From the NCBI GenBank assembly GCA_002708845.1, contig PAPI01000018.1:62001-126000 (forward strand): a DNA stretch of 64,000 nt, read 5' to 3'. The translations under genes and the position numbers were made by a program. The DNA is from Leeuwenhoekiella sp. (GTDB lineage: Bacteria; Bacteroidota; Bacteroidia; Flavobacteriales; Flavobacteriaceae). Shown here piece by piece: positions 1 through 64,000 of this stretch (positions are counted from its first letter, which is position 1; every line of letters starts with the position of its first letter). Under the pieces are notes generated by a model. The model did no database searches. It was given only the letters and a program-made list of their open reading frames with translations, and was not told the DNA's origin.

Positions 1-1
1 T

Positions 2-1465
2 GAAGATTTCGAAGAAACCAAACAAAATGCACGCGACCTGTGGAATGAAAAATTAGGTCGAATAGATGTAAGTGGTGGTACCATTGATCAGGTAAGAACC
101 TTCTATTCTTGTCTCTACCGTACACTTTTCTTCCCTAATAAACTTTACGAGATTAACAAAAAGGAAGAAATTGTACACTGGAGTCCTTATACCGGTGAGA
201 TCTTACCCGGTTATATGTTTGCCGGTACTGGTTTCTGGGATACCTTCAGAGCACTATATCCATTCTTAAATTTAGTATATCCTTCAATTAATAAAGAAAT
301 GCAGGCCGGTCTGGCCAATGACTTTAAAGAAGGTGGCTGGTTACCAGAATGGTCTAGCCCTGGTTATGCAAATATTATGGTGGGTAACAACTCCGCCTCA
401 GTTGTTGCAGATGCATATATTAAAGGTTTAAGAGGTTATGATACTGAAACATTATGGGAGGCTCTTGTGAATGGAGCTAACAATGAAGGTCCGATGACAG
501 CTGTAGGCCGAGCCGGAGCTCCGTACTACAACAAACTAGGTTATGTTCCTTATGATGTAGGTGTTAATGAAAGTGCAGCCAGAACGCTGGAATATGCTTA
601 TGATGACTTCGCTATTTATCAATTTGGAAAAGCCATTGGCAAGCCTAAAAAAGAAATCAAAAAGTACAAAGAGCGTAGTATGAACTATAAGAATCTTTTT
701 GATCCAGGCTATGGACTGATGCGTGGGAAAAACGAAGACGGAAGCTGGCAACAGGATTTCAATCCGTTTAGATGGGGTAATCCTTTTACCGAAGGAAACA
801 GCTGGCATTACAGCTGGTCCGTTTTCCACGATGTACAAGGTCTTATTGACCTGATGGGTGGAGAGAAAAACTTTGTAAAAAAACTTGATTCGGTATTTTC
901 GATGCCTCCTGTTTTTGACGAAAGTGTGTATGGTGGTGTTATTCACGAGATACGGGAAATGCAAATTGCCGATATGGGACAGTATGCGCACGGGAATCAG
1001 CCTATTCAACACATGATCTATCTGTATAACTACGCCGGTGCTCCCTGGAAAACGCAGTATTGGGCACGAGAAACGATGAATCGAATGTATATGCCTACTC
1101 CAGACGGTTACTGTGGAGATGAAGATAACGGGCAAACTTCTGCCTGGTATGTATTCTCTGCAATGGGCTTCTACCCTGTTGCTCCCGCTACAGATCAGTA
1201 TGTTTTAGGAGCACCTCTTTTTAAGAAAATAACCGTAAGTCTCGAAAATGGTAAAGAATTAATGATCAATGCTCCTGAAAACAGTAATGAAAACCGCTAT
1301 ATTGAATCCATGAAGGTTAATGGCAAAACCTATGAGAAAAACTGGTTGAGCCATAGCGAAATTATGAAGGGAATGACTATTAATTATGAAATGACTGATG
1401 AACCGAATAAATCACGCGGTGCAGATGAATCTGATTATCCATATTCACTTTCAAATGACAACTAA
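2..1465 (+). CDS. GH92 alpha-mannosidase, 5' end cut off by window edge
   Basis: The reading frame is open from base 2, so the N-terminus lies outside the window; an internal Met at 215 is not the real start. The protein has the C-terminal (alpha/alpha)6 catalytic region of GH92 calcium-dependent exo-alpha-mannosidases: GTGFWDTFRA, EGNSWHYSW (carries the likely acid Glu), YAHGNQP, and DEDNGQTSAWYVFSAMGFYP (carries the likely base Asp). These enzymes remove terminal mannose from alpha-mannan or N-glycans, usually in the periplasm or on the cell surface. It lies 20 bases before a second GH92 on the same strand and is probably cotranscribed with it. Family assignment is firm; linkage specificity (alpha-1,2, 1,3 or other) cannot be read from the sequence. 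The missing N-terminal beta-sandwich would be upstream. Confidence 0.93.
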   Translation, partial: EDFEETKQNARDLWNEKLGRIDVSGGTIDQVRTFYSCLYRTLFFPNKLYEINKKEEIVHWSPYTGEILPGYMFAGTGFWDTFRALYPFLNLVYPSINKEMQAGLANDFKEGGWLPEWSSPGYANIMVGNNSASVVADAYIKGLRGYDTETLWEALVNGANNEGPMTAVGRAGAPYYNKLGYVPYDVGVNESAARTLEYAYDDFAIYQFGKAIGKPKKEIKKYKERSMNYKNLFDPGYGLMRGKNEDGSWQQDFNPFRWGNPFTEGNSWHYSWSVFHDVQGLIDLMGGEKNFVKKLDSVFSMPPVFDESVYGGVIHEIREMQIADMGQYAHGNQPIQHMIYLYNYAGAPWKTQYWARETMNRMYMPTPDGYCGDEDNGQTSAWYVFSAMGFYPVAPATDQYVLGAPLFKKITVSLENGKELMINAPENSNENRYIESMKVNGKTYEKNWLSHSEIMKGMTINYEMTDEPNKSRGADESDYPYSLSNDN

Positions 1466-1485
1466 TCAAAGAGATTAAAACTTAA

Positions 1486-3798
1486 ATGAACTACTTTAAA
1501 TATAAAACCCTTATCACCGCCGCAAGTTTACTTGCGGCTGGTGTTTTTACTATACAGGCACAGGAAGATCTTGCTAAATATGTAGACCCGATGATTGGTA
1601 CTGCAAAAATGGGACATACCTATCCGGGTGCAACCGTACCATTTGGAAGTGTACAATTAAGTCCAGATACTGATACTATTCCCTATGCTGTAAACGGGCG
1701 TTATAATCCGGACGTTTACAAATATTGTGCAGGTTATCAATATGAAGATTCAACTATCGTAGGTTTTAGTCACACGCATTTTAGCGGCACGGGTCACTCC
1801 GATTTGGGTGATTTTCTGGTAATGCCTACGGTTGGAAAACTTCAATTAAATCCCGGGACCGAAGCAAATCCCGATAGCGGTTATCGCTCGCGATTTTCTC
1901 ATGATGAAGAAACCGCTGAAGCAGGATACTATTCCGTAAATCTAAAAGACTACGGTATTAAAGCTGAGCTTACTGCAACCACGCGTGTAGGAGTGCATCA
2001 GTACACCTTTCCTAAAAGTGAGCAGGCTCATATCATTCTTGATCTAAAAGCCGGAATTTACAATTACGAGGATAAAAATGTCTGGACGATTGTACGTGTA
2101 GAAAATGATTCAACCATTACCGGTTATCGTCAAACCAGTGGCTGGGCGCGTACGCGTAAGGTCTATTTTGCAATGACGTTTAGCAAAGCTTTCAAAAGCT
2201 ACGGCCAGGAAAAACAACCCGGACAAGTATATCGGGGTTTCTGGGGACGTTTTGACCAAACCCGTAATTTTCCTCAGATGGCCGGTAAAGACTTACGCCT
2301 GTATTTCGATTTTGATACCGAAGAAAACGAAGCTATTCAGGTTAAAATGGCATTATCTCCTGTGAGTACCGAAGGAGCCTTAAAAAATATGGAAACAGAA
2401 GTGCCCGAATGGGATTTTGATGCCGTAAAAAATCAAGCCCGTACTGCCTGGAACAAAGAATTGCAAAAAGTAACTGTTGAAACCTTAGAAGAATCTGATA
2501 AAGTAAACCTGTATACTGCCATGTACCACGCCTTTCTTGGGCCTACGGTTTATATGGACGTAGACGGAAAATATATGGGACTTGATCGCAATGTGCACGA
2601 GGCAGATGGTTTTACCAATTATACCAGCTTTTCACTGTGGGATACCTATAGAGCCCTTCATCCCCTATTCAATATATTACAACCCAGGCGCAATCAGGAT
2701 ATGGTGCAGTCAATGATGGTTCATCAGGAGCAAAGCGTACACCATATGTTACCCATTTGGTCTCATTATGCTAATGAAAACTGGTGTATGATTGGCTACC
2801 ACTCCGCTTCGGTTATCGCAGACGCTATCGTAAAAGGCAATTCAGATTTTGATCAGAATGCTGCACTCGATGCTTGTGTGCAAACGGCCAGAACGCGCTA
2901 CTTTGATGGTATTGGCGATTATATCGATATGAAATATGTTCCAGAAGATAAAAGTGGAGCTTCCGTATCAAAAACTCTGGAATACGCTTATGACGATTGG
3001 GCTATAGCACAGGCAGCAAAAAAATTGGGTCGCGATGAACTATATAATGAATTTATTGAGCGCTCCACCTACTGGAAAAATGTTTATGATAAGTCTATAG
3101 GCTTTATGCGCCCTAGGCTGAGTGACGGAAGCTTTAAAAAAGATTTTGATGCACTTAATACACACGGGCAGGGATTTATAGAGGGTAACAGTTGGAATTA
3201 CAGTTTATACGTACCTCAGGATCCAGCCGGAATGATTGACTTCATGGGTGGAAAAGAAAAATTCAGTACACATTTAGATTCATTATTTACCATGGAGCTT
3301 CCTGATAAGTATTTTGAAAATACAGAAGACATTTCCCGGGAGGGAATCATCGGGAACTATGTTCACGGTAATGAGCCTTCCCACCACGTGGCGTATCTTT
3401 ATAATTGGACTGACGACGCTTATAAAGCTCAGGATAAAATCAGAATGATTTTAAAGGAGAAGTATATGACTGGCGCTGACGGTTTGAGCGGCAATGATGA
3501 TTTTGGTCAAATGAGTGCCTGGTACTTATTCAGTAGTTTAGGCTTTTATCCTGTAGCTCCCGGTTCTGTAGATTATGCCTTAGGAAGTCCGGCTGTTAAG
3601 GAGGCAACACTGAATCTAGATAACGGAAATACATTTACAGTGGAAGCTAAAAATCAATCTGAAAAGAATGTATATGTACGTAAGGTAGAACTCAACGGCG
3701 AAGAACTTACCGAACCTTTTATAACACATGATCAAATTATGAATGGCGGTACGCTTACCTTTTATATGAGTAGAAAACCTAACAAAGACCTGTATTAA
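1486..3798 (+). CDS. GH92 alpha-mannosidase, secreted
   Basis: This is a full-length GH92 of 770 residues. A signal peptide covers about residues 1-25 (hydrophobic ITAASLLAAGVFTIQAQ, with no lipobox Cys), so the enzyme is probably soluble in the periplasm. The N-terminal beta-sandwich opens with YVDPMIGTAKMGHTYPGATVPFG, matching the usual GH92 start. Catalytic-domain motifs are SLWDTYRALHP, EGNSWNYS near 566, YVHGNEPSHH near 626 and DDFGQMSAWYLFSS near 671. It trims terminal alpha-mannosyl units. It follows the truncated GH92 closely and precedes the haloperoxidase fusion by 18 bases. Its last ~180 bases recur, degraded, at 7940-8121. Divergence from the other GH92 copies here suggests a different linkage preference, which is inference. 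Confidence 0.95.
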   Translation: MNYFKYKTLITAASLLAAGVFTIQAQEDLAKYVDPMIGTAKMGHTYPGATVPFGSVQLSPDTDTIPYAVNGRYNPDVYKYCAGYQYEDSTIVGFSHTHFSGTGHSDLGDFLVMPTVGKLQLNPGTEANPDSGYRSRFSHDEETAEAGYYSVNLKDYGIKAELTATTRVGVHQYTFPKSEQAHIILDLKAGIYNYEDKNVWTIVRVENDSTITGYRQTSGWARTRKVYFAMTFSKAFKSYGQEKQPGQVYRGFWGRFDQTRNFPQMAGKDLRLYFDFDTEENEAIQVKMALSPVSTEGALKNMETEVPEWDFDAVKNQARTAWNKELQKVTVETLEESDKVNLYTAMYHAFLGPTVYMDVDGKYMGLDRNVHEADGFTNYTSFSLWDTYRALHPLFNILQPRRNQDMVQSMMVHQEQSVHHMLPIWSHYANENWCMIGYHSASVIADAIVKGNSDFDQNAALDACVQTARTRYFDGIGDYIDMKYVPEDKSGASVSKTLEYAYDDWAIAQAAKKLGRDELYNEFIERSTYWKNVYDKSIGFMRPRLSDGSFKKDFDALNTHGQGFIEGNSWNYSLYVPQDPAGMIDFMGGKEKFSTHLDSLFTMELPDKYFENTEDISREGIIGNYVHGNEPSHHVAYLYNWTDDAYKAQDKIRMILKEKYMTGADGLSGNDDFGQMSAWYLFSSLGFYPVAPGSVDYALGSPAVKEATLNLDNGNTFTVEAKNQSEKNVYVRKVELNGEELTEPFITHDQIMNGGTLTFYMSRKPNKDLY

Positions 3799-3816
3799 AA
3801 AATAGCATCCAAATAA

Positions 3817-6800
3817 ATGAAAGGAAGGGATATTGTTAAAAGTAAAAAAGCAAGTACGTATGCATTGATGCTTGTTCTTGTGGCTTTATTTTCTTGTAAT
3901 ATATGCCTATCGCAGCAATTTGAACGTGTTGAAACCTTGATTGGCTTAGGAAATCTGGAAGAAAACAATTCTGTCTCCGTGGCTGATATAGATGGAGATT
4001 ATGATCTGGATATTTTTGTAGTTGCCAAGGCAAAAGACAAATCGGGGGTTGAAAAGTCCCATAGCCGCTTGTTAAGGAATGATAATGGCGCATTCACTGA
4101 TATTACTGCATCATCCGGGTTGGTGAATTTACTGCCGGAGGATGGAATTTCCGATTTTCACCCCGGCTTGGGAGGCCATAAGCTGGGTTCTTTTTGGGGG
4201 GATTATGACAACGATGGTTTACCTGATCTCTTTCTTACCCATTATTTAAAAGTTCAACTTTTTCAAAACCGAGGCAATGGCTATTTTGTTGATGTAACCG
4301 AACAATCAGGAATAAGTGGAAATATAGATTGTTTCATTACCGGTGCTACCTGGACAGATTATGACAATGATGGGTTTTTAGATCTTTTTATTAATGATTG
4401 GGGAAAATGTGATGACGAGATTTTGTATAAAAACAATAGAAATGGCACCTTTTCAAAAGTTTCCATTGGGCTTCCCAATACAGGGTCAACATTCAACATG
4501 TTACCTTTCGACTTTAATAATGACGGATATAAAGATTTTTATATAACCAATGACTTCGAGAAAGAAAACCTGCTCTATATAAACCACAACGGTAGCACTT
4601 TTGAGGAAAAAGCTAATGATTATGGTTTAAACAGTACCATTGATGATATGGGGATAACCGTTGGGGATTTTAATCTGGACGGATTTTTTGACTTTCTTAT
4701 ATCAGGAATCAATACCTATGCGCTTTATCAAAACAACGGTAACAATTATTTTGCTGAAACATCCAGGGAAAATGGATTGATTGCGAAAACAACAAAATGG
4801 TCCTGGGCGACACGATTTGCAGATTTTGATTTGGATGGAGACGAAGATATATTTATTGTAAATGGCTTTGTAGACACTGACCCTCAAACCAACGTTTATT
4901 ATAAAAATTTATATAAAGAAGGCCAAAGTAAATTTGAAGATCTTTCCAGTGAAGCTAACTTAGATGACCTATCAAAGAGTCTGGAGGCTGTCGAGTTTGA
5001 TTATGATAACGATGGAGATTTAGACATTTTTGTAGCATGCAATGACAGACCTTCCTTTTTTTATGAAAACAGGACCATCAATTACGGTCAGAATAGCACA
5101 CACAAATGGTTTAAAGTAGCTTTAGAAGGAACCGTTTCGAACAAAAATGCCTACGGAACAAAGGTGGCCATTAAGACCAGCGGAGGAAATTACGTAAGAT
5201 ATTTTAGTGGCGTGGGAATGCTGTCGCAAAATTTGACACCAGTTCATTTTGGGCTTGCAGAATCGGATAAAGTAGATGAGTTAACGATATTTTGGCCCTC
5301 AGGCCTGGTTGAAACCTACTCAAACATAGAATCCAATGTGTTAATCAAAGCCACAGAGGGGAATGGGTTTGAAGTTATTGATTTGGCTCCTGTTGCTAAG
5401 GTGTTTGGATGTACAGATAAAAATTCGTGCAACTACAACCCAATGGCTACCATTAGCGATAATAGTTGCGAATATATTCCATCAGGGGTCGTTACTGGTT
5501 CAGAACAATCCGGTTTTGGCAAAACAGAAAGTTATGAATATCAATCTGGAATTGGAGATCATTTTATCTGGAGCGTAGAAGGTGGTGAAATTCAAAACGG
5601 CCAAGGCACCAATATAATCTCAGTTAAATGGGGTTTGGAAAAGAGCGGAAGAATTAAAGCCGTAAACAAAAGTGATAATTGCTCCAGTTTACCGGTATAT
5701 CTGGAGGTGGATTTAAGTGTAAAGAATACGCTAGAACATATATCAGTTGCCAGAATATGGAATGAAGCTTTGCTGGAGGCCATTCGTAATGATTATGCAA
5801 GACCTACGGTTCATGCCAGAAATCTATTTCACACATCTGTGGCAATGTTTGATGCATGGGCTATTTATGATCAGGAAGCTCATCCTTATCTCGTGGGTAA
5901 AAAAGTGCATGGTTTTGAAAGTAAATTAGAGCAATTTACTCCAAAAGAAGAACTCAGCGCGTCGATGGATAAAGCTATAAGTTATGCCGCCTATCGTTTG
6001 TTGAGCTATCGTTTCAAGAACTCCCCAGGAGCAGAAAGCACCTTAAAACGATTCAATACAATCATGAATCAGCTTGGATATACCATTTATGATACCTCTA
6101 TTGATTATAAATCTGGGAATGCTGCCGCGTTAGGAAACTTTATAGCAAAAACAGTTATTGATTATGGAAAAGTTGACGGTGCAAGAGAATCAAGCAATTA
6201 TGATAATGGATTCTATAATCCCGTTAACCAACCTCTTATACTTGAAAATTTAAATAATGAGCATATCGATTTAATCGATGCAAATAGATGGCAACCCATT
6301 TCCTTTAATAATTTTGTAGATCAGAGTGGAAACTTGATTCGAGGATCAACACCTGATTTCCTGGGAGCCGAATGGGGTAGTGTTGACCCTTTTTCATTAT
6401 CCGCTGAAGATAAGTCTACTTTTCAAAGGGACGGTTTTAATTTTGAGGTGTACCATGATCCCGGACCTCCTCCCTATCTTAACGAAAAAGAACAAACCCC
6501 AATCAGTGATGCATACAAATGGAATTTTTCGTTGGTATCACTATGGAGTTCACAATTGGATGCAACCGATGGTGTTACTTGGGATATATCACCCCGCAAC
6601 ATAGGAAATATCGATTTTGAAAATTTGCCTAAATCAGTTTACGAATACCCAGATTTTTATGATTTATATAACGGAGGAGACATAAGCACAGGCCGTAGTC
6701 TTAACCCGGTTACAGGTAATCCATATTCAACACAAATGGTCCCAAGAGGTGATTATTTGCGGGTTTTGGCGGAGTTTTGGGCGGACGGTCCAGATTCAGA

Positions 6801-7851
6801 AACGCCACCTGGACATTGGTTTACCATTTTAAACTATGTGAATGACCATCCACTTTTTAAACGAAAGTTTAAAGGTAAAGGTGATGAACTTTCGCCATTG
6901 GAATGGGATGTCAAGGCCTATTTTATACTATCTGGAGCAATGCACGACGCTGCCATTGCCGCTTGGGGAATAAAAGGGCGGTATGATTATATAAGACCCA
7001 TTTCAGCCATTAGATATATGTGTGAGTTAGGACAATCTACTGATACGAGTTTGCCAAATTACAATGTAGGTGGTATTCCTTTAGTGGAAGGTTATATTGA
7101 AATAGTCAATGAAGGCGATCCATTAGCTGGTTTGAACAATAAAAATGTAGGCAAAATAAAACTCTATGCGTGGAAAGGACACAGTTTTATAGATAATCCT
7201 AATGTAGACGTTGCAGGGGTAGGTTGGATACTGGCAGAGAACTGGTGGCCCTATCAAAGGATTTCTTTTGTTACACCCCCATTTGCTGGTTATATATCTG
7301 GGCATTCTACCTTTTCAAGAGCAGCTGCAGAAGTATTGACATTAATGACGGGCAGTGAATTCTTCCCAGGGGGAATGGGAGAATTTAAAGCGGTTAAAAA
7401 TGAATTTTTAGCTTTTGAAGAAGGTCCATCTGTTGATGTAACCTTGCAGTGGGCCACTTACCGTGATGCTTCTGACCAATGTAGTTTGTCAAGGATTTGG
7501 GGAGGTATTCATCCACCAGCAGATGATATTCCGGGTAGGTTAATTGGTAAACAAGTTGGTGAAGAAGCTTTTAGTTTTGCACTGCCTTATTTCACCTCTG
7601 ACCCCAACCAAAATAACAACCAAGACTTTTCGGTATTCCCAAATCCAAATACGTCTAAATTCTTTTTTGTGACTAACAGTACATCCGCAGATGTGTTTCA
7701 GGCATATGATATGAGCGGAAAAAATTTACGCATAGAAGTTGATTTTGATAAATCGCGCGAAACTGCAACAATTGAGTTTCCCAACTCAATTTCAGCTGGT
7801 GTCTATGTCCTGAAGAAAAACAAGGTATCTAAACTAGTAGTAATAAATTAG
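3817..7851 (+). CDS. FG-GAP/UnbV propeller fused to vanadium haloperoxidase (PAP2) domain, type IX secreted
   Basis: The 1344-residue product starts with a signal peptide (ALMLVLVALFSCNICLSQ). Seven Asp-rich calcium-loop repeats follow (for example DYDNDGLPD near 129, DYDNDGFLD near 182, DFNNDGYKD near 231, DYDNDGDLD near 395), which predicts a seven-bladed FG-GAP propeller. An ASPIC/UnbV segment (FGLAESDKVDELTIFWPSG) comes next, then a cysteine motif GCTDKNSCNYNPMAT near 531. The C-terminal half has the whole vanadate-binding signature: KGRYDYIRP near 1053 (K-x6-RP), SGHSTFSR near 1157 and SRIWGGIH near 1225 (SR-x5-H). The tail VFPNPN...GVYVLKK is a type IX sorting domain, so the protein is probably exported to the surface or medium. 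Activity could be halide oxidation or phosphatase chemistry, since the folds are shared. Placement inside a mannan locus is odd. Confidence 0.88.
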   Translation: MKGRDIVKSKKASTYALMLVLVALFSCNICLSQQFERVETLIGLGNLEENNSVSVADIDGDYDLDIFVVAKAKDKSGVEKSHSRLLRNDNGAFTDITASSGLVNLLPEDGISDFHPGLGGHKLGSFWGDYDNDGLPDLFLTHYLKVQLFQNRGNGYFVDVTEQSGISGNIDCFITGATWTDYDNDGFLDLFINDWGKCDDEILYKNNRNGTFSKVSIGLPNTGSTFNMLPFDFNNDGYKDFYITNDFEKENLLYINHNGSTFEEKANDYGLNSTIDDMGITVGDFNLDGFFDFLISGINTYALYQNNGNNYFAETSRENGLIAKTTKWSWATRFADFDLDGDEDIFIVNGFVDTDPQTNVYYKNLYKEGQSKFEDLSSEANLDDLSKSLEAVEFDYDNDGDLDIFVACNDRPSFFYENRTINYGQNSTHKWFKVALEGTVSNKNAYGTKVAIKTSGGNYVRYFSGVGMLSQNLTPVHFGLAESDKVDELTIFWPSGLVETYSNIESNVLIKATEGNGFEVIDLAPVAKVFGCTDKNSCNYNPMATISDNSCEYIPSGVVTGSEQSGFGKTESYEYQSGIGDHFIWSVEGGEIQNGQGTNIISVKWGLEKSGRIKAVNKSDNCSSLPVYLEVDLSVKNTLEHISVARIWNEALLEAIRNDYARPTVHARNLFHTSVAMFDAWAIYDQEAHPYLVGKKVHGFESKLEQFTPKEELSASMDKAISYAAYRLLSYRFKNSPGAESTLKRFNTIMNQLGYTIYDTSIDYKSGNAAALGNFIAKTVIDYGKVDGARESSNYDNGFYNPVNQPLILENLNNEHIDLIDANRWQPISFNNFVDQSGNLIRGSTPDFLGAEWGSVDPFSLSAEDKSTFQRDGFNFEVYHDPGPPPYLNEKEQTPISDAYKWNFSLVSLWSSQLDATDGVTWDISPRNIGNIDFENLPKSVYEYPDFYDLYNGGDISTGRSLNPVTGNPYSTQMVPRGDYLRVLAEFWADGPDSETPPGHWFTILNYVNDHPLFKRKFKGKGDELSPLEWDVKAYFILSGAMHDAAIAAWGIKGRYDYIRPISAIRYMCELGQSTDTSLPNYNVGGIPLVEGYIEIVNEGDPLAGLNNKNVGKIKLYAWKGHSFIDNPNVDVAGVGWILAENWWPYQRISFVTPPFAGYISGHSTFSRAAAEVLTLMTGSEFFPGGMGEFKAVKNEFLAFEEGPSVDVTLQWATYRDASDQCSLSRIWGGIHPPADDIPGRLIGKQVGEEAFSFALPYFTSDPNQNNNQDFSVFPNPNTSKFFFVTNSTSADVFQAYDMSGKNLRIEVDFDKSRETATIEFPNSISAGVYVLKKNKVSKLVVIN

Positions 7852-7939
7852 AGAATTTAGTTCTCCACCAGTAAAACTTACGAGCTAAAGCCATGCTAAC
7901 TCCGACATCTCTTTTTCAACTTCCACGTAATAGACATAT

Positions 7940-8121
7940 TAACGGAAATACATTTAAAGTGGAAGCTAAAAATCAGACAAAAAAAGAATGTCTATGTGCG
8001 TAAAGTAGAATTAAATGTAGAACCACTTACCGAGTCTTTTATTAAACATGATCAAATTACGAGCGGTGGAATGCTTACCTTTTATAGGCACAATAAACCC
8101 AATAAGAATCTTTATAATTAA
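7940..8121 (+). pseudogene. Frameshifted remnant of a GH92 3' end
   Basis: This stretch aligns with the last 178 bases of the complete GH92 (3621-3798). Both begin taacggaaatacattta and carry through to the stop. Translated with one extra A removed from the A-run near 7978-7984, it reads NGNTFKVEAKNQ, KNVYVRKVELN, HDQI..GGMLTFY and KPNKNLY, then a stop at 8119-8121. By eye about three quarters of the residues match the intact gene. Nothing of the upstream GH92 catalytic domain is present. It is best read as the surviving end of a duplicated GH92 whose body was lost or displaced when the haloperoxidase gene came to lie between the two copies. It is not expected to be functional. Confidence 0.85.
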
Positions 8122-8125
8122 ATTT

Positions 8126-8818
8126 ATGAGCGCGTATATTAAATTTTCAGTTTGTATAAGTATGATGTTATGGAGCGGTATTTTCAGTTTAAAAGCGCAG
8201 GATTGGCCCAATCTAAAACGCTATGAAGAAGCTAATCAACAAATTAATAGGACCAATGCTCCCGACAATCGTGTGGTTTTTATGGGAAATTCTATAACCG
8301 AAGGATGGGTTAGCGCAGATCCTGATTTTTTTGAGAAAAACAATTTTATTGGTCGTGGTATTAGTGGACAAACTACCCCTCAAATGCTTCTGCGTTTTAG
8401 ACAGGATGTAATTGATTTAAATCCAGTTGCCGTAGTAATACTTGCGGGTACTAATGATATTGCAGGTAATACCGGCCCCATGACTACGGAGCAAATTTTT
8501 GACAATATTGTCTCAATGGTAGAATTGGCGAAAGCTAATGACATACAAGTTATTATCTCTTCTATTCTACCGGCAGCAAATTATCCCTGGAAACCAGAGG
8601 TTGCTTCTGTTGCGCCTATTTTAGAGTTAAATATGATGCTAAAATATTACTGCAAAGGAAAAGGTCTGGTTTATCTTGATTATTTCTCTGCAATGGCAAA
8701 TGAAGAGCATGGACTTCCTAAAGCCCTTTCTCAAGATGGAGTACACCCTACTCTTGAAGGGTATCAGGTTATGAAACCATTGGCACTTGAAGCCATTAAA
8801 AATGTTTTACAAAATTAA
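8126..8818 (+). CDS. SGNH/GDSL-type esterase, secreted
   Basis: An SGNH-fold hydrolase of 230 residues when started at 8126; an earlier in-frame ATG at 8048 lies inside the GH92 remnant and would disrupt the signal peptide. From 8126 the N-terminus MSAYIKFSVCISMMLWSGIFSLKAQ is a good signal peptide. Block I is FMGNSITEGW with Ser near 55, block II GRGISGQTT supplies the Gly, block III LAGTNDIAGN the Asn, and block V DGVHPTLEGY the Asp-His pair near 204. Such periplasmic enzymes often remove acetyl groups from polysaccharides. Sitting at the end of the GH92 operon, it may deacetylate mannan-derived oligosaccharides; the substrate is inference. It ends just before a bidirectional terminator. 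Confidence 0.88.
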   Translation: MSAYIKFSVCISMMLWSGIFSLKAQDWPNLKRYEEANQQINRTNAPDNRVVFMGNSITEGWVSADPDFFEKNNFIGRGISGQTTPQMLLRFRQDVIDLNPVAVVILAGTNDIAGNTGPMTTEQIFDNIVSMVELAKANDIQVIISSILPAANYPWKPEVASVAPILELNMMLKYYCKGKGLVYLDYFSAMANEEHGLPKALSQDGVHPTLEGYQVMKPLALEAIKNVLQN

Positions 8819-8839
8819 AATCCTGAGATACCTTAAATT

Positions 8840-8868
8840 AAAAAGCCTGGTCAAGAAGCAGGCTTTTT
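8840..8868. terminator. Bidirectional intrinsic terminator
   Basis: A perfect 10-base inverted repeat, AAAAAGCCTG (8840-8849) and CAGGCTTTTT (8859-8868), with a 9-base loop. The arms give a T-run on both strands. It sits between the stop of the + strand esterase (8818) and the stop of the - strand ROK gene (8871), so it can end both convergent operons. Confidence 0.85.
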
Positions 8869-8870
8869 AA

Positions 8871-10040
8871 TTATCGCAATTCTCTAGTATTAATTTCTTC
8901 GTACAGGTTTGTTTTATCAAGATAATCAAGTGCAAGTGCATAAGCTCCAAGGCAGACAGCGGTACTGGTCCCCAATTTACTAATACCTATTGCGATTCGC
9001 TTTTCTTTATCGTAGACCACTTTTTTATTGCTAAATGGAATAGTTACTTCGTATTGAGAATTTGCTAAAAAGCTTTTTAATTGTTGATCATTATCAACAT
9101 CGTAAATTTTTGAAATAACCCGTGGCATTGCTTTACCATCCAAATCATGAATGCAACCTGATAAATGTTCAATGATTTTAGGAATAATAAATTTTGAAGC
9201 ACCAGCAATTCCTCCACCAATAACGACAGGAGCATCTAGTAAGGCTATAGCATTAGCCAGTGATTCGGCAACGGCAACGGCTAACTCTTCAAAAGCGGCT
9301 ATAGCCGCTGATTTATTTCCATCTCTTTTTTCACTTGCAATTTCAAAGATTTCAAGCGGCGTTAAAGAAAATGATGTTCCGGATTTTTCTGAATAAACCC
9401 GTTGAATAGCCCGAATACTTACACTCTCCTCCGCAATTACGGCAGACTTTAAAAAGTTGCGGGTAAGCCATATTTCACCAGCAGCAGAATTATCTCCAAG
9501 GCAAATTTGATTATTCACCACAATACCACCTCCATATCCGGTGCCTAACGTGATACCTATAAGATTTTTATAGCGTTTTGATGAACCGGCACATTCCAGT
9601 GATTTGTTGATAAAGGGGAGGAAACCGGCGACGGACTCACCGTAGGCAAATAAATCTCCATCATTATTTATAAGCGTAGGGATTTCAAAAAGTTCTTCGA
9701 GCATCGGACCTAGTGCAATCCCGCCTCTAAACGCCGGTAAATTGATTAAATCCCCGATAACGCCGTGTTTATAATCGGCAGGCCCGGGAAATGCAAAACT
9801 AATAGCGTGAGGAACTTTGTGTTCAAGATTTATCTTTACCTGATTAAATCCTTCAACAATAGTTCTTAAACACTTTTCTAAATTTTCTGAATGCGAGCGT
9901 AACGTAATAGGGGTAATAATTTCTTTACCTGCTTGCAATGCTGAAAAAACAAAATTTGTTCCTCCGGCATCAAGGGTCATCACAATCCGTTCATCTCCTA
10001 AAATATCTCTCATACTTTCAGGTATCTCAACTAATACCAA
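8871..10040 (-). CDS. ROK family sugar kinase-like protein
   Basis: A 389-residue ROK family protein. The ATP-phosphate motif TLDAGGTNFVFSA is near residue 25, LGTGYGGGIVV near 167 and VVIGGGIAGASKF near 275. No DNA-binding N-terminal extension is present, so a kinase rather than a ROK repressor is expected. The usual sugar/zinc region is altered: it reads AAGEIWLTRNF where canonical members have E-x-G-H, and the CxCGxxGC zinc motif is absent. It is the last gene of the GH125-GH92-GH97-esterase run (85-base gap upstream), so phosphorylation of mannose or another released hexose is the likely role; the specific sugar is inference. An in-frame Met ten codons in (MRDILGDE) is an alternative start. 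Confidence 0.85.
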   Translation of the reverse strand: MVLVEIPESMRDILGDERIVMTLDAGGTNFVFSALQAGKEIITPITLRSHSENLEKCLRTIVEGFNQVKINLEHKVPHAISFAFPGPADYKHGVIGDLINLPAFRGGIALGPMLEELFEIPTLINNDGDLFAYGESVAGFLPFINKSLECAGSSKRYKNLIGITLGTGYGGGIVVNNQICLGDNSAAGEIWLTRNFLKSAVIAEESVSIRAIQRVYSEKSGTSFSLTPLEIFEIASEKRDGNKSAAIAAFEELAVAVAESLANAIALLDAPVVIGGGIAGASKFIIPKIIEHLSGCIHDLDGKAMPRVISKIYDVDNDQQLKSFLANSQYEVTIPFSNKKVVYDKEKRIAIGISKLGTSTAVCLGAYALALDYLDKTNLYEEINTRELR

Positions 10041-10125
10041 TTAGATGCTAATAAAATTACAAAAATAAGCAACTAAAAGGTTTTAGCTGTGTTTATTTCA
10101 TTTATAATTATCTATTATAAATAAT

Positions 10126-10950
10126 TTATTCAGCATTTATGTTTTGTCTTACAAAATCTAATAACAAAGGAAATGCAGGATGAGTCATATTGTGTCCATA
10201 ACCCTGCATTTCGTATTGAGTAATCTCCTTCTGCCCTGCAACCTTCATCATTCGGTAGAAATAGGCATTCTCTTCATACCGTCCTAACATTTCCAGCTCT
10301 CTATCACCTGTAATCAATAAAATAGGGGGCGCATCATTACGTACAAAATAAAGCGGGGCATATTCATCAATTATAGGCTGTTCTCCCGGTATATCGCGCT
10401 CTGCTCTAATAGTAAAGTGTGTTATTGTATGACCACTAAAAGGAACTAAACCAGCTACATCATTGGCATCAATATCAAAAGCATCAAGTCTGCTTTCATC
10501 CATTACGCTCATCAAGGCCAAATACCCTCCTGCAGAATGCCCGCTCACAAAAATGGAATCTGCATCACCATTATACTTATCAATATTTTTAAAAACCCAG
10601 GCTACTGCCGCAGTAGCATCTTCAATGGTGGTCGCAGCTTTCACCTTAGGCGAAAGTCGATACCCTACGCCAACTATACAAAATCCCTGATTCTTTAGAG
10701 CTTCAGGTATTTCCTTACTTCCGGCAGTTAACCCACCCCCGTGAAACCAAATTATTACGGGTACTTTTTCATTGGTATCTGGATAATAAATATCTAAACG
10801 ACTCTGGCTATCTCTGTAATCTGTTTTTCCCGGAATATCATCAGAATAGTAGGCTATATCTTTAACCAGCTTGTATTCCTTCTGTTGACTGCTCGCGGTA
10901 ACGCCTATAAATAACAGACAAATCACAATACAGCGTTTAATTTCTTTCAT
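10126..10950 (-). CDS. Alpha/beta hydrolase, secreted carbohydrate esterase-like
   Basis: A 274-residue alpha/beta hydrolase of the HGGG (hormone-sensitive lipase/BD-FAE-like) type. The signal peptide is CIVICLLFIGVTASSQ. The oxyanion motif WFHGGGL lies near 68, the nucleophile elbow SGHSAGGY near 135, the acid is probably in ITGDRELEM near 217, and the His in GYGHNMTHP near 251. Homologues in sugar-degradation loci remove ester groups (acetyl or feruloyl) from glycans in the periplasm. It is 48 bases downstream of GH97 on the same strand, suggesting cotranscription. The actual ester cleaved is unknown. Confidence 0.85.
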   Translation of the reverse strand: MKEIKRCIVICLLFIGVTASSQQKEYKLVKDIAYYSDDIPGKTDYRDSQSRLDIYYPDTNEKVPVIIWFHGGGLTAGSKEIPEALKNQGFCIVGVGYRLSPKVKAATTIEDATAAVAWVFKNIDKYNGDADSIFVSGHSAGGYLALMSVMDESRLDAFDIDANDVAGLVPFSGHTITHFTIRAERDIPGEQPIIDEYAPLYFVRNDAPPILLITGDRELEMLGRYEENAYFYRMMKVAGQKEITQYEMQGYGHNMTHPAFPLLLDFVRQNINAE

Positions 10951-10998
10951 CTCTATCCTATTTCTTAATATCTCATTAAAAGCTTAGCAAAAGATCGT

Positions 10999-12942
10999 TT
11001 ATTGAGGTTTAAATACTGCTGCCCAACCTCCGTTTCTAACGAGTCGTATTTTCATGCTTTGCTTAGAATCTACAGAATTTTTAATCATTTTGTAATCCAA
11101 TCCCTGACGTCCTGCATTTATTCCATCTTCAAAAGAAGTCATTTCATACTTTCCGGTTTTGTCTAAGAAGTCGAGCGAAATCTCGAACTCACGCTCTTCT
11201 TTACTATTATTTGTTATAGCTCCGGTATACCATACATCTCCTTTTCGCTTTGCTACAACAACATATTCCCCAATTTTAGCATCAAGAACGACGGTCTCAT
11301 CCCAGGTCGTAGGCACGCTGGTTATGAATTGAGTACACTCCTCATTATTATAATAATTGGTAGGATTATCAGCGAGCATTTGTAAACCGCTTTCAAATAC
11401 CACAAAAAGGGCCATTTGATAAGCTCTGGTACCCATAGCTGCAGAATTGGGTCTCCTGCTGTAATAGATTTCGGGTTGCATATTAATCATTCCCCCTGGG
11501 GTAAAATCCATTGGGCCAACGGCATTACGAATAAATGGAAGGTAAAGACTGTTGTCTGTCGTAGCGCGTTCCATCTGCTCAAGCCCCAGAACCCCTTCAT
11601 ATGAAAGAATATTAGGATATTTGATTTCCAGGCCAGCCGGTTTGAATGAGCCGTGAAAATCTACGAAGAGTTTATGCTTAGCCGCTTCCTTAGCAACACG
11701 CTCGTAATAATTCACCATCCACTGGTCACTGCGATCCATAAAATCAATTTTTACACCAGCAATTCCCCATTCTTGGAATTTTTCAAAAAGTTCAAAATTA
11801 TTTTCAACCGTCAACCAAGTTAGCCATAACACAATTTTTACGTCACGCTCTTTGCCATATTCTATCAATTTAAAGAGATCAATGTCGGGATTGGGCGTGT
11901 ATGGATCTGTGGTGGTTTTTGCCCAGCCTTCATCCATAATGATATAGGGAATATCAAATTTTGAAGCAAAGTCAATAAAGTATTTATAAGTCTCTTCATT
12001 AAAACCCGCTTTAAAATCCACATTATAAGGAGAAGCACCATTCCACCATTCCCAACTTACCTGACCGGGTTTTAACCACTCTAAATCTCCTAATGCATTG
12101 GGTTGCGCCAATTTGGTAGTGAGTGTATTAGTTAAGATATCCTTGTCATCTGTTGTGATTAAAAAATAGCGCCAGGGGAATGCGCGTTTTCCGGAAGTCT
12201 TAGCGATATAATCTGCCTCTTTTACAATTTTTACGCTTCGATCACCGTCATCACCAAACTCTAACGGATATAAAGGAAATTCACCGGATAGTTGGTTTGG
12301 TTTTTCGGTGTTTAAGAACATGGCAGGATAGTCTGTCAAATCTGATTCTGAAATCAAGACATTAAAGGAATCGCTTTCGAGCAATACCGGAAGTGTAGAT
12401 TTATGAGAGCCCGCTTTAAATTCTGAAGTTTTAATATGTGAATAAGGATATTCATAGGATGTTTTAAACCAGGGCGTCTGCTGCAAATGAGCTGTAAATT
12501 CATCGGCCAAATTGACGGTGAAATCTTCAGATTCAACTTCAATAGCTCCTTTAAAATCTGTTATGAATCGGTAAGCAACTCCTTCATCAAAAACCCTGAA
12601 TTCTACCGAATAATTCCCCTTAAAATCAATGCGTATTCCTTCATAGTGATCGTTAAGAACACTAAACTTTAAAGGAACTGTAGGTTGTCTTTCTACATTA
12701 GCCTTGATCTTTTTACTTCTTTTGACTTTAGGTTTTTCACCAAGTGTGCGGCCAGAAATAGTTAATGCTAACGTGTTGTTTTCTAAAACAGTATTGCCAT
12801 TCTTTTGAACGGTATATAGAATTTCATCCCCAATTGAAATTGAAAGCTCTAAATCCCCCTTAGGAGAAACCACTTCATAGTTCTGAGCTGAAGCCAGGTT
12901 AACAAATAACACACTGATTAAAAATAGTATAGATTTTTTCAT
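10999..12942 (-). CDS. GH97 alpha-glycosidase
   Basis: A 647-residue GH97 enzyme with signal peptide LFLISVLFVNLASAQ. The N-terminal beta-sandwich starts NYEVVSPKGDLELSI; the TIM barrel contains LVWEWWNG-like SWEWWNGASPYN, YIIMDEGWAKTTTDP and GVKIDFMDRSDQWMVNYYE near 396. The Asp in KIDFMDR corresponds to the nucleophile position of the retaining (alpha-galactosidase-like) branch rather than the inverting SusB alpha-glucosidase branch; this branch call is from motif memory. It would remove alpha-linked galactose or glucose side units from the glycan, consistent with a decorated mannan target. It is 19 bases after the lipoprotein GH92. Confidence 0.92.
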   Translation of the reverse strand: MKKSILFLISVLFVNLASAQNYEVVSPKGDLELSISIGDEILYTVQKNGNTVLENNTLALTISGRTLGEKPKVKRSKKIKANVERQPTVPLKFSVLNDHYEGIRIDFKGNYSVEFRVFDEGVAYRFITDFKGAIEVESEDFTVNLADEFTAHLQQTPWFKTSYEYPYSHIKTSEFKAGSHKSTLPVLLESDSFNVLISESDLTDYPAMFLNTEKPNQLSGEFPLYPLEFGDDGDRSVKIVKEADYIAKTSGKRAFPWRYFLITTDDKDILTNTLTTKLAQPNALGDLEWLKPGQVSWEWWNGASPYNVDFKAGFNEETYKYFIDFASKFDIPYIIMDEGWAKTTTDPYTPNPDIDLFKLIEYGKERDVKIVLWLTWLTVENNFELFEKFQEWGIAGVKIDFMDRSDQWMVNYYERVAKEAAKHKLFVDFHGSFKPAGLEIKYPNILSYEGVLGLEQMERATTDNSLYLPFIRNAVGPMDFTPGGMINMQPEIYYSRRPNSAAMGTRAYQMALFVVFESGLQMLADNPTNYYNNEECTQFITSVPTTWDETVVLDAKIGEYVVVAKRKGDVWYTGAITNNSKEEREFEISLDFLDKTGKYEMTSFEDGINAGRQGLDYKMIKNSVDSKQSMKIRLVRNGGWAAVFKPQ

Positions 12943-12961
12943 TATATCGAAAGACTTGGTT

Positions 12962-15148
12962 TTATTTGGTTTCCAGTTTTAATGATCCTCCCTGAGTCAG
13001 TTGATCCTGACTTAAAAAATAACCATCTAAGGCTGTTCCATTAAATTTTACTTGTTTTAATTTTCTTGAAGTACCCGTTTTGGTAATTTCCAAAGAACTG
13101 TTACCAATATTCCACATAACACGATCAAAAATTGGAAGTGAAATAAGGTACTCGTTATCTGCAGGTGACAAAGGGTATAAGCCTGAAGCCGCAAATACAT
13201 ACCAGGCGCTCATCTCCCCTGCATCGTCCATACCGCTTAGTGCTAATCCATCTGCACCAATTCCATAATAATCCTTAAGAAGCGTATCAACAATCTGCTG
13301 TGATTTTTCAGGTTTATTTATAAAATAATAAGCAAACGGAGCTTCGTGATCCGGTTGGTTTCCGTGGCAATATTGCCCCAGAAATCCGCTTACATTTCGT
13401 GCAATATGCTTAGGATTCCACAGGAATGTAAAAAGAGAATCCAATTTTGATTCAAAAGCGTCTTCGCTTTCGTATAAATTTACGAGTCCCGGCATATCGT
13501 ACGGCACATAAAACGAAAGCTGCCAGGCATTGGCTTCGCGATACATATATTCGTAATAGGGATATTCTGAATCAAACGGATTTATAAACGATCCATCCGC
13601 GAGCTTTCCCCGCATAAAATGAGTTTTGGGATCAAACACATTTTTGTAATTCTTAGACCGCTGCAGCAATTCGTTAGCATTTTTATCATCATTTAAGGCT
13701 TTCGCCAAAACTCCTAAACTGTAATCATCAAGCGCATACTCCAGGGTTTTTGAAACTCCGGCCTTAGCTTTAGTTTCGGTATTCGGATTTTTAACATCGG
13801 GGTCAGAAATAAAGCCTTTTTCAATGTATTCTTCAATATACGGTCGGGTTCCACCGGCTTTGTAAGCATTATTCAATAACAATTCGTAGGCTTTTTTAAC
13901 ATCAAAATTGGTAATGCCTTTTCCATACGCCTGCGCTACAAAAGGGGCAGCATGATCTCCGTGAAAGAATGTAGGCATAAAACCACTATACGAACCCTTG
14001 TCAACTAGAGATTGAATAATATCTCCTGTAACCTCCGGAGACAGTAAACTAAGTAACACTAGCTTATTACGATAGGTGTCCCATAATGAGGGATTTGTAT
14101 AATACCTAAATCCTTTATTTTGAACCTTGCCTGCCTCGTCCTTAAATTCTCCATTGGCATCACTACGCAGTGCCGGCCATTGCATACTACGATATAAGGA
14201 AGAGTAAAAAAGTTCTTTCTCTTTTTCGGTTCCACCGGAAACCTGAATCTTATTTAAAACTTTACTCCATACATCTTTTGCATCCTTGTGTACAGTCTCA
14301 AAATCCCGGTTGCTTAACTCCTTCTGAAAATTTTCTTTAGCATTAGCTATACTCACAAAAGACAAACCTATTTTTAGGGTGACGGGCTGATCCTCTGCGT
14401 CCAAAATAACGATTGAATAACCATCTCTCTTCCCTTCTTTTGTAGTTTCTAAATTTTGAACCGTCTCGTTAAATTCTGCATAGAAATGAACTTTATCGCC
14501 TCCGGTTCTCTGATAACCTTCTACAGCATTAGTACCCGCCTTTTCAATATGCCATTCATCAACACGATTATTAGCGCGGGACAAATCAAAAAGTACCTTA
14601 TGCACTTTATTGTCGTCAAAGGTATATTTGTGAAAACCACCGCGCAAGGAAGTTGTCAATTCAACCTTCACCTTGTAATCGTCAAGATAAACGCTGTAAT
14701 AACCCGGTGATGCCTTTTCAGTTTCTTTTCTAAAATTCGATTTAAAGGGTGCTTTAGCATTTTCTGCCAGGGGTAAAACCGGAATGTGGCATAAATTCCA
14801 ATGGCCTTTATTAGTATGCGTAAAACCAATGATTTCAAAGTCTTCATACTCATACCCTGCTCCACTTCCATACTTCGTAATGGGACTCAGTTGTACCATC
14901 GCATTGGGCAAAGTAGCGCCTGGATAGGTCAGGCCTGCCCACACCCGCCAGCCCTCAGGGGGCGTATATCCTATAAATGCCGGATCTGTAAGGGGTGCGG
15001 TACCTATAAATGGGTTAACATAACTGAGTAAGTCTTCACTACGTGTTTCCGATTCCTGTGCTTTATCAGGAGTTTTACAACTAAGCACCAAAATCATAAA
15101 ACTCAGCAGAGCCATATAAACACCAATGCTCCCATTTGATTTTCTCAT
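12962..15148 (-). CDS. GH92 alpha-mannosidase lipoprotein
   Basis: GH92 of 728 residues. The N-terminus MALLSFMILVLSCKTPD has a lipobox (LVLSC), so it is a lipoprotein. The beta-sandwich opens YVNPFIGTAPLTDPAF. Catalytic-region motifs differ from the other copies: EANAWQLSFYVPYD near 539 (Gly replaced by Ala after the acid Glu), YCHGNQPDHEAPF near 593, and DDAGEMSAWYVFAASGLYP near 641 where the usual Gln of GQMSAW is Glu. These changes point to a separate GH92 subfamily and likely a different linkage or aglycone. It is 11 bases after GH125, with which it shares an operon. Confidence 0.93.
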   Translation of the reverse strand: MRKSNGSIGVYMALLSFMILVLSCKTPDKAQESETRSEDLLSYVNPFIGTAPLTDPAFIGYTPPEGWRVWAGLTYPGATLPNAMVQLSPITKYGSGAGYEYEDFEIIGFTHTNKGHWNLCHIPVLPLAENAKAPFKSNFRKETEKASPGYYSVYLDDYKVKVELTTSLRGGFHKYTFDDNKVHKVLFDLSRANNRVDEWHIEKAGTNAVEGYQRTGGDKVHFYAEFNETVQNLETTKEGKRDGYSIVILDAEDQPVTLKIGLSFVSIANAKENFQKELSNRDFETVHKDAKDVWSKVLNKIQVSGGTEKEKELFYSSLYRSMQWPALRSDANGEFKDEAGKVQNKGFRYYTNPSLWDTYRNKLVLLSLLSPEVTGDIIQSLVDKGSYSGFMPTFFHGDHAAPFVAQAYGKGITNFDVKKAYELLLNNAYKAGGTRPYIEEYIEKGFISDPDVKNPNTETKAKAGVSKTLEYALDDYSLGVLAKALNDDKNANELLQRSKNYKNVFDPKTHFMRGKLADGSFINPFDSEYPYYEYMYREANAWQLSFYVPYDMPGLVNLYESEDAFESKLDSLFTFLWNPKHIARNVSGFLGQYCHGNQPDHEAPFAYYFINKPEKSQQIVDTLLKDYYGIGADGLALSGMDDAGEMSAWYVFAASGLYPLSPADNEYLISLPIFDRVMWNIGNSSLEITKTGTSRKLKQVKFNGTALDGYFLSQDQLTQGGSLKLETK

Positions 15149-15159
15149 GCTGTCGCTTT

Positions 15160-16584
15160 CTAAGTTAAAAGTTCTGGGCGTTCCTGATAAGTCTTCCAGA
15201 GAAACTCACCAAAAAGGGTATTTGCCCAGGCAAACCAGGAACGGGTAAAATCTTTCGGATCATTTTTATGAAAGGTTTCATGCATAAAACCGGTACCGCC
15301 GTGCGTATTCTTAAGCATCGTGATGCATTCCTTGATTTCTGAATCAAGTGTACTCGTCAAACCGCGCATCGTGATTGCCATCGGCCAAATCATATCCATT
15401 CCCACATGTGGCCCACCTATACCTTCAGCGGCTGTACCTTTAAAAAAGAACGGGTTATCTAAAGACCAGACAAAATCTCGGGTGTTTTGATAAATAGGAT
15501 CATTTACATCAATCGCATCCAAATAGGGTAGCGAAAGAAGGCTGGGCACATTAGCATCATCCATCATTAAATGATTACCAAAACCATCGGTTTCAAAAGC
15601 ATAGATTTTACCATATTTCTCATGTTCGGTAACTCCGTACTTAGCGATTGCTTCATCTACTTCTACAGCAAGTGCTCTAAGTTCATTAGCCAATTCTTTA
15701 TCGTCTTTGAGCTCCTCTATCATCTCTGCGGCCTGATTAAGGCTTACCACAGCAAAAAAGTTAGAAGGAATTAAAAAGGAATAAACTGTAGAGTCATCAC
15801 TCGGTCTAAATGCACTGCAAATTAGTCCTACAGGTTTTACGGGATACCCTTTACCTTTTAAAAAGCGTGTGTCTGTACCGTTAGTAGTATTTCGCGTAAA
15901 GGTGTAGGGATTTGTACCATCTTTTTCCTGCTGATCTTTAAACGTTTTAAGAATAGTCTTAATAGCCTTTACCCATTCACTATCAAATGGTTTTGTATCT
16001 CCCGTAGTTTTCCAATAATTATAAGCCAATCGTATGGGGTAGCATAAGGAATCTATCTCATACTTACGCTCATGAACACCGGGCAGCATATCTGTATTGT
16101 CTGATGTCCACTCCCCTCTTTTATTCGGATCATCATAAAATGCGTTAGCATATGGATCTTTCAGAATTTGTGAGGTTTGACGGTTAATTACGCCCGCAAT
16201 TAAATTCTTCAGATCTTTATCCTCATCAGCAAATTGCATATAGGGCCATACCTGAGCAGAGCTATCACGTAGCCACATTGCATCAATATCACCGGTAATC
16301 ACATACGTATCAGGTTCCCCGTTTACTTTTTTATAAGTAACAGTAGTATCTAATGTATTTGGAAAACAGTTATTAAAAAGCCATGCCAATTCTTCATCAT
16401 CTGTATGCTTAGAAAATTCTTTTATTGCCTTTTCTATCGCTTTACTTTCAAAATTGCGCTGCCCTTCAGGTACTCTCACTACAGGGAATTTTTTAAAAAG
16501 TACATTGCTAAATAAATCTGTAGGTGCCACCATTGTAAAACCTCCTGCCAGAGCGGTATTTTGTATAAATTTTCTTCTTTGCAT
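15160..16584 (-). CDS. GH125 exo-alpha-1,6-mannosidase
   Basis: A GH125 enzyme of about 474 residues. The start is set at 16584 (MQRRKFIQNTALAGGF), nine codons inside the longest frame (16611), because this gives a compact leader with an RR-K-F-I Tat-like motif followed by a hydrophobic stretch. Family motifs are VITGDIDAMWLRDSSAQVWP near 100, TDMLPGVHERKYEIDSLCYP, and GFMHETFHKNDPKDFTRSWF near 433, whose Glu is probably catalytic. GH125 cleaves non-reducing alpha-1,6-mannose, the backbone linkage of yeast mannan, so it complements GH76. It is the first gene of a five-gene operon preceded by the palindrome at 16666. Confidence 0.93.
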   Translation of the reverse strand: MQRRKFIQNTALAGGFTMVAPTDLFSNVLFKKFPVVRVPEGQRNFESKAIEKAIKEFSKHTDDEELAWLFNNCFPNTLDTTVTYKKVNGEPDTYVITGDIDAMWLRDSSAQVWPYMQFADEDKDLKNLIAGVINRQTSQILKDPYANAFYDDPNKRGEWTSDNTDMLPGVHERKYEIDSLCYPIRLAYNYWKTTGDTKPFDSEWVKAIKTILKTFKDQQEKDGTNPYTFTRNTTNGTDTRFLKGKGYPVKPVGLICSAFRPSDDSTVYSFLIPSNFFAVVSLNQAAEMIEELKDDKELANELRALAVEVDEAIAKYGVTEHEKYGKIYAFETDGFGNHLMMDDANVPSLLSLPYLDAIDVNDPIYQNTRDFVWSLDNPFFFKGTAAEGIGGPHVGMDMIWPMAITMRGLTSTLDSEIKECITMLKNTHGGTGFMHETFHKNDPKDFTRSWFAWANTLFGEFLWKTYQERPELLT

Positions 16585-16665
16585 AATTAAAAATATAACT
16601 GCTTGCGACATTGTAAAAGAATCCGAAAGCAGTGAAAGGGTTATTCTTTAAACCTGAAAAATAAG

Positions 16666-16677
16666 TAAAACGTTTTA
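16666..16677. promoter_or_regulatory. Palindromic operator TAAAACGTTTTA, copy 1
   Basis: A perfect 12-base palindrome with a central CG, preceded by ataag, about 80 bases upstream of the GH125 start. The same 12 bases occur upstream of both susC genes (23926 and 42070). A CG-centred palindrome of this kind is typical of LacI-family operators, but no LacI gene is in the window. Confidence 0.7.
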
Positions 16678-16732
16678 GTTTTGAAAATATATAAAGGATG
16701 AATTTTCAATATAAAAATGTGGTGCTAAAATT

Positions 16733-16765
16733 AAAAAGAGGTCAGATCTTTTAGAATCTGACCTC
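16733..16765 (-). terminator. Intrinsic terminator after GH76
   Basis: Perfect 10-base inverted repeat GAGGTCAGAT (16738-16747) and ATCTGACCTC (16756-16765) with an 8-base loop. On the - strand it is followed by CTTTTTAATTTT. It lies 20 bases after the GH76 stop and separates the susCDE-GH76 operon from the GH125 operon. Confidence 0.85.
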
Positions 16766-16785
16766 AATTGAAAAACAACTAAACA

Positions 16786-17955
16786 TTATTCAACTAAACC
16801 CTCTTGTTCAAGTTTTGCTACTGCTTCTACAAGCATAACTCCGCTCAACTGAGTTTTTAAATCGATTTGATTTCCCGGAGGGCTATTCCAATCAGGACTG
16901 GATAACATTCCGGGATGGCTAAGTCCATTATTATAAAAAGTTTCTCCATTAAAAACCAGGAAGTCTAGGAAGTCACTTTGATCCTCTTCACTAATATCTT
17001 CTTCAAGAATCATTTCGGTAAAGTAGCGTACGAAAATACCTTTAAATAAACCTCCGTCACCCTGTCCTTCATTTCTTAATATTCCTGAAGTTGTTAATTG
17101 AGGACTTGTAAGTGTTGTGCGCGCTGATAAAAGTGCGTCATCAAGATAACGCTGCTCCCCTGTTTCATTATACAATCTTAAGCCGGCTCCAATCCAGGTC
17201 CCCATATTATATGTGAATACCCAATCTTTCTGAATTACTTCATTGCCATCTACCAATTTTATATTGTCCCAAACAATTCCGTTTTCAGGATTTACCAAAT
17301 GCTCTTTTTGCCATTCATACAATTCTTTAGCCCGATTTAGGTATTTCTCCTCGCCGGTAGCATCATATAATCGCATTCCTAAAATTATAGCAGGACCATT
17401 AGAAACGGCATTTTTAGAAAAGGGAGTGTCTTTTTTCCAGGCAATACCACCACCCATAACGTCGCTATAACTCTCCAGAACATCATCCCATAGAAATTTA
17501 GCTACATCAAGATATTCCTCATCATTGGTTGCATTATAAGCCCGCATTGTACTGTTACCCAACCACAACATATCATCGTTAAATACATTGCTGTATGTAC
17601 CTCCATTCTTAGATCTTATTCCTCTTACAAGGGCTTTCATTTTGGGAACATATGAACCATCGTCAGTCCTTAAATAACCATCAACTAAGATGTGTAAGAC
17701 GTGTGCATTAGGCCAATACTGAAAAGTAGCATCCCCCTGATTGTCTGTAACGAAAGTTCCTTCCGATCCCAAATAGATTGTGTATGTGGCTTCTTGAATA
17801 GAGTCTGCCACGGCGTTCCATTCTATGGGCGTATCCTCACCTACGGTAGTAGAAGGATCTCTTAGCGGAATTGGATCTTCACTACACGAAATGATCAATA
17901 TAGTAAGTGCTATAAGAGATACGTATTTCATTCTTTTATATATCGTATACTTCAT
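16786..17955 (-). CDS. GH76 endo-alpha-1,6-mannanase lipoprotein
   Basis: GH76 enzyme, about 389 residues from 17955. The frame extends to 18009, but that would overlap the upstream gene; Met at 17955 (10 bases past the upstream stop) or 17931 gives a lipoprotein leader, VSLIALTILIISCSED. The (alpha/alpha)6 catalytic motif NVFNDDMLWLGNSTMRAY carries the paired Asp residues near 126-127 that act as nucleophile and acid/base in bacterial GH76. Further family motifs are DVMGGGIAWKKD and VFTYNMGTWIGAGLRLY. It is probably surface-exposed and cuts the alpha-1,6-mannan backbone before SusCD import. It is the last gene of the susC-susD-susE operon. Confidence 0.93.
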   Translation of the reverse strand: MKYTIYKRMKYVSLIALTILIISCSEDPIPLRDPSTTVGEDTPIEWNAVADSIQEATYTIYLGSEGTFVTDNQGDATFQYWPNAHVLHILVDGYLRTDDGSYVPKMKALVRGIRSKNGGTYSNVFNDDMLWLGNSTMRAYNATNDEEYLDVAKFLWDDVLESYSDVMGGGIAWKKDTPFSKNAVSNGPAIILGMRLYDATGEEKYLNRAKELYEWQKEHLVNPENGIVWDNIKLVDGNEVIQKDWVFTYNMGTWIGAGLRLYNETGEQRYLDDALLSARTTLTSPQLTTSGILRNEGQGDGGLFKGIFVRYFTEMILEEDISEEDQSDFLDFLVFNGETFYNNGLSHPGMLSSPDWNSPPGNQIDLKTQLSGVMLVEAVAKLEQEGLVE

Positions 17956-17965
17956 CATTAAATTT

Positions 17966-19096
17966 TTATAATACTGTAATCTCGTGTGTATATTCAGGTA
18001 CATCAGCATTAAAGAAAATCTGAATATCTACATTTGACATATCAACCTCTCCTCTGAACTTAAAACTGTTTGCCCAGTAGTCATCTGTTACGGGAACCAT
18101 ATAGTAAAAAGATTCGGGTGTATCCGGATTTGGTCTGTTGTTATCTCCATTCACGCTACCATACCACTCTTCCTGAGTGTTACCATCTGTGGTTACCGTG
18201 AACCTGAATTTGTAACGCTCATCTCTTCCCCAGGATTCCTGTTTAAATTCTACAAATCCATCTTGAACCTCCCAGGTACCATTCCCTGTATAATCGAAAG
18301 AAAACATATATTCACCACGCGGAGGAAACCAAAGTTCTACTTTGTCAATTGTAGACATTGACGTCGTACCATCACTGAAATCTAAACGTATTCTATAAAC
18401 CGCCTCAGAACCTGAGAAAGTGGCTTCACCGTCTTTTTTTAGTTTATCATCAGTTCCTATATAAAAACTCTCTGGTTCTCCGGTATTGCGGGTTACAAAT
18501 TGGTAAGAGCCAGCTTCAAGCTTGGTGTAAATTTCAAATGTATTCTGACCTGTTTTCACAAATGACTGTGCAGCAGACAAATCTTCACCTCCTTCAGTTG
18601 CAGTTCCCGTAATGAATAACTCATCTGGAGTAGGAAAACCGGCAGGACGCTCTACCTCAATGGTATTTATTTCTGAAGCTTGTTTTATATTCAAGCCTTT
18701 AGAACTCCATACCGTCCATTGCAGCTTTCCAGTTTCTTCAGCAGCTATACCAGCCATACCGGCTATTTCATTTAATTTAGAAATTTGCATATTCAGCTTG
18801 TTATCAAAGCCTCTACCATTAGAAGGGATCACGTATAAGGGATCTGAAAAATCGCCTCCCTCTTCATCAAAAACTACCTCATACATTACCACACCATTAT
18901 CTGCAGATTTTGAAGCCTGCCATTCAAATACAACAGCGCTGTTTGCCCCAAGATTTAAGAATTTGTTGTTTTCAGGGGTGTACAAAGCTTCTACTTCTGA
19001 GACCTCTGCAACATTTAAAGACTCATCATCATCACAAGCAGTAAAAGCTGCAACAAAAGCGATAAGAGCCGTCATTTTGGTTATTATATTTTTCAT
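17966..19096 (-). CDS. SusE-type outer-membrane glycan-binding lipoprotein
   Basis: A 376-residue lipoprotein (MTALIAFVAAFTACDDD, lipobox Cys near 21). After a SusE-like N-terminal domain (LNLGANSAVVFEWQASKSAD, typical of the family), two further beta-rich modules follow: FPTPDELFITGTATEGG and an END region with NRPNPDTPESFYYMVPV. Surface glycan-binding proteins of this type help capture polysaccharide for the SusCD pump. It sits directly after susD (39-base gap) and 10 bases before GH76. The mannan ligand is inferred from neighbours. Confidence 0.85.
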   Translation of the reverse strand: MKNIITKMTALIAFVAAFTACDDDESLNVAEVSEVEALYTPENNKFLNLGANSAVVFEWQASKSADNGVVMYEVVFDEEGGDFSDPLYVIPSNGRGFDNKLNMQISKLNEIAGMAGIAAEETGKLQWTVWSSKGLNIKQASEINTIEVERPAGFPTPDELFITGTATEGGEDLSAAQSFVKTGQNTFEIYTKLEAGSYQFVTRNTGEPESFYIGTDDKLKKDGEATFSGSEAVYRIRLDFSDGTTSMSTIDKVELWFPPRGEYMFSFDYTGNGTWEVQDGFVEFKQESWGRDERYKFRFTVTTDGNTQEEWYGSVNGDNNRPNPDTPESFYYMVPVTDDYWANSFKFRGEVDMSNVDIQIFFNADVPEYTHEITVL

Positions 19097-19135
19097 AACT
19101 AGAATATTTAATTGTTTTTATACTTGTTTAATGGA

Positions 19136-20755
19136 TTACCATCCGGGATTTTGACTGAGATTTGGGTTTATGAGACGCTCATCCCGTGGGATTGGCCATA
19201 GGTAATGTCTAGAGGCGTCAAAGGTTCTTAAACTGACTCTTAAATAACCGTCATCTATATCATCGGGACCAAACTGTGCGCCGTGAGCAAAACCATTAAG
19301 TACATCTTCTGCAATTTCCCAACGACGTATATCGAATATGCGTAATCCCTCTAATGCAAGCTCAACACGTCTCTCATTACGTATTTCTTCACGCATTTCC
19401 TGATCATTCAAACCGGAAGGATAATTAAGTGCAGCAGGATCAGTAAAACCGGCGCGTTCTCTTAACAAAGCGATGGTTTCATCCCAAACGGTTTCAGAAA
19501 ACTCACCCAGTTCGTGCTTAGCTTCAGCATACATCAACAAAACATCAGCATAGCGAATAAGCATAAGATTGGTACTTATCGCTAGACCTGCTTCGTGATT
19601 GGGATCAAAATATTTTCTAACATAGTAGCCTGTAGAAGTTGTTGAACCACCAGGAGCATACTCATCAGTTCCATCGCCAGGATCTGAACCCGGTTTTATA
19701 TAAATCGTACTCGTACCCTCTAAATCCTGCCATTGATAATTGTTATATACAACAGTAGCGGTTAAGCGTGGATCCCTATTTTGATAAGGATTTTCTTCAG
19801 ACCAGCCACTTCCCGGCTCATCAATATCGCTTCCGTTAAGAGTGATATAACTGTCAACCAGTTCTTGAGTAGGAGCAAGCGAATTTACCCGTCCACCAAT
19901 TGATATAGGAACCATATCAAAAAGTTCTCCCCAGGTTCGATCTAAAGGCGCATATTGAAGACTTAAAATATCTTCAGAACTGAATTGATTTTGATTTGAA
20001 AACAAACCCGAATATGAATTGAAGAGCTCATAATCACCCACACTTCCATTCATGATCATTTCGCAATAGGTCACAACCTGAGGCCAATTACCTTCATATA
20101 AATGTACTCTTGCTAGGAAAGCTGCAACCGCACCCTTACTTATACGCCCACGTTCTTCATTAGAATAACTGGAATTAACGGGAATATCATCCATAATGGC
20201 CGTCAGCTCATCCAGAACAAAGGTCAATACATCTTCGCGAGGAGTACGCGTTATGGTAAGCGCTTCTTCTAGAGAAGGGTCACTCTCCAATAAAGGCACA
20301 TCACCAAACCAAGTCATCAGATAGAAATGTTGCCACGCTCTTAAAAAACGTGCTTCTGCTTTCATTCTAGTACGAACATCTTCATTCATATCAGGAACCC
20401 GATCAATATTCGCCAATAACAAATTGGTAGTTTTAATTCCTGCATATCGATCATCCCATTCTGATTGCATACGACCTAGAGAAGGATCATAAGTCCCTGA
20501 AGCAATGGAGGCTGCTCCTGCTATATCGCCTCTACCGTTATAGGCGTTATCAGAAAGCGCTTCATTATAGAAGAAACGCTGACTATTCATCATTTGAGAA
20601 TAGGCTGTATTTAAAAATGTTTGTGCCTTTTGGGTTGAAGTCCAATAAGTTTCGTCTGTAAATACATTTTCAGGAACCAGATCCAGCTTTTCACAATTAG
20701 TAAATAGCAGAGCTAAACTGAGTCCAAAAAGTATTCTGTAGCTATATTTTTTCAT
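19136..20755 (-). CDS. SusD/RagB family nutrient-binding lipoprotein
   Basis: SusD-like protein of 539 residues with lipoprotein leader LFGLSLALLFTNCEKLD (Cys near 21). Family hallmarks are LDLVPENVFTDETYWTS at the N-terminus, ARFLRAWQHFYLMTWFGDVP, TPREDVLTFVLDEL, and the C-terminal NERRVELALEGLRIFDIRRW and LWPIPRDERLINPNLSQNPGW. It forms the lid of the TonB-dependent importer encoded 14 bases upstream and binds mannan fragments (inferred from the operon's GH76). Confidence 0.95.
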   Translation of the reverse strand: MKKYSYRILFGLSLALLFTNCEKLDLVPENVFTDETYWTSTQKAQTFLNTAYSQMMNSQRFFYNEALSDNAYNGRGDIAGAASIASGTYDPSLGRMQSEWDDRYAGIKTTNLLLANIDRVPDMNEDVRTRMKAEARFLRAWQHFYLMTWFGDVPLLESDPSLEEALTITRTPREDVLTFVLDELTAIMDDIPVNSSYSNEERGRISKGAVAAFLARVHLYEGNWPQVVTYCEMIMNGSVGDYELFNSYSGLFSNQNQFSSEDILSLQYAPLDRTWGELFDMVPISIGGRVNSLAPTQELVDSYITLNGSDIDEPGSGWSEENPYQNRDPRLTATVVYNNYQWQDLEGTSTIYIKPGSDPGDGTDEYAPGGSTTSTGYYVRKYFDPNHEAGLAISTNLMLIRYADVLLMYAEAKHELGEFSETVWDETIALLRERAGFTDPAALNYPSGLNDQEMREEIRNERRVELALEGLRIFDIRRWEIAEDVLNGFAHGAQFGPDDIDDGYLRVSLRTFDASRHYLWPIPRDERLINPNLSQNPGW

Positions 20756-20769
20756 ATCAATCTCTTATA

Positions 20770-23700
20770 TTAAAATGTAATGTCTAATCCTAAACCATAG
20801 TAAATCAGGGTAGGATAAGCACGGGCACTATTAGCACCACTATCACTCAGGTTTGAATCAAATTCTGAAAGTTCCGGGTCAAGCCAGTCAGTTTTAGCTA
20901 AAGTGAGCAAATTTGATCCAGACAGGTAAAAACGTGCTTTTTGAATTCCTATAGACTCCATGCTGCTTTGCGGAATAGTATATCCTAACTGTACATTTTT
21001 CAAACGGGCATAAGCTCCATCAAATAAATACATATCAGAACCACGTCTATAGTTATTTGTATTTGATTGTGTGCCGTTATTTGCTAAACGCGGAAAGTAG
21101 GCGTCAGGATTTTGCGGCGTCCAGTAATCCAATTGATGTGTATACATAGTTGCACCATAACCAAAATGAAACGGTTCTACCTGCTCACCACGCACCATCA
21201 TGGTTCGTTTACCTACCCCTTGCACAAAAACACTTAAATCAAAACCTTTAACTTCTACATTATAAGTAAGACCAAAGGTGTAGCGCGGAAATGGGTTTCC
21301 AAAAATGAATTGATCATCATCATCAATAACACCATCTTCATTTAAATCAACATATTTATTATCACCAGGCACCGGCGAGAGCCCTACAGGCACTGCACTA
21401 TTTTCAATCTCGGCAAAACTCTGAAAGATGCCTGCCCGCTTCAGACCTACATAAGATCTGTAGGGCAGACCTTCTCTAAGTATAACCTGTAATTCTTCTA
21501 GTCGTCGCAAAGATTCATTATCCTGAAAAGCCAGAACTTCGTTCTGAGTATCACCAATATTTGCTGTAAGGGTATGGCTAAACAATTTCCCAGTGTGACG
21601 GTATGTGGCCGACAGTTCCCAGCCATAACTTCTAACTTCACCTGCATTAAAATCAGGCAGGTCTGTTCCAAAGACTCCAGGTACTACCGGAGCTACCAAT
21701 ATATCTCTGGTTATTTTATTAAACCAGTCGAATGAAACATAGAGCGACTTGTTAAAGAAATCAAGATCAACACCTAAATTTAAAGTTGCTGCTCGCTCCC
21801 ATTGCAAGTCAGGGTTAGCAAAATCATAACCTGTACCGCTTACAGCTTCATTGTTATAGGCATAAGCATTTTGAAATGTAAAATAGGTTGTCTGATATTG
21901 AAAATCACCTACATTTTGATTTCCTAAAACACCATAAGAACCTCTGAATTTTACACTACCGTAGTTGTCTTTATAATTCTCAAGGAAATCTTCATTAGTC
22001 ACATTATAAATTAGTGAAGCGGAAGGGAAGAATCCCCATCTCAGATCTTTTCTAAATTTAGAAGAACCATCATATCTGAAGCTAAACTCTGCAGTATAAC
22101 GGTTGTCAAATGTATAAGAAGCTCTACCAAAAGCTGAATTCAAACTGTTTTTTGATGAACTTTGGTTGGAATTATATGAAGCATCAGTAATAGTAGTTTC
22201 ACTGATTGGAGTTCCCAAATCAGGGTCTGTGTTAATTCTGAAAATTCCTATACCTCTGTCACTATGGTTTTCATTGGATACTCCAAGCAGAACATTTAAA
22301 TCGTGTTTATCAGCAAAAGTATTAGTATACTCTGCAATAAACTGGGTATTTAAATCAAGGCTCTTACGCATTTCATCACGTGTGTCCCTGTTTTCTCCAT
22401 ACACTCCTCCAGGAACAAAATCAACTCTTTTAGTTCTTGAATAAAGCGAGTTATTATAAAGGCGACCACCAAAAACACCACGGATTTTAAACTTATCGGT
22501 GATAGCGTATTGCAAAGAAAGCGACCCAAATAAATCGTCATTATCGTAATTTCTAAATCCGCCCTGCTCCAAAATCCCTAAAGGATTAAATTGCCCAAGT
22601 ACAGCATTAGTCAGATAATTACCCTCTTCATCCTTTTGTCTGTAATATAGTGGAGTTCTAAATGCATCAACCATTAAAGTACCTGTGCTAAAAGAGTGGT
22701 CTTTTATCTTCTGCTTAGCATAAGCAAGCGTCGTTTCAATTCTGAATTTCTCAAATTCACTGGTCAGATTAATTCTATAATTATAACGTTTAAGACCTTT
22801 TTCTGGCCCTACAAAAATGCTTTTCTCATCTGTATAACCTATAGAAGCTCTATAAGTGGTGTTCTCATTTCCACCCGAAATGGCAAAACTGTGATTTTGC
22901 ATTAAAGCAGGTTGCACAATTTCTTCTGCAAACCACTCTTCAGAACCATTTTCTCTAAATTCACGTATTTCAGCAGGTGTAAAAACAGCACTATTCACAC
23001 CATCAGAATTAAAGGCTGATTCGTTACGTAGAATGGCATTTTCATAACCTTCAACCGGTCTGGTAAAGAAATGAGGATTGTTCATACCGCTCAGTCCATT
23101 GTACTGTACAGTCATCGCTCTTCCCTTGTTTCCCTTTTTAGTTGTAATTAATACCACCCCATTATTAGCACGCGAACCATAAATTGCAGCACTACCTGCA
23201 TCCTTTAAGACCGATACACTTTCAATATCTGAAGGATTTAAACTATTTAGGTCACCTCCTACTATACCGTCAATAACAATTAAGGGACTATTATTACCCA
23301 AAGTACTGATACCTCGTATATTAATATTAAGCGGAGCACCTGGTTCAGAATTGCGCTGTTGAATTGTAAGTCCCGGAGCTTTCCCCTGCAACGATTGCGT
23401 TACATTGGCTGAAGAACGACCATCAAAAGCTTCCTGACTAATTTGATCAACCGCTCCTGCAACTCTAGAACGCACCTGCGTCCCATAACCCACTACCACT
23501 ACTTCTTCCAGGCTCGCCACATCATCCTCTAGAACAACATCGATTTCGTTACGTGCTCCAACTTCCAACTCAATCGTTTTCATTCCTACAAAAGAAAAAA
23601 CTAATACACTTTCTGGACCAGCTACTGTTAACGAATAATTACCGTCAAAATCAGTTTGAGTTCCATTTCCTGTACCTTTTTCTAAAACGGTAACACCTGG

Positions 23701-23877
23701 AATTGGAGCAGCATTTACATCAGTTACTACCCCCTGAATCGTCTCCTGAGCATAAGAAAATTGAAGGAATAGCAGTAAAAAAGCTATTAATCCAAACCGC
23801 TTCTTATTACGGTTGCAGTCATACACCTGAATACTAAAGTTTCTAAAGGGTAGATTTATTAAGTTTCTTTTTTTCAT
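20770..23877 (-). CDS. SusC/RagA TonB-dependent outer-membrane transporter
   Basis: SusC-like transporter of 1035 residues. After a signal peptide (FGLIAFLLLFLQFSYAQ) come a carboxypeptidase-regulatory-like domain (IQGVVTDVNAAPIPGVTV), the TonB box/plug region (EEVVVVGYGTQVRSRVAGAV; SVLKDAGSAAIYGSRANNG) and a long beta-barrel ending in ...YYGLGLDITF. The N-terminal extension before the hydrophobic segment is long (about 28 residues) and basic. It imports oligosaccharides with the SusD encoded next. A palindromic operator lies about 50 bases upstream of the start. Confidence 0.95.
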   Translation of the reverse strand: MKKRNLINLPFRNFSIQVYDCNRNKKRFGLIAFLLLFLQFSYAQETIQGVVTDVNAAPIPGVTVLEKGTGNGTQTDFDGNYSLTVAGPESVLVFSFVGMKTIELEVGARNEIDVVLEDDVASLEEVVVVGYGTQVRSRVAGAVDQISQEAFDGRSSANVTQSLQGKAPGLTIQQRNSEPGAPLNINIRGISTLGNNSPLIVIDGIVGGDLNSLNPSDIESVSVLKDAGSAAIYGSRANNGVVLITTKKGNKGRAMTVQYNGLSGMNNPHFFTRPVEGYENAILRNESAFNSDGVNSAVFTPAEIREFRENGSEEWFAEEIVQPALMQNHSFAISGGNENTTYRASIGYTDEKSIFVGPEKGLKRYNYRINLTSEFEKFRIETTLAYAKQKIKDHSFSTGTLMVDAFRTPLYYRQKDEEGNYLTNAVLGQFNPLGILEQGGFRNYDNDDLFGSLSLQYAITDKFKIRGVFGGRLYNNSLYSRTKRVDFVPGGVYGENRDTRDEMRKSLDLNTQFIAEYTNTFADKHDLNVLLGVSNENHSDRGIGIFRINTDPDLGTPISETTITDASYNSNQSSSKNSLNSAFGRASYTFDNRYTAEFSFRYDGSSKFRKDLRWGFFPSASLIYNVTNEDFLENYKDNYGSVKFRGSYGVLGNQNVGDFQYQTTYFTFQNAYAYNNEAVSGTGYDFANPDLQWERAATLNLGVDLDFFNKSLYVSFDWFNKITRDILVAPVVPGVFGTDLPDFNAGEVRSYGWELSATYRHTGKLFSHTLTANIGDTQNEVLAFQDNESLRRLEELQVILREGLPYRSYVGLKRAGIFQSFAEIENSAVPVGLSPVPGDNKYVDLNEDGVIDDDDQFIFGNPFPRYTFGLTYNVEVKGFDLSVFVQGVGKRTMMVRGEQVEPFHFGYGATMYTHQLDYWTPQNPDAYFPRLANNGTQSNTNNYRRGSDMYLFDGAYARLKNVQLGYTIPQSSMESIGIQKARFYLSGSNLLTLAKTDWLDPELSEFDSNLSDSGANSARAYPTLIYYGLGLDITF

Positions 23878-23925
23878 TGATTACTAATTGTTTTTAACAC
23901 CGGATTAACATCGAGTAAATATAAG

Positions 23926-23937
23926 TAAAACGTTTTA
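23926..23937. promoter_or_regulatory. Palindromic operator TAAAACGTTTTA, copy 2
   Basis: Same 12-base palindrome as at 16666, here extended to a perfect 14-mer GTAAAACGTTTTAC (23925-23938), with the same preceding ataag. It lies about 50 bases upstream of the first susC start, suitable for control of the susC-susD-susE-GH76 operon. Confidence 0.72.
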
Positions 23938-24017
23938 CCTAACAAATAAATTTAAATAATATTTTGTACATACATAATTACAATAAACCGTAATACTGCA
24001 TACCTATTCATTCTAAA

Positions 24018-24036
24018 TAGAGACCATTAATCTCTA
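24018..24036 (-). terminator. Possible weak terminator after GH92
   Basis: Short inverted repeat TAGAGA (24018-24023) and TCTCTA (24031-24036) shortly past the GH92 stop at 24043. The stem is only 6 bases and the following - strand T-run is short, so termination is uncertain. Confidence 0.3.
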
Positions 24037-24042
24037 AAAAGA

Positions 24043-26394
24043 CTATTCCATTTGAAACCAACCTGAGTTAGGTTGATCACCAAGTTTATAACTCAATTCT
24101 ACACCTTCTTTTAACTTTTGCAGACTAATACTGTTTTTGTGATAAGGATTGCCATCAAGTTCTACATTTTGAATATAGTAGTTATTGGGGCCGTTATTAT
24201 GTGTGTCTATTATAACGGTACTATCCCATCCTGTGGTAATTTCAATTTTATCAAATAAGGGCGTGCTTAGTTGAAAAGACGGATCTATTTCTACCAGTCC
24301 TTTAACATCAAATAATCCCATCGCAGCCATATTGAACCATGCACCCAACTGCCCCTGATCTTCGTCCTGTCCATAGCCATAACCATGCACGGCCTCGGTT
24401 CCATAAAAATCATCAGAAATTTTGCGCACCCATTTTTGAGTGAGCCAGGGTTTATTGGTAAAATTAAACAGATAGGCTATGTGCAAATTGGGCTGATTTC
24501 CTTGATTATATAAATAATTAAGTCCGGCAAATGCATCAATATCTTCTCCTCCAAACTTGGTTTTTTCCGACACTGTGAAAATAGAATCTAAACGTTTTAC
24601 AAATTTTTCCTCACCCATCTTCTCCACTAACTCGTGTGGTTGATGGGGTACATAAAATGTGTATTGCCATGCATTACCCTCCTGATAACCAATCCAGGGT
24701 TCAAACGGGTCAAAATTGGATAAATACTCACCCTTTCCATCTTTTGGACGAATAAAATCAGTTTTTTCATCATATAAATTTTTCCAATTATCTGCGAGCT
24801 GCATCAATTCCTGATATTCCTTCTCTTTTCCTAAAGCCTTTGCGAACTGAGCTACAGCATATGCACTATAACAATATTCTAAAGTATGTGATACGGAAAA
24901 TGCAGAACCTTCAGGTGAAGTATCCCAACCAGGCTGGTAGACAATATAACCATCATTGATAAAACCTTTCAAATCAGTTTTACCTGCACCTTCAATACGT
25001 TCTTTATAACGTGTTTCATTTTCATAGGCAGCTTTAAAAGCTAATTCTACGTCGTAATCCCGTATTCCTGCCTGATAAGCTGAAGCTATGATAAGACTTA
25101 CAAAATTTGTACCCACACCAGAAACAAATCGAGAATTTGCAAGGCCATCTCCTAACCATCCCGAATTTTTATAAACCGCTAAATGGGTTTGAACTAGGTC
25201 ATTATAATATTCTGGCCAGGCAATGGTCCATAATTGGGTAAGATTCCAAAAACCTCCCCAGATCGCGTCGGTATTGTAAAAATTGAATGTTGGTTTACCA
25301 TCATTATCAAGCGGGATTTGACCAACGCTGCCATCATTTTCAGGAAATTGACCGTTTACATCACTAGCTAAACCTCTTCCTAAAAGTGCGTGATAAAGTC
25401 CGGTGTAGAACTTAGTCTTATTTGTATTAGAAGAGTCTGTAACTTTAATTTTTGAAAGTTCATCTTCCCATTTTTCTTGTGCATTTACAAGTGCTTCATC
25501 AAATGATAGATTTTTAGCCTCGGCATCTAAATTTGCTTTAGCATTCTGGATTGATGTATATGAAAAACCTGCTTTCAATTCTATAGGTTCATCCTGCTCA
25601 GTTTCAAATCGTAAATAAAGACCTACTCCCTCACCGGAATTTTGAAGCACATTTTTGTATTGCTTTTCATGAATAAAAGTTCCGGCCTCAACAGGTTTTT
25701 TATTGATCTTACCTGCAACGAACATTTTGACTTCAGCGCCCTCCTGATATTTCTGAACATACTTAGGATAGGTAGATACCCAGCCTGTAAAAGTTTGATC
25801 TTCTGAATTATAAGACACTTCAGCATTTTTTACATCACCGCTTTCTCCCAACTCATTACCTATATCTAAAATGACATACGCGCTATCACTTGCCGGGTAG
25901 GTATATTTATGAAAGCCCACGCGTTTAGTGGCGGTGAGTTCTGCCGTAACATCATAATCCTTTAGCTTAACTTTATAATACCCAGGACTGGCATGCTCCT
26001 CATTACGATCAAATCGAGACCGGTAACCGGTATCAGGATTTTCTACATCTCCAGGAATCGTTTTTAACTTTCCTGTCATTCCTGTAAATAAAAAACCTCC
26101 AATTTGAAATTCATGCAAGTTTGCAAACCCCTCTATAGTATTATCTCTTGAATCATAACCAGTTGCTTCCCAACCTTGCTCATTTCCTAGACTTCCATTA
26201 GTTGAAGGGCCCAATTTGGCCATGCCAAATGGCAAAGCGGCGGGTGTATAAAAAAACCAACGACTATGTGCAGTTCCTATGTTAGGATCTACGTATTCGG
26301 AGTACGACTCTTGCGATTGTACCAGACTTACTGTGTTATCAGCATTTTGACAGGAAATAAAAAGTGCCAAACAAACAAATAGTAATTTATACAT
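24043..26394 (-). CDS. GH92 alpha-mannosidase lipoprotein, divergent
   Basis: GH92 of 783 residues with lipoprotein leader MYKLLFVCLALFISCQNAD (lipobox near residue 15). The beta-sandwich starts YVDPNIGTAHSRWFFYTPAALPFG, which differs from the usual GH92 opening. In the catalytic region EGNAWQYTFYVPHQP near 571 is kept, but the usual HGNQP is NQGNQPNLH near 628 and the base motif reads DEDQGQLGAWFNMAAMGLF near 678. These replacements suggest a distinct subfamily. It is 3 bases after the MFS gene and so is part of the GntR-isomerase-ROK-transporter group, linking sugar release and uptake. Confidence 0.93.
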   Translation of the reverse strand: MYKLLFVCLALFISCQNADNTVSLVQSQESYSEYVDPNIGTAHSRWFFYTPAALPFGMAKLGPSTNGSLGNEQGWEATGYDSRDNTIEGFANLHEFQIGGFLFTGMTGKLKTIPGDVENPDTGYRSRFDRNEEHASPGYYKVKLKDYDVTAELTATKRVGFHKYTYPASDSAYVILDIGNELGESGDVKNAEVSYNSEDQTFTGWVSTYPKYVQKYQEGAEVKMFVAGKINKKPVEAGTFIHEKQYKNVLQNSGEGVGLYLRFETEQDEPIELKAGFSYTSIQNAKANLDAEAKNLSFDEALVNAQEKWEDELSKIKVTDSSNTNKTKFYTGLYHALLGRGLASDVNGQFPENDGSVGQIPLDNDGKPTFNFYNTDAIWGGFWNLTQLWTIAWPEYYNDLVQTHLAVYKNSGWLGDGLANSRFVSGVGTNFVSLIIASAYQAGIRDYDVELAFKAAYENETRYKERIEGAGKTDLKGFINDGYIVYQPGWDTSPEGSAFSVSHTLEYCYSAYAVAQFAKALGKEKEYQELMQLADNWKNLYDEKTDFIRPKDGKGEYLSNFDPFEPWIGYQEGNAWQYTFYVPHQPHELVEKMGEEKFVKRLDSIFTVSEKTKFGGEDIDAFAGLNYLYNQGNQPNLHIAYLFNFTNKPWLTQKWVRKISDDFYGTEAVHGYGYGQDEDQGQLGAWFNMAAMGLFDVKGLVEIDPSFQLSTPLFDKIEITTGWDSTVIIDTHNNGPNNYYIQNVELDGNPYHKNSISLQKLKEGVELSYKLGDQPNSGWFQME

Positions 26395-26397
26395 ATA

Positions 26398-27543
26398 TCA
26401 ATCTTTAAGTTTAAAATAAGTTGAAAAAATATAGAGTGCTGAAATAATCAGAACAAGGAAACTCCATTGAACTCCATAAATATTGGTCAGCACTCCCATT
26501 ATCGGAGGAATAATTGCCCCACCAACAACCGCCATTATCATTAAACCTGAAATTTCGTTAGCCCGTTTTGGCACTTTACTAATAGTTAATGAAAAAATGA
26601 GGGGAAATAAATTACCAGAACTAAGGCCAATTAAGAAAATAAGCGCGAAAGACATATTTGCAGATACCGATAAAACCAGAAGCAGCAATAGTAACGCAGT
26701 GATAAGAGAAGACCAAAGCAGAAATTTTAAAGTGTTTATTCTAGCAAATAAGATTGCACCAATAAAACGCGTAATCATTAGCGCTCCAAAATAAATACTA
26801 ATGCCTAAAGAAGCCTTTTCTAAACTAATCCCGAATTGTTGGGTAAGTAGATTTTGAATATTTGTATTTATTCCCACATCTATTCCCACAATCAGGAAAA
26901 TGGCGAACACCATAAATGCTACAAAAGGATTCTTTAAAAGCTTTAATGCAGAAGTAAAACTGGCTTTAACCTCTGAAGTAGTCTCCTTAATAGGGGTTAT
27001 AAGTAGCCAAAAACCTACTATGATGGAAATTAGTCCATAAACCAGGAATACCAGTTTCCAGTCCCCATATTGTGCAACCATAAAAGTTGCAATAAGAGGC
27101 CCGAGTAAAGAGCTTATTGCTTTTATAAACTGAGATAAACTCATAAAGCTTGAGAAACGTTTTTCACTAACTACATCCTGCAACAATGGATTTGAAGCTA
27201 CCTGAATTATCGTGTTACCAATACCCAGAAGTACAAAACACCCCAGCAAAACGGCATAAGAATACACTAAGAAAGGTAAGAACATCCCCAATGCGGTAAA
27301 AAATATACCCCATAGCAACACTCTCTTCTTACCCAGATTGTGTTGTACTACAGATACTGGAATTGACAAAGCAAAAAACCATATAAAAACCATGGAAGGG
27401 AGCAGTTGTGACATTTCTGGAGAAAGGTCAAAATCCCGTTTAGCAAAACCAGTTGAAACACCAACTATATCCACAAAACCCATGACCACATAAGACAACA
27501 GGACAGGAATGATAATTTTACTAGAAGAAACTTTATTTTCCAT
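26398..27543 (-). CDS. MFS sugar permease (FHS/FucP-like)
   Basis: A 381-residue polytopic membrane protein with about 11-12 hydrophobic segments. The N-terminal signature VVMGFVDIVGVSTGFAKRDF and LGKKRVLLWGIFFTALGMFLPF resemble fucose/glucose:H+ symporters of the FHS type found in Bacteroidota catabolic loci. It should carry the monosaccharide released in the periplasm, probably mannose, across the inner membrane. Its start ATG overlaps the stop of the ROK gene (TAATG, 27541-27545), which indicates translational coupling. Confidence 0.88.
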   Translation of the reverse strand: MENKVSSSKIIIPVLLSYVVMGFVDIVGVSTGFAKRDFDLSPEMSQLLPSMVFIWFFALSIPVSVVQHNLGKKRVLLWGIFFTALGMFLPFLVYSYAVLLGCFVLLGIGNTIIQVASNPLLQDVVSEKRFSSFMSLSQFIKAISSLLGPLIATFMVAQYGDWKLVFLVYGLISIIVGFWLLITPIKETTSEVKASFTSALKLLKNPFVAFMVFAIFLIVGIDVGINTNIQNLLTQQFGISLEKASLGISIYFGALMITRFIGAILFARINTLKFLLWSSLITALLLLLLVLSVSANMSFALIFLIGLSSGNLFPLIFSLTISKVPKRANEISGLMIMAVVGGAIIPPIMGVLTNIYGVQWSFLVLIISALYIFSTYFKLKD

Positions 27544-28454
27544 TACATCAATTTCAAAGTTTCTTTAAGTTTATTATAGTAATTGTCTTCGAGCAAAAGA
27601 GCACTGCCGATAATAGCCGCCTGTTCTCCTAATTCAGAAACATAAATTTTCTCAAGAAAAGAGAGTTCCATTTTTAATGTATTCTCAAACAATTGAAATG
27701 CTTTAGAGATATTACCGCCCAATACAAGTGTTTCTGCCCCAAAATCTTTTAAAAATGGCTTTAAAAATTCGCCTAGCTTTTCACCAAAATCTTCAAAAAC
27801 GAATTGAGCATCCCTTTCATGTCGTGCTTTCTGAGCAATTGACTTAACCTCATTTAGCTGCACTCCGCTTATAGCAAAGTAGCTATTAGTAATTCCTCTT
27901 GTGGAAAATACCTCATCAGCTAGCTGATTCCTATAATACTGATTGTAAAGAAAGCCTCCCTGAGGGACTTTGGTATCTTCAATAATGGGCTTAGCATTTA
28001 CAACAAAGCTGGCTCCCAATCCGGTTCCCAAAGTGATTGCAACAACTTTATCGTATTTTGATGCCTGTCCCAATAACGCTTCAGCTATCGAAAATGCTGA
28101 TGCATCATTTATAAAGCGTACGTTAGAAGGATTAATATTTAGCCGTACTGCTAATTCAGATCTCAGATTTACATTATATAAGGATTGAAACTTATCAACA
28201 TCCTGTATTTTACTGATTCCATTATAATAATCAAATGGCCCAGGCATAGCAATTCCTATTCCCTTAACAGGCTTATCAATTTTGTTAATTGTTTCTTGCA
28301 ATGTTGCAGACCATTGAGAAAGAATTTGGTCTTTAGATGCCTTTGGATTAACTCTAGTATGCGTGTAGGTATTTTGAATTAATGCTTTACGCTCAAAGTC
28401 AAAAATACCTGCTGCAATATGGCTCCCTCCTATATCTACTCCTAAACTTAACAT
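27543..28454 (-). CDS. ROK family sugar kinase-like protein
   Basis: A 303-residue ROK protein: LGVDIGGSHIAAGIFD at the N-terminus, IAMPGPFDY, FINDASAFSIAEALLG, TLGTGLGASFVV near 141 and TLVLGGNISKAF near 245. There is no HTH extension, so it is likely a cytoplasmic kinase. Like the other ROK gene here it lacks both the E-x-G-H sugar motif (the region reads VPQGGFLYNQYY) and the cysteine zinc cluster, which makes substrate prediction unsafe. Lying between a mannose-6-phosphate isomerase and a sugar permease, it is best proposed as the mannose kinase of the pathway. Confidence 0.85.
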   Translation of the reverse strand: MLSLGVDIGGSHIAAGIFDFERKALIQNTYTHTRVNPKASKDQILSQWSATLQETINKIDKPVKGIGIAMPGPFDYYNGISKIQDVDKFQSLYNVNLRSELAVRLNINPSNVRFINDASAFSIAEALLGQASKYDKVVAITLGTGLGASFVVNAKPIIEDTKVPQGGFLYNQYYRNQLADEVFSTRGITNSYFAISGVQLNEVKSIAQKARHERDAQFVFEDFGEKLGEFLKPFLKDFGAETLVLGGNISKAFQLFENTLKMELSFLEKIYVSELGEQAAIIGSALLLEDNYYNKLKETLKLM

Positions 28455-28544
28455 TAACTTTTTTACCTTATGTTAATCTATTAAACCTCTAAAAACTCAA
28501 TCGTTATCGATAAAACCATCCTTTATTCTTAAGCAAGATAAAGT

Positions 28545-30335
28545 CTATTTTAAATAAGCATTTATCACTTTAGCTCTTTCAGACCCGAGATTTATTAGCT
28601 TAAAACTTTCTGCCGCGGCAGGAACCACAAAGGTTTCCGCATATCCCAATTTCTGCTCATATCCCTCTTTGGTTTCAATGCTTATCTGTTGACCTTCAAC
28701 TAACATCATAACCTGACAGGAATCGTGAGTTTGTACCTCTATACTTTCATCAAAATCAAAGCGTCTTACGTCGTAGAAATGATCTGGATGAGTAGGATAG
28801 TGATAAACTTCAAATTCATTTTCGCTTTCCAAAAGCTGCGTATTCGAAAATAATTCTTGAGATACCTGCTCTCCTTTAAGGTGAAACTTTAAGTTCTTAA
28901 ACGCGTGATTGATATTGATTGGACGTGGCTTTCCGTCAAGGTCAAGCCTTAACCAGTCATACATTTTAAACGTGAAAATATAAGGAGTAGCGCTTATTTC
29001 TAATACCATATTACCCGAACCCGCACTATGTATAGTGCCATTAGGGATAAGATAAAGCTCGTGCTTTTTAGATTTATGTTGCTGAACATAATCTGTAATT
29101 GAAATTTCAGATCCATCCTGCTGACTTTTCTCAAGCGCTGTTCTAAATTGATCAGGATTTATATCCTCCTGAAAACCCAAATAAACACTGGCATCCTTTT
29201 TACAATCTAAAATATAATAACATTCATCCTGAGTAATATTCTCACCAAAAACCTGCTGAATATATTCTAGACTCGGATGGCATTGTATAGAAAGATTACC
29301 TCCATTATAAGTATCCAAAAAATTAAAACGAATTGGAAACTCATTCCCAAATTTCTTGTAGTGTTCACCTAACACATTCTCTGCTTCCTGATTCATTAAA
29401 AAGTCAAATGAAATCTCCAAAAGTTTCTCTTCACTTTGAAAAAGTATGCCGTTTTCAGGGACAATTAATGAAAAAGCCCACGCATAATTGGGAACCTCAG
29501 TATTGAGACCTGTAATATGCTCTTTAATCCATTCGCCTCCCCAGGCTCCGGGCTCAAACCAGGGCCGTACTCTAAAGACGGATTTACTCATTGACTTAAG
29601 TGCTGTACTTAGTTCAGGCATTAAAGCCCATGAAGGGTTTTCATCGTGCTGCCCATCTACAATAACATCAATGTATGAGGCTAACTTCTTTTTTTCAGCA
29701 TTGAGTACTATCCAATCAATAAAATAGAAATGCTTATAGGTTTTAAAATCTTCTTTTCGTGAAAATATGCCAAGATTTGTAACGCTGCCAGCACGCATAC
29801 GATACTGAAGCTCATTTTTAGGTAAATCAAAATAAACTAAGCTACCATCAACATTAGCCAGACTCGCACCACATCCATAAACAATATTAACATCTACATC
29901 CTCTTGAACTTGAATGGATCTTAATTTAGAATTATCGAAAAAATCTACAAGATTCAAATCTGCTCGTGTTCCCCATACTGATTCCTCTTCTCCCAAAAAA
30001 GGCTCTATCATATTTTGAATAGAACCCTCAGGCTTTAAGCAGGAATCAATATTAATTAGATTTACGCTCAAACCTTTTTCTTTCAGTTTAGAAGCGAATA
30101 AGGTTATTATAAGCTCCCAATTTATGCCTGAAAATCCATCTAAACAGATCATTTTTTGATCTGATAAATAATCAGCAAGATCGGCGTAACCCATATTAAT
30201 TTTACCAGGACCAAGCTCATAGGCTGGATATAAATCAAAATTTAGATTTGAACCCTTCTCGCCCTTAACTTGCGGCATGAGAAACTGACTGGTTTTTCTT
30301 TTCAATGGTGCCAATATATCTGTATTACCCTTCAA
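28545..30335 (-). CDS. Class I mannose-6-phosphate isomerase with degenerate P-loop-like N-terminal domain
   Basis: A 596-residue protein, much longer than the ~300-400 residues of ordinary type I isomerases. The C-terminal half carries the cupin zinc site: RVRPWFEPGAWGGEW near 249, GGNLSIQCHPSLEY near 350 (Gln/His ligands) and LIPNGTIHSAGSGNMVLEIS near 434. The N-terminal ~240 residues look like a nucleoside-kinase fold: MICLDGFSGINWELIITLFA near 62 sits where a Walker A loop would be but lacks the GK[ST], and FYFIDWIVLNAEKK follows. It would convert mannose-6-phosphate to fructose-6-phosphate in the cytoplasm. The role of the N-terminal domain is unknown. A strong inverted repeat lies just upstream of the start. 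Confidence 0.85.
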   Translation of the reverse strand: MKGNTDILAPLKRKTSQFLMPQVKGEKGSNLNFDLYPAYELGPGKINMGYADLADYLSDQKMICLDGFSGINWELIITLFASKLKEKGLSVNLINIDSCLKPEGSIQNMIEPFLGEEESVWGTRADLNLVDFFDNSKLRSIQVQEDVDVNIVYGCGASLANVDGSLVYFDLPKNELQYRMRAGSVTNLGIFSRKEDFKTYKHFYFIDWIVLNAEKKKLASYIDVIVDGQHDENPSWALMPELSTALKSMSKSVFRVRPWFEPGAWGGEWIKEHITGLNTEVPNYAWAFSLIVPENGILFQSEEKLLEISFDFLMNQEAENVLGEHYKKFGNEFPIRFNFLDTYNGGNLSIQCHPSLEYIQQVFGENITQDECYYILDCKKDASVYLGFQEDINPDQFRTALEKSQQDGSEISITDYVQQHKSKKHELYLIPNGTIHSAGSGNMVLEISATPYIFTFKMYDWLRLDLDGKPRPININHAFKNLKFHLKGEQVSQELFSNTQLLESENEFEVYHYPTHPDHFYDVRRFDFDESIEVQTHDSCQVMMLVEGQQISIETKEGYEQKLGYAETFVVPAAAESFKLINLGSERAKVINAYLK

Positions 30336-30343
30336 TATTATAT

Positions 30344-30375
30344 ATTATTATGTTTATATGTACAAACATAATAAT
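30344..30375. promoter_or_regulatory. Inverted repeat, candidate GntR operator
   Basis: Perfect 12-base arms ATTATTATGTTT (30344-30355) and AAACATAATAAT (30364-30375) with an 8-base spacer. It starts 9 bases upstream of the isomerase start codon and lies between that gene and the GntR-family regulator gene, the expected place for an autoregulated repressor's site. The assignment is inference. Confidence 0.55.
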
Positions 30376-30445
30376 TTTTATCTAGTAAACCACTAGTTAT
30401 ATAAATTTCTCAAATTCTGATCAATAGAGTTATGTGACAATAGTA

Positions 30446-31174
30446 TCAGCGGCTACTTTCAACAGTATAAATAAAGCTGTCAGATTTATAATACCCCAAA
30501 TTATATTCAATAGGTCTCTCGCCCTGATCAAAAACAAAACGCTTTCTAAAAAGAACCGGCGTCCCTTTTTTAATTTCTAGCTTATGTGATATAGTCTCAT
30601 CTGCTGCAGTCGCACTAATCTCCTCTTTAGATAAAGACGCAACGATGGAATGTTCCTGTTCAATCATTTCATAAAGAGGTAATTTAAAATCCTCTTCTCC
30701 TGTTAATCCTATTCTAGGATGAAAATAAGAAGCAAAATAGACAAATGGCTCTTCTGGCTTACCTCTAACCCGCTCCATTTTTAGAATCTTTTTGTCTGGA
30801 GAAATATCAAAAAAAAGAGCAATCTCATCAGTTGGGTTTACCCAACTGATGTTTAGTTCAAAATTACGTATCGGAATGCCCCGTAGTTTCATTTCCTGTG
30901 AAAAGCTCAACCAATTATTTGATTTTGAGCTTACAGGTTTAGGAGCAACCTTAGTGCCGGCTTTTTTCTTTCTTACCAGCAAACCTTCAAAAACAAGTTT
31001 CTTGATAGCCTGCCGTACCGTAGATCTTGAAATGGCCAGCCTATTACTTATATCTACTTCACTAGGTAAAACTTTACCGTTTTGATATTCTTCCTCTTTG
31101 ATGAGTTCTCTTAGAAGCTCTTCTACCTGAGCATGAAGTGGGACGGGACTCTTATGATCTATCTGGAATTTCAT
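30446..31174 (-). CDS. GntR/HutC family transcriptional regulator
   Basis: A 242-residue regulator. The winged HTH (VPLHAQVEELLRELI, LPSEVDISNRLAISRSTVRQ, FEGLLVRKKKAGTKV) occupies residues 10-78. A UTRA ligand-binding domain follows (ISPDKKILKMERVRG, FKLPLYEMIEQEHSI, GTPVLFRKRFVFD, PIEYNLGYYKSDSF). Such regulators respond to sugar phosphates and related ligands. It precedes the isomerase-ROK-MFS-GH92 genes by 110 bases and probably represses them in the absence of mannose or mannose-6-phosphate (inferred). Confidence 0.92.
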   Translation of the reverse strand: MKFQIDHKSPVPLHAQVEELLRELIKEEEYQNGKVLPSEVDISNRLAISRSTVRQAIKKLVFEGLLVRKKKAGTKVAPKPVSSKSNNWLSFSQEMKLRGIPIRNFELNISWVNPTDEIALFFDISPDKKILKMERVRGKPEEPFVYFASYFHPRIGLTGEEDFKLPLYEMIEQEHSIVASLSKEEISATAADETISHKLEIKKGTPVLFRKRFVFDQGERPIEYNLGYYKSDSFIYTVESSR

Positions 31175-31278
31175 GAATAAAATCCATATTTTTTAGTTCA
31201 ACGTATCAGTTTGGATCACTAAATATAGATAATAATGATATGACGTTTTCCTAAATGTCCTAAATGATACCCGAAATC

Positions 31279-31298
31279 AGATTATTCTCAAATAATCT
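31279..31298 (-). terminator. AT-rich hairpin after the GH43-GH31 fusion gene
   Basis: Perfect 8-base inverted repeat AGATTATT (31279-31286) and AATAATCT (31291-31298) with a 4-base loop, about 20 bases past the stop of the fusion gene. There is no clear T-run on the - strand, so it may be an mRNA-end stabiliser rather than a terminator. Confidence 0.35.
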
Positions 31299-31316
31299 TA
31301 AATAAACTTCATTTTC

Positions 31317-34300
31317 TTATTCCACCATTAGTTTTTCGTAAAAAACTTTTGAATCTGCTTTAATTTGCACGATGTAAACACCTTTAGAGAATGTTGATGT
31401 ATCAACTAGCATTCTTGATTTGTTTTTATAGGCCTGTTCAAATACATTCCTTCCATTTAAATCATAGATAAATAAATTAATTTCATTAACTGGTTCATCA
31501 AGTACCACATTGAATGCAGCCTCTGAAGGATTGGGGAATAGTTTAACACCCACTCCTTTTTTGAGATCGTCAATTGAAGCCGTTGCCTCTTTCATTGTAA
31601 TACGGGTTTCTTCATTTACAGAGCGCTCGTTGAGGTGAATATTAACGATTCCCTGCTTCAGCCACCAGCCTTCACCTGATGCGGCTTCTATTTGCGACAA
31701 TTCTTTTCCATTTAACCGTATAGCTTCCGGTAAAATATTATGTACTTCAATATCATAAGTGCGCGCTGTAACGTTGCCTGTAAAATTACCCAACTGTGCT
31801 GGTATGGTTAGCTCCTTATTTGCGTTGTTGTATGTTATTCTGGTAGTCGCATAAGCTCCATTTTTAAAAGCTAATCCTGTACCTGCATCTTCATACATAA
31901 TAAATTCACCATCTGCTCCTGCATAAAGTTTAATTTGGAGGGTATCCAAAGGTTTTTGTCCCAAATAATCTGAATACGGTTTTAGGGGAATTATACCTCC
32001 TGCTTTCACAAATGCAGCCATAGCATTGTAATCGGCTGAAACTGTCTTTACGGTAGGGCCTGTAATTTTTTTATCTGTGAAAAAATTAATCCAATCCCCT
32101 TCAGGGAACCATACTTCTGTAGAAGCAACTTCTCCGGGCTTAGTTATAGGTGAAATCAAAATATTTTCACCAAAAAAATATTGCTTTTCGTAGGTATAAG
32201 ATTCTGATGCTTCAGGATAATAAAAATACATACCACGTACAATAGGCATGCCTCCTGTTGAAGCCTCATGTGCAAGTGAATAGGTATAGGGAACTAATGC
32301 ATGACGCAGACGTATAAACTTTTTGGCCTGTTCTTCCACCTCAGGATATTGCCAGGGCAATCTGTAGCTGTCGTCGTGATCATCAGAATGTAATCGGAAA
32401 ATGGGCTGAAAGATTCCAAATTGTAACCATCGAATGTATTTATCATCAGATAGTGTTCTTCCTTTAAAACTTCCCATATCGTGGGAAACGTATGGGATTC
32501 CCAAATTTGCCTCCCTAATCGTAAATTTTGATTCAAACTCAAGCAACTCCCAGTCATCAAAAGTGTCTCCTGTAAAATGTAAAGTATATCGGTGATCAGA
32601 CCATGCCATATCTGGAGGACCAGACTTGCCATAACCTTTGTACCCGTCACCTATGCGTGCAAATGAGAATGGACGTAATCCTCTTTCTGCTCTGTCATTA
32701 GCATACAAATGACTCAACCAGGTTTCGGTAGGTAAGCCCTCTACTTCCAAATCTACATATTCATCTACCCAGTCTGGCCACCAAAAATCAACCCCTTGCT
32801 CACTAAAAGGTCTATGTAAATCGAAATATGCTTTAGAATGGTTTTTATTACTGTAATCAAAATGATAACGGCCGTCATTATTCTCATCAATGAGCCCCCC
32901 TGCGCTTGCATTTGTCTGACCAAATTTTGGGTCATCCCGTTGAATTGTCGCGTGTATATTTAAAGAAATTTTTAACCCTTCATCTTCTGTCCAGTCTAAA
33001 AACTCTTCTGGATTTGGAAAAAGCTCAGAATTCCAGTTCCAGCCATTCCATTGGTTTGGTGACTTCCAGTCGGTATCAATAACAAGTACATCCAGGGGCA
33101 TTTTTTCAGCTCTAAACTTTGGAAGTAATGTTTCCTTATAATAGCTACTTGAATATGGTTCATATTTAGAATACCAAACTCCAAAAGCCCAGCGGGGAAG
33201 TAAGGGCGGAGTTCCAGTCAGGTCATAAAAGTCTTCAAGGGCTTTTTGATAATTTGTTCCATAACCAAAGAAATACCCATTTTGATACCCTCCCTGATGC
33301 TGGGGTCTGGTAGCTGGCCAACCATCGTCACCCATTAATGCGGTTTTACTATCATCGAGTAAGTACCAGCCTTCCCGACTCATTATCCCATCCCATAAGG
33401 GCACTTCGCCAGATTTAATGTCTAAAGACCTCAATCCTCCTCCAAGGTTAGCTTCTCCAGCAGTATCTGCATCTGGAATAGATTCGCCTTCTAAACTTAC
33501 AGCCAGCCAATCTATATTTACATTACCTGAATCTCCATCATCATAAAGAAGTTTGATGTGATGAGGTCCATTAGTCAACGAAACCTTTTTTTGAACAATT
33601 TCCCAGTCGTCCCAGTTAGCAGTTTTAGGTAGTGACAGCTCTGTTTTAACGTCGTCAATGCTTAAACTTAGAGTTCTGGTAGTATGCATACCGTCTCCTC
33701 CTGATCCATTTGCATATCTAATGGATACTATATACTCCCCTGAAGATTGTGTATTATCAAAATGATAATTCATAGCGGCTCCTTCAGAACTAATTCCACC
33801 TATAAAACCACTTCCGGTATAACCTGAATGGTCTGTATTTATAGACGCTGGTCCTTCTAATACGGCATTTTCGGCCTCATAAACCTCATTAAAATCTGCT
33901 ATAGGATGTAGAGAAATATAATCTACATTGATGTTATGCGTATCACCAGCATCAGCCACGAATTTCATTAGCGGAGCTCCTTTTGGTAAGCTAATAGGTT
34001 GTTGTAAAAGGCCCCAGGTATCCCAGTCTGCCGTAGCGGGAAGCGCGATTTGTGTTTTAACCCCATCTACATAAAAACTCATGGTACGCGTCGTATGTTG
34101 CCCGTCTCCTCCGGTCCCATTTCCATATTTTATGGCCAACATATATTTCCCTTCGGGTAATTGCTCTGCCTGCCAGCTCATACCTGCTCCTTCCTGCTCT
34201 AATCCCGCAACAAATCCGGAACCGCTAAATCCCTCATGATTTGTTGCAATGCTCGCACTTCCAATCAAATTCATTTCTTCAGCTTCCTGTTTTTGAGCTG

Positions 34301-36527
34301 AAAAATCAGAAGTCCAGGGTTTTGATTCAACAGTCTGGCCGTTTAATTTTAAGAGTACTTTTAAATTGGTATCGTCAAATGCTCCCGAATTTTGTTTGTA
34401 CCGAAGCGTCAATTGTTCCGTTTGGATTTCTCTCCATCCATCAACAACTGTAGTTGAGAAAGCAGGTATGGGTAAGTCCAGGTTTGTAACTGTAAATGTC
34501 TTTTGATCTTCAAAAATTCCATCGCCTGCATACTCCATTTTGATCAAAGTGGGTGTTAGTACCTGAAATCGTGCCTTCCCTTCTGTAATCACGCTGCTAT
34601 TTTCATCTGATATGAGGTTAAAATCCCACAACTGACAATCAGCTCCCCAATACGGATATTGTGCTATAGCCGCACCTTCTGCTGAAGAACAACCAGCAAC
34701 ATCGAGTGACATACTGGTAGCTTTAGAAAGTATTTTAAAAGCCCCATTTACACCAAGTGGTATTATTCGGAATTTCTGACAATCACTATCATTTAGATCC
34801 CCAGTCGTTATAGGTTGAGTAGGGTTTGCACTGCACGAGGGTACCTCAAGCGCCTTACCGCTTTCTAGAGAGGTTATAACATAAAATCCATCACCAGTAG
34901 ATGTGATCTTCCATTGCTGACATTGTTCATTTGATAGTGTATTTTGAACGATTCCTGTCCCGGTTTCTGAGTTACAATTCTCTAATTGCAACCCCAAATT
35001 ACTCTTAACCGAAGAAATTGTATAGATTCCATCTTTAAGTTTATCATCATCAACTCGTTCTAATGACCACTTTTGATTATCCCCTTCCTTGAAAAGACCC
35101 TGTACAACATTACCACCGGGCGACGTGCCACCCAACACCTGTATCACTTTGCCACTGCTTCTGGATTTTAATGTATAAAAACCAGACTCACTTTCAGTTA
35201 CTTTCCATTGTTGGCAATGAGAGCCATTTGGCTTCCAAACTGATATATTCACATTTTCATCAGGCGAACAATTGTTTACATCCAGGACGAGTCCACTTTC
35301 ATAAGAAGAGATCGTATAATAACCATCATCGGTAGCATTAAACACCCAACGCTGACAAGGATTATCAGTGTCTGTCCAAACTTTTACATTGGTACCAAGA
35401 TCCAAATTACAATTATCAAGATCCAGAGATAAATTAGTTGAACGCTTGAGCTTCATTTCATAAACTCCGTTCTGTAAGGGGCTGGTTTCAGCAAGAGCAA
35501 CTTCACCTGATGGAACAATCTGACGCTCACCCTGCCTTATGGGTTGCCCAAATACAGGTAAATTATCTGAAGTCCAATACAATCTCTGTACTCGCACAGA
35601 TCGCTTGTCATTACAACCACCTTCTGGTACAGCTACTGCATGATATGCAAACCAATCTTCAGTGCCATCTGGAGATTTAAAAAAACAATGATGGCCGGGC
35701 CCATAGATCCCTACCTCACTATTTCCCTGAAATACAGGAGCGTCATGCTTAACCCAGGAAGCCGGATCCAGAGGATCACTATCACTGTTCATATAAATCA
35801 TCCCTAAACGGTAATCAGGAGTCCAACAGCCAAACGTAGAATAGGCGATAAATACACGATTTCCGTGTTTTATTACTTCAGGACCTTCATTTACCTGATC
35901 ACCCTCCCAGGACGCAGTTGGCTCACTTAGCAAAACCCGTTCAGTCTCTAAAGTCCAGGGATTTGACATTTTTGCTATATAAATATTCTGAGGCTTATGG
36001 GGTATGTCGTCAATAACGTCACTCCCAGACCATACATAAAATAAACTTCCTTTATGTTCAAAAACTGTTGCATCGATGGCCCAAACATCATTCAGTGGAT
36101 CAAAAATTCTATGATTCTCCCAGGTTCCGGTAAAAGGATCCTCTGCTGAATTTTCTATAACATACATACGTTGCTGATCTGTTCCATCCTTAGTAGTAGG
36201 ATCGGCAGTATAATAGATGTACCATTTGCCATTTATACGAAATATTTCAGATGCCCAGTAATCCCCCGGGGGTCCACCCTGAGCTGGCCCATAAAAAATA
36301 TGAGCTTTAGCTGACCTAAGTCCCTCCAATGTTTTGGCCCTGCGAGCTCCTACAGCGCCTCCGTACGTTCCGGTTAAGTAATAATAGCCTTCTTCATAGG
36401 TAAGAAAAGGATCTGGACTATCACCTATTACCGTATTAAATTGCTGAGCATAACTAGCCATAATGGAAAAAATAAAGACTAAAAGAACTTTTAGCCTTTG
36501 GGAGAAAAACGAATTTGATTTGGACAT
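31317..36527 (-). CDS. GH43 - ricin-type lectin - GH31 (with two inserted CBMs) fusion, type IX secreted
   Basis: A 1736-residue modular enzyme. A signal peptide (VLLVFIFSIMASYAQ) precedes a GH43 five-bladed propeller (about 30-345): GDSPDPFL, WAIDATVFEH near 151 and VNEGPEVIKHG near 209 carry the three catalytic acids. Residues 350-640 hold ricin-B-like repeats ending in QxW (CQRWVFNA, CQQWKVTE, NQKWSLER, CQQWKITS). From about 645 a GH31 N-terminal domain begins, is interrupted by two related CBM35/CBM6-like modules (748-868 and 881-1009, each with GGDG.HTTRT), and resumes at NLGGGLRSLDIK. The GH31 barrel has LPRWAFGVWYSKYEP near 1112, VDFWWPDWVDE near 1249 (probable nucleophile) and HFTGDTFDDWELL near 1319 (probable acid). 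A type IX sorting tail (LFPNPSEAAF...GVYIVQI) ends it. It could remove alpha-linked pentose plus alpha-glycosyl side units. Confidence 0.9.
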   Translation of the reverse strand: MSKSNSFFSQRLKVLLVFIFSIMASYAQQFNTVIGDSPDPFLTYEEGYYYLTGTYGGAVGARRAKTLEGLRSAKAHIFYGPAQGGPPGDYWASEIFRINGKWYIYYTADPTTKDGTDQQRMYVIENSAEDPFTGTWENHRIFDPLNDVWAIDATVFEHKGSLFYVWSGSDVIDDIPHKPQNIYIAKMSNPWTLETERVLLSEPTASWEGDQVNEGPEVIKHGNRVFIAYSTFGCWTPDYRLGMIYMNSDSDPLDPASWVKHDAPVFQGNSEVGIYGPGHHCFFKSPDGTEDWFAYHAVAVPEGGCNDKRSVRVQRLYWTSDNLPVFGQPIRQGERQIVPSGEVALAETSPLQNGVYEMKLKRSTNLSLDLDNCNLDLGTNVKVWTDTDNPCQRWVFNATDDGYYTISSYESGLVLDVNNCSPDENVNISVWKPNGSHCQQWKVTESESGFYTLKSRSSGKVIQVLGGTSPGGNVVQGLFKEGDNQKWSLERVDDDKLKDGIYTISSVKSNLGLQLENCNSETGTGIVQNTLSNEQCQQWKITSTGDGFYVITSLESGKALEVPSCSANPTQPITTGDLNDSDCQKFRIIPLGVNGAFKILSKATSMSLDVAGCSSAEGAAIAQYPYWGADCQLWDFNLISDENSSVITEGKARFQVLTPTLIKMEYAGDGIFEDQKTFTVTNLDLPIPAFSTTVVDGWREIQTEQLTLRYKQNSGAFDDTNLKVLLKLNGQTVESKPWTSDFSAQKQEAEEMNLIGSASIATNHEGFSGSGFVAGLEQEGAGMSWQAEQLPEGKYMLAIKYGNGTGGDGQHTTRTMSFYVDGVKTQIALPATADWDTWGLLQQPISLPKGAPLMKFVADAGDTHNINVDYISLHPIADFNEVYEAENAVLEGPASINTDHSGYTGSGFIGGISSEGAAMNYHFDNTQSSGEYIVSIRYANGSGGDGMHTTRTLSLSIDDVKTELSLPKTANWDDWEIVQKKVSLTNGPHHIKLLYDDGDSGNVNIDWLAVSLEGESIPDADTAGEANLGGGLRSLDIKSGEVPLWDGIMSREGWYLLDDSKTALMGDDGWPATRPQHQGGYQNGYFFGYGTNYQKALEDFYDLTGTPPLLPRWAFGVWYSKYEPYSSSYYKETLLPKFRAEKMPLDVLVIDTDWKSPNQWNGWNWNSELFPNPEEFLDWTEDEGLKISLNIHATIQRDDPKFGQTNASAGGLIDENNDGRYHFDYSNKNHSKAYFDLHRPFSEQGVDFWWPDWVDEYVDLEVEGLPTETWLSHLYANDRAERGLRPFSFARIGDGYKGYGKSGPPDMAWSDHRYTLHFTGDTFDDWELLEFESKFTIREANLGIPYVSHDMGSFKGRTLSDDKYIRWLQFGIFQPIFRLHSDDHDDSYRLPWQYPEVEEQAKKFIRLRHALVPYTYSLAHEASTGGMPIVRGMYFYYPEASESYTYEKQYFFGENILISPITKPGEVASTEVWFPEGDWINFFTDKKITGPTVKTVSADYNAMAAFVKAGGIIPLKPYSDYLGQKPLDTLQIKLYAGADGEFIMYEDAGTGLAFKNGAYATTRITYNNANKELTIPAQLGNFTGNVTARTYDIEVHNILPEAIRLNGKELSQIEAASGEGWWLKQGIVNIHLNERSVNEETRITMKEATASIDDLKKGVGVKLFPNPSEAAFNVVLDEPVNEINLFIYDLNGRNVFEQAYKNKSRMLVDTSTFSKGVYIVQIKADSKVFYEKLMVE

Positions 36528-36656
36528 GAGAATATGGTATAAATTATTTTACGTAAGACACCACCGCATTTTACCGGGTTTTCATTAAAATGTGGAAGTA
36601 TTAAATACGTGACTGGCCCCTATTTTTCAACTACGTGAAAATGGTGAGCTAAGAAG

Positions 36657-36742
36657 AAAAAGCAATTAAACTGCGGGCAGATATAGGCGTTGATTATATT
36701 GATTAATTAATCTCAAACCCGCAGCTTTCAATTGCCTTTTTT
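36657..36742. repeat. Long imperfect inverted repeat between susD and the GH43-GH31 gene
   Basis: Left arm AAAAGCAATTAAACTGCGGG (36658-36677) pairs with the right arm CCCGCAGCTTTCAATTGCCT (36718-36737) with two small bulges or mismatches, leaving a 40-base loop. T-runs flank the hairpin on both strands. It may act as a second terminator or an RNA stability element that makes the downstream fusion gene expression differ from susCD. Confidence 0.6.
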
Positions 36743-36774
36743 AAATGTTCATTTATTTATAAAATGATAAAAAC

Positions 36775-36814
36775 AACAACCCATACTCCATGTATTTTTG
36801 GAGTAAGGGTTGTT
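36775..36814 (-). terminator. Intrinsic terminator after the second susD
   Basis: Arms AACAACCCATACTCC (36775-36789) and GGAGTAAGGGTTGTT (36800-36814), 15 bases with one mismatch and a 10-base loop. On the - strand the stem is followed by GTTTTTATC. It lies 28 bases past the susD stop at 36842, so transcription of susCD probably stops here and the fusion gene uses another promoter or read-through. Confidence 0.8.
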
Positions 36815-36841
36815 TGGTTATTTAAAAGTGTAATTAGAGGA

Positions 36842-38689
36842 TTACCAGAAAGGATTCTGAACCAAATCTGGATTAATATCCAGTTCTGTTTGATGAATAG
36901 GAATCCAATAATTCTTTTTAGAGAATTGACGTTCCTGATAAGGTGTTCTTATAAAATAGCAATCGGGGTTGCTTACATCATCACAATATTGAGAACCGAA
37001 GAAATTCATTCCATAAAATTTTCTATCCAGTGTTTCTTCTCCTATTTTCCAACGTCTAATATCATGATATCTCAATCCCATTTCGCAATTGAGCTCTACA
37101 CGACGCTCTCTTCGTATAGCTTCCCTCATTTCACTTTGACTCATTCCGCTCTGAAGACCCGGAATTCCCGCACGCTCTCTTATAAGATTAACGTACTTTA
37201 AAATGTCAGGATTACCTGGGTCACTTTCATTAAGTGCTTCGGCATAATTTAGGTAGGCTTCACCCAATCTGTAAAGAATCCCTGGTCTATATGGATTTGT
37301 TCCATTTCTTGGGTCGTGATCGGGATGTACTTTTTTACGTACGAGATATCCATTTTGTGGTGCATCGTGCGTTGGTCCTCCATCCCACTCATCTTTCATA
37401 AATCGCGTAGTACGATTTTCTCTGCGATACCAGGCTCTGTTATATAAAACAGAAATATAGAAGCGAGGCTCGCGATGGGTATACATATTGTAGGTGTCTG
37501 GTAGCGTAACCTGTCCCGCTTTACCATCTTGATTTCCCTGAACTTCGATCCACTTCGTATTTCTAAATTCCGCTTCCTGAGAAAATCCTTTTTCAACATA
37601 GCCTGAATTAGGATCGTCTATAGGTAAACCATTTTCCATAAAAAATGCATCTACCAAGGATTGCGTTACACCCAGACCTCCATTACCGGCAGTACCTCTG
37701 GGCTGTGCATGTTTATCATATTCCCAGTGGTTTACATCAGGACGTGCAAAAAGTATTTCTGTATTACCGTCTGTAGTCCTTCTAAACATCATATTTTGAT
37801 AGGAAAGAAAAGGATCTATAGAGCCGTCATCATTGTACTCATAGTACAATTCATGCCCAGCCGCGTGTGCTGCATCAATTAACTCCTTGCTTGCCGCTGC
37901 TGCTTTAGTCCATTTTTGCGGATCATAGGTACTATTAAAAAGCGGTTCTCCCAAGCTGTTGGTGTAACCCGAATAATCCGGGTTTCCATTTACCAAAGGA
38001 CTCGCAGCAAATAAGAGCATACGGGCTCTAACTGCTAAAGCCATGATTGAAGTGGCGCGACCAAACTTAGCAGCATCACTATATCTTGCAGGTAATTCTT
38101 TGGACACTTCTAACAATTCATTATCAATCCAGGAAACCAATTCATCATAAGGTCTTCTTTCATTTAATAAGTCTTCATCAGCAGTACGTATACCCTCATT
38201 GAAAGGAACGGGACCATAGGCTTCAATCAGTAGAAAATTATAATAGGCTATAAGAAAACGTGCTTCATTTATCATAAGCTGCACTTCTTCTTCTGTAACT
38301 TTTTGAGCTGGTAATGCCTTAACATTCTCTATGAATATATAGGCAGATCTGATTCTTTTGGGCAACAAATCCCAATAATCGGCATTCCAGTTTGAGGTTG
38401 GATTCCAGTCGCCTCTTTGCTTGGCTATTACATCCCAGCCAAATTGTTCCCAACCCGTAGAAGGAGCCATATCATCTCCAAACGCGTCATATCCAATATT
38501 CCTTATCATTCCCCAATAAGGATCTGGTACACTGGAGTAAATACCGGCTAACCAATCTTCCGTTCTGGTCTTATCGTTAAAAACTTTCTCTAGCGTAAGT
38601 ATATCTTCTGGCTTTTGGTCCAGATAATCTGAGCAAGACGTAAATGTCAGTGCTAAGACTGTGACAGTTATGTATTTTAAAATTTTCAT
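36842..38689 (-). CDS. SusD/RagB family nutrient-binding lipoprotein, second locus
   Basis: A 615-residue SusD-like lipoprotein (ITVTVLALTFTSCSDYL, Cys at 20). Family motifs are YLDQKPEDILTLEKVFND, ARFLIAYYNFLLIEAYGPVP, MALAVRARMLLFAASPL, the RPGILYRLGEAYLNYAEALN segment, ERRVELNCEMGLRYHDIRRW, and the terminal NPDLVQNPFW. It is longer than the first SusD and belongs to a different branch, indicating another ligand. It is 15 bases after the second susC. Confidence 0.95.
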   Translation of the reverse strand: MKILKYITVTVLALTFTSCSDYLDQKPEDILTLEKVFNDKTRTEDWLAGIYSSVPDPYWGMIRNIGYDAFGDDMAPSTGWEQFGWDVIAKQRGDWNPTSNWNADYWDLLPKRIRSAYIFIENVKALPAQKVTEEEVQLMINEARFLIAYYNFLLIEAYGPVPFNEGIRTADEDLLNERRPYDELVSWIDNELLEVSKELPARYSDAAKFGRATSIMALAVRARMLLFAASPLVNGNPDYSGYTNSLGEPLFNSTYDPQKWTKAAAASKELIDAAHAAGHELYYEYNDDGSIDPFLSYQNMMFRRTTDGNTEILFARPDVNHWEYDKHAQPRGTAGNGGLGVTQSLVDAFFMENGLPIDDPNSGYVEKGFSQEAEFRNTKWIEVQGNQDGKAGQVTLPDTYNMYTHREPRFYISVLYNRAWYRRENRTTRFMKDEWDGGPTHDAPQNGYLVRKKVHPDHDPRNGTNPYRPGILYRLGEAYLNYAEALNESDPGNPDILKYVNLIRERAGIPGLQSGMSQSEMREAIRRERRVELNCEMGLRYHDIRRWKIGEETLDRKFYGMNFFGSQYCDDVSNPDCYFIRTPYQERQFSKKNYWIPIHQTELDINPDLVQNPFW

Positions 38690-38704
38690 AATCTATATTT
38701 TTTA

Positions 38705-41700
38705 TTAAAAGATGATGTCTAATCCTAGTGCAATAGATTGCATTGGTGGATATGTAAATCCTGTACCTGTATCAATTTCAGGATCCCAAAGTTTGAAAGA
38801 AGAAAATGTAAGTACATTATTACCTCTTACATAAAGACGAGCATTGTTACTGCTTATTTTTTGGGTTAGACTTTTTGGAAATGTGTAACCAAATTCTACA
38901 TTCTTAAGGCGCAGCATGCTCATATCTCTTAGCCACCAGGTTGAAGCCTTATCATTATTGGCGTTTGGTGAATTAGATAAACGTGGCCAAAAAACATCCT
39001 GACTGGGGTTCTCTACCGTCCAGCGATCTGTATAATTCGTATAGATGTTACCTAGTCCCCCTTGACCTGAGCCAGGACTGAAATAATTTCCTCCGATAAT
39101 TCTATAAGTCTTCGCATTTCCCTGAAAGAATGCACCAAAATCAAAACTCTTGTATTGCATATTAAAACCAAAGCCATATACAATCTCTGGGATATAGGTA
39201 CCTCCTATAGCTGTTCTATCTAATTCAGTGATTCTCCCATCACCATTAAGATCCTTATACTTAATATCTCCAGGTCTTACAGCCCCGAAAGTATGTTCGG
39301 GTACATTGTCATTTAGAATTAATTCATCAAGGTCTGCGAAGTCCTCATTCGTAAAAAGACCATCATCTAAAAGTCCAAATATCTGACCCACAGATTGCCC
39401 AGTAGAGGATCTGTTGGTACCTATAATTGCCGCCGGTTCATCCTGTTCAAGTATTTCGTTATGTGCATAACTGAAATTACCCCATCCTCTTATGGAGAAA
39501 TCTTCATTAAATCTCTTATTTACATCTAAAGAAACTTCAAAGCCCTGATTTTTCACTTTACCATAATTTGACCAGGGATTGTTTACAAAACCGGAAGATC
39601 CTGGTACTGTACGTCTTTGCATAAAAATATCATCGCGTATCTCATTAAATACATCTGCTGTAATATTTATGCTTTCCCACAAACCTAAATTTATACCAAG
39701 GTTTGCTTTAGCTACGGTTTCCCAGGTTAAATTGGGAACACCATAATCTCCTTCCCAGCGACCTGCTCTCTGGTAATCATTATTAACCCCCCATCTATAG
39801 CCATTTGTGTCTCCAATGGTTGTTATATAAGCAAATCTCCGACCGTCTATTTGGTCATTACCCGCAAGACCATAAGATGCTCTTAATTTAAGATTAGATA
39901 TAGCCTTGGAATCTTTTAAGAAATTTTCTTCTGAAGCAATCCACCCCACTGCTACCGAAGGAAAGAAGCCATATCGTTTTCCTTTCGCAAAATTTTCTGA
40001 ACCGTTATATCCAAAATTGAATTCAGCAATATATCTACGCTTGTAGGAATAGGAAGCGCGTCCTGCAAATCCTTGATTTCGGTAAGGGAGTCTGGAGCCA
40101 TCATCATAGTTACGCTGATTATACAGAAGTAACCCGTCAACCTGATGATCTCCTTTAAAATTGTTAGAGTATTCTACTCTTCCTTCTAAATAAACCGCTT
40201 TGTTACCCCATTCTGAACCTGTCTCGTAACCGAGAAAATCCTGTCCAAACCTGTACACAATCAAATCTAAAGAACCATCTTCGTTTCTCCCGGTTGCCGG
40301 ATTGTAATATTCAAGTTGTTTTGCCCGCCTTACACTATTTGCGTTATATCGGTCAAAAGAAAATTTAAATGTGGTAGATAATCCCTGAATTACAAAGTCA
40401 AGATCTTGTTCTACAGAAAATAGCGATTCTAATTTACTGGCACTTTGACGTTCATAACCCGTTTGAGTAGCAAGAGCCCAGGGATTTGCTCTCTCTGGCT
40501 GAACGGGTATTTCTCCCGAAGAATATTGTATTGGATGTTGATAAGGCGGCGTTTCAAATGCAAGATTTAATAACTCATTTACGTTTTGAGGAGCTCTTCT
40601 TAAATCCTGAAGAAAACCTCCTATACTCACTCGAAATAAGGTAGTTGGAGTCATATTCAAATCAAGATTTGAACGCATGTTATACCGGTCAAGATGGGGG
40701 GAAGAATCCCATTGCTGTCTGGGATCATTTTCTATGATACCATTTTCACCATAATACGAAGCAACAAAAGCATAGCGCAAAAGTTCAGTACCTCCGGTAA
40801 CCGTAAGGTTTAGTCGATCACTTGAAGCATTATCTTTTGTAATCTCATCAAGCCAATTGACATCAGGATATAAGTCAGGATCAACACCAGAGCGTATATT
40901 ATCAATTCGTTCTTGTGAAAAGGGCTCTGTCTCGCCTTCTTCCCTTGCAATAGCGTTAAATACTTCAAGATATTCTGCTGCACCTATAAACTCTGGCAAT
41001 TGTGTAGGCTGGGTTAAACTGTGTTCGTAACGTGCATTGAAACTAGGCTTAGCGATTTTACCTCGCTTGGTAGTAATCAATATTACACCATTTGCACCAC
41101 GCACCCCATAAACAGCACTCGCAGCAGCATCTTTCAGAATGGAAAAGGTTGCAATTTCTGCAGGGTCTATGTTATTAAGCGATCGTTCAACACCATCTAC
41201 TAATACAAGAGGTTGAGAATTACCGGCAAACGAAGAAATTCCCCGAATCCAAAATTGAGAATTGTCAAAACCTGTTTCTCCAGAACGTTGCACCGCAATT
41301 ACACCGGCCAATCTTCCTGCAAGATTATTACTCAATGAACGTGAAGAACTAGTTTGTAATTCTTCTGGCTCGATGGTGTCAACTGAGCTAATTACCGAAT
41401 ACTTCTTTTGTTTTCCATAACCTACAACTACTAACTCATCTAGGCTCGCAGCATTTTCCTCTAAAGTAATTGTGATCGTTGTTTTTCCATCAAGAGGAAT
41501 TTCCTGAGTTGTAAATCCGAGATAGGAAATTTCTAAAATTGCATTTGGATCACTTACCGTTAGGGTAAAGGTTCCATCAAATTCAGAAGTCACCCCATTC
41601 TCTGTACCCTTTTCAATAATGTTTGCCCCGGGTAGAGGTTGACCATTTGGATCAAGTATTTTTCCACTTATACTAGTCTGTTGATTTGGTATAGTACCAG

Positions 41701-41908
41701 ACACTAATGACTTAGATTTTGACATTATAGTAGTTATAATGTCTTCTACAGAGAAATTTGACGTATTTATTGTCAAATTTTGACTAGTAGAAGTGTTAGC
41801 TAAAACTTGAACAAAAGGGAACATAAGAAATAATACAATGACTAGGCTCGTGTTAAGTCTAGTGATAATAGAACGATTATGACCCCATCTTATAAAGTGT
41901 TTTTTCAT
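38705..41908 (-). CDS. SusC/RagA TonB-dependent transporter, second locus
   Basis: SusC-like transporter of 1067 residues. The long leader (SLVIVLFLMFPFVQVLA) is followed by a short STN-like remnant (LTINTSNFSVEDIITTIMSK), then the carboxypeptidase-regulatory-like domain (ISGKILDPNGQPLPGANIIE), the plug (LDELVVVGYGKQKKYSVISSVD; FSILKDAAASAVYGVRGANG) and barrel ending ...QSIALGLDIIF. The N-terminal region is too short to be a complete signalling domain. It works with the adjacent SusD to import oligosaccharide. A palindromic operator lies about 160 bases upstream. Confidence 0.95.
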   Translation of the reverse strand: MKKHFIRWGHNRSIITRLNTSLVIVLFLMFPFVQVLANTSTSQNLTINTSNFSVEDIITTIMSKSKSLVSGTIPNQQTSISGKILDPNGQPLPGANIIEKGTENGVTSEFDGTFTLTVSDPNAILEISYLGFTTQEIPLDGKTTITITLEENAASLDELVVVGYGKQKKYSVISSVDTIEPEELQTSSSRSLSNNLAGRLAGVIAVQRSGETGFDNSQFWIRGISSFAGNSQPLVLVDGVERSLNNIDPAEIATFSILKDAAASAVYGVRGANGVILITTKRGKIAKPSFNARYEHSLTQPTQLPEFIGAAEYLEVFNAIAREEGETEPFSQERIDNIRSGVDPDLYPDVNWLDEITKDNASSDRLNLTVTGGTELLRYAFVASYYGENGIIENDPRQQWDSSPHLDRYNMRSNLDLNMTPTTLFRVSIGGFLQDLRRAPQNVNELLNLAFETPPYQHPIQYSSGEIPVQPERANPWALATQTGYERQSASKLESLFSVEQDLDFVIQGLSTTFKFSFDRYNANSVRRAKQLEYYNPATGRNEDGSLDLIVYRFGQDFLGYETGSEWGNKAVYLEGRVEYSNNFKGDHQVDGLLLYNQRNYDDGSRLPYRNQGFAGRASYSYKRRYIAEFNFGYNGSENFAKGKRYGFFPSVAVGWIASEENFLKDSKAISNLKLRASYGLAGNDQIDGRRFAYITTIGDTNGYRWGVNNDYQRAGRWEGDYGVPNLTWETVAKANLGINLGLWESINITADVFNEIRDDIFMQRRTVPGSSGFVNNPWSNYGKVKNQGFEVSLDVNKRFNEDFSIRGWGNFSYAHNEILEQDEPAAIIGTNRSSTGQSVGQIFGLLDDGLFTNEDFADLDELILNDNVPEHTFGAVRPGDIKYKDLNGDGRITELDRTAIGGTYIPEIVYGFGFNMQYKSFDFGAFFQGNAKTYRIIGGNYFSPGSGQGGLGNIYTNYTDRWTVENPSQDVFWPRLSNSPNANNDKASTWWLRDMSMLRLKNVEFGYTFPKSLTQKISSNNARLYVRGNNVLTFSSFKLWDPEIDTGTGFTYPPMQSIALGLDIIF

Positions 41909-41961
41909 AATTTTCGTTTAATTAATGATGGTTTAAACTAGTTTTAAATCAATTTTCAAAG

Positions 41962-41987
41962 CCAGAAAACATTGGAGCATTTTCTGG
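41962..41987. other. Hairpin in the leader of the second susC
   Basis: Perfect 8-base inverted repeat CCAGAAAA (41962-41969) and TTTTCTGG (41980-41987) with a 10-base loop. On the + strand it is followed by TTTTTTATT, a terminator shape, yet no + strand gene precedes it. On the - strand it lies in the probable 5' leader of susC, between the operator and the start, where it could affect mRNA folding or protect susC from antisense transcription. Confidence 0.5.
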
Positions 41988-42069
41988 TTTTTTATTGCTT
42001 GTCGGTCTGCGTAAAATTGTCTCATATATTGGTTTTTAGTTTTAAAGTGTATTAGATGATCGTTTCTAC

Positions 42070-42081
42070 TAAAACGTTTTA
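42070..42081. promoter_or_regulatory. Palindromic operator TAAAACGTTTTA, copy 3
   Basis: Exact third copy of the 12-base palindrome, 162 bases upstream of the second susC start and about 108 bases past the stop of the GH5-like gene. Its presence here links the second SusCD operon to the mannan operons. Confidence 0.7.
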
Positions 42082-42188
42082 TTTGAAATTTTTTAGATAT
42101 TAAGTAAATCAACTTCCGAATTCACTAGAAATTCGCTGTCGCAAATAGAATTTTTTCAGGGTTATTTATTGTTATTCAGTATCACTCA

Positions 42189-43244
42189 CTAATTATAAGT
42201 GTCATTCACCTTTTTTATAAGGTCTACTTCATCCTGTCTGTACGGAGTTCCATCCTTTCTAAAAATATCATGAAACCACTCTGTTGGCTCTGCGCCTGAC
42301 TCAATAGGTGTATCCCAGGCGTAAATCGTATTGGTTTTGCCATTTACTAAACCCCAGTTTATGGCACCTATATTATACTCTGCAAGCATAGAAAGAGTAT
42401 TTGAGAATCTGTTGTTTCGGGTACGTGCCATATACTCGGTACAAATCATAGGACGATCGTGCGATTTGAGTAACTCTATGACTCTACGATGCCAATCTGG
42501 ACTTTCATAATCGTGATAGGTAATAATATCTGAGTGTTGAGCCTGAAAAGCATTTAGTTCTATAAAACTCCAATCCCATAATCCCGCGGACAAAGGTTGT
42601 GACGGGTTCACCTCACGTGCCCAAGAAAAAACATTCTTTAATAAGGGAAGACTCTCAGTCTTTTTACCACTGTTACCAGGCTCATTATATAAATCCCATA
42701 ACAAAACGCGGTCATCATTTTTAAAAGTTGCGATTATATCCTGCACATAGGTTTTGAGCTCAGCAGAATCTGCATTATCTTTTGATGCAGGATAACCAGG
42801 GTCCTGCATCCATCCTGAGTTATGCACTCCGGGTTTAGGAGCTCGCTGTTTACCAGCCTTAGGGTTTGGATCCCAAACATCGTCAAAAATAACAAGTATG
42901 GTTTTGATCTTGTGCTTGTCAGCAAGGCTTAAGTAGGTATCTACGCGTTTTTTGAAACCTTCAGGATCTACTTTATATGCCAGACTATGTAGATATACCC
43001 GCATAGTGTTGAAACCTATTCCCTCTGCATATACTAGCTCACGATCTATAGTTTGAGAATCAAAAGTATCTGCCTGCCACATTTCCAGTTGGTTAATGGC
43101 GGTACTGGGAATAAAATTAGCACCGCTCATCCAATCGTGTTTAGCATACCAGGCTTGAGCTCTCTCTTTACTCCAGCGTTCCTGCGCATTTAGGGTGTAA
43201 ATACCTGTCAAAAGACAGATGAAAATTATAGTAAGCTTATTCAT
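42189..43244 (-). CDS. GH5-like (clan GH-A) glycosidase, secreted
   Basis: A 351-residue protein with signal peptide IIFICLLTGIYTLNAQ. It has a TIM-barrel glycosidase layout: GFNTMRVYLHSLAYKVDP, TILVIFDDVWDPNPKAG, RVLLWDLYNEPGN near 185 (acid/base Glu after Asn) and RPMICTEYMAR near 266 (nucleophile Glu), then GAINWGLVNGKTNTIYAWD. These fit GH5-like clan GH-A hydrolases, often annotated loosely as cellulase or xylanase in Bacteroidota; the exact family and beta-linked substrate cannot be set here. It is 4 bases after the GH43 gene and cotranscribed with it. Confidence 0.8.
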   Translation of the reverse strand: MNKLTIIFICLLTGIYTLNAQERWSKERAQAWYAKHDWMSGANFIPSTAINQLEMWQADTFDSQTIDRELVYAEGIGFNTMRVYLHSLAYKVDPEGFKKRVDTYLSLADKHKIKTILVIFDDVWDPNPKAGKQRAPKPGVHNSGWMQDPGYPASKDNADSAELKTYVQDIIATFKNDDRVLLWDLYNEPGNSGKKTESLPLLKNVFSWAREVNPSQPLSAGLWDWSFIELNAFQAQHSDIITYHDYESPDWHRRVIELLKSHDRPMICTEYMARTRNNRFSNTLSMLAEYNIGAINWGLVNGKTNTIYAWDTPIESGAEPTEWFHDIFRKDGTPYRQDEVDLIKKVNDTYN

Positions 43245-43248
43245 AATA

Positions 43249-44274
43249 TTATTGTTCTAAGGGTATCGATAATAAGGTTTCAGTAGATACAGGTACTCCC
43301 AGATTTGGCGTACTGTCATCATTCCAATTTATTTTTTGCATTCTGGGTGATCGTTTTCCTTCGCAGCCGTCACCGGGATTCGCATTAGCGTGATATAAAA
43401 TCCAGTCTTCGGTTCCATTAGGAGATTTAAAGAATGAATTATGGCCAGGGGCATAAACTGCATTTTCTGCAGATTGCATAAAAATAGGTTTGGCCTTTTT
43501 CTCCCAGGCAACAGGATTTAGAAGCTCTCCTCCAGAAAACTCAATAAGGCCTAAAGCATAATAATCTGTCCAACAACCACTGGCCGAAAACACAATAAAT
43601 ACTTTTCCATTATGCTCTAGAAACTGAGGCCCTTCATTTACATTGACATGAGGTGGGTTTTTTGCATCATTAAGATCCCCTTGCTTTTCCCAATTATATG
43701 TAGGTTGGGCAATAAGAACTCTATTACCTTCTAGGGTCCAGGGATTTGACATTTTTGAAATATAAATATTTTGCTGTCCATTAATCTCTCCCTCCCAGCC
43801 GGACCAAACCATATACAATTGATTATTATATTTAAATACATTACCGTCTATTGCCCAACGATCAGGTTGAGCTGCCAGTTTACCTTTAAATTCCCAGTCT
43901 TCACTAAAAGGATCTTTTGTAGCATTCCGAATTGCATACATCCTGTGATTGTCATTATCCCCATCATCTGCCGCAAAATAAACGTACCACACATTATCTA
44001 TATAGTGAATTTCGGGAGCCCAGATATTATGACTATAAGCCGTTCCTTTAGGTGGCATCCAGATTGTCTTGGATTGAGCATTGCGAAGATTCGCAAGATT
44101 TTTAGTTTTATAAAGAACAACTCTATCGCCAACTGTATGCGTATAGTAGTAATAGCCATCTACAAAAATACTATAGGGGTCTGCACCCGAATCTAACACG
44201 GGATTTTTAAAACTTTGCGCATTCGAAAACAAACTGAGCAAACAGGTAATTAAAACTGTAATTAGTATTTTCAT
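43249..44274 (-). CDS. GH43 glycosidase (arabinofuranosidase/xylosidase-like), secreted
   Basis: A 341-residue GH43 enzyme with signal peptide LITVLITCLLSLFSNAQ. Catalytic acids are in SGADPYSIFVDG near 28, WAIDGNVFKYN near 141 and NVNEGPQFLEHNG near 211. It closely resembles the GH43 domain of the large fusion at 31317-36527, sharing features such as IYISKMSNPWTLE and FFKSPNGTEDWILYHA, and the two probably act on the same pentosyl side chains. It heads a two-gene operon divergent from the hybrid two-component regulator. Confidence 0.9.
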   Translation of the reverse strand: MKILITVLITCLLSLFSNAQSFKNPVLDSGADPYSIFVDGYYYYTHTVGDRVVLYKTKNLANLRNAQSKTIWMPPKGTAYSHNIWAPEIHYIDNVWYVYFAADDGDNDNHRMYAIRNATKDPFSEDWEFKGKLAAQPDRWAIDGNVFKYNNQLYMVWSGWEGEINGQQNIYISKMSNPWTLEGNRVLIAQPTYNWEKQGDLNDAKNPPHVNVNEGPQFLEHNGKVFIVFSASGCWTDYYALGLIEFSGGELLNPVAWEKKAKPIFMQSAENAVYAPGHNSFFKSPNGTEDWILYHANANPGDGCEGKRSPRMQKINWNDDSTPNLGVPVSTETLLSIPLEQ

Positions 44275-44674
44275 TTTTTTTATAGTTCGCTTTTAAAAAT
44301 TATCAAATTGACATTTCCAACGTTGTAGTCAGGTTGTGAAAAAATAAAAGCTAAAGCTTTTTTTAAACCAGGACACATAAAAATATAGTAGTAACCGTTC
44401 ATTAGATTTGAAACAAATAGTAAATACCCTATCAATTTGGTGTACTATTAAATGTTCCAATAGCTCCTGTAGTAAATCCCAAAAGAGTTAAATTAAATGC
44501 TTTCTTTTATGAATTTCTCAATTATTACTGCACTTTATTATTGAATTGATGCCATACAAAAGAGGTTATTTTAATTTAGAAACTAGCAAATACTATGTAT
44601 CAATCTTTCTACAAAACAGGTCAACATTAAAAAAAAGTTAAAATTAAATCCATAATGAACCATATTGTATAAAA
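44275..44674. other. Divergent intergenic region
   Basis: About 400 bases between the - strand GH43 and the + strand hybrid regulator. It is AT-rich and should contain both promoters. A short hairpin with a T-run, AAAAGC/GCTTTT at 44346-44361, was the only structure seen. No copy of the TAAAACGTTTTA palindrome and no gene was recognised. The region is a natural site for the regulator's AraC domain to bind. Confidence 0.5.
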
Positions 44675-47600
44675 ATGAGACGATCAGACTTTAGAGTTTA
44701 TAAGTTTAATAACGTGCTTTGTAGTATGAGAGGTTTGTGTATTATACTTATTCACTTTGTCCTGTTTTCAGTTTTTAGCCAGAGTCGTTCATTCCGCAAC
44801 TACCAGGTCGAGGACGGATTATCACACAATTCGGTCATTACAATGTTACAGGATCATAGGGGGTTTATGTGGTTTGGCACAAAAGACGGCTTGAACCGTT
44901 TTGATGGATACAACTATAAAATCTTTCAGCACAATCCCCAGGATTCTACAAGTATAGGTAGTAATTTTATTAGATGCCTTTACGAGCATGGAGAGGAGAT
45001 CTGGGTTGGCACAGATACTGGATTATTTATCTACGATGAAAAAACAGAAGCCTTTAACCTGGTTACCAATACAAAAGATCAGCCTATTCTTGACATTGAA
45101 AGTGACTTAGAAGGTAACATCTGGTTCATTGCTTCGGGAAATCTTCATAAGTATATACCAGATTCTTCCAATGTTGAAATTTATGATCAGGCCTATTTCT
45201 CATTTCTTACTAAAAACAAGGAAGGGACGCTATTTGTTGCAAGTCAGGATGCAGTCTATACATATGTTGCTGCCAATAACTCCCTTCAAAAATTAGTATT
45301 AAATCCAGCGAATTTCACGCAGCCCATCATCACCGAAATCGATGCATCTCTATTCAAAGATCAGCTTCATATTGGTACTAAAGATGACGGAGTTTTGGTC
45401 TATTCGTTAACACAACAGAAAACCAGTTCCTTATTTAATAAAGATAGCAAGCCTCTTTTTGTAAGAGACTTTCTGGTTAAAAATAGTGCAGAACTCTGGG
45501 TGGCAAGCGAATCTGGTCTGTTTATTTATGATCTTGAAACCCGTGATTATCAAAACTTAAAAAAGAGTTATAATAATCCCTACTCCATTTCAGACAATGC
45601 TATTTATTGTCTTGTAGAAGATCTGGAGGGCGGAGTATGGCTAGGCACCTATTTTGGCGGAGTTAATTATTACCCCAGACCTTTTACTCCGTTTAAACGC
45701 TATTTCCCTCGAGTGGGTGAAAACTCGATAAGCGGTAACGCGGTTCGTGAAATTAAGGAAGATCAATATGGTAATATTTGGATAGGTACTGAAGATGCCG
45801 GTCTCAATAGGTTGAACCCCAAAAGCGGAAAGTTTGAAAATTACAAGCCTCAAAATGAGGGAGGCAATTTGAGCCATTACAATATACACGGCCTCTTACC
45901 TCGCGAATCTGAATTGTGGATAGGTACTTTTGAGCACGGCCTTGATGTTATGGATATCAGGACCGGAAATATCATCAGGCATTATGGAACGGGAGTTGAA
46001 GAAGGCGGTCTTCGCAGCGATTTTATCTTATATATTTATGAAACTACAGCTCTCGATCTGTACATTCTAACCTCTCAGGGAGTATATAAATACCTTCAGA
46101 ATTCAGATGTATTTGAACCCGTAAAAGGCTTTCCCGAAACTTATCACTATACTTTTTTACTTGAAGATCACGAGGGAACACTCTGGGCTGGTACGTATTG
46201 GGACGGACTATACTATTATAACCCTAAAACAGAAGCAAAAGGCCATTACAAATTCGATCGAAACGATGAAACGAGTATAAGTTCTAACGTTATTAACGGC
46301 ATTTTTGAAGACTCAAAAAACAGGCTTTGGATTTCTACTGAAAATGGACTCAATCTTCTGGATCGTGAATCTGGCACATTTACCAGAATAAGAAAACATG
46401 AGGGCTTGCCAGGCAATGTAACCTATGCCTTACTTGAAGATCAAAATTCGCATTTATGGATAAGCACGTCAAACGGACTTGTTAATTATAATCCTGAAAG
46501 CGGCGAGCTTAAAACTTTTACAAAATCAAACGGCCTGCTCAGTGACCAGTTTAATTACAGTTCGTTTTTTAAGGATAAATCGGGTGAAATGTATTTTGGC
46601 AGCGTAAATGGTCTGATTAGCTTTAATCCTTCCACCTTTACGAAAAACACGTACAAGGCTCCCATCTATATTACCGACATCCTAATAAATAACGAAAAAG
46701 TAACTGTAAATGCATCTGAATCTCCCTTAAAAAAGTCTATTTCTTTTACCCAGGAACTTGAGCTCAATAACGAGCAGTCAACATTCAGCCTTACATTTGC
46801 CTCTCTAAGCTATACTGCCCCAGAAATGACCAAATACTGGTACAAGCTCGAAGGCTTAAATGATAACTGGATAAGTCTAGGTAAAAATCACGAAGTGAAT
46901 TTTACCGAGCTACCAGCCGGAGATTATGTTTTTAAGGTTAAAGCATTGAATAGCGATGGCATTTGGAGTGAAGGGGATGTCAAATTAAGCCTGGAAGTTT
47001 TACCTCCATTTTTTGCCAGTAAAACAGCTTATGCTTTGTATATAATATGTATTTTCCTTTTGATTTTTAGTCTTTTAAGGTACTATCACATATACAACAG
47101 AGATAAAAACAACCGACGTATACAGGAACTGGAAAATGCTAAAGAAAAAGAAATCTATCAGGCAAAAATTGAGTTCTTTACTAACATCGCCCACGAGATA
47201 AGAACCCCACTTACGCTTATTAAAAGTCCACTCGAAAAGCTTTTGAAGAACACCTATAAATCTCCTGAAATTCCAAAAAATCTTGGAATTATGGAGAAAA
47301 ACACTTCACGACTGCTCAATCTGATCAACGAATTACTGGATTTTCGAAAAACGGAAATGCAGCACGTAAAACTCAACTTTTCAGCTGTCAACATCAGCGA
47401 ACTTTTAGAAGAAACCTATTTACGTTTTAGCCCCATTATTCAGGAAAAAGGTCTGAATTTTACAGTAATCAAACCTGCTGAAGCCATTATAGCTCAAGTA
47501 GATGAGGAAGCTTTCAAGAAAATTTTAAGCAATCTCTACAGTAATGCCGTAAAATATTCGAATCATGAAGTAAGTCTTAAACTTGAGCGTGATGACTCCC

Positions 47601-48664
47601 ATCTTCAAATTACTATCACTAATGACGGAAGGTTAATACCCTACCATCTGCAACAACGTATTTTTGAACCTTTTTATAGAGTTCCGGGTGAAGTAAAAAA
47701 TCTTGGTACTGGTATAGGTTTATCATTAGCCTACTCATTGACCGAATTGCATCAGGGTAAATTGCATTTTGAAACTCAAAACAACCTAAACACTTTTATT
47801 TTACGTTTGCCCCTGTATCAAAGAGAAGCTTTAAGCGCAGAACAAACACCTACTGCTTCACTAAATCAAACAGACACATCTTTAGAAAGAAACTTTAAAA
47901 AAAATACACCCTGCCTACTTGTGGTTGAGGATAATCTGGAACTTTCAGATTTTATTTATTCTGAACTATCCAGAAGCTATAATATTATTTCCGCTTCGAA
48001 TGGATCAAAGGCTCTTGAGCATCTGGAGGGAAATAACATTCAATTGATACTTAGTGATATCATGATGCCGGTGATGGATGGTATTGAGCTCTGTAAACAG
48101 GTAAAAGAAAATCCCAAGACCAAACATATTCCAGTAATTCTTTTAACTGCAAAAAGTGCCTTAAACGCCAAAATAGAAGGACTCGAATCAGGCGCTGATG
48201 CCTATATTACCAAGCCTTTTTCTATGGATCATCTTTTGGTTCAAATTTCAAATTTGTTAACGAACCGAAAGACTATATTAGATCATTACAGCAACAGTCC
48301 CCTCGCCCATTTAAAATCCCTTTCACTATCTGCCTCAGATCAGGATTTCATTTCCAAACTGGATCATATTATTGAGTCCCATATGAAAGATCCCAATCTT
48401 AATGTAGAATCGCTTGCAAAATTCATGAATATGAGTAGATCTACTTTATATCGTAAAGTCAAAGAATTATCAGAAGTTAGTCCAAATGAACTGATTAATA
48501 CGACTAGGCTAAAAAAAGCCGCTTTTTTATTAAAAACCACTGATAAAAAAATCTTTGAAATTGCGGAAGATGTGGGTTATCGCTCTCAAACAAGTTTCGG
48601 CCGTAACTTCCAAAAACAGTTCAAGAAAAGTCCGTCAGAGTTTATCAATGATTCCAAACACTAG
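44675..48664 (+). CDS. Hybrid two-component system sensor/regulator (HTCS)
   Basis: A 1329-residue one-protein two-component system. The start at 44675 is kept, but Met at 44726 (MRGLCIILIHFVLFSVFSQ) gives a more compact signal peptide. A periplasmic sensor with many two-component propeller repeats (for example GFMWFGTKDGLNRFDGYNY, GNIWIGTEDAGLNRLNP, NRLWISTENGLNLL) runs to about 700, then a Y_Y_Y domain, a transmembrane helix near 779-803, the histidine kinase (FFTNIAHEIRTPLTL, His near 840; NLYSNAVKYSN; GTGIGLSLAYSL), a receiver domain (LILSDIMMPVMDG, Asp near 1128) and a C-terminal AraC HTH. It senses an oligosaccharide and activates neighbouring genes, probably the GH43/GH5 and the second SusCD operons. 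Confidence 0.95.
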   Translation: MRRSDFRVYKFNNVLCSMRGLCIILIHFVLFSVFSQSRSFRNYQVEDGLSHNSVITMLQDHRGFMWFGTKDGLNRFDGYNYKIFQHNPQDSTSIGSNFIRCLYEHGEEIWVGTDTGLFIYDEKTEAFNLVTNTKDQPILDIESDLEGNIWFIASGNLHKYIPDSSNVEIYDQAYFSFLTKNKEGTLFVASQDAVYTYVAANNSLQKLVLNPANFTQPIITEIDASLFKDQLHIGTKDDGVLVYSLTQQKTSSLFNKDSKPLFVRDFLVKNSAELWVASESGLFIYDLETRDYQNLKKSYNNPYSISDNAIYCLVEDLEGGVWLGTYFGGVNYYPRPFTPFKRYFPRVGENSISGNAVREIKEDQYGNIWIGTEDAGLNRLNPKSGKFENYKPQNEGGNLSHYNIHGLLPRESELWIGTFEHGLDVMDIRTGNIIRHYGTGVEEGGLRSDFILYIYETTALDLYILTSQGVYKYLQNSDVFEPVKGFPETYHYTFLLEDHEGTLWAGTYWDGLYYYNPKTEAKGHYKFDRNDETSISSNVINGIFEDSKNRLWISTENGLNLLDRESGTFTRIRKHEGLPGNVTYALLEDQNSHLWISTSNGLVNYNPESGELKTFTKSNGLLSDQFNYSSFFKDKSGEMYFGSVNGLISFNPSTFTKNTYKAPIYITDILINNEKVTVNASESPLKKSISFTQELELNNEQSTFSLTFASLSYTAPEMTKYWYKLEGLNDNWISLGKNHEVNFTELPAGDYVFKVKALNSDGIWSEGDVKLSLEVLPPFFASKTAYALYIICIFLLIFSLLRYYHIYNRDKNNRRIQELENAKEKEIYQAKIEFFTNIAHEIRTPLTLIKSPLEKLLKNTYKSPEIPKNLGIMEKNTSRLLNLINELLDFRKTEMQHVKLNFSAVNISELLEETYLRFSPIIQEKGLNFTVIKPAEAIIAQVDEEAFKKILSNLYSNAVKYSNHEVSLKLERDDSHLQITITNDGRLIPYHLQQRIFEPFYRVPGEVKNLGTGIGLSLAYSLTELHQGKLHFETQNNLNTFILRLPLYQREALSAEQTPTASLNQTDTSLERNFKKNTPCLLVVEDNLELSDFIYSELSRSYNIISASNGSKALEHLEGNNIQLILSDIMMPVMDGIELCKQVKENPKTKHIPVILLTAKSALNAKIEGLESGADAYITKPFSMDHLLVQISNLLTNRKTILDHYSNSPLAHLKSLSLSASDQDFISKLDHIIESHMKDPNLNVESLAKFMNMSRSTLYRKVKELSEVSPNELINTTRLKKAAFLLKTTDKKIFEIAEDVGYRSQTSFGRNFQKQFKKSPSEFINDSKH

Positions 48665-48892
48665 CATATCAATGGATGTTTGAAATAAATAGAAAAGCAT
48701 ACTAAAATGTGCCTAGCTGAACATTAATAAACCTAATCGATTAATTTTTTTATCCGACTCAAAGTTCCATCCAATTAGTAAACAAGGTCAAGAGACATGG
48801 TTATTGAACTAGAATTAGTATCAATTATAAATATTCTTTCTTGCACTAAACTCTTTTATAAAAGAATTATTTCTGAATCTAAAATTATTAAA

Positions 48893-50905
48893 ATGATAAA
48901 AAAGCAGATAAGCTTATTGTTAGTCCTACTCTTAAACTTCTTTTTGCTAAAAAGTCACGCTCAGGAAAAAGATAACTATTGGAACATTTCTCCTTCAAAA
49001 AGCATTGTTTGGAATGTAAACACAACTGATTCCTATCCACATGCAGATAATATCGAAATGTCTGGAAAAAAGATTTCCGCAATAATTTACTACGATGTTA
49101 ATAAGGATAAAGAACTAAGTCTAAAGCGTGAAATTATATATCCGCAATTAAGAACTATTGAGGAAGATTGGAGAAAATACCGAGCATATTATAAGAAAGT
49201 CTACGCAGATGAAATTGAACCAACAATTTCAAAAGGAGGTTCTAATTTGGTATTCAAAAAAGTCGACTCTGTAAAGATTAATGGTAAAATTACTTTTTAC
49301 CATACTCCGGTACAGGAGATAATTCTTAAAAGAACCCTGTTTTCATCTATGAATCAAAGAGTATTTGTGGAAAATTGGGAATTAATAAATACGAGTGACA
49401 AAATAAAAGAATTACAGATCGGTAAGACAGATACGCTTGATCAACTGAGAGGATACAAGGGAAAGTACACCAGTCATGTTTATAATGATGCTGATAGCAC
49501 AATTAACCTGCTCCCCCACTCATCTTATAATTTCACGCTCTATTTTTCTGCAGCTATTGATCAAGAACCTATAAAAGGCTTTAAATACGAGGAAATTGAA
49601 AAGGAACGGAATCAATTTCTCCAAAAAATTGAAGAAAATCTTGTTTTAGAAACGTCAAATCCTGTAATAGATCAGCTTTTCTATTTTTCAAAAATACGTG
49701 CTTCTGAAAGTATTTTTGAGTCAAAAATGGGATTGGTACATTCACCCGGAGGAGGTAATTATTACATAGGTATTTGGGCAAATGATCAGGCGGAATACAG
49801 CGGTCCTTTCTTCCCTTTTTTAGGCTATAAAACGGGTATTGAAGCAGCAAAAAATGCCTATCTCATGTTCTTAAAAAATATTCCTGAAGATTCTTCTCCA
49901 ATATGCTACTCATTTGAGATTGATGGTGAGCTCCCCTCCTGCGGTAAAGACAGAGGAGATGCCGCTATGATCGCATACGGAGCGTCCCAGTTCTTACTAC
50001 GAAATGCTGATGAAAAGTTTGCCAAAAAGATATGGCCGTTAATTGAGTGGAGCCTCAACTATTGCCAAAATAACAGGAATAAAGAAGGGATTGTTTTATC
50101 AGAAACAGATGAGATGGAAGGCAGAATATCTACAGGAGAAGCAAACCTTTCAACAAATTCGTTGTACTATGGAGGACTACTAAATGCCTCATACCTTGCA
50201 AAAGAACTTGGTTTTCATAAGTTGTCTTCTCAGTATTTAAAGCGCAGTGTTGAAATGGCTAATGCTATCGAGGAGTACTTTGGAGACAACATAGAAGGCC
50301 TAAATACCTATCGTTATTTTAAAGGAAATACCCATCTCAGACATTGGATCTGTTTACCGCTGGTTATGGGAATCGAAAAAAGAGCGGAAGCAACTGCCAA
50401 TGCACTTCTCGAAAAACTTTGGACAGCAAATGGGGTTTTAGTTGAACTAAATCCCGGCTCAACTGAGCCCGATGTTTTTTGGGACAGAGGAACTTTATAT
50501 GCCTTAAGAGGAACCTTTAAAGCTGGATTATTTGATCAGTCTCTTAAAAAGTTAGTTGATTACTCAAATAAAAGACTATTAGGAGATCACGTACCCTACC
50601 CTATAGAAGCTTTTCCTGAGAATAATATGAAACACCTTTCCGCAGAGAGTGCTTTGTATTGTAGATTAATTATTGAAGGGATATTGTCATTTGAGCAAAC
50701 TGAGTTCAATTCTTTTAGTATTACACCACAACTAAATGAAGATCTATCCAATTTAAGTCTCAAAAATCTATATATCGGTAAAAACGCCATTTCAATTAAC
50801 CTGGAGTTGATACAAGATAAAATTGACACAAAAATTTATATAAATGGAGTTGAGCTTATTAACAAAATGGTCAAAGCCGGTGAAAAAGTGACTATTAAAA
50901 TATAA
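48893..50905 (+). CDS. Six-hairpin (alpha/alpha)6 glycosidase-like protein, secreted
   Basis: About 670 residues from 48893; the frame is open from 48797 but only the ATG at 48893 (MIKKQISLLLVLLLNFFLLKSHAQ) puts the signal peptide at the N-terminus. The N-terminal 260 residues look like a beta-sandwich; the rest has alternating helical segments and motifs such as HSPGGGNYYIGIWANDQAEY, DRGDAAMIAYGASQFLL, SETDEMEGRISTGEANL, LNTYRYFKGNTHLRHW and GSTEPDVFWDRGTLYALRG, as in six-hairpin glycosidases. The acidic residues in EIDGELPSCGKDRGD and DEMEGR are candidate catalysts. I do not recognise the precise family. It follows the HTCS and may be part of its regulon. Confidence 0.7.
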   Translation: MIKKQISLLLVLLLNFFLLKSHAQEKDNYWNISPSKSIVWNVNTTDSYPHADNIEMSGKKISAIIYYDVNKDKELSLKREIIYPQLRTIEEDWRKYRAYYKKVYADEIEPTISKGGSNLVFKKVDSVKINGKITFYHTPVQEIILKRTLFSSMNQRVFVENWELINTSDKIKELQIGKTDTLDQLRGYKGKYTSHVYNDADSTINLLPHSSYNFTLYFSAAIDQEPIKGFKYEEIEKERNQFLQKIEENLVLETSNPVIDQLFYFSKIRASESIFESKMGLVHSPGGGNYYIGIWANDQAEYSGPFFPFLGYKTGIEAAKNAYLMFLKNIPEDSSPICYSFEIDGELPSCGKDRGDAAMIAYGASQFLLRNADEKFAKKIWPLIEWSLNYCQNNRNKEGIVLSETDEMEGRISTGEANLSTNSLYYGGLLNASYLAKELGFHKLSSQYLKRSVEMANAIEEYFGDNIEGLNTYRYFKGNTHLRHWICLPLVMGIEKRAEATANALLEKLWTANGVLVELNPGSTEPDVFWDRGTLYALRGTFKAGLFDQSLKKLVDYSNKRLLGDHVPYPIEAFPENNMKHLSAESALYCRLIIEGILSFEQTEFNSFSITPQLNEDLSNLSLKNLYIGKNAISINLELIQDKIDTKIYINGVELINKMVKAGEKVTIKI

Positions 50906-50977
50906 GTTCAGCTAATATGAACACCCAAACCGATAACTGAAAGTGGGTTAATGAAAAGGCGGAATATCTAAATAGCC

Positions 50978-51160
50978 TCAATCCCTCCTCCCCTTGCGTT
51001 TCTTTCTCCAAATGATGTACAAAGCTATAAGTACCACGGGCAGGATGACAAAAACTATAAGATCAAAGGGTTCGTTGAAATCTACAGGAATGTTATCATC
51101 GGGGTTTTGAGTACCCGGTGGTAATTGAAAGATGGTAAAGAAGTTATAATAAAGTTTCAT
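50978..51160 (-). CDS. Small single-pass membrane protein
   Basis: A 60-residue protein: a Pro/Asp-rich N-terminal part (FQLPPGTQNPDDNIPVDF), one membrane helix (LIVFVILPVVLIALYIIW) and a basic C-terminus (RKKRKGRRD). The layout suggests the tail faces the cytoplasm. Short proteins with a PPGTPDPD-like motif and one helix are common in flavobacteria, without known function. Composition argues that it is a real gene despite its size. Confidence 0.55.
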   Translation of the reverse strand: MKLYYNFFTIFQLPPGTQNPDDNIPVDFNEPFDLIVFVILPVVLIALYIIWRKKRKGRRD

Positions 51161-51292
51161 TATTTAAAATTAAAACTTTTACCAATGTAGCTCTATTAAA
51201 GAAAGTACAAACTTCAGTCCAGCAAATAAATTTTTAAGCATTCTCTTATTAAAGGCTAGCGGAGACGATATAATCGTTGCTTAGACTTACTT

Positions 51293-51535
51293 TCAATTAA
51301 ATGATTCTCGGAACTGTGAAGGTGTAACCGCAGTTTTACATTTAAACAATTTGCTAAAAGATTGCCAATGCTCAAAGCCTATTTCATAGACAATTTGGCT
51401 TATGGATTGATTAGTAGTTGATAATTTTTGTTTGGCTTCGATGATCAATTTATCGTGAATATGTTGTTTTGTGCATATTATACCAGGCAGCTCGGGACCA
51501 AAATTTGAAATATGTGAAAAAGTAGGCGTAGACAT
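51293..51535 (-). pseudogene. C-terminal AraC-family HTH remnant
   Basis: An 80-residue frame that matches only the end of an AraC/XylS DNA-binding domain: HIHDKLIIEAKQKLSTTN, QSISQIVYEIGFEHWQSFSKLFK and AVTPSQFRESF. The effector domain and the first HTH are missing, and the same frame meets a stop codon a short way upstream near 51561. It is probably a decayed regulator, though a short independent product cannot be ruled out. Confidence 0.6.
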
Positions 51536-51718
51536 TATAGATAAAAAATACCATTTACTTTACACAAGTAGAAAAAGCTTTTCAGAACTATATGTAACGG
51601 TCTCATCCCATTCGCATTCAACAGAACTCTATTTTAAGAAGATGAAACATTCACAGGATTAAGAACTTAATGATTACTATCTTTAGACTACATTTGTAAA
51701 ATCCCTATATTTTTAAAA

Positions 51719-51964
51719 ATGTCAGAACCAAGAAAAATTTCAGATTACGAGCTATATCTTATTAGCGCATTAGCTCACGGAGCCAAAGTTTCAGATTTAC
51801 CAGTTATTCTGGGCTATTTTGGATTTAGTGCCCATTCAATGGGAAGCATTGAGAAAAAACTTAAAACCTTACGCAAAAGCCAGGGTTGCACCACAAATAT
51901 GCAACTGGTATATGTTTTGCGAAAAAAAATTATCGCCGTAGATATTGAGAAAGCGCTGAGCTAA
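51719..51964 (+). CDS. Small stand-alone HTH protein (LuxR/NarL-like fold)
   Basis: An 81-residue protein: ISDYELYLISALAHGAKVSDLP, YFGFSAHSMGSIEKKLKTLRK and NMQLVYVLRKKIIAV resemble the spacing of the four helices of a LuxR/NarL-type output domain, with no receiver domain. It is preceded by an AT-rich leader. Small proteins like this in flavobacteria are usually uncharacterised; a DNA-binding role is only suggested. Confidence 0.55.
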   Translation: MSEPRKISDYELYLISALAHGAKVSDLPVILGYFGFSAHSMGSIEKKLKTLRKSQGCTTNMQLVYVLRKKIIAVDIEKALS

Positions 51965-52055
51965 TTCAAGATTTCAAATCAAAATCTACTGATTTGGTTT
52001 TTTTAAAGCATCTCTTGATTCTTTTTCGATTAGCGTTTTTTCAGCAATAAATCAC

Positions 52056-53180
52056 TTATTTGGTCAATTGATCCATAGTTGCTATTGTTCTAAATCCAGT
52101 ATGATCTGAAGAAGAATCGAGAGTTTGCCCCATTCGGGCAGAAATACGATAACTCGCACAATAGGATTCATCGCATAAAAACGATCCTCCTTTAATAACC
52201 TTTTCCTGTTGGTAGGGGTTTTCAGGATTGTAGGACTGTGCCGGCCCTTTTGGATTGCGCACTACGTTACCTGCAAGGCTCTCGTAATAATTTATAGAAA
52301 ACCAGTCTTGCGTAAGCTCCCAAACATTACCAGCCATATCATATATTCCTAAAGAATTAGGATCAAAAGAGGCAACCGGAGCTACATAGGAGAATCCGTC
52401 TTCTTTCAGATTTTTGTTTGGAAAATCTCCTTGCCAGGTATTTGCCTTTTTAGTTAATTCACTCTCATCATCACCCCAGGTGTAGATCCCACCGTGCATT
52501 TTACCATGAGCAGCAGCCTCCCATTGAGCCTCTGTGGGTAACTTACGATTAGCCCACTCACAATACGCCAATGCATCTTCATAAGTAATGTGCACAACGG
52601 GATAATCGTCCTTACCTTCAATAGACGTATCGGGCCCCTGAGGGTGCTTCCAATTGGCTTCTGTTTTCCACTCCCACCATTGTGCATAATTTCGTAAATC
52701 AGTTATTCCTTCAGCCTTTCTGTTGAATATTAAAGAGCCGGGTTGCAGGATGCTATCTGCCGGTTTTGGAGTTCCGGGAGGTAGATCTTTTTTCATTTCT
52801 TCCCAATCTACAGGACGTTCTGCTACGGTTACATATCCCGTTTCATCAACAAATGCCTCAAACTGAGCATTGGTAACTTCAGTTTTATCAATAAAAAAAC
52901 CATCCACTTCAACCGGGTGTGCAGGTTTTTCACGAGGTAAGGCCAGGTCATCATCCGCAGTTGCCCCCTGTGTAAAACGAATACCCGAAACCCAAACCAT
53001 TCCTTCAGGGGTTTTTATCGTGTCTGGTTGCTCTACCAATAATTCCAGTTGTTTTTGCTTTGTAGTATTGGAGGTTGTTTTAGTATTTGCTGAATTTTGC
53101 TTTTCTTCTTTACACGAAATACAAGCAAGCATCGACCATATTAAAACAGCCAAAAAAGTTCTATATCTATTAAAAGGCAT
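52056..53180 (-). CDS. Formylglycine-generating enzyme (FGE/SUMF1) family lipoprotein
   Basis: A 374-residue lipoprotein (LIWSMLACISCKEEK) with a complete FGE-sulfatase domain: GMVWVSGIRFTQG, HPVEVDGFFIDKTEVTNAQF, WKHPQGPDTSIEGKDDYPVV, RKLPTEAQWEAAAHG, GIYDMAGNVWELTQDWF and KGGSFLCDESYCASYRISAR near 330-348. The two Cys in LCDESYC match the copper-binding active-site pair of genuine FGE, which oxidises a Cys of sulfatases to formylglycine. Many bacterial relatives lack these Cys, so true FGE activity is plausible. As a lipoprotein it would act outside the cytoplasm. No sulfatase gene is in the window. Confidence 0.88.
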   Translation of the reverse strand: MPFNRYRTFLAVLIWSMLACISCKEEKQNSANTKTTSNTTKQKQLELLVEQPDTIKTPEGMVWVSGIRFTQGATADDDLALPREKPAHPVEVDGFFIDKTEVTNAQFEAFVDETGYVTVAERPVDWEEMKKDLPPGTPKPADSILQPGSLIFNRKAEGITDLRNYAQWWEWKTEANWKHPQGPDTSIEGKDDYPVVHITYEDALAYCEWANRKLPTEAQWEAAAHGKMHGGIYTWGDDESELTKKANTWQGDFPNKNLKEDGFSYVAPVASFDPNSLGIYDMAGNVWELTQDWFSINYYESLAGNVVRNPKGPAQSYNPENPYQQEKVIKGGSFLCDESYCASYRISARMGQTLDSSSDHTGFRTIATMDQLTK

Positions 53181-53366
53181 AAAAGAAGTTTTTAATTTTT
53201 TTGGGAATATTGAAGTTGATTACTATAAATTTTAAAGGACTATGTATTCTGAAAACTAGGTTATCTATTATTTCTTGAAAAACGCTATTTCACAAATCTA
53301 CCTGAAATTTAATGTCTTAATTAAAATCTTCAAAGGATAGAAACCACTCGGTCAAGTTTGAAATTA

Positions 53367-54137
53367 TTATTGTTTGATATGAAAACAATCCTGAAGCATT
53401 TTGTATAACTCCGGATGCTGAACCCTCATTCTATTGGGTTGTTCAAAAAAATACTCTGATGCCACGGCAAAAAACTCAGCCTCATTGGTGCCGCCATAAT
53501 TACGTATATCAGAGTGATCTGCATTAATTTCTTCCATTTCTTTATGAATGCGCTTCAACCAGGGAACAACATAACTATGTTCGATCAATCGCTCAGGAAC
53601 TCCATCTGTAACTCCATCTACCTTATCTATAAGATGTACGAACTCGTGAATCCCCGTATTTTGCATATCGCGCTTGCGTTCAAATCCATCGTGTAAGGCC
53701 TTTCGGGATAAAATCATCTGATGTTCAAAACGGCCTGTCCCCACCATCCCAGCTATAAAACGCTCCTTCTCTGAAGAATCATAATTTAAATCTTCATTAA
53801 AGTGATCAGGATAAATCAATACCGTACTCAAATTGGTATAATGCCATTCATTAAAAGCAAATACCGGTATTACGGCACTTGCAGCAACCAGAACTGTGTC
53901 GAGCTCATCCGGGTCAAAACCAACACCTTCTAGATAGGTTTCACTTAAAAATGTCATCACGCGTTGTTGAAAGCGCTTCTGCTCAGCTTCAGGTAGTTCT
54001 TTATAGAAGTGCACGTGATCATTTAAGAGTTGATGCCAATGGACCGGAAAATCTGCTTTTTTTCTCGAGCGTGAACGGCTAAAGGAATAAATAACGAAGC
54101 CCATTAAAACTAATGCGACAGGTATTGCAATACTCAT
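53367..54137 (-). CDS. MtfA-like zinc metallopeptidase
   Basis: A 256-residue protein with an N-terminal membrane helix (IAIPVALVLMGFVIYSF) and a zincin motif NTGIHEFVHLIDKVDG near 163 (HExxH), with the family segments FLSETYLEGVGFDPDELD, VFAFNEWHYTNLSTVLIYP and ILSRKALHDGF. In enterobacteria MtfA binds the Mlc repressor and has peptidase activity; the role in Bacteroidota is not known to me. The N-terminal helix would anchor it in the inner membrane, the peptidase side being uncertain. It is transcribed alone, convergent with nothing. Confidence 0.85.
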   Translation of the reverse strand: MSIAIPVALVLMGFVIYSFSRSRSRKKADFPVHWHQLLNDHVHFYKELPEAEQKRFQQRVMTFLSETYLEGVGFDPDELDTVLVAASAVIPVFAFNEWHYTNLSTVLIYPDHFNEDLNYDSSEKERFIAGMVGTGRFEHQMILSRKALHDGFERKRDMQNTGIHEFVHLIDKVDGVTDGVPERLIEHSYVVPWLKRIHKEMEEINADHSDIRNYGGTNEAEFFAVASEYFFEQPNRMRVQHPELYKMLQDCFHIKQ

Positions 54138-54594
54138 AAATTACGAAGTAAATTATCTCAAGGTAAGCTCAGTGAGAGATTTATTAGAAAATATGTTATA
54201 GTTCAAGACAAGTCTCGAAAGCATTTAATCTCGATTATCGAGTAATAAGACAAGTTTAGGAAAAAGAACTGTATAAAAATACTTTAGACGTTTGAGCCTT
54301 TTAAAATTGATATATAAAAACGACTATAAGAAATCAATTTAAGTAGATTAATTCTGGTAAGTACTGTTTTTCAAAAACCTGAAAATAAAGCCTTTATTAA
54401 CTTTGAAATCAATTCTTATTTTTATGTTAAATTCTTTTTGGATTTATAAGTCATTTATTGATAAATTGTCACTGCTTTGTAATCCCATATAACACTTTTC
54501 TTTGTTCGGTCTGTGTACAGGATAATCATCAGTCTGGGTTTACGTTTGCCAATTCAAAATAGAATACTGGGATATAATCCGGGCAAACTCTGGA
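54138..54594. other. Intergenic region upstream of the respiratory operon
   Basis: About 457 bases between the divergent MtfA-like and cytochrome oxidase subunit II genes. It is AT-rich. The one structure seen is a short palindrome CTCGATTATCGAG at 54230-54242, which might be a regulator site. No RNA gene or credible small gene was recognised. Both divergent promoters should lie here. Confidence 0.45.
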
Positions 54595-55533
54595 ATGCTT
54601 ATGATTAAAAACTTTACTTCCATCTTCTGGACTAACACAGATGCTTCGACTAACCAACTCTATACCTATTTTGGTATAGCCGCTGGTTGCATTCTTTTTC
54701 TGGTTATATTTTTTACCTATTATTTTTCTAAAAAGTACCGTGCTAAACAACCGGATGAACTTCCTGAACAGAAGGAAATCAACCATAAATTTGAGTTGTT
54801 TATACTTATTCTGGCCATTTGTATTACCGCTTTTTTTCTAATAATGAGCATCAATACGATGCAGCAAATACAGGACATCCCTGAAAACCCCAAACCAGAC
54901 CTCGTAATTACAGGACACCAATGGTGGTGGGAAGCCAAATACCCGCAAAGTGGGGTTCTTACGGCAAATGAAATTCATATTCCGGTAGGAAAGCGCATTT
55001 TGCTTGAGGTTAATTCTGCAGATGTGATTCACAGCTGGTGGGTACCGGCACTGGGTCGAAAAATTGACATGATTCCCGGTCTTAAAAACTACATTTGGCT
55101 TTATGCGGATAAACCCAGGGAATATTTGGGAGCCTGTAGCGAGTTTTGTGGTATTGAGCACGCCCGCATGCGAATCCGTGTAGTCGCAGACACAGAAGAA
55201 GATTTCAAAAAATGGACCGAAAGTCAGTTAGAACCGGTTATTACTCAAGCTACGCCACTTTTTGATAAAGGAAAAGCGCTTTTTGAGCAAAAAACATGTA
55301 CCAATTGTCACGGCATAAATGGTACCCCGTTCTCTGAAAATATAGGACCTAATCTAACGCATTTTGGAAGCCGTAAACGCTTCTTAAGCGATATGAAACC
55401 GGTCACTCGGGAAAATTTAAAGGAATGGCTTACCAATCCACAAAATGTAAAACCAGGAGTTAAAATGCCTAATTTCATTTTTAACCCAGATGAAATAGAA
55501 GCATTGACTGAATATATATACAACCTGAAATGA
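54595..55533 (+). CDS. Cytochrome c oxidase subunit II with fused cytochrome c domain (caa3 type)
   Basis: A 312-residue protein with two N-terminal membrane helices (GIAAGCILFLVIFFTYYF and FELFILILAICITAFFLI), a cupredoxin domain with the CuA site (HSWWVPALG and ACSEFCGIEHARMRIRV, C-x3-C-x3-H-x2-M near 180), and a C-terminal haem c domain (KTCTNCHGING, CXXCH near 236). It accepts electrons from cytochrome c and passes them to subunit I. A second Met two codons in is an alternative start. It overlaps subunit I by 4 bases (ATGA). Confidence 0.95.
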   Translation: MLMIKNFTSIFWTNTDASTNQLYTYFGIAAGCILFLVIFFTYYFSKKYRAKQPDELPEQKEINHKFELFILILAICITAFFLIMSINTMQQIQDIPENPKPDLVITGHQWWWEAKYPQSGVLTANEIHIPVGKRILLEVNSADVIHSWWVPALGRKIDMIPGLKNYIWLYADKPREYLGACSEFCGIEHARMRIRVVADTEEDFKKWTESQLEPVITQATPLFDKGKALFEQKTCTNCHGINGTPFSENIGPNLTHFGSRKRFLSDMKPVTRENLKEWLTNPQNVKPGVKMPNFIFNPDEIEALTEYIYNLK

Positions 55534-57188
55534 GTCTTTTTATAGATATTCCTGAAGACGATGATCAACTGCCGGCTCTAAATACCGGTCGCGGTAAACT
55601 CATATGGATCTCTTCAGTAGATCACAAGCAGCTTGGGATTATGTATCTCTGGCTGGCGCTATTCTTCTTTTTGATTGGAGGTATAGAGGCGATGATCATC
55701 AGAGCGCAGCTGGCCAGTGCTGATAATGATTTAATCTCCCCCGAGCTCTACAATCAAATATTTACCATGCACGGGACCACGATGATATTTTTGGCCCTGA
55801 TGCCTGCTTTAATTGGTCTTGCAACATACCTGCTACCGTTGATGATTGGAGCAAATGAGATGGCTTTTCCGCGTCTAAATGCCTTCAGCTTCTGGATGAC
55901 TTGTATGGGTGGATTTTTAATGTATTTCAGTTTTTTTTCAGGTGGCGCTCCTGATGCGGGCTGGTTTAATTATGCACCTTTAAGTGAAAACAACTATTCC
56001 TCTACTGCGGGAGTAGACTACTATCTGGTAGGTCTTATACTTACCGGAATGGGCAGCATAGGAGCAGGACTCAATTTTGTTACTACGGTACTCACCTTGC
56101 GCTCCCCACAAATGAAGCTGAATATGCTTCCGCTGTTTGCGTGGATGATTTTTATAAATGGCTTTTTATTATTGGCTGCATTCCCGTTACTCAATGCCGG
56201 TTTGTTTATGATGCTCATAGACCGCCAGTTTGATGCCCATTTCTTTATTCCTTCCACAGGAGGTTCAGCGATTTTGTGGCAACATTTTTTCTGGGCATTC
56301 GGGCATCCTGAAGTTTACATTCTTGCACTTCCTGCTTTCGGTATCATATCTGAAGTGATCCCTGTATTTTCAAGAAAACCCATATTTGGTTACAAATTTA
56401 TAGCCGCTTCTACCGTTGCCATCGCCCTACTCGCATTTGGCGTTTGGATACACCATATGTTTGCAGCCGGAATGAGTAACACCGTTAACGGATTCTTTGC
56501 AGCGAGCTCTATGCTTATAGGTATTCCTACCGGTATCAAAGTGATTAACTGGATTGGCACGATGTACAAAGGCAGTATACGTATGACCGTATCAATGATG
56601 TTTACGATGGCCTTCTTAATAGACTTTACAATTGGTGGTTTGAGCGGTGCATCTTTCGCGATTGTTCCCATAGACTGGCAACTTACCGATACCTATTATG
56701 TGGTAGCACATATACACTATGTTTTTCTGGGCGGAACCGCTTTTGGGATTTTTGCCGGAATCTTTTATTGGTTTCCTAAAATCAGCGGAAGACATTTGTC
56801 TGAAAAACTGGGTAAATGGCACTTATGGCTTTTTGTACTCGGTTTTAATATGACCTTTTTATTACAACACGTCCTTGGAATTTTAGGAATGCCCAGACGC
56901 GTATACACCTATCCTGTAGATTTATCGTACTGGGAGGTTTTAAATTTAATTTCTTCTCTCGGCGCTATTTTTATGTTTGCTGGGATTGCTGCTTTTCTGT
57001 GGAATATCTACGTGACTCTTAAAAAACCCAGACAAGCCGATGATAATCCATGGGAGGCGTGGACGCTGGAGTGGGCAACCACTTCCCCACCCCAATTGCA
57101 AAACTTTACAAGCCTGCCACCTGTACATAGCAGACGGCCTTTGTGGGATCTCAAACATCCTGATAACCCCGATAAAAAATTGAACTGA
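55530..57188 (+). CDS. ctaD: Cytochrome c oxidase subunit I (haem-copper oxidase)
   Basis: A 552-residue haem-copper oxidase with about 12 membrane helices. Haem and CuB ligands sit in NQIFTMHGTTMIFLALMP, FWAFGHPEVYILALPAFG near 258, IHHMFAAGMS and YVVAHIHYVFLGG. The Glu in GHPEVYI marks a type A1 (D-channel Glu) enzyme. It reduces O2 to water and pumps protons. Start ATG overlaps the end of subunit II, and the last base is shared with the subunit III start. Confidence 0.97.
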   Translation: MSLFIDIPEDDDQLPALNTGRGKLIWISSVDHKQLGIMYLWLALFFFLIGGIEAMIIRAQLASADNDLISPELYNQIFTMHGTTMIFLALMPALIGLATYLLPLMIGANEMAFPRLNAFSFWMTCMGGFLMYFSFFSGGAPDAGWFNYAPLSENNYSSTAGVDYYLVGLILTGMGSIGAGLNFVTTVLTLRSPQMKLNMLPLFAWMIFINGFLLLAAFPLLNAGLFMMLIDRQFDAHFFIPSTGGSAILWQHFFWAFGHPEVYILALPAFGIISEVIPVFSRKPIFGYKFIAASTVAIALLAFGVWIHHMFAAGMSNTVNGFFAASSMLIGIPTGIKVINWIGTMYKGSIRMTVSMMFTMAFLIDFTIGGLSGASFAIVPIDWQLTDTYYVVAHIHYVFLGGTAFGIFAGIFYWFPKISGRHLSEKLGKWHLWLFVLGFNMTFLLQHVLGILGMPRRVYTYPVDLSYWEVLNLISSLGAIFMFAGIAAFLWNIYVTLKKPRQADDNPWEAWTLEWATTSPPQLQNFTSLPPVHSRRPLWDLKHPDNPDKKLN

Positions 57189-57739
57189 TGAAAGATAAAG
57201 GAAAATTACTGGTTCTTTTTTTAATCGCTTCAGAAGCGTTCTTTTTCATCGCGCTGATTATCGCGTATGTTTATTACCGAAATTTCACAAACGCGACAGA
57301 CACGGTTGCAGCCAATTTGGATGCGATGCGCACAGGTATTTTTACGCTATTCCTTGTAGGTAGCAGCGTAACCCTGATTTTTGGTAAAAGAGCATTAAAG
57401 AAAGGAAACAACCAGACATTTAAACTGTTTATGGCCCTTACTATACTTCTGGGAGCTGTTTTTATGGTTGGTCAGATTACCGAGTATATTGGTCTGTATC
57501 ACAAACAAATTACCTTAAATAAGGATGTTTTTGGTTCAAGCTTTTTTACGTTGACCGGTTTTCACGGATTACACGTAATATTAGGTATCATTGCTTTATC
57601 TATTCTCTTTGGAGTTTCATTTACCAAAATGAAGCCCGTTACCCTTGCAGGAATTGAAGGAGTAGATACCTATTGGCATTTTGTAGATGTGGTCTGGATT
57701 TTTGTTTTCTATTTTGTCTATATAACACCGCTGTTATGA
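57188..57739 (+). CDS. Cytochrome c oxidase subunit III
   Basis: A 183-residue membrane protein with about five helices: LLVLFLIASEAFFFIALIIAY, IFTLFLVGSSVTLIF, MALTILLGAVFMVGQITEY, SFFTLTGFHGLHVILGIIAL and a C-terminal YWHFVDVVWIFVFYFVYI. The FHGLHV and WHFVDVVWIFVF motifs are family hallmarks. The start overlaps the subunit I stop (TGATG) and the end overlaps the CtaG start (ATGA), so translation is coupled. Confidence 0.93.
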   Translation: MKDKGKLLVLFLIASEAFFFIALIIAYVYYRNFTNATDTVAANLDAMRTGIFTLFLVGSSVTLIFGKRALKKGNNQTFKLFMALTILLGAVFMVGQITEYIGLYHKQITLNKDVFGSSFFTLTGFHGLHVILGIIALSILFGVSFTKMKPVTLAGIEGVDTYWHFVDVVWIFVFYFVYITPLL

Positions 57740-58581
57740 GTTTTACAGGTTACTTTTTTAATATCGACAACTGGTCTGTTCCGGGATTTCTCGCGGTCAT
57801 GGTACTGTTTGTTTCCTACTTAATATTTTTTGATACCCGTAAACTTCAAAAGCTGGCCTTTGGTTTGAGCCTGATCCTGATTTACCTGGCTTTAGGTTCA
57901 CCGCTTGCAAAGCTTACCTCTTTTGGTCTGCACAGCATTGTTATGCTTCAGCACATTATATTGTTGATGATTACCCCCATACTGTTATTAAAAGCTTTAC
58001 CCAATAGCCTATTACAAAGCAGTTGGTTAGTTTCGGTTTTAAACAAAGTGAAAAATACCTATCTCCTTCTTTGGCTTCTAGGAGCTGTTGCGATGTGGGG
58101 CGGTCATTTTTTTAGTGCAGCGCTACTTTCGGCCAAAACGGGTACCGCTATATGTGGTATTAATGCTACCGCAGGCAGTTGGGTAACTGCAATGCCATCC
58201 GGTTTGAGTTTTGCACTTTTAGTTATTGCAGGACTCTTATTCTATTTACCGGTTTTCAACCCACTAGATTCAGGCAGATTGGCTCCGTTAAAACGGGTGG
58301 TCTATTTATTTACCGCCTGTGTGAGTTGTTCTACTCTGGGACTGTATGTTGTGTTTTCGGCAAATTCGGCCGCTGCGGTAGAAGCAATTCCCATATTTAA
58401 CACCTTACGCAATCCCTTACCGATGAGTTTACGCAACGATCAGGAACTCGCTGGTATGTTGATGTGGGTGCCGGGCTGTATTCTGTATGTGATGGAATCG
58501 GTGAACATCCTGCTCAAGTGGTATGACGGGGAGACGGCAGAAGAATCTACAGTTGCAGCTGTAAAAATTTCAAAAGACTAA
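57736..58581 (+). CDS. ctaG: Cytochrome c oxidase assembly factor CtaG (caa3 type)
   Basis: About 281 residues from 57736. The frame extends upstream to 57673, but that portion overlaps subunit III in another frame; the ATG at 57736 overlaps the subunit III stop and begins MSFTGYFFNIDNWS, matching the tight operon. Several hydrophobic segments with LHSIVMLQHIILLMITPIL and SLRNDQELAGMLMWVPG resemble the caa3-CtaG family, involved in copper insertion or maturation of subunit I. It is not the Cox11-type CtaG. Confidence 0.85.
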   Translation: MSFTGYFFNIDNWSVPGFLAVMVLFVSYLIFFDTRKLQKLAFGLSLILIYLALGSPLAKLTSFGLHSIVMLQHIILLMITPILLLKALPNSLLQSSWLVSVLNKVKNTYLLLWLLGAVAMWGGHFFSAALLSAKTGTAICGINATAGSWVTAMPSGLSFALLVIAGLLFYLPVFNPLDSGRLAPLKRVVYLFTACVSCSTLGLYVVFSANSAAAVEAIPIFNTLRNPLPMSLRNDQELAGMLMWVPGCILYVMESVNILLKWYDGETAEESTVAAVKISKD

Positions 58582-58583
58582 AA

Positions 58584-58808
58584 ATGGCAAACGAAGTTTC
58601 AAAAGACATTAAGGCACAGCCAGAAAAATTACCCAAACCCACTTATTGGCCCTTTTTTCTGGCTTTGGGAGTTGTATTTATGTTTTGGGGAATTTTGACC
58701 TCGTGGATCATCAGCGGCATAGGCCTTATTCTGTTTAGCGTAGCATTAACCGGATGGATCAAAGAACTTTATAAAGAATTACCTAAACAAAACGATCATG
58801 GCTTGTAA
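58584..58808 (+). CDS. Small cytochrome oxidase subunit IV-like protein
   Basis: A 74-residue protein with two membrane helices (WPFFLALGVVFMFWGILTSW and IISGIGLILFSVALTGWI) and a conserved-looking KPTYWPFFLALGV start. Position between CtaG and Rieske and its length support a subunit IV-like role. Its end overlaps the Rieske start by 11 bases. Confidence 0.75.
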   Translation: MANEVSKDIKAQPEKLPKPTYWPFFLALGVVFMFWGILTSWIISGIGLILFSVALTGWIKELYKELPKQNDHGL

Positions 58809-59334
58809 CTGTGAAAACGAAAACCTGGAGGAAAGGCTTAGCAAAACTGCAGGTCGCCGAAGTTTTTTAACCAAAATAAGTGTGGGTATAGGTTCTCTGG
58901 TAGGAGCTATACTGGCTTTCCCTTTGATAACAGCAATGCTTGACCCGGTCACGCGTAAAAAGACATCTGCCTGGCGAAAGGTTGGTTTATTAGACGATTT
59001 TGAAGTAGGTAAAACCAAAATGGTTTCTTTTGAAAATCCATCGCCGTATCAATGGAGTGGTAAAATTGCCTATTCTGCGGCTTATATCAGACGGGAGGAA
59101 AACGATAAATTAACGGCATTTTCTGTAAACTGTGCACATTTGGGATGCCCGGTACGCTGGGAAGAAGAAGCCGAGCTATTCATGTGTCCCTGTCACGGCG
59201 GCGTATACTATAAAGACGGTACACGGGCTGCCGGACCTCCTCCGCGTGGCTTATATACCTATCCCGTGCGAATCAAAAACAATAACATAGAATTGGAAAC
59301 AGAGGCGCTACCCATTACAAATATGTCATCGTAA
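58798..59334 (+). CDS. Rieske iron-sulfur protein of a menaquinol:cytochrome c reductase
   Basis: A 178-residue protein with a Tat-like leader (GRRSFLTKISVGIGSLVGAILAFPL) that also anchors it. The [2Fe-2S] ligands are in NCAHLGCPVRW near 111 and MCPCHGGVYY near 130, followed by AAGPPPRGL. It passes electrons from the quinol to cytochrome c. It overlaps the small subunit gene upstream; the cytochrome b gene follows after 57 bases. Confidence 0.95.
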   Translation: MACNCENENLEERLSKTAGRRSFLTKISVGIGSLVGAILAFPLITAMLDPVTRKKTSAWRKVGLLDDFEVGKTKMVSFENPSPYQWSGKIAYSAAYIRREENDKLTAFSVNCAHLGCPVRWEEEAELFMCPCHGGVYYKDGTRAAGPPPRGLYTYPVRIKNNNIELETEALPITNMSS

Positions 59335-59368
59335 AGTCTGTATTTCGAGGCTTTAATCGGTTAATTAA

Positions 59369-59395
59369 ATGTTGAAACTAAAATTATTCGTGTGA
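59369..59395 (+). other. Possible 8-residue leader ORF before cytochrome b
   Basis: ATG TTG AAA CTA AAA TTA TTC GTG TGA: the stop overlaps the GTG start of cytochrome b (GTGA). It may allow coupled initiation at the non-ATG start, or may be chance. Confidence 0.3.
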
Positions 59396-60816
59396 AAAAA
59401 GTACTACACAAACTCGGGAAATGGGCAGACGACCGCGGTGGTTTTAGCGAACTCATGAAACCGCTTAAAACCCACCTCGTGCCACCCGGATCGGCCTGGA
59501 ATTACGTTTGGGGAAGTGCTACTTTATTCTGTCTTATTATTCAGGTAGTAACGGGTATTGCGCTTAGTTTTTTATATCAGCCTTCTGCAGATGTGGCCTA
59601 CACTTCGCTTCAATACATAGAGAATCAGGCGTTTTTAGGAAGTTTTATTCGCGGACTTCACAACTGGGGAGCTTCGGGAATGGTTTTTTTAATGGGAATG
59701 CATATGATACGCGTCTACATTTTTGCAGCGTATAAATATCCACGAGAAATGAGCTGGATTACCGGCGTATTCCTGATGGCAATAACTATAGTAATGGCGT
59801 TTACGGGACAATTACTGCGTTGGGATAATAACGGCGTATGGTCTGCAGTGGTCGCAGCCGAGCAAATGGGACGAATCCCGATCATAGGTGATTCTATAGC
59901 CTATTTTCTTCTGGGAGGATCAACTATTGGAGGCGAAACACTCAACCGGTTTTTTGCCATGCACGTTTTTTTGTTTCCGGCCATTCTGTTTATGCTTGTG
60001 GGCTATCATCTGTTTTTGGTTTTTAGAAACGGAATTTCAGAACCTCCAAAAATTGGTCGTCTGGTAGACCCTAAGACTTACCGGACCTGGTATGAAAATA
60101 TGCTTCAGAAAAAAGGTGTGCCCTTTTTCCCGGATGCCATTTGGCGGGACGCGGTATTTAGTGCTTTGGTCTTGATTATTCTGGTGGCGCTGGCGTGGTT
60201 TGTAGGCGCTCCCGCACTTACCTCTCCGCCTGATTTGACTAACGTCAATGCAGATCCTAAACCCGACTGGTACTTCACCTGGATTTTTGCACTTTTCGCT
60301 CTAATGCCCAGGCAAATAGAGTCCTATGTCATCTTTTTTGGTCCGTTAATTGGCGGAACATTACTTTTTGCCATTCCGTTTTTGTCTAATAAAGGAGAGC
60401 GCAGTCCATTACGAAGACCCTGGGCTATCGCAGGAGTGAGTTTTATCATCCTTAGTATTTGCTCGTTGTGGTATATAGGTATACGCGCACCCTGGTCACC
60501 CCATTTTGATGCCGAACCGCTTTCAGAATACACAAGCGTTCCTCAGGCGACTGAGGAGCAGGAAAAAGGAATCGAATATTTTAACACAGTGGGATGTCTG
60601 TATTGCCATAAGATAAACAGTCATGGCGGTATACGTGGTCCCGAACTTACGCAGGTGCAAAACCGACTTACCCGTGAACAGATCATAATCCGTATTGTAA
60701 ATGGTGCGGAAAACATGCCGGCTTATGGTGGTGCACTTTCTAAGGAAGAACTCAGTGCTCTTGTCTCTTTTTTAATGGCTGAAGATAAATCAGGAGCAAA
60801 ACCTCTTTCTGAATAA
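59392..60816 (+). CDS. Cytochrome b fused to a C-terminal cytochrome c domain
   Basis: A 474-residue protein starting at GTG 59392; no in-frame ATG gives the full N-terminus. The cytochrome b part has paired haem His regions (FIRGLHNWGASGMVFLMGMH with H near 85/99, and FFAMHVFLFPAILFMLVGYH near 185-205), a subunit-IV-like part (PDWYFTWIFALFALMPRQIE) and a C-terminal monohaem domain (GCLYCHKINSHGG, CXXCH near 402; NMPAYG likely Met ligand). With Rieske and caa3 genes it would form a compact bc-caa3 chain without a separate cytochrome c1. Confidence 0.93.
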   Translation: MKKVLHKLGKWADDRGGFSELMKPLKTHLVPPGSAWNYVWGSATLFCLIIQVVTGIALSFLYQPSADVAYTSLQYIENQAFLGSFIRGLHNWGASGMVFLMGMHMIRVYIFAAYKYPREMSWITGVFLMAITIVMAFTGQLLRWDNNGVWSAVVAAEQMGRIPIIGDSIAYFLLGGSTIGGETLNRFFAMHVFLFPAILFMLVGYHLFLVFRNGISEPPKIGRLVDPKTYRTWYENMLQKKGVPFFPDAIWRDAVFSALVLIILVALAWFVGAPALTSPPDLTNVNADPKPDWYFTWIFALFALMPRQIESYVIFFGPLIGGTLLFAIPFLSNKGERSPLRRPWAIAGVSFIILSICSLWYIGIRAPWSPHFDAEPLSEYTSVPQATEEQEKGIEYFNTVGCLYCHKINSHGGIRGPELTQVQNRLTREQIIIRIVNGAENMPAYGGALSKEELSALVSFLMAEDKSGAKPLSE

Positions 60817-60924
60817 ACAGTCTTAACTATTTTGATATCTGATATTTTAATAGATTAACAAATTTCCTGAGCCTTCCTGAAATAAATAAAATAGGTTTGT
60901 TATCTCCTTTTATTTTCAGGATTT

Positions 60925-61827
60925 ATGTCAAATACCCCGGAAAAATCTGCTATTAAAGCAACTTATTTCAGCATTTTAAGCAATACCGTTCTGGCTGCCA
61001 TAAAATTTATTTCCGGTATTTTTGGTAACTCGTATGCGCTTATCGCAGACGGAATTGAATCTACGGCAGACATTTTTTCTTCTTTCTTCGTCTTAATTGG
61101 TTTTAAGTATGCGCAACGCCCTCCTGATGAAAATCATCCTTACGGGCATTCGCGTATTGAACCCCTGATCACCTTTCTGGTTGTTGCCTTTCTGGTCACA
61201 TCGGCAACCGTAATCGCTTATGAGAGTATAGAAAACATCAGAACACCACATAAAGTGCCGGAAGCCTGGACCCTAATCGTTTTGGCGATTATCATTATCT
61301 GGAAAGAAGCTTCCTATCGTTATGTAATCCGCAAGAGTAAAGAGACTAACAGCTCGGCGCTCAGGGCAGATGCCTGGCATCATCGCAGTGATGCGGTAAC
61401 TTCAGTAACGGCGTTTATTGGTATTTCAATCGCACTGGTATTTGGAAAAGGGTTTGAAACAGCAGATGACTGGGCGGCCTTATTTGCTTCAGCATTTATC
61501 CTGTACAATGCTTACCTCATTTTTCGGCCTGCTTTGGGCGAAATTATGGACGAGCATCGCTACGATGACGTAGTTGAAAATATACGCGAGGTTGCTCTTA
61601 CTGTTGAAGGTATACGCGGAACTGAAAAGTGTTTTGTACGTAAAGCTGGGATGAAATATCTAGTAGAATTACATGCCATTGTTGATGGTGAAATCAGCGT
61701 AAACAGCGGTCATGTTTTGGCTCACAAACTTCAGGATAAACTACAGGACAAACTCCCCGAAATCTCTCATATTACCATTCATATAGAACCCGAATGTGAA
61801 AGATCTCACGCTCAGAATCTTCGGTAA
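60925..61827 (+). CDS. Cation diffusion facilitator (CDF) metal exporter
   Basis: A 300-residue CDF transporter. Membrane helices carry the two metal-site motifs: YALIADGIESTADIFSSFF (D-x3-D type) and LRADAWHHRSDAVTSVTAF (H-x3-D type), and the HPYGHSRIEPL signature follows the second helix. A cytoplasmic C-terminal domain with FVRKAGMKYLVELHAIVDG ends in HITIHIEPE. It exports Zn, Fe, Mn or similar divalent ions by proton exchange; the metal cannot be told. It stands after a 108-base gap from cytochrome b. Confidence 0.92.
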   Translation: MSNTPEKSAIKATYFSILSNTVLAAIKFISGIFGNSYALIADGIESTADIFSSFFVLIGFKYAQRPPDENHPYGHSRIEPLITFLVVAFLVTSATVIAYESIENIRTPHKVPEAWTLIVLAIIIIWKEASYRYVIRKSKETNSSALRADAWHHRSDAVTSVTAFIGISIALVFGKGFETADDWAALFASAFILYNAYLIFRPALGEIMDEHRYDDVVENIREVALTVEGIRGTEKCFVRKAGMKYLVELHAIVDGEISVNSGHVLAHKLQDKLQDKLPEISHITIHIEPECERSHAQNLR

Positions 61828-62025
61828 AACAAAATTTAAAAAAAATCAGTTTTAAATTGCAGCATAAATCTCTGACATTAAATAGGCTGAGCCCACCCAC
61901 CTTGTTTGAGATTAGCACAGAGCAATAATTTCTATTTAGAATTTATCTAAATAATTTGGACGGTTTAAAAGTGAATAATACATTTGCCAAAACAAATTAT
62001 TTATAACAAGTCTAAATAAAAACAA

Positions 62026-64000
62026 ATGAAAATTATTCTCACAACGTTCGTGTTGTTTATAGGAAGCTGGTGCTTTGGTCAAACTGGTTCCTTAAAGGGT
62101 ATTGTCACCGATAATACAGGAAAAACCCTATCTGGAGTAAATGTTATCCTCAATAATACCGCTTTGGGAACTCAAACCAATCCTGACGGAATATTTGAAT
62201 TTGAAGAACTGCAGGCAGGTGATTATACACTCAGCCTTTCGTATCTGGGTTTTCGCACTAAAAATTTAGAGATAAACCTCAATGCCTCTCAAACTCTCGA
62301 TCTTGGAAATATTACGCTATACGAAGGGAATGAGATTCTTAATGAGGTTGTGATCGAAGGAACTCGAAGAAATAAATTTTCAAGAAGAAAAACAGCCTAT
62401 GTAGCTAAACTACCTTTAAAAGATCTCGAAAACACGCAGGTTTACAGTACAATTACTAATGAATTACTACAATCTCAGGTAGTAACCAATTTTGATGATG
62501 CACTTAAAAACGCAACCGGTGTTGAAAAACTTTGGGCTTCTACCGGAAGAGGTGGTGATGGTGCCGGTTACTACGCACTACGCGGATTCTCTGTGCAACC
62601 GCAGTTGGTAAATGGCTTGCCCGGTCTAACTAACGGAACCATCAATCCCGCAAATATTGAGCGCATTGAAGTTCTAAAAGGTCCTTCAGCAACGCTTTTT
62701 GGTAACGCAATAAGTTCATATGGTGGTCTTATAAATGTGGTGACTAAAAAACCTTACCTAGGTACAGGAGGTGAAGTTGCATTTACCTCTGGTTCTTATG
62801 GTTTAAATCAAATTGTCGGAGACTTTAATACGCCCCTGAGTAAAGAAAATGATTTGTATTTCAGGTTAAATACAGCCTATACAACTGAACAAAGTTTTCA
62901 GGATGCTGGTTTTAGAGAATCATTTTTTGTAGCTCCTTCCCTATCCTATCGGGTGAATAATCGTCTTTCATTTTCTTTTTATGGCGAAATCACCAAAGCA
63001 GAGCAAACCAATCCTACCTTTTTATTCTCAAACCGAAGTGCTCCAACTGAAGCGTCAAATCTTGAAGAATTGGGTTATAACAATAAATTATCCTTTACCA
63101 GTAACAATTTATCGCTTAAAAATCCAACTCAGAATTATCGTCTCGAGATGGACTATAAACTTTCTGATGCGTGGCAGTCGCAGACTTTATTGTCTAAGAG
63201 TACCACTTCTACTACCGGATATTACAGTTATTTATTTGACTATGGGATATTAGAAGGTAATACCTATTCCCGTCTGATCAATAAGCAAAATGCAAATACA
63301 CAAACCACTGATATTCAACAAAACTTCACCGGAGATTTTAAAACCGGAACGTTCCGCAATCGCGTGGTTGTTGGTCTTGATTATTTTAACGAAACTCAAA
63401 CGGATAACAGTACGGGATATGTTTTCTTTGGTAATATAAAACCAAACGGAGAACAAGCCAGTCTGGATAATCCCCTAACAGCAGATGTGGTAGAATCAAA
63501 GACTTTTCCACTATCGAGCGCTGCTGTTGATGCTGCACTGGCTAATGCCGGTGTGAGCAATGCCAAATCATCGTATTCTATTTTTAGCGCTTATGCTTCA
63601 GATGTCATCGATTTTACAGATTTCTTTTCGGTAATGCTGGGATTACGACTAGACCATTTTGATAATCAAGGTAGTTTTTTAGATCCCGATGACGGTTACA
63701 ATCAGACTACCCTTTCACCAAAAGCAGGCGTTGTTTTTCAGCCTATAAAAGATGAGCTGGCTGTTTTTGCTAACTATCAAAACGGTTTTACCAATGTGGC
63801 TCCACAACTGGTAGGAAATCCAGAAGATGGACCGCAAACCCTAAAAACGTTTGATCCTGAACAAGCAAATCAGATCGAATTCGGTATAAAAACCAATTTA
63901 TTCAACAACAGGCTGAATGCAACACTAAGCTATTATGACATAACGGTTACCGATAGAGTAATCACAGACCCTGATTCGCCCTTCAATAGAATTCAGGGAG
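62026..64000 (+). CDS. TonB-dependent siderophore receptor, 3' end cut off by window edge
   Basis: The frame is open from ATG 62026 to the window end (658 codons). Signal peptide MKIILTTFVLFIGSWCFGQ; a carboxypeptidase-regulatory-like domain (LKGIVTDNTGKTLSGVNVIL); plug with NEVVIEGTRRNKFSRRKTAY, ALKNATGVEKLWASTGRGGDG and IERIEVLKGPSATLFGNAIS; then a barrel (for example VMLGLRLDHFD, NYQNGFTNVAPQLVG). The GVNGL-type plug and LKGPSA.LFG motif fit ferric-siderophore receptors of the FhuA/FecA group rather than SusC. Iron supply fits the adjacent haem-rich respiratory genes, though the link is only positional. Confidence 0.92.
   Translation, partial: MKIILTTFVLFIGSWCFGQTGSLKGIVTDNTGKTLSGVNVILNNTALGTQTNPDGIFEFEELQAGDYTLSLSYLGFRTKNLEINLNASQTLDLGNITLYEGNEILNEVVIEGTRRNKFSRRKTAYVAKLPLKDLENTQVYSTITNELLQSQVVTNFDDALKNATGVEKLWASTGRGGDGAGYYALRGFSVQPQLVNGLPGLTNGTINPANIERIEVLKGPSATLFGNAISSYGGLINVVTKKPYLGTGGEVAFTSGSYGLNQIVGDFNTPLSKENDLYFRLNTAYTTEQSFQDAGFRESFFVAPSLSYRVNNRLSFSFYGEITKAEQTNPTFLFSNRSAPTEASNLEELGYNNKLSFTSNNLSLKNPTQNYRLEMDYKLSDAWQSQTLLSKSTTSTTGYYSYLFDYGILEGNTYSRLINKQNANTQTTDIQQNFTGDFKTGTFRNRVVVGLDYFNETQTDNSTGYVFFGNIKPNGEQASLDNPLTADVVESKTFPLSSAAVDAALANAGVSNAKSSYSIFSAYASDVIDFTDFFSVMLGLRLDHFDNQGSFLDPDDGYNQTTLSPKAGVVFQPIKDELAVFANYQNGFTNVAPQLVGNPEDGPQTLKTFDPEQANQIEFGIKTNLFNNRLNATLSYYDITVTDRVITDPDSPFNRIQG

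Follow-up and report, generated by a model that had tools for sequence, protein, structure and literature searches.

What does a gene that joins a propeller to a haloperoxidase make, and does its place in an α-mannan locus bear on its function? In the window, the whole 64,000-nucleotide stretch of DNA analysed here from Leeuwenhoekiella sp., a bacterium of marine type, the fused gene is an ATG-to-stop open reading frame of 1344 aa at positions 3817–7851 (+ strand, as are all features below), with no internal stops and no DNA tandem repeats of note. Behind a putative N-terminal signal peptide, recognised by eye, its product comprises a CRTAC1-like FG-GAP propeller with a UnbV/ASPIC domain (3907–5343, ~residues 31–509; Pfam, AF2 model, Foldseek), a linker (5362–5736, ~residues 516–640), a vanadium-dependent haloperoxidase (V-HPO) domain composed of DUF6851 and VCPO_2nd (5737–7614, ~residues 641–1266; Pfam, AF2, Foldseek) and a type IX secretion sorting tail (7633–7836, residues 1273–1340; TIGR04183). 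The linker, in which we discern by eye a Cys-rich GCTD..C motif and an Ig/PKD-like β region, forms β-strands in the AF2 model and has no Pfam match. The fusion is a variant of families already known.

The N-terminal half matches FG-GAP_3 (E 4e-34) and, at residues 445–508, UnbV_ASPIC (E 1e-14), giving the order that characterises the CRTAC1 family, a propeller and then UnbV/ASPIC. The AF2 model of residues 31–645 reaches a pLDDT of 90.5 and a pTM of 0.83, and the top Foldseek match of this half is murine CRTAC1 (9etn, a chain of 551 residues; E 7e-25), with an rmsd of 3.6 across 544 alignment columns. Lectins also occur among the fold relatives of the propeller. The first-pass annotation had described a seven-repeat calcium propeller; the strict Dx[DN]x[DN]G motif occurs six times, at residues 129, 181, 232, 284, 336 and 395, while the seventh, at ~residue 57, is degenerate and was recognised by eye. 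The UnbV segment and type IX tail that it had also named are both borne out, the latter by TIGR04183, the model of the T9SS sorting domain, at 26.5 bits (cut-off 23), with PF18962 under its own cut-off (23.4 versus 27).

In the C-terminal half, Pfam finds DUF6851 at residues 674–827 (E 1.5e-12) and VCPO_2nd (E 1.4e-10, 41.9 bits against a cut-off of 27). Together with the latter match, the AF2 model of residues 620–1266 (pLDDT 81.7, pTM 0.87) reveals the two-helical-bundle fold of VCPO-type V-HPOs. Foldseek aligns this model with V-HPOs of the PDB at E 2e-13, the matches including NapH1, NapH3, XhnO11, CiVCPO and Zobellia VIPO. All 16 matches at E < 0.001 are V-HPOs or their homologue NapH3, although the TM-scores are moderate (0.50 by query and 0.67 by target for the top match). 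The nearest phosphatase folds, in contrast, score E 0.82 (9l0i) and E 3.2 (5jki). Two activities had been proposed from the sequence, surface oxidation and phosphatase action; the fold matches and pocket residues fit the former better than the latter.

The three vanadate-pocket motifs reported earlier are all in place: W1050-x2-K1053-x6-R1060-P1061 (6964–6999), F1156-x4-S1161-G1162-H1163 (7282–7305) and R1226-x5-H1232, followed by D1236 (7492–7524). Gly403 is one of the vanadate-binding residues of CiVCPO. Those given in a passage of PMC10278073 are Lys353, Arg360, Ser402, His404, Arg490 and His496, and at the sequence level their spacing is matched, and all the pocket residues are identical, in 116 of the 117 ORFs of the fusion's class, a set that counts one gene twice, from two sources, and whose odd one, L048, is cut before the motifs. 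Compared with the VCPO-type pattern PxYxSGHA and LxxxxAxxRxxxGxHxxxD quoted in part of PMC10427571, the fusion has YxSGH and RxxxGxHxxxD, with A1157, S1164, A1218 and S1223 in place of P, the final A, L and A. The equivalents of W350 and F397 do not tell the halide, since they are present in 20/20 members of the iodoperoxidase-like class too.

Domain make-up, fold similarity, a pocket complete in sequence and the observed recurrence of FG-GAP/UnbV genes with V-HPOs (see below) together make it probable that the fusion is an exported vanadium-dependent haloperoxidase with its own CRTAC1-like propeller, which would direct the production of hypohalous acid to a surface or ligand. Its export, vanadate binding, halide oxidation and propeller role are the parts that we infer. 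Passage across the outer membrane would depend on the signal peptide together with the type IX tail, and the propeller, judging by its Ca-loop motifs and its kinship in fold with lectins, may bind to a glycan, a surface or a partner. In the C-terminal double helical bundle, vanadate would be held via H1232, and environmental H2O2 would be used to oxidise halide to hypohalous acid.

A fold of this type could also have lost halide oxidation. NapH3, which has the V-HPO fold but according to the title of its structure entry performs an α-hydroxyketone rearrangement, is the second-best Foldseek match and among the best PDB sequence matches. We consider a NapH3-like enzyme unlikely. The histidine of the SGH motif is retained in the same 116 of 117 ORFs, a conservation that weighs little as evidence because the aligned sequence of 9l8x has SGS although its description names a halogenase.

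The locus itself is as first described, with GH92 genes at 215–1465 and 1486–3798 and a GDSL esterase at 8048–8818, except that the first of these is cut by the window's edge, its gene beginning further upstream (open frame 780 aa). The GH92 family gene at 1486–3798 (Pfam) is, by comparison with relatives, part of an older mannan locus. Its 3′ end (3621–3798) is the intact copy of a flanking repeat; the second copy, a frame-shifted relic that agrees with it at 141/181 positions, lies at the insertion junction (7940–8126). The in-frame ATG at 8126 is the likelier start of the esterase (8126–8818; Pfam), since the ATG at 8048 falls inside the relic. In none of nine orthologous mannan loci of relatives is the fused gene found, and in five of them the esterase directly follows GH92; across 13 genomes of the genus, only the window's own has the fusion. 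Its base composition gives no foreign signal (GC 0.386 and GC3 0.318, against 0.37–0.41 and 0.26–0.36 in 13 other window genes), and the promoter and terminator scan was uninformative (15 promoters versus 15.8 in shuffles, 5 terminators versus 3.6). The position of the fused gene is a lineage-specific insertion that looks like chance, and gives no evidence of a mannan substrate.

The surroundings of homologues tell against the functional tie to α-mannan that the first-pass annotation had drawn, and they match an outcome that it had itself named as a refutation. Among the best 80 of at least 588 homologue loci, which lie at unrelated genomic places, GH92 occurs within 10 kb in only two, 7.5 and 9.9 kb away, and the commonest neighbours resemble housekeeping genes, as judged from their sequences. 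SusC and SusD are both present within 10 kb in 11/80, so some fusion homologues do sit in carbohydrate loci. These 80 loci, the nine orthologous loci and the presence in the genus rule out a mannan partnership as a general rule. Selection might nonetheless have recruited the fusion to this one operon, for co-transcription with GH92 and oxidation that loosens or disinfects mannan-rich walls. The 18 bp gap to the GH92 gene on the same strand, the SusC/SusD loci and the age of the insertion, long enough for the relic to diverge to the identity given above while the fused gene stayed open, are in line with such recruitment, but its restriction to one genus genome, the scarcity and distance of GH92 and the housekeeping-like neighbours make it quite improbable.

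Least credible, and very improbable in our judgement, is a PAP2-mechanism phosphatase stripping phosphate from phosphomannan in the mannan locus: the pocket is common to both families, the title of 3bb0 and a passage of PMC9144378 describe dephosphorylation by apo-VCPO and the fusion class retains HxxxD past the axial His, yet Pfam PAP2 (PF01569) has no match to the fusion at E 0.001 and the fused gene is not among the six PF01569 places of its genome, whereas the genome's other two V-HPO homologues are matched, the fold search favours V-HPOs by the E-values above, and the mannan context is not conserved.

The fused architecture is not confined to this genome. Of the 80 best loci, 75 contain an ORF of more than 1300 aa, and among the matches listed 53 rows in 48/397 family genomes span both halves; relatives outside mannan clusters are common. 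A single clean origin of the fusion is rejected by a tree that needs nine changes of the fused label, seven forced by starred branches, although this count takes as standalone two ORFs on short contigs that look cut or broken (L015, 768 aa; L057, 811 aa).

The reading as an exported haloperoxidase gains from a second link between these domains. In 19/20 sampled loci of the class of a 451-aa V-HPO that matches Zobellia VIPO (4cit) at E 7e-207, an FG-GAP/UnbV gene lies no more than 2 kb upstream, and in the genus one lies within 4 kb in all 11 genomes where the class was seen; in this conserved neighbourhood the peroxidase is accompanied by as many as three propeller genes in tandem, each of ~1100 aa. 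Counting all non-fused V-HPOs seen in the genus, 18/21 have such a gene near. FG-GAP/UnbV genes and V-HPOs are thus repeatedly coupled, and the tie extends to two distant lineages of V-HPO, through fusion in one and through neighbourhood in the other. The closest standalone relatives of the fusion's V-HPO (721–846 aa) have a UnbV gene within ~6 kb in 0/20 cases, which implies that the enzyme can work without a propeller, and the 497-aa class outside the genus shows adjacency in 0/20, with one UnbV gene at ~4 kb; the profile for these counts drew on this family and the window's genome alone and may have overlooked distant UnbV domains. These two classes, with no adjacency outside the genus, rule out a link of every V-HPO to UnbV genes. 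More tentatively, and with somewhat less than even confidence, we suggest that CRTAC1-like FG-GAP/UnbV proteins are dedicated V-HPO partners in Flavobacteriaceae, the propeller providing a halogenation machine on the outer surface with its module for halide, substrate or surface.

The fusion and the neighbour-gene pattern point to one little-studied surface reactive-halogen device in the widespread Flavobacteriaceae, with a bearing on how iodine and bromine cycle and on life on seaweeds. On Ascophyllum, Zobellia increases vIPO3 (a passage of PMC9296495), and an iodine-accumulating Arenibacter strain carries five or more homologues of the Zobellia iodoperoxidase gene (a passage of PMC5064120). 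No paper pairing a haloperoxidase with UnbV, CRTAC1, FG-GAP or VCBS repeats was found in a literature search that reached a minority of subscription papers. These results offer a handle on the role of CRTAC1-like propellers and, if these do partner V-HPOs, a testable function for the family, and they remove a misleading lead, as there is no sign that α-mannan loci generally hold the fusion's enzyme.

When comparing the fusion with known systems, murine CRTAC1 (9etn) and bacterial CRTAC1-family proteins have the same FG-GAP propeller followed by UnbV/ASPIC. To our knowledge they lack an enzyme domain, unlike the fusion, and the biochemical role of the family is unclear. Genes for DUF6851 or 'vanadium-dependent haloperoxidase' on Nostoc and Rhodobacteraceae plasmids are 27–33% identical to the V-HPO half, and no single site in any of the 33 plasmid records searched spans 80% of the fusion. 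The Curvularia inaequalis vanadium chloroperoxidase (1vnc, 3bb0) and Streptomyces NapH1 (3w36) have the same double helical-bundle fold, and the Curvularia enzyme the same spacing of vanadate residues, while identity to the fusion is low (12–15%). We know of no propeller or sorting tail in either. The Zobellia galactanivorans vanadium iodoperoxidase (4cit/4usz) is encoded by a separate gene of ~450 aa with no fused propeller, its class reads HxxxA where the fusion class reads HxxxD, and the Zobellia-type relative in the window's genome, unlike the fusion, has no DUF6851 match; the V-HPO fold is common to both, and the Zobellia class shares the pocket residues, Phe and Trp equivalents included.

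The fused gene at 3817–7851 is a single open reading frame with an ATG start, encoding 1344 amino acids. Both these coordinates and the motifs listed in the first-pass annotation proved correct in our ORF, domain and motif checks. Pfam and NCBIfam assign to the protein FG-GAP_3 repeats, an UnbV_ASPIC domain (residues 445–508), DUF6851 (residues 674–827), the second helical bundle of VCPO and a T9SS sorting domain (residues 1273–1340). The propeller carries six strict calcium-loop motifs spaced 51–59 residues apart, with a degenerate seventh visible by eye near residue 57. The activity, metal, export and propeller ligand of the fusion are all putative.

The coupling of FG-GAP/UnbV proteins to vanadium haloperoxidases (V-HPOs) is the part of this study that we judge most worth following. 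Two V-HPO homologues accompany the fusion in its own genome. The first, of 497 aa on contig C1, is preceded by a 1115-aa FG-GAP/UnbV gene and, before that, by SusC- and SusD-like genes (named from sequence). The second, of 451 aa on contig C11, matches 4cit with an E-value of 7e-207 and is preceded by three tandem FG-GAP/UnbV genes; in the 88–108 kb stretch of C11 these measure about 1100 aa each. The 13 genomes of the genus hold 82 UnbV matches, about 1.5 per Mb, so that roughly 2% of random 12-kb stretches would be expected to contain one by chance (an estimate from match density). By hand count, 18 of the 21 V-HPO genes that stand unfused in the genus have an UnbV gene within 4 kb (451-aa class, 11/11; 497-aa class, 7/8; others, 0/2).

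Outside the genus, where 20 loci were sampled per class, the 451-aa, Zobellia iodoperoxidase-like class has UnbV within 2 kb upstream in 19/20, the exception being L196; 18 loci show no gene-sized gap and 16 show two UnbV genes. UnbV was adjacent in 0/20 loci of the 497-aa class (one at about 4 kb) and in 0/20 of the 721–846-aa standalone relatives of the window enzyme, as scored with an UnbV profile drawn from the family plus the window's own genome, which may miss distant UnbV domains. In two lineages the coupling is real, through neighbourhood in one and fusion in the other; it was not seen in the sampled loci of the two other V-HPO classes outside the genus. Literature searches pairing the terms found no haloperoxidase paper with UnbV, CRTAC1, FG-GAP or VCBS repeats.

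A scan of genome contigs confirmed at least 588 relatives. With the whole protein as query, 129 of 397 genomes of the family have a match at E 1e-30 or better, many over one half only; by hand count of the matches listed, 53 rows from 48 genomes cover both. A sample of 148 genomes from the wider order yielded 14 with any enzyme-half match at E 0.001, four of which, including the window's own, fall below 1e-200. In a tree of 88 rows, the window protein falls into a nine-member set that also holds Flavivirga, Maribacter, Algibacter and Aestuariivivens proteins (SH-aLRT 99), and further fused forms of 1250–1433 aa without room for the linker lie inside an otherwise standalone branch. The fetched stretches of a Seonamhaeicola MAG (L048) and Tamlana nanhaiensis (L039) each contain two fused-gene copies, and at a further homologue locus (L250, 3227–10389) a 1250-aa UnbV–V-HPO fusion follows a separate 1139-aa FG-GAP/UnbV gene, which in turn comes after SusC- and SusD-like genes.

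The first-pass annotation had placed the fusion within an alpha-mannan locus. This holds for the genes of the window, which include GH92 (215–1465, 1486–3798, 12962–15148 and 24043–26394), GH125, GH76, GH97 and SusC/D, the substrate being presumed from these families. With the four GH92 proteins of this window as sole queries, GH92 was found within 10 kb at only two of the 80 best of at least 588 homologue loci (L040 and L060, at 7.5 and 9.9 kb); both are among the 70 loci with complete 10-kb flanks, the other ten being shortened, and both fall outside the window protein's set of nine in the tree. A mannan role for the fusion is not supported, and, on the neighbours of these 80 loci, the nine orthologous loci and the distribution in the genus, a mannan partnership of its class is rejected as a general rule. 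SusC and SusD lie together near 11 of the 80 loci, and by the same test SusC alone lies near three more. The commonest neighbours, present in 34–35 of the 80, resemble an ABC transporter ATPase, a SprT-like protein and mannose-1-phosphate guanylyltransferase (named from sequence).

Elsewhere in the window, the gene at 31317–36527 combines GH43, ricin-type lectin repeats, CBM6/35 and GH31 with a T9SS tail in a single 1736-aa chain. The stretch 54595–60816 carries caa3-type oxidase genes (COX2 with cytochrome c, COX1, COX3 and CtaG) and, after them, genes for a Rieske protein and for a cytochrome b whose C-terminus bears a cytochrome c domain. Two long ORFs, 28545–30335 (596 aa) and 48797–50905 (702 aa), have no Pfam match even at E 0.01.

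The full fusion occurs in one of 13 genus genomes, the window's own (one other genome is 81% complete). The neighbouring GH92 (1486–3798) is found in nine of the 12 others at 81–95% identity, and the fusion is absent from all nine loci. Five of these show an uninterrupted GH92–GH92–GDSL–ROK order; in the other four, GDSL is also missing (one), different genes lie between (two) or downstream genes differ (one). The 3′ end of GH92 occurs twice in the window, at 3621–3798 and as a frame-shifted relic at 7940–8126 (141/181 identical), which sits behind the fusion and continues straight into GDSL, as GH92 does in the relatives. This arrangement indicates that the fusion entered the GH92–GDSL junction together with a duplication of the GH92 tail, at a time remote enough for the relic to have decayed since. 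The window genes to which Pfam gave a name included no evident mobile element. The mechanically called GDSL start, 8048, falls within the relic and may be too early, making 8126 the likelier start. In the genus relative L183, about 3 kb separates GH92 from GDSL and holds two ORFs, by eye a sugar isomerase-like protein and a 514-aa protein with cytochrome c and VCBS-like repeats; the junction has thus received different inserts in different species.

Two readings of the enzyme half had been proposed: surface halogenation or oxidation, and PAP2-like phosphatase action on mannose-phosphate. An AlphaFold2 model of residues 620–1266, built from an alignment of 34 relatives (pLDDT 81.7, pTM 0.87), was searched against 350,542 PDB chains. 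The first 16 matches are all V-HPOs or the V-HPO homologue NapH3 (E 2e-13 to 4e-7), with NapH1, XhnO11, Curvularia chloroperoxidase and Zobellia iodoperoxidase among the top matches, whereas phosphatases matched only at E 0.8 (lipid phosphate phosphatase) and E 3.2 (PAP2). This supports the V-HPO reading over the phosphatase. Algal and cyanobacterial bromoperoxidases matched weakly (E 0.02 and worse).

The pocket of the Curvularia chloroperoxidase includes Lys353, Arg360, Ser402, His404, Arg490 and His496 (PMC10278073), as well as Trp350 and Phe397 (PMC9144378), and identical spacing suggests that the fusion's pocket residues correspond to this numbering. Among 117 ORFs of the window enzyme's class (115 loci; two rows are one gene from two sources), 116 share W1050, K1053, R1060, P1061, F1156, S1161, G1162, H1163, R1226, H1232 and D1236, and the single exception, from L048, is cut short ahead of the pocket motifs. 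The halide of the V-HPO domain is not predictable from these residues, since Phe397 is also found in iodoperoxidase (PMC9144378) and both the Phe and Trp equivalents occur in 20/20 of the iodoperoxidase-like 451-aa class.

The N-terminal half was likewise modelled with AlphaFold2 (residues 31–645; pLDDT 90.5, pTM 0.83). Lectins, such as Psathyrella velutina lectin (E 6.5e-9), appear among its lower fold matches, as do sensor domains, additional propellers and large, unrelated proteins. This half of the fusion matches murine CRTAC1 with an E-value of 7e-25 and an RMSD of 3.6.
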